Origin: a bacterium
Lineage (GTDB): Bacteria; Vulcanimicrobiota; Vulcanimicrobiia; Eremiobacterales; Eremiobacteraceae
DNA length: 34,403 nt
Direction: 5' to 3'
NCBI GenBank assembly: GCA_902812405.1
Contig: CADDZI010000025.1
Location: 1 to 34,403, forward strand
In this document: piece by piece, positions 1 to 34,403 of the stretch
Position numbering within the stretch: the stretch's first letter is position 1
Layout: each line of letters begins with the position of its first letter
Notes under the pieces: model-generated
What the model was told of the DNA's origin: nothing
Seen by the model: the letters and a program-made list of their open reading frames with translations, nothing else
Database searches by the model: none
Made by a program: the position numbers and the translations under genes

Positions 1-123
1 CGTCCCAGACTCGGCCAACACCTTCGTGATCGCCGCCGTCAACGTCGTCTTGCCGTGGTCCACATGACCAATCGTCCCTATGTTCACGTGCGGCTTCGTC
101 CGCTCAAATTTCTGCTTTGCCAT
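1..123 (-). CDS. tuf: Elongation factor Tu, N-terminal fragment (cut by window edge)
   Basis: The first 41 codons are present, starting with ATG at 123 and running off the left edge. The product begins [20 protein letters not shown] and continues into the P-loop [12 protein letters not shown], which is diagnostic for EF-Tu, the GTPase that delivers aminoacyl-tRNA to the ribosome. A purine-rich GGGAGATGGGAGAG stretch lies just upstream of the ATG and serves as ribosome-binding site. The gene follows fusA by 57 nt, the usual last position of a str operon. The rest of the protein lies outside the window, so integrity cannot be judged. Confidence 0.97.
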
Positions 124-180
124 ACTCTCCCATCTCCTGTCCCGGGCGGCATCCCCGCCGCCCGCGGCGTTGCGTCGGCG

Positions 181-2312
<2,132 letters not shown>

Positions 2313-2319
<7 letters not shown>

Positions 2320-2783
2320 CGGTAGTGCGCGAACGCCTTGTTCGCCTCCGCCATGCGGTGGGTGTCCTCGCGCTTCTTCACCGACGCACCTTGATTGTTG
2401 GCCGCATCCAGCAGCTCGGCGGCGAGCCGCTCCTCCATCCTGCGGCCCGGACGGCTGCGCGCGAAACTGATGAGCCAGCGCATGCCCACCGCCTGGCGGC
2501 GGTCAGGCCGGACTTCCATCGGTACTTGGTAGGTAGCGCCGCCGACACGCCGCGGGCGCACCTCGACCAGCGGCATCACGTTGTTGAGCGCCTGGGTGAA
2601 GACATCCATGGGGTCCTTTTGCGTCTTGTTGCGAACGATCTCAAAGGCGCCGTACGCGATCCGCTCGGCGACGCTCTTCTTGCCGCGCAGCATGATCTTG
2701 TTGATGAAGCGGGCGACCGTCCGCGAGTTGTAGCGCGGGTCGGGAACAATGGGTCGCTTGGGTGCGGGTCCTTTACGCGGCAT
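2313..2783 (-). CDS. rpsG: 30S ribosomal protein S7
   Basis: Encodes S7, 156 residues, the normal bacterial length. It begins [20 protein letters not shown] and contains the conserved segments [39 protein letters not shown] and [23 protein letters not shown]7 nucleates assembly of the 30S head and contacts tRNA at the E site. It starts only 3 nt after the rpsL stop and its last codons overlap the fusA ATG, so rpsL, rpsG and fusA form one tightly coupled unit. There is no strong Shine-Dalgarno sequence of its own, consistent with coupling. Confidence 0.98.
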
Positions 2784-2786
2784 GGC

Positions 2787-3227
2787 TTATGCTTTCGGCC
2801 TCTTGGCTCCGTACTTGGAGCGGCCTTGACGGCGATTCTGGACGCCCTGAGCATCCAGCGTCCCGCGAATAATGTGGTAGCGAATGCCGGGCAGATCCTT
2901 GACGCGACCGCCACGGATGAGAACCACCGAGTGCTCCTGCAGGTTGTGGCCGATGCCGGGGATGTAGGCCGTGACCTCGATCCCGTTGGTCAGGCGAACG
3001 CGGGCGACTTTGCGCAGCGCGGAATTGGGTTTCTTGGGGGTGACGGTTTTGACTTGTGTGCACACGCCCCGGCGCTGAGGGCTGCCCTTGCGCAGAATGC
3101 GGGTGCGCTGCGGCAAGTCGGGGTGGCCCGGCTTGGCGCCTGTCAGGGCGACGAGAAAAGCCGGGCTCTTCGATTTTCTGCGTACTTTTTCGCGGCCGGT
3201 CCTTACCAGCTGGCTGATCGTCGGCAA
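2787..3227 (-). CDS. rpsL: 30S ribosomal protein S12 with enlarged N-terminal insertion
   Basis: Encodes the decoding-centre protein S12. The start is taken as TTG at 3227, giving the family N-terminus (M)PTISQLVR, with GAGG about ten bases upstream. The open frame continues further upstream without a stop, but that part has no S12 character. Conserved segments [32 protein letters not shown] and [11 protein letters not shown] are intact, including the lysines where streptomycin-resistance changes occur. The product is 146 residues against 124 in E. coli and about 138 in Bacillus. The excess lies between KSPA and SPQRRGVCT, roughly residues 24-50. First gene of the rpsL-rpsG-fusA-tuf unit. Confidence 0.95.
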
Positions 3228-3295
3228 ACCTGCTGTTCCTCTGTTTGGTTTGGTGTCGCACGTCCCGGTCGACGCGGCAGGCGAGTACCGCAGAC

Positions 3296-3312
3296 CGCAC
3301 GGAGTCCGTGCG
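3296..3312 (-). promoter_or_regulatory. Hairpin in the rpsL leader
   Basis: A perfect 7-bp inverted repeat, CGCACGG / CCGTGCG with a 3-nt loop, lies in the predicted untranslated leader of rpsL about 70 nt upstream of the TTG start. No T-run follows, so it is not an evident terminator. It could be a structural or regulatory element of the leader; no known r-protein binding motif was recognised. Confidence 0.4.
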
Positions 3313-3385
3313 CGTGACCCTGGCGTTCCGACGGGGGATGAGCACCGGGGAATGCGGGATGCCAAACAGCACCCGCAACCTCGCC

Positions 3386-3415
3386 ATTCTACCAGACGGT
3401 ACGCTCCAGCGTCAA
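3386..3415 (-). promoter_or_regulatory. Sigma-70-type promoter for rpsL-rpsG-fusA-tuf
   Basis: On the minus strand, TTGACG (3410-3415) and TAGAAT (3386-3391) are separated by 18 bp, a near-consensus housekeeping promoter. Transcription would begin near 3379 and leave a leader of about 150 nt before the rpsL TTG. It lies in the 302-bp gap between rpoC and rpsL, so the str genes can be expressed separately from rpoBC. The -35 box lies inside one arm of an 11-bp inverted repeat. Confidence 0.75.
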
Positions 3416-3449
3416 GGCCGGCTGCGAGCTCTTCACCTCCGGCCTTGAC
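3411..3449. repeat. 11-bp perfect inverted repeat overlapping the rpsL -35 box
   Basis: GTCAAGGCCGG (3411-3421) and CCGGCCTTGAC (3439-3449) are perfect inverted copies separated by 17 bp. The arm nearer rpsL contains almost the whole -35 hexamer of the rpsL promoter. It may be an operator. Alternatively, transcripts leaving rpoC could fold it as a stem-loop, although no T-run follows. The two readings cannot be separated from sequence alone. Confidence 0.55.
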
Positions 3450-3469
3450 CGTTGGATGGTGTTCCTTGC

Positions 3470-3484
3470 CCGGCGCAACGCCGG
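3470..3484 (-). terminator. Short GC hairpin downstream of rpoC
   Basis: CCGGCG-CAA-CGCCGG forms a perfect 6-bp stem with a 3-nt loop, about 46 nt after the rpoC stop codon. It has no following T-run, so at most it would pause polymerase or protect the 3' end of the rpoBC transcript. Listed as a weak terminator candidate. Confidence 0.25.
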
Positions 3485-3529
3485 CTTCGAAGACTTTCCT
3501 TTTATGGAGAGGGACCTACAGCCGTCACC

Positions 3530-6500
3530 TCATGGCGCGTTCGTGTTGTCGGCCCCGGTGTCGTCTGTCTCTTGCCCGCCCTGGGGTGCGGTCTCCGCGA
3601 CCCCGCTGTCCGGCTGCACGCCGGACCCCGTCGTAGGCCCACTGCCGGTATCCGTAAACCACGCGGCATCCGTCTCCCCGCCCAGCGTGACATGCTCGCC
3701 CTCACCTACCGGCCTGCCGCCCGCATCCGGTGCCCAGCCAACCTCCGCCGCAGTGGATCCTTCCGATCCGGGCGCCGTGTGCGCCTCACCCGCAACGGCT
3801 TGGGCTGTGTTTGCGCCAGTCGCTCCGTCGCGTGGCGGCGCAGCGCGCTCGTTGCGCCCCTCTTCCCCGGACTGTCTGGCTTCGGTTGCGACGCCGCCGT
3901 TTGATCCCGGCGCCGGGAGGTCGGCGAAAATATCGGCCTCGCGGAAGGCGGGGCGCCCCTCGACCGTCACCCGGACCGACCGGTAACGAGGCATACCGGT
4001 CCCGGCCGGGATCAGCTTGCCGATGATGACGTTCTCCTTCAGACCCAACAGCGGGTCGTACTTACCCTCGACCGCCGCCTGGGTCAGAACGCGGGTCGTC
4101 TCCTGGAATGACGCCGCGGACAAGAACGACTCGGTCGCCAGAGATGCCTTCGTGACCCCCAGGAGAACCGTGTCGGCGCGTGCCGGTTCGAGACCCGCCG
4201 CGACCGCCTTGGCGTTCTCTTCCAGGAACTTCTCGGCGTCCAGCATCTGACCCGGCAAGAGCCGCGTGCCGCCGCTGTCCGTGACCTTCTTCTTGCGCAG
4301 CATGCTGCGCACGATCACCTCGATGTGCTTGTCGTTGATATCCACGCCCTGGCTGCGATAGACCTTCTGCACCTCTTGAACGAGGTAGTTCTGCAGCGCC
4401 GTTTCCCCCTTGATGCGCAGGATGTCGTGCGGGTTGACGGAGCCTTCCATCAAGGGATCGCCGGCTTCCACGTGGTCGCCGTCGTGGACCGTCAGGTGGA
4501 CGTTCAACGGAATCTCGTATGCGTGCTCCTCACCGGCCGCGTCGGTCACAATGACCTCGCGCATGCCCTTCTCCTCGACGATGCGGACCGTACCCGCCTC
4601 CTCGGTGATGATGGCCTGTCCTTTTGGCTTGCGCGCCTCGAACAGCTCTTCCACCCGCGGCAGGCCGGTGATGATGTCCTCAGCCGCAACACCGCCCGTG
4701 TGGAAGGTGCGTAACGTCAGCTGGGTCCCGGGTTCGCCAATGCTCTGCGCGGCGATGATGCCGACGGCCTCGCCGATGTCCACCGGGCCGCCGGTGGCAA
4801 GATTGCGCCCGTAGCACACGGCACACACGCCAACCCGCGCCTCACACGTTAACACCGAGCGAATCCAGACTTCCCGAATCCCGGCAGCCACGATGCGCTC
4901 GGCCGCCTCCTCGACGATTTCGGCCCCCGCCGGCACCAGGACGTCCTGGCTGGACGGGTCCGTAATATCGTGCAAGGCATGGCGTCCAACGATGCGGTTG
5001 ACGAGAGGCTCGATGATCTCCTTACCGTCCGCGATATCGCGGACCGCGATGCCGCGCGCACTGTGGCAGTCCTGCTCGCGCACGATAACGTCCTGTGCAA
5101 CGTCGACCAGGCGCCGCGTCAGGTAGCCCGAGTCGGCGGTGCGCAGCGCGGTGTCGGCCAGACCCTTGCGGGCGCCGTGGGTGGAAATGAAGTACTCCAG
5201 CACGGTCAGCCCCTCTTTGAGGTTGGCCTTGATGGGGATGCTCAGAATCCGCCCCGACGGGTCGGCCATGAGACCGCGCATGCCAGCGATCTGCTTGACC
5301 TGTGCGATCGAGCCGCGCGCCCCCGACGTCGCCATCATGAAGATCGAGTTGAGCGGATCCTGCTCGCGCAGCATCGCCTGCGTCACGTCCTCGCCGGTCT
5401 TGGTCCAGACCTCGATCGTCTTCGTATACTGCTCGTCGTCCGATAGCAAGCCCTGGTTGTACAGCTCGTTGATGCGCTGAACCTCCGCCTCGGCTTTGGC
5501 AATCAGCTCCGGCTTGTTCTTGGGGATGACGATGTCGCTAATCGAGACCGTCGTTCCGGACAGCGTCGCGAAGCGGAAGCCCAGGCTCTTGATCTGGTCG
5601 AGAAACTCCGCCGTCTCCGCGTTTCCGTAGCGGCGGTAGCAGTCAGCGATGAGCTGTGTCAGGCCCTTCTTGTCCACCGTGTGGTTGACAAACGGATGCT
5701 GCCAGCGATCCGGAAAGGCCGAGTTGAAAATCACGCGCCCGACCGTCGTCTCGAGCAGCTCACCGCCGCGCCAACGGACGCGGATGGGCTCGTGCAGGGA
5801 GATGGCGCCCGCCTCGTACGCCAGCAGCGCCTCGCGGTCCGAGACAAACGCACGCGGTGCCGCCGCTTCGCGCCGCGACGGCATCCCGCCCGCGGTGGCG
5901 GCGTCGATCGTCAGGTAGTACAGTCCCAAGACCATATCTTGCGTCGGGATCGACACCGGCGTTCCGTACGACGGCTGGAGGATGTTGTTACTCGACAGCA
6001 TGAGGACGCGCGCTTCGGCCTGAGCGCCGGCCGACAGCGGCAGGTGAACGGCCATTTGGTCGCCGTCGAAGTCCGCGTTGTACGGCGTACACACGAGAGG
6101 GTGGATCTGGATCGCTTTCCCCTCGACGAGCACGGGCTCGAAGGCTTGGATGCCCAGGCGGTGCAGCGTCGGGGCGCGGTTGAGCAGCACCGGATGGTCT
6201 TTGATGACCTCGTCGAGGACGTCCCACACCTCCGGACGCACCCGCTCCACCATGCGCTTGGCGCTCTTGATGTTGTGCGCTTGGCCGCGGTCCACGAGCT
6301 TCTTCATGACGAACGGCTTGAAGAGCTCGAGCGCCATCTCTTTGGGCAAGCCGCACTGGTGCAGCTTCAGATTGGGTCCGACGACGATCACCGAGCGCCC
6401 CGAGTAGTCGACGCGCTTACCGAGCAAATTCTGGCGGAACCGGCCCTGCTTGCCCTTGAGGATATCCGAGAGCGACTTCAACGGCCGGTTGTTGGGACCG

Positions 6501-7417
6501 GTGACCGGCCGGCCGCGCCGGCCGTTGTCGATGAGCGCATCCACCGCCTCCTGCAGCATGCGCTTTTCGTTCTTAATGATGATCTCGGGCGCCGACAGCT
6601 CGAGCAGCCGCTTTAACCGGTTGTTGCGGTTGATGACACGCCGGTACAGGTCGTTGAGATCGGAGGTCGCAAAGCGGCCGCCGTCCAGTTGCACCATCGG
6701 GCGCAGTTCGGGCGGAATGACCGGCACCGCCGACAGAATCATCCACTCCGGCTTGTTGCCGGAGTGCAGGAACGCCTCGACGACCTCCAGCCGCTTGATG
6801 GCCTTGATGCGCTTTTGCCCGGTCGTCTCGTTGAACTCCCGGCGCAGCTCGGCCTGCAGCTTGTGCAGGTTGAGGTCCCGCAGCAGCTCGCGCACCGCTT
6901 CCGCACCCATCCCGGCGCGGAACGCATTGCCGTACTTCTCGCGGTACTCACGGTACTTTTGCTCGGTGAGGACCTCGCGCCGCTGCAGCGGTGTCCCGCC
7001 GGGATCGATGACGATGTAGGCCGCAAAGTAGATGACCTTCTCCAGCTGACGCGGCGACATGTCGAGGAGGATGCCAATGCGGCTGGGGACGCCCTTGAAG
7101 TACCAGATGTGGGAAACGGGTGTGGCCAGCTCGATGTGCCCCATGCGTTCCCGGCGCACCTTAGCGCGGGTGATCTCGACGCCGCAGCGGTCGCAGATCA
7201 TCCCCTTGAACCGGATGCGCTTGTACTTGCCGCAGTGGCATTCCCAATCTTTGGTCGGACCGAAGATCTTCTCGCAAAACAGGCCGTCCCGCTCGGGCTT
7301 GAGAGTCCGGTAGTTGATCGTTTCTGGCTTTTTGACCTCGCCGAACGACCACGCGCGGATCTGCTCCGGGCTGGCCAGCCCGATGCGCATCGCATCGAAG
7401 TTATTGACGTCTACCAT
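3530..7417 (-). CDS. rpoC: DNA-directed RNA polymerase subunit beta'
   Basis: Encodes the beta' subunit, 1295 residues. The N-terminus [20 protein letters not shown] leads into the first zinc site (CHCGKYK then CDRCG, near residues 60-78). The catalytic loop [12 protein letters not shown], whose three aspartates bind the active-site magnesium, lies near residue 450. The bridge-helix and trigger-loop region (SGARGS, then [21 protein letters not shown]) and the second zinc site (CHSARG, then [11 protein letters not shown]) are intact. The last roughly 128 residues, after [10 protein letters not shown], form a Gly/Ala/Thr/acidic low-complexity tail not normal for RpoC. It starts at ATG 7417, 74 nt after rpoB, with AGGTGAGAGAAG upstream. 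The only promoter seen for it is the one before rpoB. Confidence 0.98.
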
Positions 7418-7491
7418 TGTGCGTGTCTTCTCTCACCTGTTGACTGGAAAAAGCGCGCGGGCACCGTCCGCCGGCTCGCGCCGCCGGTGCT

Positions 7492-11331
<3,840 letters not shown>

Positions 11332-11540
11332 CCTGTCGCTTATCACCTTCGCAGTGGAATGCGCACCCCGGGATGACGGATCATGCGCGACGGGGCAACG
11401 GCGTGTTTTCCTGCGCCCGGCCGGATCCGCGCCGGGCGGCATACGGCGTCGTGGCTACGGTTCGTGTGACTGCTTCACGCGTGAGCGCGGGCCTGACAAA
11501 AGAAAAAGTGGACGGCGCCGCCGGTTCCGAGTACGGCTAG

Positions 11541-11558
11541 AAGAGCCCGCCGGCTCTT
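11541..11558 (-). promoter_or_regulatory. Hairpin in the long rpoB leader
   Basis: AAGAGCC-CGCC-GGCTCTT is a perfect 7-bp stem with a tetraloop, inside the roughly 270-nt untranslated leader between the rpoB promoter and the rpoB ATG. Further along the minus strand, a small GC stem (CGGC-GGC-GCCG) is followed by a T-rich run (TTTTTCTTTT). The pair could act as an attenuator, but that is inference. The rest of the leader shows no recognised element. Confidence 0.4.
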
Positions 11559-11607
11559 ACTCCTGCGGAATGACCGACGTTTTGGTCCAGGTTGGGCACA
11601 GAATGTG

Positions 11608-11635
11608 ATTATAGCACAAAGGTTCGACGAGTCAA
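11608..11635 (-). promoter_or_regulatory. Consensus-like promoter for rpoBC
   Basis: On the minus strand, TTGACT (11630-11635) and a perfect TATAAT (11608-11613) are separated by 16 bp. This is the best promoter match noticed in the window. The TGA stop codon of the upstream glycosyltransferase lies within the -35 hexamer, so the promoter begins exactly where that gene ends. Transcription starting near 11600 leaves a leader of about 270 nt before rpoB. Confidence 0.8.
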
Positions 11636-12573
11636 TACGACCAGGTGCGCAGCAACGAACCACAATCCTCGCCGGGGCGGGCCGGATGACCCCAGCCCCA
11701 TAGCAGGCGCGCCTGCCAGCTTCGCCATGCCAGAAGACGCCTGGCGTTGAGTTCCCGAGTGGTGTTTTTGAGCCTGTCCCGCCAGGTTTGACGCCTTGCC
11801 AGAGCGTCCACCTCGCGAAAGAGGTCGCAACGCTCCGCGCTGATCGCGCGTATTTGGTCCGCCATGACCGGCGGGTGTTCACCCTCGTACGGCAGCGCCC
11901 GTCGCAAAAGCTGCGCCCAGACCGACGCCGGGGTTGCCATCAGCGCCTGCTCGGCCGTGGCTGCCGGATCGTTTTGTCCGAGCGAGCGGTACAGGATGCC
12001 CTTTTCGGCCTCCTCCCGGGGCGTGACCACATGCCCGTAGTGAAACCAGACGTAGGGCAGGGCGATCCTGCGGAGCGGCGGTGACAGGCGCTCGTGCACG
12101 GCTCCCGCCCAGCGCCGTTGCGCCGACATGCGAAAGAAGAGGCGCGTGCGATTGAGATCCGTCCACCAGGCGAACGAGCCGGCGAAATGACGCAGGTACC
12201 CATCCACCGCCTCCACGGACTGCGGTAGCCGCGGTAAGAGCGTGCCAACCGACTCCAAAGCCGGCGTGTGCACCTCATCGGCATCAACGACCAGGGCCCA
12301 GCCGTCCCGCAAAGCAACAGGCGTCGCATCCATGCACTCATTGCGAGCGGCTGCGAAATCGCGGAAACCCGTTACAACCCGAGTCAAGCGCCCTTCCCGG
12401 GCCAAGCGCGATGCTGCGATCGCCGCCGCATTCGCCGCGTTGGACCCCTGCGACGTGTCGGCGACCACGGCATGAGTGCACACGTCGGCGATGGCCTCCA
12501 AGGCGTTGCCCAGGTAGAGTTCCGGCTTTCGTCCGACAATGAGATGGGCGACGATGATGGCGCGGGTGGGCAT
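11632..12573 (-). CDS. Family 2-type glycosyltransferase
   Basis: A 313-residue protein. The N-terminus MPTRAIIVAHLIVGRKPELY, the FAAARNECMD segment (residues about 73-82) and the metal-binding DxD-like VVDADEVHTP (about 94-103) match GT-A fold, family 2 glycosyltransferases. These transfer sugars from nucleotide-sugars to cell-surface glycans. Downstream, FFRMSAQRRWAGAVHERL resembles the region after the catalytic domain in such enzymes. There are no clear membrane segments, so it is probably cytoplasmic. The ATG at 12573 lacks a strong Shine-Dalgarno sequence. It is transcribed divergently from the family 4-type glycosyltransferase, and its stop codon overlaps the rpoB promoter. Donor and acceptor are unknown. 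Confidence 0.85.
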   Translation of the reverse strand: MPTRAIIVAHLIVGRKPELYLGNALEAIADVCTHAVVADTSQGSNAANAAAIAASRLAREGRLTRVVTGFRDFAAARNECMDATPVALRDGWALVVDADEVHTPALESVGTLLPRLPQSVEAVDGYLRHFAGSFAWWTDLNRTRLFFRMSAQRRWAGAVHERLSPPLRRIALPYVWFHYGHVVTPREEAEKGILYRSLGQNDPAATAEQALMATPASVWAQLLRRALPYEGEHPPVMADQIRAISAERCDLFREVDALARRQTWRDRLKNTTRELNARRLLAWRSWQARLLWGWGHPARPGEDCGSLLRTWSY

Positions 12574-12829
12574 CTGCGTGGGGGTTGCGTTCCGGGCCGC
12601 GACTTCCTGTCGGACCTCCCACCGTGGGCAAGACCGGGGGCCTGGGCCCTACACTCCGAAAGCGCTGCCCGAGATCCGCTTCGTCCTTGCACGTCAGTCG
12701 CTGCTTTTCTCTTCATTATCATAATAACGGGGAACCGGGTTAGCGGCCGCGCGCCCGACGGCACCCTTCCCCTTCCGTGTTGCGCGGCCACACAGGACAC
12801 AGGTCCGCACAGGACCGCCGGGAGGAATC
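12574..12829. promoter_or_regulatory. Divergent promoter region between two glycosyltransferases
   Basis: The 256 bp between the divergent starts should hold promoters for both genes. It contains a conspicuously AT-rich island near 12710-12728 with the short palindrome ATTAT-C-ATAAT (12715-12725). No -35/-10 pair with good spacing was found on either strand, so the assignment rests on gene orientation and base composition. Confidence 0.4.
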
Positions 12830-13888
12830 GTGAGCCTTCGCATCGGCGTCGATGCCTGGAACCTCCCGCATGACCGGCGTGGCTTGGGCCGGTACGTGCG
12901 CGAGGTTCTACGCGTCTGGGCCGCGCGACCCGAGCCCCAGATGCACGTTGTCTTGCTGATTCCGGAATGGCCGTGGCCGTGGGTGCGACGCAGCTATCAG
13001 CGCGCCTGCGGCTACGACCTCCCCATCGCGATGCGCGGCGCCGCCGAGCGGGTGTGCTCGGTCGTCTGGTACCCCTGGAATGGTGCCAGCTGGATAGCCC
13101 GCCCTCCTATGGTCGCGACGCTTCACGATGCCAGCGTCTTTGCCGAGGCACCGCCGAGGCCGGACGCGCAGCGCGAGCAGCGCCCATTTTTGGCAGCCGC
13201 CCGCCATGCCCGCCGCATCATCACCGATTCGACCTTTTCGAAGTCCGAACTGGTCCGTTATCTCGGCGTGCATCCGGATCGGGTCGAGGTTGTCGGACTT
13301 GGCGTCGGCGAGGCGTTTTACCAGGCTGCCCCACCGCAGGCCGCAGACCGGCCCTATGTGCTCTTCGTCGGAGAACCCGAAGCCCGCAAAGGGCTCGATG
13401 TGCTGTTCCAGGCCGTCACGCTCTTGCCGCCGCACGCGGCCCGGCTCGAGGTCATCGTGGCCGGTGCACGCGGTGCCTATCCGCTGCCCAACGCTCCACC
13501 CTCAATGTGCGTGCGCAACCTGGGATGGGTCAGCGATGAGGAGCTGGCGCGCCTCTATGCGGGCAGCGTTGCCCTCGTCTACCCATCGCGATATGAAGGC
13601 TTCGGCTTGCCCGTCCTCGAGGCGATGGCTGCCGGGGCCCCGGTCATTGCAACCGACATACCAAGCCTTCGCGAGACCGCCGGGTCTGCCGCCATCTTCG
13701 TGCCGCCGGGCGATCCAGCAAGTATCGCCGCCGCAATCATGCGCCTGCTGTCGCATCCAGATCTTGCCGCCGACCTTCGCGCGCGCGGGCGCCGCCATGC
13801 CGCGCCATTCACCTGGCGCCGCACGGCTGAGGGTGTTTTGACCGTCCTGCGGGCGGCGGCCGCCGCTCCCTCGGGCAGCCTTGCATGA
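12830..13888 (+). CDS. Family 4-type (GT-B fold) glycosyltransferase
   Basis: A 352-residue protein starting at GTG 12830, with GGGAGG four bases upstream. The N-terminal half begins LRIGVDAWNLPHDRRGLGRY, the glycine-rich acceptor-side loop typical of family 1/4 glycosyltransferases. The C-terminal half holds the nucleotide-sugar site: YVLFVGEPEARKGLDVL (near 180), LGWVSDEELARLYAGS and the E-x7-E-type motif PSRYEGFGLPVLEAMAAGAPVIA (near 245-267). Such enzymes build exopolysaccharide, lipopolysaccharide or glycolipids on the cytoplasmic side of the membrane. It is divergent from the family 2-type enzyme; the two may act on one glycan, but no other surface-polysaccharide genes are nearby. Substrate is unknown. 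Confidence 0.93.
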   Translation: MSLRIGVDAWNLPHDRRGLGRYVREVLRVWAARPEPQMHVVLLIPEWPWPWVRRSYQRACGYDLPIAMRGAAERVCSVVWYPWNGASWIARPPMVATLHDASVFAEAPPRPDAQREQRPFLAAARHARRIITDSTFSKSELVRYLGVHPDRVEVVGLGVGEAFYQAAPPQAADRPYVLFVGEPEARKGLDVLFQAVTLLPPHAARLEVIVAGARGAYPLPNAPPSMCVRNLGWVSDEELARLYAGSVALVYPSRYEGFGLPVLEAMAAGAPVIATDIPSLRETAGSAAIFVPPGDPASIAAAIMRLLSHPDLAADLRARGRRHAAPFTWRRTAEGVLTVLRAAAAAPSGSLA

Positions 13889-14017
13889 CGGATACAACCG
13901 CTCGTCCTCGCCGCCTAAGACTGAGTCGGCCTTTGCCTGCGCCCCTGGCACGGTCATCGCCGCGACCGGCACCCCGGCTCGAGCGCCGCTTCCGGCACGC
14001 ACTCAGCGGCGCACCGA

Positions 14018-14109
14018 TCATGCTTCCGCTGCGACCCGTCTCCTAAGCGGCCGGTGACTGTCTGCCTGCCCGCCATGCACAGACGCACTCCTCATGCTAC
14101 CGCTGCGAC
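14018..14109. repeat. Direct repeat pair (17 of 18 bp) beside the photolyase stop codon
   Basis: TCATGCT-T-CCGCTGCGAC (14018-14035) recurs as TCATGCT-A-CCGCTGCGAC (14092-14109), 74 bp apart. Both copies are preceded by ACGCACTC at short distance and followed, after a divergent stretch, by CGGCCGG. The second copy ends just before the photolyase stop codon, so the first may be a decayed duplicate of that gene end. No other feature was found in the 229 bp between the convergent genes. Confidence 0.5.
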
Positions 14110-14117
14110 GCCCTATG

Positions 14118-15572
14118 TTACGGCCGGCGGCCGACGTCACGCCGAGCCGGTGTGCCCTGCACCGACATCGCCTTGCGGCGGAACTCTTGATACGCACGCA
14201 GGAAGGCGCTTGCCGCCGCCGCGTGATCGACGATGGGCCGCGGATAACTCTGCGGCGTAAAGAACCCCAGCTCGGTCTGGCGCCGATGTTCAATCTCCCA
14301 GGGCGCGAAGATGAGTGCGGTCGGTAAACGAGCCAGTTCCGGACAATAGCGCCGAACATATCCGCCTTGCGGATCGAAAAGCATAGCTTGGCGGATGGGG
14401 TTGTAGATGCGTGGGTACGCCGCTTGATCCGACCCGATACCCGCCAACCGCTCCCAGTTTCCACTGCACAGCGCGGGATCCGCTTCGAGCATTTCGCGCA
14501 GGAAGTGGTCGCGCCCGGTTTTCCAATCCAAGCCCAGGTCGGCAACGCAAAACGATGCGGCGACGATGGCGGCCCGTTGGTGGACGTAGCCCTCCATGTG
14601 CAACTGCCTCATTGCCGCGTCGACCAGCGGATAGCCGGTCATGCCGTCTCGCCAGGCTGCGAAGAAGCGTTCGTCGTTGGCTCCGTAAAAGCCGCGCATC
14701 GCCTCCTGGAGCGGTTCGTCAACGGTCCGGGGGCGCCAGAACGCAAGGTGGAGGTAGAAGTCCCGCCACGCGAGCCGTCGCAGGAAGGCATCCATGGAAA
14801 TGCGCTCCTGCTCGAGGGTCCACGAGCGGTTCATTCTTTCCTGCACCGCCCGCACGACGGCGCGCGCGCTGATAAGCCCGAAGCGCAGGTAGGGTCCGAG
14901 ACGCGACGTCGCATTGCGTGCCGGGTACTCGGCGTTGGCTCCGTAGTCGGCCGCCCGCGCAGTCACAAAGCGTTCCAGAGCTCGGGCGGCGGCGGCTTCC
15001 GTTGGTTCCGGCATGCCCGGCGGGCCCGGCGGGTTCTCCAACACGCCGGGAGTATCGTCCGCTCCGTCGGGAACGGCGGGGGGCACGCCCGGCGGTATCG
15101 TCAGGCTGCGCCAGGCCCGATAAAAGGGTGGAAACACCCGGTAACCCGCACCCGACGCCTGCTTCAGCGCGGCAATGCTCTCCGGTTCGAAGACCGCGTC
15201 GCAGCCGACGCGGACGAAGCGGATGCCAGCCGTTTGCAGAGCCGTCTCCACGTCTTTTTCGATGTCGCGCTCACGCGGGTCGAGGGCCCGCGCACAAAAG
15301 ACTGCCGACGCACCCAGCCGCATCGCAGCCGCGCAGAACGCTGTCGCCGGCTCGCCGTCCAGAACCGACAGCGTGGCATTGCGCGCCGCCAGCTGGGTGC
15401 GAAGCGCGCCCACGGCGGCCAGCACGAATCGCACCTGACGTTCGTTGAGGCCGCTCAGTTGCGAGCGGCACCAGACCGCAAAGACCGGCCGATCCCGGCT
15501 CGTCGCAGCGGCCAACGCGGGATTATCATCCAAGCGCAAATCGCGGCGAAACCAGAACAGGCTTTTGGCCAT
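14118..15572 (-). CDS. Photolyase/cryptochrome-family flavoprotein with altered lesion pocket
   Basis: A 484-residue protein, normal for class I CPD photolyases. The N-terminal alpha/beta antenna domain begins MAKSLFWFRRDLRLDDNPAL. The C-terminal FAD domain includes FLRRLAWRDFYLHL (near 263-276), GYPLVDAAMRQL, the VHQR segment, LDWKTGRDHFL and a CSGNWERLAGIGSD segment. Aligned by eye to E. coli PhrB, Trp277, Trp359 and Trp382 are kept. Glu274 is Arg (R266 here), Asn341 is Gln, Trp384 is Arg, and the Asn378 that faces flavin N5 is Cys. Light-driven repair is therefore not certain; a cryptochrome-like or other-lesion role is possible. ATG at 15572; a small hairpin with GGG in its loop abuts it. 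Confidence 0.88.
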   Translation of the reverse strand: MAKSLFWFRRDLRLDDNPALAAATSRDRPVFAVWCRSQLSGLNERQVRFVLAAVGALRTQLAARNATLSVLDGEPATAFCAAAMRLGASAVFCARALDPRERDIEKDVETALQTAGIRFVRVGCDAVFEPESIAALKQASGAGYRVFPPFYRAWRSLTIPPGVPPAVPDGADDTPGVLENPPGPPGMPEPTEAAAARALERFVTARAADYGANAEYPARNATSRLGPYLRFGLISARAVVRAVQERMNRSWTLEQERISMDAFLRRLAWRDFYLHLAFWRPRTVDEPLQEAMRGFYGANDERFFAAWRDGMTGYPLVDAAMRQLHMEGYVHQRAAIVAASFCVADLGLDWKTGRDHFLREMLEADPALCSGNWERLAGIGSDQAAYPRIYNPIRQAMLFDPQGGYVRRYCPELARLPTALIFAPWEIEHRRQTELGFFTPQSYPRPIVDHAAAASAFLRAYQEFRRKAMSVQGTPARRDVGRRP

Positions 15573-15585
15573 GTGACCCCGTCAC
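15573..15585 (-). promoter_or_regulatory. Hairpin immediately upstream of the photolyase ATG
   Basis: GTGAC-CCC-GTCAC is a perfect 5-bp stem directly adjoining the start codon. In the mRNA the loop reads GGG, the only purine-rich sequence available as a weak Shine-Dalgarno. Folding could therefore influence initiation, but the stem is short. Confidence 0.35.
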
Positions 15586-15592
15586 GACAAAC

Positions 15593-15627
15593 GGAAGGCG
15601 CCCCGCTGGACTGCGGCGGCGCCTTCC
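15593..15627 (-). terminator. Strong stem-loop between the cytochrome c and photolyase genes
   Basis: GGAAGGCGCC (15593-15602) and GGCGCCTTCC (15618-15627) form a perfect 10-bp stem, extended inside by CCGC/GCGG around a TGGACT loop. It lies about 90 nt after the cytochrome c stop codon on the minus strand and 20 nt before the photolyase ATG. This is the strongest hairpin noticed in the window. The following minus-strand sequence (GTTTGTCG) is only weakly T-rich, so termination is likely but not certain. It may instead act as an attenuator for the photolyase gene. Confidence 0.6.
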
Positions 15628-15680
15628 TGACATGATCGATGTTCCATATCGGCGGTGTGCCGAACGCTTCCCCTGGGCCG

Positions 15681-15689
15681 CCCCCCCCC
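15681..15689. repeat. Homopolymer run of nine C
   Basis: Nine consecutive C residues lie in the non-coding gap after the cytochrome c gene. It affects no reading frame, and its length is prone to sequencing error. Confidence 0.9.
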
Positions 15690-15716
15690 GCGTGGGCTCC
15701 CGTCGTCGCCCGTGTC

Positions 15717-16160
15717 TTACTTCAAAGAGGCTACGTACGCCGCGACATCAGCCACCTGCTTATCGGTGAGCGGCAGCTTAGGCATCGCCGACTCTTTGTC
15801 GATGGCTTGCGGGTTGCGTACCATGTAGGCTACCTGTCCGGCCTTCAGGCCCATACCCGCCAGCTGCGGGCCGACCGAGCCGTTCTTGCCGCCCGTTCCA
15901 TGGCAGCTCGCGCAGTTGGCGGCGAAGACCGCCGCGCCCGCGCTTGCATTTCCCGGAGCGACCTTGGCGACGGGAAGCTTTGCCAGAGGAATGGGGAGCG
16001 GGCTGACCCCCACGTTGGCAGCCATTTCACTTCCACCCGTGCCCGCCGCCGTGGCTGCCGACGACGCCTCGCCACCGGACGACCCTTGATTCTTCGCACA
16101 CGCGGCCACCGAGATCACCGCCGCCAGCAGCAGGCAACCCACGATCCGTACGTTGTTCAC
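15717..16160 (-). CDS. Lipoprotein c-type cytochrome (single haem)
   Basis: A 147-residue protein starting at GTG 16160 with GGGAGG five bases upstream; the longer upstream frame is not protein-like. Residues 1-21 form a signal peptide ending in a lipobox (SVAAC), so it is probably anchored by lipid and faces the periplasm. A flexible Ser/Gly/Ala linker of about 30 residues follows. The mature domain has one haem-binding CASCH motif (near residue 84), GPQLAG and the likely axial-ligand Met in AMPKLPLTDKQVADVAAYV, typical of small class I cytochromes. It carries electrons between membrane or periplasmic redox enzymes; the partner is unknown. It lies 46 nt after the MFS gene on the same strand. 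Confidence 0.92.
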   Translation of the reverse strand: MNNVRIVGCLLLAAVISVAACAKNQGSSGGEASSAATAAGTGGSEMAANVGVSPLPIPLAKLPVAKVAPGNASAGAAVFAANCASCHGTGGKNGSVGPQLAGMGLKAGQVAYMVRNPQAIDKESAMPKLPLTDKQVADVAAYVASLK

Positions 16161-16206
16161 AGTATCCTCCCGTGCGTTGTTCGTTGAGATTGACAGCCCG
16201 AACGCC

Positions 16207-17490
16207 TTACCCGCACGCGCGAGGCGTTCCTCCCACGCCAGGCTCCCTGACACCGGCCAGAAGGATACCACCCGCCGCCGCACACGCCGCCACGACCGCA
16301 AACAGTATTTGGTACCCGCTCGCGACGTCGCCCCGAGCAGCCATGCGATCGACGAGCAGTCCGCCGAGCACGGGTGCCGCAACCTGGGGCGCCGACGCGC
16401 CGACGTTCCAGATCGCCATCAGGGCGCCTGCGCGCTTGGGCGGCACAAGCACGCACGCTAACGCCCAATCCACCGCGTAGTAGGCCCCCCAACCGAACCC
16501 GAGCAGCACTGCAATCGCCCATAACAGGTGCGGACTCGGACGTGCCGCAAGGCTTGCGCTCCCCAGCGCAAGCAACCCCAAAGCGCACCACAAGAGCGGC
16601 CGCTTGGGTATCCTGTCGCCGGCGATGCCTGCGGGCACCGTACCCGCCAGAGCACTGACCGTCATCAGCAACAGAAGCTCCAAACTGGCGGCCAGATAGC
16701 GGACGACGTGATGCACAAAACGGAGATAGAACGCAAAGAACGGCAAGATGAGGTAGAGGCCAAGGCTGACGAGCGTGCGCGAACCGATCAGCCACGTGAA
16801 GCTCGCCCGGTGAATCCAGCGGGTCGGGGGAGTATGTTCCGCGGGATCGGCTCGATTCACACTGCCTCCGGTTCCGCCTCGCAGCGTCGCAACGGTGATG
16901 ACAAGGCACACGATTAAGATCGCCGCCAATACCCCGGCCAGATGGAGCAGGCCGGCGCGAAAGGCAAACGCTCCCAATGCCGGGTCGGGTTGTCGCACGG
17001 TGAGACGAGCCGCCAGCAGGCCGGCGGCGTTCCCGGCCAGCCGGAAGATACCCATCGCCGCCGAGGCGCGGCTGCGCGCTTGCGCCGGGATGAGGCGCGG
17101 AATCAGGGCTTGATACGGGCCTCCGGCGATATTGAAGGCGATCTGGATGGCAGCGAAGGTCGCGATGACCTCCCAAAACGACGGCACGATCGCAAACGCA
17201 ACGAGGCCTGCGATGTTCACCAGCGTTCCCGCGGCGATGAGAACGCCGTGGCCCCCGCGCCGGTCGCTGAAGCTGCCGCCGCCATACTGGGAGACAATGG
17301 CCAGAAAGGCTCCCGACCCCGACAGAGCGGCCATTGCCGTCCCTATGTGCGCGGGCGCGAAGAATCGCGCCACCTGAGCCTGGAGAGCCGCTCCGAGCAG
17401 GGCCGCCCACTGTGCCTCCCAGGCGAACCAAAAGGCGGATAAACCGGCGAGGCGGAGCAGACCGGGGATGGACGCCGGCCTGCCTGTCAC
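16207..17490 (-). CDS. Major facilitator superfamily transporter
   Basis: A 427-residue integral membrane protein, the usual size for a 12-helix MFS carrier. Hydrophobic segments are spread through the whole length (for example GVLIAAGTLVNIAGLVAFAI and LLWAIAVLLGFGWGAYYAVD). The MFS loop 2-3 signature appears as GGGSFSDRRGGHGVLIAAG near residues 69-87, and a related GIAGDRIPKRPLLW lies in the second half. The start is GTG 17490, whose GTGA overlaps the stop of the upstream nucleotidyltransferase gene, so translation is coupled. A second long frame on the same strand (16157-17575) is rejected because it is Arg/Gly-rich and has no transmembrane pattern. The substrate cannot be told; the coupling suggests work with the two upstream proteins. 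Confidence 0.9.
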   Translation of the reverse strand: MTGRPASIPGLLRLAGLSAFWFAWEAQWAALLGAALQAQVARFFAPAHIGTAMAALSGSGAFLAIVSQYGGGSFSDRRGGHGVLIAAGTLVNIAGLVAFAIVPSFWEVIATFAAIQIAFNIAGGPYQALIPRLIPAQARSRASAAMGIFRLAGNAAGLLAARLTVRQPDPALGAFAFRAGLLHLAGVLAAILIVCLVITVATLRGGTGGSVNRADPAEHTPPTRWIHRASFTWLIGSRTLVSLGLYLILPFFAFYLRFVHHVVRYLAASLELLLLMTVSALAGTVPAGIAGDRIPKRPLLWCALGLLALGSASLAARPSPHLLWAIAVLLGFGWGAYYAVDWALACVLVPPKRAGALMAIWNVGASAPQVAAPVLGGLLVDRMAARGDVASGYQILFAVVAACAAAGGILLAGVREPGVGGTPRACG

Positions 17491-18236
17491 GCGGTCCAAG
17501 GCGCTTGGGATCTGCTTCGGGCATACTCCAGGTCGCACACAGTGTCGCAGTCGAAGCCAAGCGCCGGATCGGCACCGCGCACGGCGTAGGCGCGCCATCC
17601 CATCCGGCCGCCGATGCGCGCCGCGATGTCCTCCGGCGTCAGCCTGCCCGCCAGGTGGCGCGCGAACAGACGCACCCCAAGCTGCGCCGCAAGCCGCAGG
17701 GGGTTCTTACGCGCACGAAATGCTCGGCAGATCACGTCCGCATGGGTCAGCGCGGCTTCCACCCGCACAAGACACAAGCTGCCTCCCGTCCACCACGTTT
17801 TCCCGACCCGGGTAAACGCGCTGCGGCCTCCCGGAAAGGCCGCCAAGAACTCTTCCCGCGTGAAGATGGGGTAGGCGATATCCGCGTCGTCGGGGATGCG
17901 CCGAAGAAAGTCGTTGACGCAGGCAGCCGTGACAAACGGAAGATCAGACGCGCAGAGGACCAGTCGGCCGCCGGGAACCGATTGCAGTGCGGCCAGGATG
18001 TTGTCCGCATCGCCCCCGCGGTCCTCAATCCACGCATCGACCGCCGGATGCACGTCAAACATCTCACGGGGGGACACGACACTCACCCGCCCAATGCCGC
18101 CCGCCCCCCGAAGCGCTTCGAGCACAATGTCCAAGAGTCTGCGCCCCCTGATCTCGAGGAGCGCCTTGGGCGTGGCGCCAAGCTGCGCTCCGATCAGCCG
18201 GCCGCATGCCAGAACGACGCCTGACGTGGTCGTCAC
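17487..18236 (-). CDS. MobA-like NTP transferase family protein
   Basis: A 249-residue protein with the nucleotide-binding N-terminus of MobA/GlmU-type nucleotidyltransferases: VVLACG, then ATPKALLEIRGRRLLDIVLEAL (Lys near 24). A metal-binding Asp is in CASDLPFVT (near 97), and a late LGFDCDTVCDLEYA matches the usual FDIDTPEDL motif. The usual glycine-rich signature GGxSxRxG is altered. The middle part (ARKNPLRLAAQLG) resembles a MobA-like subfamily of unknown role, so cofactor cytidylyl- or guanylyltransfer cannot be assumed. GTG 18236 overlaps the upstream stop as GTGA, and its own TGA overlaps the MFS start in the same way. A link to the molybdenum hydroxylase 6 kb away is possible but unproven. 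Confidence 0.8.
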   Translation of the reverse strand: MTTTSGVVLACGRLIGAQLGATPKALLEIRGRRLLDIVLEALRGAGGIGRVSVVSPREMFDVHPAVDAWIEDRGGDADNILAALQSVPGGRLVLCASDLPFVTAACVNDFLRRIPDDADIAYPIFTREEFLAAFPGGRSAFTRVGKTWWTGGSLCLVRVEAALTHADVICRAFRARKNPLRLAAQLGVRLFARHLAGRLTPEDIAARIGGRMGWRAYAVRGADPALGFDCDTVCDLEYARSRSQAPWTA

Positions 18237-18826
18237 GCCGGCACGGACGTCACATAGCGTCCGCCGTTGGCTTCCATGACGGTGCGGATCTCGTCCGCGC
18301 TGGCGGCCAGTGCGGTCACCACCAGGACCAGCGCGCCCTCACTGACCGCATCAACCAGCCGAAAGGCGGCATGCGACGTCGGTTGCGGCGCCAACGCGCT
18401 GCCCAGTGTCGTGCCGATAAAGAGACCCACAACGAAGAACAACAAGACATCGCCCAGGCGCTGCAGCGGCGGTGCCACCGGTACGACCGCCTGGGCCGGC
18501 GTCAAAGAAACGAGGAACCCCGCAAGCACGCCGGCCGCGGCGCCGATCACGCCGCCGCGGTCCGCGGCGCGCCGCGCGCGGCCTTCGCTGTGTGCCGTAC
18601 CAAACCGGCCCAACGGATCCTCCGGCAGGACGTCGGCGGCAATCTGGGCTGCGCGCGCGAACTCCTCGGCAACGTGCTGCTCCCGGGCTCCCGCATGCAG
18701 AGCATCTCTGGGGATTCCGAGCGCCGCCAGCCCGGCGACGGCGCGCACGGCATCTTCCTGACCGGCAAACGCCGCACCAATGATGACGGATTGCGAGGTA
18801 CGTGGACGCTGTGTGGGAAACTCCAT
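18233..18826 (-). CDS. General-stress-protein-like membrane protein
   Basis: A 197-residue protein. The N-terminal part (SVIIGAAFAGQEDAVRAVAGLAALGI) resembles the YflT/GSP17M-type domain, a flavodoxin-like fold seen in general stress proteins. The C-terminal half contains two glycine/alanine-rich hydrophobic segments, GGVIGAAAGVLAGFLVSL and VLLFFVVGLFIGTTLGSAL, likely a membrane hairpin. A final soluble piece (ALVLVVTALAASADEIRTVMEANGG) matches the ADEIRxxMExxGG-type ending common in this family. ATG at 18826 has no close Shine-Dalgarno sequence; a GGAGGAGGAGAAGG run lies 17 or more bases upstream. Its stop overlaps the GTG of the nucleotidyltransferase gene. Function is unknown; an envelope stress role is the best inference. 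Confidence 0.75.
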   Translation of the reverse strand: MEFPTQRPRTSQSVIIGAAFAGQEDAVRAVAGLAALGIPRDALHAGAREQHVAEEFARAAQIAADVLPEDPLGRFGTAHSEGRARRAADRGGVIGAAAGVLAGFLVSLTPAQAVVPVAPPLQRLGDVLLFFVVGLFIGTTLGSALAPQPTSHAAFRLVDAVSEGALVLVVTALAASADEIRTVMEANGGRYVTSVPA

Positions 18827-18830
18827 CAGT

Positions 18831-19130
18831 GTGGAACCCGGTGCCTTCTCCTCCTCCAGCCCGGCTGACCGCAGCCGCCGCGTTCTCGTCGGGCGCGCCG
18901 TGACCGTCCGCCCGCGCCGCCCGCTGCCGGCGTACTTCACGCAGACACACAGGCGATGGATTGGAGCATCAGGCCGCGTCCATGCCGTCGTGCCCGGCGA
19001 TCGTGAAAACCCTCTGGTGAAAGTGGGCTTCGAAGATGGCACGCGAATTGTCTTCTTTCGTCTCCTCGATCTCGAGGTCGACGAGCAGGTACCCCTCCAC
19101 AACGTTCGGCACGGCCGGTTACCTGCTTGA
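18831..19130 (+). CDS. Small SH3-like domain hypothetical protein
   Basis: A frame on the strand opposite its neighbours, ending at 19130. From about 18900 it reads VTVRPRRPLPAYF, THRRWIGASGRVHAVV, then ENPLVKVGFEDGTRIVFFRL. This looks like a compact beta-barrel of the nitrile-hydratase-beta/KOW type (turn RRWIGASGRV, strand LVKVGF) and is far more protein-like than shadow frames here. The start is uncertain: GTG 18831 is listed, but ATG 18780 or GTG 18900 are equally open, and none has a Shine-Dalgarno sequence. The 3' end overlaps the convergent btuF end by 12 nt. Function is unknown. Confidence 0.5.
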   Translation: MEPGAFSSSSPADRSRRVLVGRAVTVRPRRPLPAYFTQTHRRWIGASGRVHAVVPGDRENPLVKVGFEDGTRIVFFRLLDLEVDEQVPLHNVRHGRLPA

Positions 19131-20033
19131 GCGCCTATGGCCTCGCGCCGGGCCCACCTCCGCACGCCGCCCGTAGGGCGCCGCGGAGCCGTGGACGACG
19201 TGCATGATCCATGCGATGCCGTCCACAACCCGCGGCCCATTACGTTCGAGAATGTCGTCCGACGGCGGGCTGTAGACGCGCCCGGCCTGGACGGCCCGCA
19301 GACTGCGCCAGGGCTCCTGCGCCCGCACCCGGGCCGTGAAGCCGACATCGCGCGCCACGATGATCGCATCCGGGTTGGAGCGCAAAAGCCACTCCGGGCT
19401 CACGTCCGGATAGGGCAAGCCTATCGAGCCGGCCACGTTCACCGCACCCGCACGTTGCAGCATATTGTTGATGAAGCTCGTGCGTCCCGCAGTAAACCCG
19501 GGAAGACCCAACAGAATGAAGATGCGTGGGCGGCCGGAATACCCGCGCACCCGGCGCGTGATAGCAGCCAGACGCCCGCGCAGCCGAGCGGACAACTCTC
19601 GCGCCTGGCGTTGCATGCGGCATGCCTCGCCAACCCCCGCAATGTCGGCCCACAGGTCGGCCAGTCCGCGGTTGGGCAGGTACCGGACGACGATGCCAAG
19701 CCGCGCCGCTGCGGCTCCTTCCGCCTCCTGATCGTGGAGAGCAAGCACAGCCGTCGGCCGCAGGGTCGCCAATCGTTCCAGATCGACGTGAGATAAGTCG
19801 GCCACGTGCGGCAACTCCGCCGCGGCCGGCGGGTAGTCATCAAAGGAGGTGTCGCCGACGAGCCGCCTCCCGCAACCGATGGCAAAGGCGATTTCGGTCA
19901 GGGACGGGGCGAGGCTGATGATGCGCGGCGCGGTGATGGCCGCCTGGGAAGGACGGCCCACAGGCGCCGAGCAGCCGCACGCCGCCGCGGCCAGCAGGGC
20001 CACGCTGGCACGGCGCCATACCGCGTGCGCCAT
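19119..20033 (-). CDS. btuF: Cobalamin ABC transporter substrate-binding protein
   Basis: A 304-residue periplasmic binding protein of the BtuF/FhuD class III fold. The N-terminus is a lipoprotein signal (ASVALLAAAACGC). Family motifs follow: RIISLAPSLTEIAFAIG (near 37-53), VGDTSFDDYPPAAAELPHVAD and DLERLATLRPTAVLA. The long inter-lobe helix is followed by PRIFILLGLPGFTAGRTSFINNMLQRAGAVN and SPEWLLRSNPDAIIVA. It delivers corrinoid to the BtuC-BtuD importer. The ATG overlaps the btuB stop as TGATG; a GTG one codon upstream is also possible. It is the last gene of the riboswitch-controlled operon. The last 20 residues are Arg-rich and atypical. Confidence 0.92.
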   Translation of the reverse strand: MAHAVWRRASVALLAAAACGCSAPVGRPSQAAITAPRIISLAPSLTEIAFAIGCGRRLVGDTSFDDYPPAAAELPHVADLSHVDLERLATLRPTAVLALHDQEAEGAAAARLGIVVRYLPNRGLADLWADIAGVGEACRMQRQARELSARLRGRLAAITRRVRGYSGRPRIFILLGLPGFTAGRTSFINNMLQRAGAVNVAGSIGLPYPDVSPEWLLRSNPDAIIVARDVGFTARVRAQEPWRSLRAVQAGRVYSPPSDDILERNGPRVVDGIAWIMHVVHGSAAPYGRRAEVGPARGHRRSSR

Positions 20034-22000
20034 CACTCCCGCGTGGCCAGGCGCAACGTCAGCGTCCGCCCGAGAACCGGATAGCCCAACACGTCCTCGG
20101 CGTTGTGGTTGTTCTCCAGATTGTCCAGCCGCACGGTCAACGCCAGAGAGCGGTTGATTCTCCTGCGAACGTGAATGCCGGTCATGACGTAGGGGCGCAG
20201 CAGTTCTGTATTCGCCTCATCCGCGAAGCGGCGGCCGACGAACACGCTCTGCAGCCCATACGACCACGGTCCGCGATCTACCCACGCGTCGAGCGAGGCG
20301 GTCGAGCTCGGCCGGTACAGCAGCCGGTTGCCCGCAAACTGCGGCGTTAGGTCCACCGCCCTCAGGTAATCGGTGTATGTCAGAGCCGCGTGCCCGTCAT
20401 GTCCGACATCCCGCTGCAGACTGAATTCAAGGCCGCGCACCCGTGCACGGCTGACGTTGAACGGTTCGACATCCCCAAAGGCGTCGATCGGGCGATTGAT
20501 GATGAGGTTCTCCGTGTCTTGGCCGAAGTACGCAAGCGTGGCGTTACTCGCAGCGCCGTGCTCACGCAGTCCGGCATCGAACGCCGCCGCATACTCGGGT
20601 GCCAGGTGCACGTTGCCGTAGCCCGGGTAGTACAACTCGTCCAGGTTCGGGCTGCGAAACGAGCGGCCGTAATTGAGCGTCACGTCGAGCGCGTGCGAAA
20701 GGTGCACGACCGCACCCGCACCCGGCACGTTCAGCGGTGTCGCGCCGGATGCGGTTTCCCGCCGCACGCCGGCCCAGACGACGAGCCGCGACCCCGGCGG
20801 CGCGAGTTCATCCTGCAGGTAGACGGCGCCGCGTGCATCCCGTGCCACGCACGGATGACTGACCGGCAGACCGGCGCAAGCGACCGGCGAGCCCGCGTAC
20901 GGCAGACCCGTAAACGCGTAGTCGAAGAGAGCAACGTCCGCCCGGACGTCGTAACCGGCCGTCACCACGTTGCCGCGCCCCGCACCAAGGGTCGCCCGGA
21001 CCGCCGCCGATCGTGAGGTTGCATTACCTTGCGTGTCGTACGGGAAGGGAGGCGTCGGATCGTAAAAGTGCAGCCGCCGGCCGCTGCTGCCGAACGCGAC
21101 GTCGATGTCGCCGTCGCGTAGGGGAAGGTCAAAGTCCGCCTCGGCACGCTGGTAGATGCGTATCTGTCGCGCTAAACCGCTGGGAGCGGACGCAGTACCG
21201 GGAGCACCCAGATCCTCGGCGTCGTTTTGCAGCATCAGCCCTGCGGCGACACTTCCCAGATGGGCGTTGACGTTGACGGCCGTGTCTTCCGTCTTGACGT
21301 CGTCGTTCGTGCGGACACCCGCCGGGTAGAACGCGCCGTACGCCGGATAGGCGAAGACATTGGCGGCCGACGCCGTCTGAGCGTCGATCCGTGTCAAGAG
21401 GTTAGGTGCTCCGAACGTCAGGCCAAGCCCCCGGGTGAAGGCGCCCTGGTAACCCCACTGACCGAAGAGGTTGAGATTGCCCCCGCTGACCGCCTGCTTC
21501 GTGATGATGTTGATCACGCCGCCGACGGCGGCACTGCCGTACAGAGTCGAGGCGCCGCCCTCCACCACTTCGATTCTAGCGATGAGATTGGTGGGTAGCG
21601 AGGAGAAATCGAAGACGCCTGTGTCTCCCTCGTTGGCCGGTTGACCGTTGATGAGAACGAGAGTCTGCTCTGAACTCGCCCCGCGCAGGGCGACCGTTGC
21701 GAGCGAACCGTACGGTCCGTACTGCGCGACGACGGCACCCGGGATGAAACGCAGCGCGTCCGCCGCAGTCGCGGCTCCCAGGCGGATCAGGTCGGCTCCG
21801 CTCAACGTCCAGACATCCCGCGGCGTCTCGTCGAGCAGCGTCCGATGCCGAGCCGCCGTCACGATGACCTGACCGATGCGCCGGGGTTGCGGCGAGGCCG
21901 TCGGGTTGGGCTGGGGCCCGAAAAGGCTCTCGGCCGCCGCAGTGGCGGCCAGCTGGCAGGCGACCGCGGCCGCCAGCGCAACACACAACAGATTCTTCAC
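20033..22000 (-). CDS. btuB: TonB-dependent outer-membrane receptor, BtuB-type
   Basis: A 655-residue outer-membrane beta-barrel starting at GTG 22000, with AAAGGAGG four bases upstream. Residues 1-25 are a signal peptide (VKNLLCVALAAAVACQLAA). A TonB-box-like GQVIVTAAR precedes the plug domain, which shows SGADLIRLGAATAADALRFIPG, VALRGASSEQTLVLING and IEVVEGGASTLYGSAAVGGVI. The rest is the barrel, with the conserved NYGRSFRSPNLDELYYPGYGN. It imports cobalamin or a related corrinoid using TonB energy. It lies 11 nt after btuD and overlaps btuF (TGATG). Its place behind a cobalamin riboswitch supports a B12 substrate. A TonB-dependent receptor implies an outer membrane. Confidence 0.93.
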   Translation of the reverse strand: MKNLLCVALAAAVACQLAATAAAESLFGPQPNPTASPQPRRIGQVIVTAARHRTLLDETPRDVWTLSGADLIRLGAATAADALRFIPGAVVAQYGPYGSLATVALRGASSEQTLVLINGQPANEGDTGVFDFSSLPTNLIARIEVVEGGASTLYGSAAVGGVINIITKQAVSGGNLNLFGQWGYQGAFTRGLGLTFGAPNLLTRIDAQTASAANVFAYPAYGAFYPAGVRTNDDVKTEDTAVNVNAHLGSVAAGLMLQNDAEDLGAPGTASAPSGLARQIRIYQRAEADFDLPLRDGDIDVAFGSSGRRLHFYDPTPPFPYDTQGNATSRSAAVRATLGAGRGNVVTAGYDVRADVALFDYAFTGLPYAGSPVACAGLPVSHPCVARDARGAVYLQDELAPPGSRLVVWAGVRRETASGATPLNVPGAGAVVHLSHALDVTLNYGRSFRSPNLDELYYPGYGNVHLAPEYAAAFDAGLREHGAASNATLAYFGQDTENLIINRPIDAFGDVEPFNVSRARVRGLEFSLQRDVGHDGHAALTYTDYLRAVDLTPQFAGNRLLYRPSSTASLDAWVDRGPWSYGLQSVFVGRRFADEANTELLRPYVMTGIHVRRRINRSLALTVRLDNLENNHNAEDVLGYPVLGRTLTLRLATRE

Positions 22001-22011
22001 GCGTCCTCCTT

Positions 22012-22749
22012 TCAGCCGGGCAAGCACACGACGTGTCCGAGCTCGGGATGGCGGTGCGTCGTTACCCGGACACCAAAGGCCTCCGACAGCGCGCGGGCTT
22101 CCAAAATCTCTTCAGGCGGTCCGCAGCTCAGACGCCCCCCGGCCAGCAGGGCAACGTCGTGCGCAAAGCGGGCAGCCATGGTCAGATCGTGCAGCGCCGC
22201 GACGACCGCCACGCCGTTTGCGGTAAGTTCACGCAGCAATTCCAGGACCTCTACGGCAAAGCGCAGGTCGAGGTGGGCCGTGGGTTCGTCAACCAGCAGG
22301 ATCCGTGCGTTGACGACGAGCGCGCAGGCAATCCAGGCTCGTTGCACCTCGCCCGCGCTGAGCAGCGACACCGGCGTCTGTGCGTAGCCGGCCAGCCCAC
22401 AGCGTTGCAACGCCTGCGAAATGGCCGACTCGTCCTGTGGTTGCGTCCTCCACACCCACGCTGCGCGCCGGGCCGAGAGCGCATACGCGGCAAGCTCCCG
22501 CGGCGTGACGTCCGGGGGCGGCGTTTGACCGCACACGACGAGTGCAGGCCGTGTCGCGGCTTCCACCCGTCCCGATCCCGGGCGAGCCAACCCGGCCAGC
22601 ACGCGCAGGAGCGTCGACTTTCCGCTGCCATTAGGCCCCACCAGCGCGACCAAGCGGCCAGCTCTCACGCCCAGCGAGAGTCCCGCAAACACCGCCTGTT
22701 CTCCGTATGCGAAGCTGACGTCGGCGGCCTTCAGAACTGCATCGCTCAT
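22012..22749 (-). CDS. btuD: Cobalamin ABC transporter ATP-binding protein
   Basis: A 245-residue ABC ATPase of the FecE/BtuD type. Walker A GPNGSGKST is at residues 38-46. The signature is SLLSAGEVQRAWIACAL (LSAGE in place of LSGGE), Walker B is ILLVDEPTAHLD and the switch His is in AALHDLTMAARFAHDV. It powers the BtuC permease. ATG 22749 overlaps the btuC stop as ATGA; the longer upstream frame is simply the btuC region read in another frame. Its stop lies directly before the btuB Shine-Dalgarno sequence. The spacing implies coupled translation of all four btu genes. Confidence 0.94.
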   Translation of the reverse strand: MSDAVLKAADVSFAYGEQAVFAGLSLGVRAGRLVALVGPNGSGKSTLLRVLAGLARPGSGRVEAATRPALVVCGQTPPPDVTPRELAAYALSARRAAWVWRTQPQDESAISQALQRCGLAGYAQTPVSLLSAGEVQRAWIACALVVNARILLVDEPTAHLDLRFAVEVLELLRELTANGVAVVAALHDLTMAARFAHDVALLAGGRLSCGPPEEILEARALSEAFGVRVTTHRHPELGHVVCLPG

Positions 22750-23807
22750 ACGTCGACTGGCCGGCTTGCGATCGCAAGAAAGAATGGGACGCCGACGAAC
22801 GCCAGGAGGACGCCCAGTGGTATCTCGATCGGCGGAACGAGCGAGCGCGCCAGGAGATCCGCCGTCACAACGAGGGAGCTGCCGGCAAAGGCGCAGCCCG
22901 CCAACAGCCACCGCGCATCACCGCCCAGCACCCGCCGGACGGCATGCGGTACGATAAGCCCGACAAAACCGACGATGCCGCTTGCGGCAACACAGGCCGC
23001 GGTGATCAGTGAGGCCACAACGAGCACCCGCAGACGCGCCTGCTCGACGGGGAGACCAAAGCCGGCTGCCGCGCTGCTCCCCAAACGCAAGAGATTGACA
23101 TCGCGCACCAACAGGAAGGCAGCCGCGAGGCCGGCTGCTAGATATGCCGCAACCAGACCCGCCTGGCGCCAGCTCTGCGTCTGGATGCCTCCGGCCAGCC
23201 ATCCCAGGAGGCTCACATTCTGCGCGCCGCGCCATAACAAGAGCAGGGTGATCACAGCGCTCGCCAGCGCCGAGACCGCAACGCCGGCCAAAACCAGCCG
23301 CAAGTTGTTGTTGCCCGTACCGGCCATCCCGATCCAGGCGACGACGCCGGCACAGATGAGACCCCCGGCGAATGCGAGTGTGGGTATGAGGGTAAACGTC
23401 ACACCGTATACGAGACCGAAGCACGCCGCCAGGGCGGCACCGGCCGACACGCCTGTGATGTACGGGTCGACGAGCGGATTGCGAAACAACATCTGGAGCA
23501 TCGCGCCGGCAACGCCCAGGCCGCCTCCGACGGCCGCGGCAGCCAGCACGCGGGGTAAACGCAGCTGCCAAACGATTTCGTGGACCAGACCCTGTGCTTG
23601 TGGGTGCAAAAGGACCCGGATGACCTGTCCCGGGGGCAGACGCAGGCTTCCCGCACAGGCCCCGGCGATCAGCGTCAGAACCAGCGCGGACGCAAGGACA
23701 CTCAGGCGAACGAGCTTAGCGCGCGGCGTGAGCAAAGGCATGACCACCCGGCGCGGACGGGAAGGAGACACGTGCCGTGCGCCGACGTGGCGCAAGCCAA
23801 TCTGCAC
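22746..23807 (-). CDS. btuC: Cobalamin ABC transporter permease
   Basis: A 353-residue FecCD/BtuC-family permease with about ten hydrophobic helices. Diagnostic segments are QLRLPRVLAAAAVGGGLGVA, MLQMLFRNPLVDPYITGVSAG, LAGVAVSALASAVITLLLL, GIVGFVGLIVPHAVRRVLGGD and PIEIPLGVLLAFVGVPFFL. GTG 23807 is chosen because AAGAGGT lies 7 nt upstream within the riboswitch-linked hairpin; ATG 23741 is the alternative and has no clear ribosome site. It forms the membrane channel for corrinoid import with BtuD and BtuF, and is the first gene of the btuC-btuD-btuB-btuF operon. Confidence 0.93.
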   Translation of the reverse strand: MQIGLRHVGARHVSPSRPRRVVMPLLTPRAKLVRLSVLASALVLTLIAGACAGSLRLPPGQVIRVLLHPQAQGLVHEIVWQLRLPRVLAAAAVGGGLGVAGAMLQMLFRNPLVDPYITGVSAGAALAACFGLVYGVTFTLIPTLAFAGGLICAGVVAWIGMAGTGNNNLRLVLAGVAVSALASAVITLLLLWRGAQNVSLLGWLAGGIQTQSWRQAGLVAAYLAAGLAAAFLLVRDVNLLRLGSSAAAGFGLPVEQARLRVLVVASLITAACVAASGIVGFVGLIVPHAVRRVLGGDARWLLAGCAFAGSSLVVTADLLARSLVPPIEIPLGVLLAFVGVPFFLAIASRPVDV

Positions 23808-23814
23808 TGCCGCT

Positions 23815-23835
23815 ACCTCTTTGACGCGAAGAGGT
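23815..23835 (-). promoter_or_regulatory. Shine-Dalgarno-sequestering hairpin for btuC
   Basis: In the mRNA, ACCTCTT pairs perfectly with AAGAGGT across a 7-nt loop. The 3' arm is the btuC ribosome-binding site, 7 nt before its GTG, and the hairpin begins 25 nt after the conserved B12 box of the riboswitch. This is the expected layout of an expression platform that blocks translation initiation. No alternative partner for the 5' arm was worked out. Confidence 0.7.
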
Positions 23836-23849
23836 TATTGCGTCGTATC

Positions 23850-24060
23850 GCGGTCGGGCAGGTCTCCTGACTCTCGGATCAGCGCATCCCTGCCGGCACC
23901 TTCCCCTCTCCTGCCGGAGAGAGTGGCGATTCCGGCGGCTCCCCGATCACAGTGGCGCGACCGTGCCGGATTCGCACCGGCTTCCCTGTCGCCCTGACCG
24001 TCGTGAAGGGCTGTACGCCTTTGCACCAGGCTCTCCCTGCCCCGCATAGGAACCGGCGGC
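23850..24060 (-). promoter_or_regulatory. Cobalamin riboswitch
   Basis: The minus strand carries the ordered conserved blocks of a cobalamin aptamer. These are a GGTTCC start near 24054, GGGAAGCCGGTGCGAATCC with its paired GGCACGGTCGCG, the GCCACTGTGA core segment, a variable GC stem (CTCTCTCCGGCAGGAGAGGG) and the 3' B12 box GAGTCAGGAGACCTGCC (near 23858-23874). It precedes btuC, so it should lower uptake-gene expression when adenosylcobalamin or a related corrinoid is abundant. The boundaries given are approximate. The promoter must lie beyond 24060 and hence overlap the divergent hydroxylase gene; none was recognised. Confidence 0.95.
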
Positions 24061-24086
24061 CATGCGCAGGAAGCACGCGCCTCCGC

Positions 24087-24932
24087 GTGGAGTACTTTGA
24101 GCCGAATTTCCTCGGAGAAGCCTTGGTGCTGCTCGAGCGTTTTGCACCGACTGCACGGCTGTTGGCGGGCGGAACGCGGCTAGGACCGGTTCTGCGCGCT
24201 CATCCTGAGACGGCCTGTGCCCTCGTCAACCTCAAACGCATTGTCGACCTGAAGGGCGTGACGGTTCAGTCTTCCCACCTGCGCATCGCTCCTCTCGTGA
24301 CAGCCGCGGAGCTTGCCCACAACGCCACAATTCAATCCCACGCTCCAGCTCTGGCCGCGGCGGCAGGCTCGATGGGTGCACGGCAGCTTCAAGGTTTGGC
24401 GACCGTCGGCGGAAACGTCTGCGCGGTGGACGCCTCATCCGATCTGAGCACGGCTCTTTTAGCCTGCGATGCTAGCCTTGAATTTCTGTCTCCTGCGGGT
24501 ACTGTCGTTATGACGCTTGAGCACTACCTTTCGCGCCAGCCTCCGCAGCCGGAGCCGTGCGAGATTCTTATCGGCATTGTGCTCCCTCTGCGTCCGGCGC
24601 GGGGCGCGTATGCGCGTTTCACGATCCGGCAGGCTTTCGAACGCGCCATCGTGTGCGCCGCGTGTTCCCGTGACCCGTCCGATCCCCAGAGGTCCCTCCG
24701 AGTCGCCGTCGGGGGCGTCGGACCGGTGCCGGTCCGCGTTCGCGTCGCGGAAGAGTTTCTCTCCGAGAGCATACCAACCGCCGAAACCTGCCGGCAGGCG
24801 GCACAGTTGGCAGCCGCCGGTTGTGTGCCCCCCGCCGACGGGCGCGGCAGCACCGAATACCGGCGCCACCTTGCGGCCGTCCTCATCGAGCGCGTTGTCG
24901 CTGAGGCTGTGGGCGGGGAGCATTGTGCCTAA
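24087..24932 (+). CDS. Molybdenum hydroxylase FAD-binding subunit (CoxM/XdhB-like)
   Basis: A 281-residue FAD subunit of the xanthine dehydrogenase family. It starts at GTG 24087 (VEYFEPNFLGEALVLL); AGGAA lies about 14 nt upstream, so the start is moderately sure. Two FAD pyrophosphate loops are visible: LLAGGTRLGPVLR (near 26-38) and GLATVGGNVCAVDASSDLSTALLACDA (near 110-136). GGTR replaces the usual GGTD or GGQS. The C-terminal CO_deh_flav_C-type domain follows (FTIRQAFERAIVCAA, LRVAVGGVGPVPVR). It passes electrons from the 2Fe-2S subunit to an acceptor. Its stop overlaps the start of the Fe-S gene, giving the order medium-small-large as in cox operons. Confidence 0.9.
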   Translation: MEYFEPNFLGEALVLLERFAPTARLLAGGTRLGPVLRAHPETACALVNLKRIVDLKGVTVQSSHLRIAPLVTAAELAHNATIQSHAPALAAAAGSMGARQLQGLATVGGNVCAVDASSDLSTALLACDASLEFLSPAGTVVMTLEHYLSRQPPQPEPCEILIGIVLPLRPARGAYARFTIRQAFERAIVCAACSRDPSDPQRSLRVAVGGVGPVPVRVRVAEEFLSESIPTAETCRQAAQLAAAGCVPPADGRGSTEYRRHLAAVLIERVVAEAVGGEHCA

Positions 24933-25464
24933 GCGCGTTCCCATCCGCATCTGCGTCAACGGTCAGCCGCGCGAGGCCTTCGTGGAGCCGGCGGCATCGC
25001 TGCTCGAGCTCGTGCGCGGTACGTTCGGCTTGACGGGCACGAAGGAGGGATGCGGCACCGGCTATTGTGGCGCGTGTACGGTCCTGCTCGACGGCCAACC
25101 GGTCAACGCCTGCCTCGTCTTTGCGGTGGACGCCGATCACCGTGATGTGCTCACGGTGGAAGGCTTGACGACTCACGAAGGCGGGTTGCATCCTGTCCAA
25201 GACGCGTTTGTGGCATGCGGTGCGCTCCAGTGCGGGTTCTGCACCCCGGGCATGCTCGTTTCGACGGTCGCTCTGCTCCGTCGCGTGCCGTATCCCAGCG
25301 AAGCCGATATTCGCGCGGCCCTGGCCGGTCATCTCTGCCGATGCACCGGATACCGATCCATCGTGCGAGCCGTCACGCGTGCGGCTGCGGCTCTTGCGGC
25401 CAATCCCGAGAATCCGGCCTTGCCACAGCCGGCTCGGCCGCGCGGCATGCGGTCCCGTGCCTGA
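24925..25464 (+). CDS. Molybdenum hydroxylase 2Fe-2S subunit (CoxS/XdhC-like)
   Basis: A 179-residue iron-sulfur subunit. GTG 24925 follows GGGGAG by four bases and overlaps the FAD subunit's end by 8 nt. The N-terminal plant-ferredoxin-type cluster is GCGTGYCGACTVLLDG (Cys near 43, 48, 51) plus the Cys in PVNAC (near 63). The C-terminal helical domain carries the second cluster, CGFCTPGM and HLCRCTGY (near 103-106 and 138-140). It relays electrons from the molybdenum centre to FAD. The C-terminal 30 residues (ANPENPALPQPARPRG) are an unconserved tail. The preceding open frame from 24517 is only a shadow of the FAD gene. Confidence 0.93.
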   Translation: MPKRVPIRICVNGQPREAFVEPAASLLELVRGTFGLTGTKEGCGTGYCGACTVLLDGQPVNACLVFAVDADHRDVLTVEGLTTHEGGLHPVQDAFVACGALQCGFCTPGMLVSTVALLRRVPYPSEADIRAALAGHLCRCTGYRSIVRAVTRAAAALAANPENPALPQPARPRGMRSRA

Positions 25465-27799
25465 AGCCATCCCCTCCGGCGGCCGGAGCGTCGTCGGCAC
25501 CCGCCATCCGCGCTCGGACGCCGTTGCGAAAGTACGCGGTGAGGCGGCCTACGTCGCAGATCTGACCTTTCCCGGCGCCCTGGAGGCTGCCGTCCTGCGC
25601 TCACCCCACCCCTTCGCCCGCATCAAGCGCATCGATGTGTCGCGAGCGGCATCGCTTCCCGGCGTCGCCGCCATTGCCTACGCCGGCAATACGCCGGCCA
25701 TACCCCTCGACTTTGCGATTAAGGATCAGTACCTGTTTGCCCGCACCTACGCGCGGTATGCGGGAGAGCCTGTGGCGGCCGTCGCCGCGCACACCAAGCG
25801 GCAAGCAGAGGCCGCACTGGCGGCCATTGATGTCGACTACGAGGTCCTGACTCCGGTCTTGAGCATTGACGAAGCACTGGCCCCGGGCGCGCCACTCGTG
25901 CATCCGCAGTGGCGGACATATGAGCGATCCGCAGGCCGTGTTCTCCGCGGCAACGTGTGTGGGTACAACCGCATCCGGCGCGGCAACGTTGAGCGGGCAC
26001 TCAAACGAGCTTGGGCGGTTGTCGAGTCCAGATTCACGTTCTCAGCGGGCATCCCGGGCTACCTCGAACCCAGAGCGGCCGTGGCCAGGCGAGAGCCTGA
26101 CGGAGGCTTGACCGTCTGGTGCGGCTCACAGTCTCCCTACAGCAACCGCGAAGAGCTGGCCGCTTTTTTCAACCTGCCTCTTGACAAGGTGCGCTTCGTC
26201 AACCAATTCGTCGGCGGCGCCTTCGGCGGCAAGATTCTGTTGGCAGCCGAGTGGTACGCGGCTGCGCTCGCATTGCAGTGCGATCGGCCGGTTCGTCTCG
26301 TCTTTTCGCGTCACGAGGACGGGCTGCACGTCTTTGCGCGTCACGGCGGCCGCGCCCTCATCCGCAGCGGTGTTGCGCAGGACGGCGGCCTGACTGCCAT
26401 GCAGGCATCGTTCGTTTTCGACGGCGGCGCATACAGCGGCTACGGCAACGGAGCCGCTCTCATCGCAACGATGCTCGTCTCCGCACCCTATCGCATTCCC
26501 AACCTCGATCTCGAAGCGACATTGGTCTACACCAACAAGCAGATCGCGGGCCCGGTACGCGCCCCCGGTGGACCGCAAGCGACGTTTGCCAAGGAAGTGC
26601 ATATCGATGAGGTCGCGGCCCGCGTCGGGTGCGATCCGGTAACGTTCCGCCTGCGCAACATGTGGGACGAAGAGGACGAAAGCCCGGCCGGTCAGCGGTT
26701 GCGCGGTGTCAGCGCCAAGCGCGTCCTCCAAGCCGCCGCCGACGCGATTGGATGGGGCACGCCGTGCCGGCCGAACCGCGGTCGCGGCATCGCCTGCTCG
26801 TGGTGGTTTTCCTCGTGCGGGCGATCCGAGGCCCGGGTCGAAGTCCGCGCCGACGGTTCGGTTCATGTAACCTCGGGCAATCCAGAGGTCGGTACAGGCG
26901 CGGCAACGGGTTCCCTGCCGATCATCGTGGCCGAGCACCTCGGCACGTCGCCGGGATCGGTCTTCTTGCACCTGGCGGATACGGCAGATGCGGCGTATGA
27001 CAGCGGGGTCGGCGGCAGCGCGTCCACGTTCTCCGCCGGCTGGGCGGTCCTGGCCGCTGCCCGCGACGTTCGCGAGCAGCTCCTTTCCGTGGCCGAGCAC
27101 GCGCTGGAAGCGAGGCGCGACGACATCGTGATCGGCGAAGGGCGGCTCTTCGTGCGCGGGTCACCCGAGCACGGCATATCCCTGGGAGAGGCGGCGGCTC
27201 TGGCCGGCGGTGTCGTGTGCGCGACAGGCGCGACTCCACAGATCGACGACCCCAGCCTCGAGCATCCGGCCCGACTCGAGCACCACGAGTTTGCGGCGTG
27301 GCTTGCGCCGTCGTTTACGGCCAGCGCAGCCGAGGTCCAGGTCGATCCTGAGACCGGCCGCGTGACCGTCGAACGCATCGTCACGGCCCAAGATGTCGGC
27401 ACGGCCATCGACCCGGCAGGCATTGAGGGCCAGATTGAGGGCGGGGCGGTCCAGGCACTGGGATTTGCGCTCAGCGAAGAACTGCAGTTTGGACCGCACG
27501 GCATCATGAACACCGGTTTGGGCGATTATCTCATGCCGACGATTGCGGACGCACCGGACATACAACCCATCATCATCGAGTCGCCTTCCCACGAGGGCCC
27601 CCTGGGCGCCAAGGGCGTGGGCGAGCCGCCGGTGACCACACCCGGTGCGGCGATCGGAAACGCAGTATACCACGCCACCGGAAACCCTCCCCACGATGTG
27701 CCGCTCACCCCCGAGCGCGTGTGGCGCGGGCTTGCGCAGTCGAGGGCAGACACGACGTCGGCCGCCGAATTCCCCCACGAAACAGCAAAGACGCGCTGA
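25457..27799 (+). CDS. Molybdenum hydroxylase large (molybdopterin) subunit
   Basis: A 780-residue catalytic subunit of the xanthine dehydrogenase/aldehyde oxidoreductase family. GTG 25457 overlaps the Fe-S gene by 8 nt. Family landmarks are GTRHPRSDAVAKVRGEAAYV (near 15), the molybdopterin-contact GGAFGGK (near 255), GPVRAPGGPQATFAKE (near 368) and GAKGVGEPP with the conserved catalytic Glu (near 721). The AYxCSFR loop of form I aerobic CO dehydrogenase is absent, so this is not a CoxL of that type. It should hydroxylate a heterocycle, aldehyde or related compound using water; the substrate is unknown. No accessory CoxD, CoxE or XdhC-type maturation gene follows. Confidence 0.93.
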   Translation: MPEAIPSGGRSVVGTRHPRSDAVAKVRGEAAYVADLTFPGALEAAVLRSPHPFARIKRIDVSRAASLPGVAAIAYAGNTPAIPLDFAIKDQYLFARTYARYAGEPVAAVAAHTKRQAEAALAAIDVDYEVLTPVLSIDEALAPGAPLVHPQWRTYERSAGRVLRGNVCGYNRIRRGNVERALKRAWAVVESRFTFSAGIPGYLEPRAAVARREPDGGLTVWCGSQSPYSNREELAAFFNLPLDKVRFVNQFVGGAFGGKILLAAEWYAAALALQCDRPVRLVFSRHEDGLHVFARHGGRALIRSGVAQDGGLTAMQASFVFDGGAYSGYGNGAALIATMLVSAPYRIPNLDLEATLVYTNKQIAGPVRAPGGPQATFAKEVHIDEVAARVGCDPVTFRLRNMWDEEDESPAGQRLRGVSAKRVLQAAADAIGWGTPCRPNRGRGIACSWWFSSCGRSEARVEVRADGSVHVTSGNPEVGTGAATGSLPIIVAEHLGTSPGSVFLHLADTADAAYDSGVGGSASTFSAGWAVLAAARDVREQLLSVAEHALEARRDDIVIGEGRLFVRGSPEHGISLGEAAALAGGVVCATGATPQIDDPSLEHPARLEHHEFAAWLAPSFTASAAEVQVDPETGRVTVERIVTAQDVGTAIDPAGIEGQIEGGAVQALGFALSEELQFGPHGIMNTGLGDYLMPTIADAPDIQPIIIESPSHEGPLGAKGVGEPPVTTPGAAIGNAVYHATGNPPHDVPLTPERVWRGLAQSRADTTSAAEFPHETAKTR

Positions 27800-28009
27800 C
27801 ACCCTCGGCGACGCACTCCTGGACGACGCCGCACGGTCGACTTTCTGCGGATGCATGCAGCGAACCGGGTGATACCGTCGGTGATGCGCCCCCGACAAAG
27901 CCGCGAACCGCTTTCGTGCGGGCCGCACTCTCCTTGGTTCCCGACCTTACCTCGCCGGTTACCCCGACGGCGCGCCGGTCGGATCCGGAAGCGCCTGCGC
28001 GTTATTCTC
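27800..28009. other. Convergent intergenic region, weak hairpin only
   Basis: The 210 bp between the hydroxylase large subunit and the convergent TonB_C gene should contain terminators for both. The only candidate is CCGAC / GTCGG at 27964-27982, a 5-bp stem around a GC-rich loop without a T-run. Nothing else was recognised. Confidence 0.3.
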
Positions 28010-28837
28010 TCACGGTGGCAGCGTGTATTCTTCCCGATCCAGGTACAGTGACGGACAAGGCTCGCCCGCGCAGCGAGCCGGTGCAAACACCGAGCGTCGC
28101 ATGCTCTCCGCCTCCGCAGCGTCGATGGTCCGGTTCCCTGACGAAACGATGACGCGCACGGCGTCCACCCCACCCGCGCTATTGACGGAAACAGCCACAA
28201 CCACCACGCCCTGCGCGCGTTGTGCCACGGCCTCCGGCGGGTAGTCGACCGCGTGCTGGCGCAGCAAACGCGGTGCGAAGAACGCTCCAAAGGGAGGACC
28301 GCTTCCCATAAAGCCGGCGGTCTTCGCCGCATCCAGCCCGAGGACGAGGACTTTGGCGACGGTCTGACCGCGCAACTCCAAGACGCACAGTCCCCCCGCT
28401 ACCCGCCACACGCTGACATGCGGATTGGGCTGCGCGTATGCGAGTGCTCCGGCTGCTCGAAGGCCGGCCTCGGCCAGGCTGCGCGCCACACCAAGATAGG
28501 GAAAACCGGCCGGCTGCACCGGTCGGGTCGCCTTGCCCGGCACCGCATTCACGGGAGAGACCAAAATCTGCTGCACGGACAGCCTGTCGTCGGTCAGAAT
28601 ATCAAGGTCGTACCCTCCGGCATCAAACCAGCGCCATTCACCGCCCTGATCCGTCGTCTGGACGATATCCGGCGCACCATGCCTCGCAACAACATTTTCC
28701 ACGGAGTCGCCCAGCGTCACGCCCGCCAGGGACAAAGGGACGGGACTGCGCGCATTCTCGTCCTGCGCTGCCGCCGCAACCGAACATGCCAGGATAAGGA
28801 AGACTGCCGCGCATCGCCCCCACGCGGTCCGCACCAT
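28010..28837 (-). CDS. Secreted protein with TonB C-terminal domain
   Basis: A 275-residue protein. ATG 28837 starts a typical signal peptide (MVRTAWGRCAAVFLILACSVAAAAQ) with GGGGG upstream. Residues about 30-90 (PLSLAGVTLGDSVENVVARHGAPD) resemble the short repeat of SmpA/BamE-like envelope proteins. The C-terminal 90 residues (YPPEAVAQRAQGVVVVAVSVNSAGGV, then VIVSSGNRTIDAAEAESMRRSVFAPA) match the TonB_C domain that contacts outer-membrane receptors or other envelope partners. It lacks the Pro-rich spacer and non-cleaved membrane anchor of a normal energising TonB, so it is more likely a periplasmic protein. It is the last gene after the helicase (44-nt gap). Its role is unknown. Confidence 0.8.
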   Translation of the reverse strand: MVRTAWGRCAAVFLILACSVAAAAQDENARSPVPLSLAGVTLGDSVENVVARHGAPDIVQTTDQGGEWRWFDAGGYDLDILTDDRLSVQQILVSPVNAVPGKATRPVQPAGFPYLGVARSLAEAGLRAAGALAYAQPNPHVSVWRVAGGLCVLELRGQTVAKVLVLGLDAAKTAGFMGSGPPFGAFFAPRLLRQHAVDYPPEAVAQRAQGVVVVAVSVNSAGGVDAVRVIVSSGNRTIDAAEAESMRRSVFAPARCAGEPCPSLYLDREEYTLPP

Positions 28838-28881
28838 GGCGCGCCCCCAGCTTGCATCCCGGCACAGCGCGCGCCGTGGGG

Positions 28882-31044
28882 CTATGTGGGGCACGACCGG
28901 GTCTCCAACTCGGACAACAGGTCATGGTCGCTTGCCCAATGCGGGGGGCGACCGAAGCCGCAGACCGCAGTCGTTTTCTCCCCGCGGCTCATCGCATAAC
29001 GCAGGACGCGCCGCTCCTCCTCGAGGTAGAGGTCCTTGGCTGCAAACTTTGCATAATACCAAGCGTATTTTGCCGTTTGCCCCGCCCCACGCGCAACGTT
29101 CTCGCGCACCAGAAGGCCAAACGTGCGGCTGAAGGCCAGCCCCTGCGGCACGTAGATGCGAGGGAAACGCTCCCATGCAACGCCCGCCACGATCACGTGA
29201 TCCCAGCGCAGCCCTTTACAGGACCCGATCCCTTCGACAACAATTGCACCCGGCACCGGCGCAGCCGGAGGCGGCGCAAGGACGTTCGCCTCCAGCCAAT
29301 CCTCGAACTCGGTAGCCGCATGCACGCCCGCAGCCTCGGCCGCACCCGCAACCGCACACAGCCGCCGTAGATCGTCTTCCGCCCGGCGTCCTTCCCACAC
29401 CGAGGCCGTTCGCCAGGCTTCCCGAAAACCGGCTGCGTCCGCCAGATATGCAAGTCTCGCGGCGAGCGGCCGCCCGTTTAGCTCCTTACGCCACCTCTCC
29501 AGGCAGACACGCAAGCCGGCCAGTGACTCTCGTGCCGTCGCAGGTAGGCTCTCGTCGACGCGTCCCTCATAGACGTTGGCAGCCAGTGTGTACGCCACGC
29601 GCGCCGCCGGCGAGCGCTCATGGGCCGGCGCACCCAGAGGCAGCATCTCCTGCTCATCGCGATCGCGAGACAGAAGCCACACACTTCTATCCGAAAGTCC
29701 GACAAGCGGCGATGATAGCACTCGCATGAGGTGTGCTTCGTCGCGCGGATCCTCGAGAACCGCCGCCAGCGCGACCAGATCGGCCAGGTCTTTCGGCCGC
29801 GCAAAAGCATTGGCCGGCCAGGCCGCGGGGATGTCGGCTGTGCGCAACGCCGCGGCGTAGCGGCCGGCGCTCTCGTGCGTTCGCGTCAGCACCGCAATAC
29901 GTTCCGGGGCGCAGCCGCCGCCAAGCAGCCTGTCGAGGTGCCGGGTCAGCCAGGCGACTTCGGACTCCTCATCTGCGCAGCGCACGACGGCCGGTTCATC
30001 GGAGGACGCCTGCGGCGTCATCAGGATGCGGCGTGCATCCGAAAACGCCGCCAAAAGCGAACGCCGCCCACCCAAACCGGCAATGCGCGAGCCGTCGAAT
30101 CCGGCAGCGATGAGGGCAATCTCGCGAACCGCGCGAAGCGCACCGACAATCTTGGGCAGCGCCGGCTCGGCGTCTTCCGCGTCGTCAACAACCAGGACGT
30201 CGATCTCGCGTGCGACGGCCCGTGCGGCAGCCGTATCCCGTTCCAACCAGTCCCAAAGGCACGCAAGGATGTCCTCAGCTGACCGGACGGCGGCCCCCCG
30301 CGCGGCCAGCCTGTATTCCCGGAAGAGTTCAACCAAAAGGCGGACCAGCTCGCGCTCGCCCCGGCGCTGCTGCACGAGGGCCTCGCGCGGCGCACGCAAG
30401 GCAGCACGACCGCGCCGGCTCGCCCGCCGCGCGACCTCGGGATCAGCCAGCAAGCTGAGCGCGCGCTCGACATCCTCGCCGTAAAACGCTCCCAGGCCGC
30501 GCAGACAGCCTTCCTCAAACTCGTCCGGCGTCACGCAGGCTCGTGCCAGCAGCTCACAGAGTACCGCCGCTTCGTCCAAGAGCGCGTGAGGCCGCGAGAG
30601 GTAGGGCACGTCCAGGCTCAGGTCACCGTTGGCGAACATCTCCCAGGACATGGCAAACAGTCCGTGGGCAGCCTGCTCGAGAATGCGGCGCGTAGCGCCT
30701 CGGCCGCCGAGGACAAGATGCGGCGACACGCCGGCCCCGATGCTTCCCGAGTGCAGCCACCGCGCAGCGTGCTCTGCGAGAGTCGCACACACGCTTAAAC
30801 AGCTAGGCTGCGCGCCCGCCCTGACCAATGCGGCTGCGAAGGCTTGCTGCGCCGGGGGGTTGGCAACCACGACCAGCGGACGCCGTCCGCTTCGCCACAG
30901 CCGATCGACGCAAGCCGCCAAGAGTGACGTCTTGCCCGTCCCCGGACCGCCCACCACGAGGATCGTTTCCCCGGGCTCGACGGCGCAGATGTCATCCAGC
31001 GGAGCGAGGCTCGCGTCGCGTGACTCGCCACGTTTAGCGCGCAA
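28882..31044 (-). CDS. UvrD/AddA/AdnA-like DNA helicase
   Basis: A 720-residue superfamily 1 helicase. TTG 31044 is chosen because GGAG lies 7 nt upstream and it overlaps the nuclease gene by 11 nt; the frame further upstream is only the nuclease read out of frame. Walker A GGPGTGKTS is at 32-40, and Walker B is VLVVDDAEDAEP (near 283) with Asp for the usual Glu, as I recall in mycobacterial AdnA. Motif V-like GIGSCKGLRWDHVIVAG and motif VI EEERRVLRYAMSRG (near 678) are present. It is much shorter than AddA (about 1200) and lacks a nuclease domain. With the adjacent nuclease it probably forms a double-strand-break end-processing complex; a defence role is also conceivable. Confidence 0.88.
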   Translation of the reverse strand: MRAKRGESRDASLAPLDDICAVEPGETILVVGGPGTGKTSLLAACVDRLWRSGRRPLVVVANPPAQQAFAAALVRAGAQPSCLSVCATLAEHAARWLHSGSIGAGVSPHLVLGGRGATRRILEQAAHGLFAMSWEMFANGDLSLDVPYLSRPHALLDEAAVLCELLARACVTPDEFEEGCLRGLGAFYGEDVERALSLLADPEVARRASRRGRAALRAPREALVQQRRGERELVRLLVELFREYRLAARGAAVRSAEDILACLWDWLERDTAAARAVAREIDVLVVDDAEDAEPALPKIVGALRAVREIALIAAGFDGSRIAGLGGRRSLLAAFSDARRILMTPQASSDEPAVVRCADEESEVAWLTRHLDRLLGGGCAPERIAVLTRTHESAGRYAAALRTADIPAAWPANAFARPKDLADLVALAAVLEDPRDEAHLMRVLSSPLVGLSDRSVWLLSRDRDEQEMLPLGAPAHERSPAARVAYTLAANVYEGRVDESLPATARESLAGLRVCLERWRKELNGRPLAARLAYLADAAGFREAWRTASVWEGRRAEDDLRRLCAVAGAAEAAGVHAATEFEDWLEANVLAPPPAAPVPGAIVVEGIGSCKGLRWDHVIVAGVAWERFPRIYVPQGLAFSRTFGLLVRENVARGAGQTAKYAWYYAKFAAKDLYLEEERRVLRYAMSRGEKTTAVCGFGRPPHWASDHDLLSELETRSCPT

Positions 31045-33040
31045 AGATCCGCTCCGTATCGATCGGCCTCTCGCGACAGGCGCGGTTGTACAAACAGTGG
31101 CCGCAGGGCGGGCTCGCCCCGGCGACAAAGCGCTCGTATCCGCGCTTGGTCAGGGTATCGCATGTTTCCAGGAGTGCGCTGAGCGCGATTTCGAGGTCGC
31201 GCTCGTTGCACGGTACCGCGACCACCCCCTCAACTGCGGGCGCGTGTTCCTCTCCCTCGCGAACGACGTCCAGCGCCAGCAGCCAGACCTCATCTTTCGG
31301 TTCGCGCAGCGACACGAGAGCCACCCGTCCGACCCGCTCCCCGGCTGCCGTGCGCATTGCGTAGTACAGGGGCAGTTGCGCTTCGGTACCCTGTCGCACC
31401 CGCTCCAGGTAGGCCTCGGCGTCCCCTTCGATGCGTCCGGTCTTATAGTCGTAGATGCAGGTCGGGCCTCCTCCGAGCGGCCGATCGATGCGATCGATGA
31501 CGCCGACGAACTCGTGATCGCCGAAGCGTGCGCGTTGAACCACTTCCACGCCGGCAATCTCGACCGGCCTGCGGGCCGCTTCGGCGGCCAACCACCGCAC
31601 GTACTGCTCGGCCATGCGCCGGGCCTTGACCACCGAGACCGCATACTCCAGCGCACTTGGAAACGCATCTCGCCGCTGCGCAAACGCCTGCTGGATCTCG
31701 CTGTCGAGGCGCAGGAGGATATCCGCCGCGGCGTGCCGGCTGGGAATACGCACGTCACGGTGAACGGCCTCCAACGCGGCGTGCATCGCCTGCCCGTAGG
31801 CGGCCGCGGGTGATCCCGGGTCGGGTAGCACGTCACACAGGTACTCGTAGAACCACCGGCGCGGGCACTGCGCATGCGTATTGAGGCGGGAAGCCGAAAA
31901 TGTCATCGCCGGCGCCGTAAGCGGCTGGGGCGTTTCCGGCACAGGCCATGTCCGCGTGACGCGCGCGCCGTTCCCGGCAAGAGCGGCGGCTGCCGTTGCA
32001 TCGGCCACCGACGCCGTGACGTGCACGGTCAGCCGTCCGCCGTAGGCCCCGCCGAGCAGCGCTTCATCCAGGCCCAAGGCATCTGCGAACAGCGCGAGGT
32101 CGCATGCGGGTGCACACCCGTCTGCAAAAAATAGTCCGGCGCTATCCTCCAAAGGCACCGTCCCCTCCGCCGCACACGGTACGTCCGCCCACACGCGCTC
32201 GTCGCAGGCGTGCGCGAAAAGAATGAGCCGGGCACCCGCCGGCAACAGCGTCCGGTCGATGGTTTCCCACACGGCGTCCGCAAGCTCGGCCCAAGCGCCG
32301 AGCGGTGTGTGGGCCCAATCCATCCAGCCGCACGTGCAGGCTGCGTACGACACGGCCGTGCGCAGTGCATCCGGTCGGCCGGCCGCCGATCGAATCGCCG
32401 CGATTGCTTCTTCCACGCGGACGGCAGTCTCGCGTGCTTCGCTGCTCGGCCGGAGCCGGCTCGCCGACGCGTGCGCCGCCGGGCGTGTCCGTCCAGCTTC
32501 GGCGATCAGCGCGGCTTGCGCGGGATCCAGACCAAACGGTTGCGCTGTCACAGCCAGGCGGTATGCCTCACGGTCACCGTTTGCGGCAACTCGCAAGAGA
32601 TGAAGCATGGTCGACAGCCGTCCGGGACCGGGCCGCGCGAGGACGAAGCCGGATGGCAGACACACGAGCAGGCCGCTGCCACGCAGACGGCCGTGGGCTG
32701 TCGCCAGGTCGGGCACCTCCAGACGCACGCCATCCGTGGGGATGGTTGCACTCTGGGCCGGCAGGCCAGCCGCCCGCAGCCGCTGGCGTGCTCCATACAG
32801 GATCCGAGCCGCCAGCGACACCCCGGGACCCGCATCCGCCACCGCGCGGGCCAGATCGCCATCCGCTACGGCGAGCGCGTCCAGGGCGTCGCCCAAGCGG
32901 GCCAACCGCCCGATCGTCGCAACGTCGACCGCGGGTTGCGGACGGCCGCCCGCGCCCTCGCAGGCCCAGGCTGCCGCAACCGCCCAAAAGCGCGCCACAG
33001 CCGCTCTCCGATCGCAGCGCATCTGCGGTTGCTTGCTCAT
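31034..33040 (-). CDS. AddB-like Fe-S PD-(D/E)XK nuclease
   Basis: A 668-residue protein. The C-terminal third is a RecB/AddB-type PD-(D/E)XK nuclease: GVIDRID (near 511), IYDYKTG (near 530) and the QxxxY helix AQLPLYYAMRT. Four cysteines for a 4Fe-4S staple are one in QCPRRWFYEYL (near 392) and three in CGHCLYNRAC (near 647-656). The N-terminal 390 residues have no Walker A and look like a degenerate helicase-like scaffold. AddB is normally about 1100 residues, so this is compact. ATG 33040 lacks a good ribosome site. The gene lies 41 nt after the Fic gene and overlaps the helicase start, implying one operon. The proteins probably process broken DNA ends for recombination. Confidence 0.88.
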   Translation of the reverse strand: MSKQPQMRCDRRAAVARFWAVAAAWACEGAGGRPQPAVDVATIGRLARLGDALDALAVADGDLARAVADAGPGVSLAARILYGARQRLRAAGLPAQSATIPTDGVRLEVPDLATAHGRLRGSGLLVCLPSGFVLARPGPGRLSTMLHLLRVAANGDREAYRLAVTAQPFGLDPAQAALIAEAGRTRPAAHASASRLRPSSEARETAVRVEEAIAAIRSAAGRPDALRTAVSYAACTCGWMDWAHTPLGAWAELADAVWETIDRTLLPAGARLILFAHACDERVWADVPCAAEGTVPLEDSAGLFFADGCAPACDLALFADALGLDEALLGGAYGGRLTVHVTASVADATAAAALAGNGARVTRTWPVPETPQPLTAPAMTFSASRLNTHAQCPRRWFYEYLCDVLPDPGSPAAAYGQAMHAALEAVHRDVRIPSRHAAADILLRLDSEIQQAFAQRRDAFPSALEYAVSVVKARRMAEQYVRWLAAEAARRPVEIAGVEVVQRARFGDHEFVGVIDRIDRPLGGGPTCIYDYKTGRIEGDAEAYLERVRQGTEAQLPLYYAMRTAAGERVGRVALVSLREPKDEVWLLALDVVREGEEHAPAVEGVVAVPCNERDLEIALSALLETCDTLTKRGYERFVAGASPPCGHCLYNRACRERPIDTERIFAR

Positions 33041-33081
33041 CGCCGTTGCGGCCCGGCCCGCCTTAACGCCGGGCGAAGGAT

Positions 33082-34329
33082 TCAGGTGACCGATTGCGCG
33101 GCATTCTCCAAGAGCTCGAAGGACTCCGACACGCGTTCGCACACGAGCTTCAGCAAAAGCGACATGTCGCCGGCGTCGGCTTGACGCAGACCGTCGTAGT
33201 AGCGACTCCGATCCTCGACGCGGATGATCGCCGGCGGATACTGTGCACGGCACAGGACGAGGTTGGAGAGGAGGCGGCCGACGCGTCCGTTGCCGTCGAG
33301 GAAGGGCGCAATGTGGAGAATCTTGGCCTGCGCCGCGGTTGCCTTTGCCAACGGTTCGGCGGGCGATTCGTCAAGCCATTCGATGAACTCACGGAGCATG
33401 CCCGGAACGAGCGCGCTCTCAGGTGGCAAGTAGTCTCGGCCGACAAGCCGGTTGTCGACCCGGCGATACATCCCGGCGTTGTCATCATCGATAGAGGCAA
33501 AGAGGAGTGCGTGGAGTTCGCGAATGCCGTGCTCGGTCAGCGGAGCGTGCGAGAGTGCCAGAACTTCCGCGCGATCCAAAGCCCGGTTGAGATTGACGGC
33601 CTCCAGGTGCTCGCGCAGCGTCAATCCGCCGACAGTCGTCCCCTTGAGCACCACCTCTTCGGTCTGGTCTCGGCTCAAACGGTTTCCGCGGACTGCATTC
33701 GAGTGGTAGATTTCGTCCAAGCGCAACCGTAAACGGCACTGTGCCCGCGCTCGGGTTGCCGCCGGATGAGACGCAAACGCCTGCTGGCGGCAGCTCAGCT
33801 GCGCGAGCTGCTCTTCCAGATCGGCGTCGAACCGCAGTCCGGCAGCTTCTTCCTGTGCCCGGGCCGGCTGGTCCAGCCCCAACGCCGCCAGGTCTACGCC
33901 GTGTTCCGTCAGCCAAGCGAGCGCCATCGCCTCCAGACGGCGTTGGCGATACGCAAGCCAGGATCGGCGCGCTCGTGGGTAGGCTCCCAACAGCGCCAAA
34001 AATCGCGCGTTGCCGGCAGGCGAGGATGCGGCCTCGCGCAGACGCTGCGCCAAGTCCCCGTCGGTCAAGGTCTCGATGAAATCGTACATCACGGCACGGG
34101 CCTGCGCGTGCGAGAGAGGCAAGACCGCGATGACGTCCGCCCTGCGGGCGGCAGCCAGCGCAGCTGGGTCTTCAGCAGCATATGGCTCGACCCGGCCCGT
34201 CGTCAGGACAAAAAAGTAGCGGAACTGTCCGCTGCGGTCATCCAGCGCATCGGCCAGTTCTTCTAAGATGATGTTGCGCACGTGTCGACCGTCGCCGTGT
34301 TCGGCCGGCCGGCCGGGAAGGCCTCGCAT
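33082..34329 (-). CDS. UPF0158-Fic fusion protein with degenerate Fic active site
   Basis: A 415-residue two-part protein. Residues about 20-150 (YFFVLTTGRVEPY, MYDFIETLTDGDLAQRL, FLALLGAYPRARRSWLAYRQRRLEAMALAWLTEHG, each seen as separate blocks) resemble the UPF0158 family. Residues about 200-400 are a Fic domain: IYHSNAVRGNRLS, TVGGLTLREHLEAVN, HIAPFLDGNGRVGRLL and YPPAIIRVEDRSRYYDGL. Compared with the consensus HPFxDGNGR, the catalytic His is Ala341 (a His lies two residues earlier), while Asp345 and the GNGR loop remain. In the inhibitory motif SxxxEGN the Glu is Arg214. Normal AMP transfer therefore seems unlikely. ATG 34329 has no Shine-Dalgarno sequence; GTG 34281 is an alternative. 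First gene of the nuclease-helicase operon. Confidence 0.87.
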   Translation of the reverse strand: MRGLPGRPAEHGDGRHVRNIILEELADALDDRSGQFRYFFVLTTGRVEPYAAEDPAALAAARRADVIAVLPLSHAQARAVMYDFIETLTDGDLAQRLREAASSPAGNARFLALLGAYPRARRSWLAYRQRRLEAMALAWLTEHGVDLAALGLDQPARAQEEAAGLRFDADLEEQLAQLSCRQQAFASHPAATRARAQCRLRLRLDEIYHSNAVRGNRLSRDQTEEVVLKGTTVGGLTLREHLEAVNLNRALDRAEVLALSHAPLTEHGIRELHALLFASIDDDNAGMYRRVDNRLVGRDYLPPESALVPGMLREFIEWLDESPAEPLAKATAAQAKILHIAPFLDGNGRVGRLLSNLVLCRAQYPPAIIRVEDRSRYYDGLRQADAGDMSLLLKLVCERVSESFELLENAAQSVT

Positions 34330-34340
34330 GGGGGAAGCGT

Positions 34341-34364
34341 GGTGAGCGCTCGGAGACGCTCACC
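34341..34364. repeat. 8-bp perfect inverted repeat upstream of the Fic gene
   Basis: GGTGAGCG-CTCGGAGA-CGCTCACC lies 12 bp upstream of the Fic ATG at 34329. It could be an operator for the operon or a terminator of a gene beyond the right edge. No T-run follows on either strand. The remaining bases to 34403 contain GCCTGGC twice and no gene start that can be supported. Confidence 0.5.
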
Positions 34365-34403
34365 CGCCTGGCCTGCCAAAGCAAGCCTGGCACGCAAAGC
34401 ATG

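Follow-up and report, generated by a model that had tools for sequence, protein, structure and literature searches.

Gene layout at the locus

The window, i.e. the whole stretch of 34,403 nucleotides that was analysed, is a complete contig carrying on its minus strand three consecutive genes for a UPF0158-Fic fusion protein, an Fe-S PD-(D/E)XK nuclease and a UvrD-like SF1A helicase (Table 1). This arrangement had been proposed by a sequence-only reading of the same DNA, and all three open reading frames are indeed present with the spacing given there: 41 nt lie between the Fic stop and the nuclease ATG at 33040, and the nuclease stop at 31034 and the helicase TTG at 31044 overlap by 11 nt. Pfam matches were obtained for Fic (PF02661, E 2e-16), UPF0158 (PF03682, 2e-5), PDDEXK_1 (1.1e-32) and UvrD_C (1.6e-14). 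The GTG at 34281, upstream of which only 122 bases are visible, was taken as the start of the Fic gene because relatives begin with 'MRNxxLEEL...' and some of them have no earlier start at all; an ATG at 34329 is not conserved and was rejected.

Table 1 Genes, domains and motifs of the locus
Feature	Position	Strand	Remarks
UPF0158-pseudoFic gene	33082..34281	(-)	399 aa, GTG start; Pfam PF03682 + PF02661; start by conservation, 10 orthologues
UPF0158 domain, about residues 1-133	33883..34281	(-)	Pfam; model of residues 1-142 pLDDT 92.8
Fic domain, FICD-like class II, residues 176-390	33112..33756	(-)	FICD E about 1e-35; VIA Z 26.9 to C. elegans Fic-1
Inhibitory-helix motif SNAVRGN	33682..33702	(-)	Arg198 (33688-33690) in place of inhibitory Glu; R in 10/10
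Fic loop APFLDGNGRVGR	33274..33309	(-)	Ala325 (33307-33309) in place of catalytic His
Fe-S PD-(D/E)XK nuclease	31034..33040	(-)	668 aa; PDDEXK_1; nuclease domain 31073-31903
UvrD-like SF1A helicase	28882..31044	(-)	720 aa, TTG start; UvrD_C; without nuclease domain

A Fic fold without the catalytic residues

Assignment of the C-terminal domain to the Fic fold is based on a PF02661 score of 61 bits (cut-off 24) and on the structural superposition with Fic-1, giving a Z of 26.9 with an rmsd of 2.7 over 232 residues. FICD/HYPE and Fic-1, class II Fics with AMPylase/deAMPylase activity, are the closest solved Fic domains (E about 1e-35, Z about 26) and share the layout of an inhibitory helix followed by the Fic loop, IYHSNAxRGN of the window family being aligned to IYHTVAIEGN. 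They differ from the window protein, which has Ala or Ser for the catalytic His, Arg for the Glu, a UPF0158 N-terminus and a place in a bacterial DNA-processing operon. The AMP-transferase motif HPFx(D/E)GNGRxxR is broken at its first residue, which is Ala in four and Ser in six of ten orthologues, and the class II inhibitory motif (S/T)xxxE(G/N), aligned to that of FICD, reads SNAxRGN with Arg in every orthologue. The earlier description of the domain as degenerate was thus right and does not reflect an error in a single genome, as none of the ten orthologues has the His, although these ten descend from one common ancestor and do not count as ten independent events. His323, two residues before the lost His in the window protein, was considered as a shifted base and rejected, the other nine orthologues having Asn or Ser there.

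For comparison, control Fic motifs were retrieved using two peptide patterns in a search that left the His residue unconstrained, and His was found in 83 of 83 motifs from 80 named loci, the best of 517 confirmed stretches. Four Fics of the phylum inspected by eye have both His and Glu. The loss of His is, however, not unique to UPF0158-Fic, since a further genus of the phylum has Fics with QPFxSGNGR (2/19 motifs).

The remainder of the loop is kept: P, F, L, D, G, N, G, R, V and the last R are invariant among the ten orthologues, and the remaining G is found in nine. As these include the residues for phosphates and Mg, nucleotide binding is predicted; retention of ATP-loop residues does not, of course, prove binding of ATP. 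With the catalytic His replaced by Ala or Ser and the Glu of FICD-type deAMPylation by Arg throughout, the Fic-dependent modification suggested by the sequence-only reading, in the sense of AMPylation by UPF0158-Fic, is not supported. The nucleotide sensing that it named as the alternative, and a tie to DNA-end processing, may still hold.

AvrB is a Fido-fold effector with reported glycosyltransferase activity, for which the donor differs. By analogy, the domain might still be an enzyme of other chemistry, transferring a nucleotide or sugar to the nuclease, the helicase or another protein independently of His. Such a role would agree with the low dN/dS of the Fic domain (0.066 for the genome pair G011/G012), a sign of strong purifying selection, with a target-binding flap (positions 276-289) that is almost invariant in the ten orthologues, and with the occurrence of AvrB structures, one of them with UDP, among the fold matches. 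Yet Ala and Ser at the His position offer no common replacement base and the rest of the loop is still of the ATP type, which makes this explanation rather improbable.

A precedent for a Fic fold used without known catalysis is found in Bartonella: BepC, whose Fic domain has no known activity, can bind AMPPNP and switch on a partner protein (PMC8401265); His-less Bep Fic domains belong to the same group. These Beps are host-directed secreted effectors, and BepC has Lys in place of the Mg-binding acid and has not lost the His (PMC8401265), in which both differ from the window protein.

Selection on the fusion gene

The gene is maintained under purifying selection and is not decaying, since it evolves more slowly than its neighbours. 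In the pair G011/G012, dN/dS is 0.060 for Fic versus 0.145 for the nuclease and 0.120 for the helicase, and the corresponding values for G006/G008 are 0.145, 0.297 and 0.324. In each of the five genome pairs with the complete trio, the lowest value is that of Fic; three of these are distant pairs with saturated dS (above 1.4). At the protein level, identity is 64-71% for Fic where helicase and nuclease show 39-46%. A former AMPylator on its way to losing function could account for the absence of both active-site residues and for the lack of the gene in one genus, but with these rates and identities a decaying remnant is barely credible.

The UPF0158 domain

The N-terminal domain scores 25.1 bits against PF03682, above the gathering threshold of 21.1, and matches positions 61-143 of 157; it differs from this family by its fusion to Fic. 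To our knowledge, UPF0158 is a domain without known function. When its model was compared with known structures (Foldseek, VIA-align), no hit had an E below 0.001 and no alignment reached a Z of 5, which is not to be equated with a new fold. The same genomes encode a second UPF0158 protein without Fic, and searches returned no full-length UPF0158-Fic fusion outside this bacterial family.

The nuclease-helicase pair

The nuclease motifs are intact: 34 of the 35 homologues aligned have D, DxK, Q and the four Cys, and the 35th is cut by a contig end, with its downstream motifs visible. For the helicase, 33 of 35 aligned rows show Walker A GK(T/S) (GKT in the window), and motif II has DD in 33 and DE in two, a 36th row lacking both regions. 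Motif II of the window reads VDDAED and not DExQ, and as motifs II and III deviate from the UvrD consensus, the activity of the helicase-nuclease is uncertain.

With a UvrD-type motor and an Fe-S PD-(D/E)XK nuclease, the pair resembles AddAB and AdnAB, and partial matches to AddA, AddB, TIGR03623 and AdnB-like chains were obtained. In contrast to these enzymes, the motor (about 720 aa) and the nuclease (about 668 aa) form two distinct chains with the nuclease gene first, there is a single nuclease domain, motif II is DDAED, and scores stay far under the curated family cut-offs (helicase 21.3 vs 860.75 bits for addA_alphas; nuclease 62.7 vs 299.6 for TIGR03623). The nuclease profile had no sequence match in the PDB at E 0.001, and a search for related loci with the helicase alone gave no confirmed locus. 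An AdnAB-like pair is present elsewhere in the same genome, separate from this locus.

Linkage and distribution

Among 149 genomes of the phylum, ten copies of full-length UPF0158-Fic were found, each directly upstream of the nuclease-helicase pair. This linkage is beyond chance, though it may partly be phylogenetic inertia, as the ten genomes share one ancestor. In all ten loci, a usable start codon follows 2-90 nt past the Fic stop, and the 41-nt gap of the window contains no terminator-like or sigma-70 promoter-like site. Together with the conserved gene order, this makes the shared operon proposed previously likely, so that Fic, nuclease and helicase would probably form one transcription unit.

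The sequence-only reading had further expected Fic to accompany the pair in relatives, with no transcription start or terminator separating it from the nuclease. For the gap of the window the latter part stood, as did the linkage of every Fic copy to the pair. Conversely, the pair is present across the class, the fusion is missing from one genus, three genomes of the same family have the same gene order without Fic, and Fic is missing beside the pair in 22 of 22 sister-family loci examined. In view of these Fic-less loci, Fic is a later or lost addition and not an obligate part of the pair, which is older than the linkage. The helicase tree does not resolve the family root, so Fic may have been gained once the three Fic-less genomes had branched off, or may have been lost from them. 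On the chromosome, Fic has apparently been kept vertically.

Gene maps were drawn for 25 loci with a home-made choice of ORFs, leaving out L048, L042 and several sister-family loci. Divergent ECF sigma and FecR genes lie beside Fic in 7/7 mapped Fic loci with upstream flank. Hence, the pseudoFic could be a co-transcribed bystander serving another process, such as ECF sigma/FecR signalling or a general UPF0158 role, for which the second, Fic-free UPF0158 protein and the sister families without Fic beside the pair would also speak. However, the ECF/FecR genes are also kept in the three Fic-less genomes and hence do not depend on Fic, and no full-length Fic copy occurs away from the pair; the bystander explanation is unlikely, if worth keeping in mind.

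Annotated neighbours are of the sigma factor, FecR, gamma-glutamyltranspeptidase and TonB types and look like housekeeping-type rather than defence genes; by Pfam, no defence family was detected in ten neighbouring proteins from two loci (L044, L206). Anti-phage defence, with Fic as sensor and the helicase-nuclease as effector, had been raised earlier, and the PADLOC models SoFic (1.5e-27) and PDC-S04 (4.1e-25) do match the Fic domain, as does GajB, weakly, the Walker A stretch of the helicase (5.6e-7). These PADLOC Fic models probably hit Fic domains in general; a Fic domain is common to both systems and the window protein, which differs by the absence of the catalytic His and of a defence context. 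Moreover, the locus is syntenic core chromosome with ordinary neighbours, the pair extends across the class, and none of the 489 matching plasmid and 43 phage records had a match spanning 80% of the protein. A defence role is therefore disfavoured and very improbable.

A proposed role in DNA-end processing

In one bacterial family, a Fic protein without catalytic residues, yet under tight conservation, heads a probable nuclease-helicase operon, and the data suggest a nucleotide-responsive regulator of DNA-end processing, neither an enzyme nor a phage defence. Tentatively, and with a probability approaching an even chance, the first gene is proposed to encode a Fic pseudoenzyme that regulates or adapts an accessory helicase-nuclease in response to nucleotides. 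Its FICD-like class II Fic domain behind UPF0158 keeps the phosphate-binding loop but lacks the catalytic His and the inhibitory or deAMPylating Glu. The intact GNGR..R nest would hold ATP or another phosphorylated ligand, and Arg198 might supply an extra phosphate contact. The bound state would then be relayed, through a predicted contact and with regulation presumed to run in this direction, from UPF0158-Fic to the co-transcribed nuclease and helicase, which may act as an accessory DNA-end-processing machine distinct from the AdnAB-like enzyme of the genome. A more specific version, in which the joint exchange of His for Ala/Ser and Glu for Arg turned an AMPylator pocket into the sensor of an allosteric helicase-nuclease subunit, licensing DNA-end processing by nucleotide state, is more speculative and rather doubtful.

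Fic proteins have mostly been studied as transferases. If true, the regulator model would provide a clear example of a Fic pseudoenzyme serving a housekeeping function within the cell, and a handle on UPF0158 and on the control of accessory helicase-nucleases. No Fic-helicase-nuclease operon or UPF0158-Fic fusion was found among the papers listed by the literature searches.

As a separate observation running against the regulator model, the pair presumably works without Fic in the three family genomes and across sister families. Modulation of a helicase-nuclease by a nucleotide-binding protein has a counterpart in Mycobacterium tuberculosis, where dUTPase acts on AdnAB and physical interaction is shown (PMC13309787). 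The likeness lies in this mode of control, which for the window is a proposal; dUTPase is unrelated to Fic, and the contact shown there is predicted here (PMC13309787).

Gene layout

On the minus strand of the window (34,403 bp, an entire contig; host genome of 2.32 Mb in 110 contigs), the gene of a UPF0158-Fic fusion is followed directly by those of an Fe-S PD-(D/E)XK nuclease and a UvrD-like helicase. The spacing given in the sequence-only reading was borne out: the nuclease ATG lies 41 nt past the Fic stop, and the helicase, from its TTG, overlaps the end of the nuclease gene by 11 nt. The Fic start should be placed at GTG 34281, because orthologues open with a conserved MRN..LEEL, some of them without any earlier start. 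A simple scan of the 41-nt gap found neither terminator-like sites nor a sigma-70-like promoter on the minus strand, the scan totals being near chance (5 terminator-like sites vs 3.6 expected).

Features of the window
Feature	Position	Strand	Remark
UPF0158-Fic fusion	33082-34281	-	399 aa from GTG 34281
PD-(D/E)XK nuclease	31034-33040	-	ATG start
UvrD-like helicase	28882-31044	-	TTG start
rpoC, rpoB, DNA photolyase, TonB-dependent receptor	3530-11442, 14118-15572, 20033-22027		same contig as fusion

The Fic domain

Among solved structures, FICD and C. elegans Fic-1 come closest to the Fic domain (profile E about 1e-35); structural comparison with Fic-1 by VIA gave Z 26.9 and an rmsd of 2.7 over 232 residues at 27% identity, using a model of pLDDT 81.5 in which the flap (residues 265-289) is predicted poorly. 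In the alignment with FICD, IYHTVAIEGN lies opposite IYHSNAVRGN, and IHPFIDGNGRTSR opposite I(A/S)PFLDGNGRVGR. Position 325, the site of the His, is Ala in four and Ser in six of the ten orthologues, while P, F, L, D, G, N, G, R, V and the final R of the loop are invariant and the other G occurs in nine. PMC8401265 assigns binding of the beta and gamma phosphates to the two Arg, Mg binding to D/E, room for the nucleotide to the second G and the role of base to His. Because of these roles and the residues kept and lost, the loop looks fit for ATP binding and unfit to catalyse AMP transfer. The Glu required in FICD-type deAMPylation is likewise missing, position 198 being Arg in all ten orthologues. 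R198 and R201, the latter equally present in 10/10, add positive charges to the inhibitory helix, which suggests contact with phosphate. Of the proposed Fic-dependent modification or nucleotide sensing, AMPylation is not supported, given the Ala/Ser found in every orthologue, and sensing is compatible with a loop that looks ATP-competent.

Control patterns left the residue before PFLDGNGR free. Among the best 80 of 517 confirmed stretches, taken from other organisms at named loci, His occurred in 83/83 Fic motifs, and a loose pattern for the inhibitory-Glu motif matched in 77/83 ORFs. Twenty further phylum loci (L143-L162) contained 19 motifs, 17 with H and two with Q, one locus having none; in four phylum Fics inspected more closely, both His and Glu are retained. 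By these motif comparisons, the double His/Glu change is therefore specific to the fusion's clade among the Fics examined. The two Q motifs (L157 and L159, genus g47) read QPFxSGNGR instead of HPFxDGNGR and may mark a further case of catalytic-His loss in the phylum. His-less Fic domains are known elsewhere: for the Fic domains of Bartonella Beps, PMC8401265 puts the share with His at about 75%.

Distribution and selection

Within the family (14 genomes including the window's own), the fusion is found in 10 genomes, and 13 match the helicase strongly; no additional full-length fusion was detected in 149 phylum genomes. In one genus, three genomes (G003-G005, completeness 95-96%) keep nuclease and helicase and lack Fic at that site, so the supposed tie of Fic to this locus holds in ten family genomes but not in these three. 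Another genome (G007, 72% complete) is without full-length Fic and gives weak helicase matches only. The helicase profile reaches E 1e-40 or better in 94 of 103 further genomes from the class (counted from the match table), and only 1e-11 or worse in 32 genomes of other classes. In sister families, nuclease adjoins helicase in 21 of 22 fetched loci, which were selected for having helicase matches. Because the pair is spread through the class and the fusion confined to ten family genomes, the pair is, judged by sequence matches, an old unit across the class, and Fic was either added at family level or lost from G003-G005; the helicase tree leaves the root of the family open. In the exceptional sister-family locus (L202, genome G125), a 443-aa ORF separates the two genes, which elsewhere overlap. 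One internal TAG was reported in the helicase match of G013 (L026, G013:C32:9256-11493).

Selection was compared by Nei-Gojobori dN/dS between genome pairs having all three genes. For G011/G012, values were 0.060 (Fic), 0.145 (nuclease) and 0.120 (helicase); for G006/G008, 0.145 for Fic, and 0.297 and 0.324 for nuclease and helicase. Fic was also lowest in the remaining three pairs, where dS is saturated. At the protein level, Fic is 64-71% identical to the window copy, the helicase 40-46% and the nuclease 39-43%. That Fic has the lowest dN/dS and the highest identity of the three speaks strongly against decay of the gene.

Neighbourhood

Fic loci share the order FecR-like gene, ECF sigma (divergent), Fic, nuclease and helicase, then in most cases a TonB C-terminal gene and last a convergent gene, which we take, labelling the window ORF 25208-27799 ourselves, to be of xanthine-dehydrogenase type. 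The order in G003-G005 is identical minus Fic. In an annotated sister-family locus (L206), flavoprotein, MobA/IspD-like, GHMP kinase, GNAT and DNA polymerase IV-type genes lie near the pair. This neighbourhood looks unlike a defence island. Searching with the fusion protein by tblastn gave matches in 489 plasmid and 43 phage records, none of which reached 80% coverage; among the matches listed, the Fic portion alone aligned. The suggested role in anti-phage defence is thus disfavoured, as the neighbours, and rpoB/rpoC elsewhere on the contig, do not look defence-like and no plasmid or phage match covers 80% of the protein.

An accessory pair and its putative regulator

In the nuclease, the residues D, DxK and Q of RecB/AddB type and a set of four cysteines are present in 34 of the 35 sequences aligned; the 35th ends at a contig edge. 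Helicase Walker A is retained in 33/35 and motif II is DD in 33/35; in the family, the window copy included, motif III is without its customary Gln, and the helicase may be a weak motor. In two Fic-less genomes (L049 and L050, from G003 and G004) Walker A reads GMT rather than GKT, which the third keeps; helicase dN/dS for G003/G004 is still low (0.168). Both proteins resemble parts of AddAB/AdnAB, but score far under the cut-offs of those families. The host genome separately encodes an AdnAB-like pair (1066 and 1120 aa, UvrD and PDDEXK domains in each) and a PcrA-size UvrD protein (727-aa frame); therefore, the nuclease-helicase pair is accessory.

The best reading, tentatively preferred, is that the Fic fusion is a pseudoenzyme regulator. 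It would be a nucleotide-responsive adaptor for a predicted ligand, presumably co-transcribed with the accessory DNA-end-processing pair, which it might hypothetically contact and control. The combination of Fic with a nuclease-helicase pair was not found in the literature searched; by analogy, precedents exist for each half of the regulator reading. BepC, for whose Fic domain no activity is known, has been described as binding AMPPNP and as activating a partner protein (PMC8401265), DNA binding controls CbFic2 activity (PMC10628234), and AdnAB is modulated by a dUTPase (PMC13309787).

The UPF0158 domain

The N-terminal domain of the fusion exceeds the Pfam threshold for UPF0158, a name that occurs in a single paper of the literature searched. 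Modelled by itself, it reaches pLDDT 92.8, and a PDB fold search with this model gave no match. A second, Fic-free UPF0158 protein occurs in family genomes, in frames of about 330 aa (L052:2496-3485 on G000:C50 of the host genome, minus strand, and loci L012-L020).

Follow-up and report, generated by a model that had tools for sequence, protein, structure and literature searches.

Fic proteins are usually regarded as AMP transferases braked by a glutamate. Fic clades that lack the catalytic histidine or are otherwise degenerate have already been described, in the form of Doc clade D2 (PMC4454073) and the Bep domains of Bartonella (PMC8401265). Khater and Mohanty argue that clades without the histidine may be active (PMC4454073), and BepC is a precedent for the use of a Fic domain through partner binding, without detected activity (PMC8401265).

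Here we describe a gene, referred to below as pseudo-Fic, from a stretch of 34,403 nucleotides (the window) belonging to a bacterium of the family Eremiobacteraceae, whose genome of 2.3 Mb is 97% complete. The encoded protein joins a UPF0158 domain to a Fic domain in which both the catalytic histidine and the inhibitory glutamate are replaced. In the open-access literature that we searched, no clade was found that has serine or alanine for the histidine, an invariant arginine for the glutamate and a fusion to UPF0158; the combination of substitutions and fusion appears to be new.

Gene and domain architecture

The coordinates of the gene, its domains and its neighbors are collected in Table 1. 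The GTG is more likely to be the start of the gene than the ATG that opens the longer reading frame, because all ten orthologues retain the VRN that begins there, whereas conservation is lacking over most of the sequence upstream. A conserved stretch (about GAGGCnnnGCGGGACGGCCGnnCGAA) lies roughly 10-45 bases 5' of the GTG, at 34290-34330 of the window, and is present at the matching position in the genomes G020, G022, G025, G026 and G027. Its in-frame translation is RGxAGRPxE, and since G027 has no usual start codon from which to read it, the stretch may be a regulatory DNA element.

Table 1. Features of the pseudo-Fic locus, with positions counted along the window
Feature	Position	Strand	Details
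Pseudo-Fic gene, likely true extent	33082..34281	(-)	399 codons + stop, GTG start; VRN start conserved
ATG-started open reading frame of the pseudo-Fic gene	33082-34329	(-)	ATG at 34329
UPF0158 domain	33880..34281	(-)	Residues 17-150; PF03682 and alignment with 26 standalone UPF0158 domains
Fic domain	33121..33735	(-)	Residues ~199-403; PF02661, FICD-like by sequence and fold
Arg214 codon CGC, replaces inhibitory Glu	33688..33690	(-)	Arg in 10/10 orthologues
Gln334 codon, replaces usual His	33328..33330	(-)	Gln in 10/10 orthologues
Ala341 codon GCG, replaces catalytic His	33307..33309	(-)	Ser in 6, Ala in 4 orthologues
PFLDGNGRVGR phosphate-binding loop, residues 342-352	33274..33306	(-)	Metal Asp345 and Arg349/Arg352 kept
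AddB/Cas4-type PD-(D/E)XK nuclease	31034..33040	(-)	PF12705 at 1e-32; adjoins pseudo-Fic in 10/10 genomes
UvrD/AddA-like helicase	28882..31128	(-)	PF13361 at 1.6e-14; same order in 10/10 genomes

The first-pass annotation of this DNA had proposed a UPF0158-like domain fused to a Fic domain, and Pfam profile searches bear out both halves. The Fic half matches PF02661 at 2e-16 over residues 263-359, scoring 61 bits (cut-off 24), and the N-terminal half matches PF03682 at 2e-5 over residues 68-149, scoring 25.1 bits (cut-off 21.1). The protein belongs to the Fic/Doc family PF02661 by fold and homology, and its N-terminal half belongs to UPF0158, both by profile and by an alignment with standalone UPF0158 paralogues that spans this half from end to end. 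The structure model of the full-length protein has a mean pLDDT of 82.9 and its best fold match is FICD (Foldseek, 4e-10), with a flap at model residues 264-289 that is poorly modelled. The UPF0158 domain modelled alone is confident (90.6), and it has no match in the PDB by profile and no significant one by fold. A search of PHROGs gave matches to the Fic half only, all to families of unknown function.

Active-site residues

To place the substitutions we set the ten orthologues beside 17 further Fic proteins, of which almost every one comes from the same phylum. The orthologues form one group with 99/99 support. Three active-site positions that are near-universal among the 17 are changed in this clade, from Glu to Arg214, from His to Gln334 (His in 15 of the 17) and from His to Ser or Ala at 341. 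No orthologue contains HxFx[D/E]GNGRxxR, the histidine being Ala or Ser throughout, and none contains the inhibitory-helix pattern SxxxE[G/N], in which the glutamate is Arg in all ten; the phosphate and metal loop [D/E]GNGRxxR is present in every one. Within PFLDGNGRxxR the residues P, F, L, D, G, N, G, R349 and R352 are invariant among the ten, and so are H273, G286, R289 and Y377.

The annotation had read Ala341 in place of the base histidine of HPFxDGNGR and Arg214 in place of the glutamate of SxxxEGN from this one gene. Both codons were confirmed at the positions and on the strand given in Table 1, and when the conservation of the two residues was checked, all ten orthologues proved to have Arg214 and to lack the histidine, with no close homologue carrying the normal motifs. 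It had not remarked on the GTG start, the states of Ala or Ser and Arg across the clade, Gln334 or the variability of residue 339.

The orthologue alignment gave no evidence of a new invariant histidine near the active-site loop. His339, suggested earlier as a substitute base, can be rejected as this position is H, N or S among the orthologues. In a tree built without site 341, serine and alanine have interchanged there at least twice, which suggests that residue 341 is small and inert and needs no chemistry, rather than being a new catalytic residue. Ser341 as a new nucleophile is disfavored for the same alternation with alanine.

Purifying selection acts strongly on the Fic half, which is not decaying. 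In five pairs analysed by NG86 its dN/dS is 0.07-0.12, compared with 0.05-0.18 for the UPF0158 half, and it is the lower of the two in four of the pairs; several pairs have a high dS, so the nearer ones, G025/G026 and G020/G022, are the safer guide. Mean column identity is 75% for pseudo-Fic vs 50% for the neighboring nuclease and 58% for the helicase.

Distribution among relatives

A search of 149 genomes of the phylum recovered full-length relatives in 10 of the 14 genomes of the same family that were covered, one copy in each. Of the four family genomes in which no such relative was found, three belong to genus g4 and the fourth is 72% complete. In the rest of the phylum the matches were confined to the Fic half and lay in other Fic proteins. 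Five full-length relatives obtained from GTDB contigs are five of these same ten orthologues, and four of them carry the name Candidatus Eremiobacterota or Eremiobacter. Beyond Eremiobacterota the search for the fusion consisted of a single scan of GTDB contigs with one sequence as query, a method sensitive only to close relatives. A viral origin and a plasmid origin were also considered and set aside, as no relative was found in viral contigs and no plasmid match covered 80% of the query.

In most cases the other UPF0158 members of the phylum are short open frames (~150 amino acids). All 14 genomes of the family have a separate UPF0158 protein of ~310 amino acids or more (loci L066-L079, with L071 at G000:C50 2775-3161), and in this paralogue an N-terminal stretch weakly resembles, below the cut-off, the Xre/MbcA/ParS toxin-binding domain (PF09722).

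A second Fic lineage without both residues occurs in genus g47, which belongs to another family of the same class (L034 1501-2229, L035 799-1548 and L036 1501-2226). Its motif begins with QPF[PDN] and continues with AN or SGN and then GR, Gln replacing the histidine, and its helix is of the type SSRLAGA, without the glutamate. Judged from these sequences, base and brake may have been lost jointly at least twice in the phylum. A Fic-like protein of uncultured Alphaproteobacteria (L009 5001-5636) also lacks the catalytic histidine (IWPFAEGNVR) and has CFDG at the inhibitory motif.

Genomic neighborhood

In all ten genomes the nuclease gene and then the helicase gene lie downstream of pseudo-Fic, on the same strand. 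The nearest possible start of the nuclease is 2-90 bases past the Fic stop in nine of them; in the tenth the first candidate start overlaps the stop by 50 bases and the next lies 10 bases on. In the eight genomes whose contigs are long enough, genes for an ECF sigma factor and a FecR-like protein are found upstream, oriented oppositely to pseudo-Fic. The nuclease has the cysteine pattern C...CxxCx5C (Fe-S type) with invariant cysteines and matches TIGR03623/AddB weakly, and the NCBIfam models of AddA and AddB score far below their cut-offs for these neighbors. The Walker A motif of the helicase is GGPGTGKTS. A stretch DD.EDAEP (DDAED or DDGED) stands at the Walker B position of UvrD helicases, and the match is good for the C-terminal UvrD domain only.

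The locus of genus g4 is collinear but without pseudo-Fic, the nuclease following the sigma factor gene, so the nuclease and helicase do not depend on pseudo-Fic. Since g4 falls inside the family in the helicase tree, with weak support, loss of the gene in g4 would be at least as likely as its late gain elsewhere. A helicase of this type is found in 108 of the 149 genomes, and pseudo-Fic is therefore an addition to the helicase and not a required part of it.

Discussion

The reading that we favor, with a probability of roughly 0.55, is that pseudo-Fic is a nucleotide-binding adaptor or sensor, the likeliest partner of which would be the DNA-repair-type helicase-nuclease of its operon. It is supported by the occurrence of Arg214 and of Ala or Ser at 341 in ten of ten orthologues, together with the invariance of the other pocket residues. 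The purifying selection on the Fic half, the serine-alanine interchange at 341, the constant gene order, the FICD-like fold of the model and the BepC precedent speak for it as well. The protein keeps the Fic fold and an intact pocket for the nucleotide phosphates, but the base and the glutamate brake are gone. As judged from the biochemistry of other Fic proteins, loss of the histidine, which activates the target hydroxyl, would leave transfer abolished or very weak, and loss of the glutamate would leave the site of the gamma-phosphate open; Arg214 may contact, or help to hold, the phosphates that the glutamate normally excludes. Because D345, R349 and R352 are invariant, putative binding of Mg-NTP is plausible, and on the same biochemical grounds it would proceed without transfer. 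Nucleotide binding combined with the UPF0158 half could then serve sensing or adapting on a partner protein, for which the AddB-like nuclease and the UvrD/AddA-like helicase would be the best candidates, this being the weakest step of the scheme. There are counterpoints. The retained metal-binding aspartate and both phosphate-binding arginines are equally expected of a working enzyme, and the link to the operon may be nothing more than synteny inherited within one family, given that g4 keeps the nuclease and helicase and lacks pseudo-Fic.

The principal rival takes up the first of these counterpoints and holds that the protein is an active transferase with a changed chemistry, using another donor or catalysis without a base, and freed from auto-inhibition by the change of Glu to Arg. 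Invariant Asp345 and GNGRxxR would fit such an enzyme, AvrB, which lacks the canonical motif, is an active rhamnosyltransferase (PMC10866546), and a His-to-Ala mutant of IbpA retains residual AMPylation (cited in PMC4454073). It is nevertheless the less likely choice, perhaps one chance in a few, since no new invariant histidine is evident close to the active-site loop, with position 339 varying between H, N and S and position 341 between S and A, and since the His-to-Ala mutants of Campylobacter fetus Fic2 and Fic3 lose toxicity (PMC5651007). The first-pass annotation had offered a pseudo-enzyme and a different nucleotide chemistry side by side. Of the latter, the use of His339 does not survive the comparison and catalysis by the substituted residue 341 is made unlikely by the serine-alanine interchange, leaving the pseudo-enzyme as the better of the two. 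A bolder form of the transferase idea, in which the pocket would be reshaped for another donor or for base-free catalysis and the UPF0158 half would recruit the protein to the DNA ends on which the helicase-nuclease acts and so let it regulate recombination or DNA defence, is speculative and in our judgement improbable.

Neutralization by binding of an active Fic protein or some other toxin, as C. fetus Fic1 acts on Fic2, would also account for an inactive Fic domain, and neutralization of one Fic by another is known (PMC5651007). The weak, sub-cut-off match of the UPF0158 paralogue to the antitoxin toxin-binding domain PF09722 points the same way, but eight of the ten carriers, among them the 97%-complete genome of the window, yielded no further Fic gene. 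Toxin-antitoxin modules are not typically conserved in single copy at one locus across genera, and pseudo-Fic is so conserved, which makes an immunity or antitoxin-like role quite improbable. The UPF0158 half, of which each family genome encodes a paralogue, might be the only part that matters, with the Fic half a relict kept for folding; this is very unlikely in view of the better conservation of the Fic half in four of five pairs, its dN/dS of down to 0.07 and its invariant phosphate loop. Finally, the relatives come from metagenome-assembled genomes, as the window's own genome probably does, and an error, decay or a single mutated copy might be suspected. The substitutions are common to ten genomes in which all frames are open, so this has already been refuted and its probability is negligible, in agreement with the earlier statement that the changes are not simple decay.

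If the adaptor or sensor reading is true, the clade would provide a clean, naturally occurring pseudo-Fic from outside the pathogens, in which base and brake were lost jointly, an invariant arginine took the place of the brake and selection has remained strong. It would offer a direct test of what a Fic pocket achieves through binding alone. The uncharacterized UPF0158 family meanwhile gains a conserved fusion and a context of neighboring genes.

Comparison with known systems

Among solved proteins the closest to pseudo-Fic are the FICD/HYPE-like Fic AMP transferases (PF02661), in sequence (8e-30, to FICD homologues) as well as in fold. FICD shares the xxxxGN helix and the PFxDGNGRxxR loop, but it has the catalytic His and the inhibitory Glu where pseudo-Fic has Ala or Ser and Arg, and it is fused to TPR repeats instead of UPF0158. 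Doc clade D2 (Qx[FY]x[DE][GV]NKR; PMC4454073) resembles pseudo-Fic in that the catalytic histidine is replaced and the remaining motif largely kept; it differs in being a single-domain protein of the Doc type with Gln rather than Ser or Ala, no reported change of Glu to Arg and no UPF0158 domain. BepC and Bep8 of Bartonella are, like pseudo-Fic, non-canonical Fic domains retained for other roles (PMC8401265). BepC, for which no activity has been detected, acts by binding a partner and relocating it, but unlike pseudo-Fic it keeps its histidine (H146); both are host-targeted effectors, and the pocket of Bep8 is blocked (PFxxGNE) (PMC8401265). AvrB likewise has a Fic fold and lacks the canonical motif (PMC10866546, PMC2686095), but it is a rhamnosyltransferase with an Arg at the D/E site and an inserted lobe, whereas pseudo-Fic keeps D345 and GNGRxxR. 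With respect to UPF0158 (PF03682), the N-terminal half of pseudo-Fic is a complete member by alignment, while the other members in the phylum are mostly the short open frames noted above.
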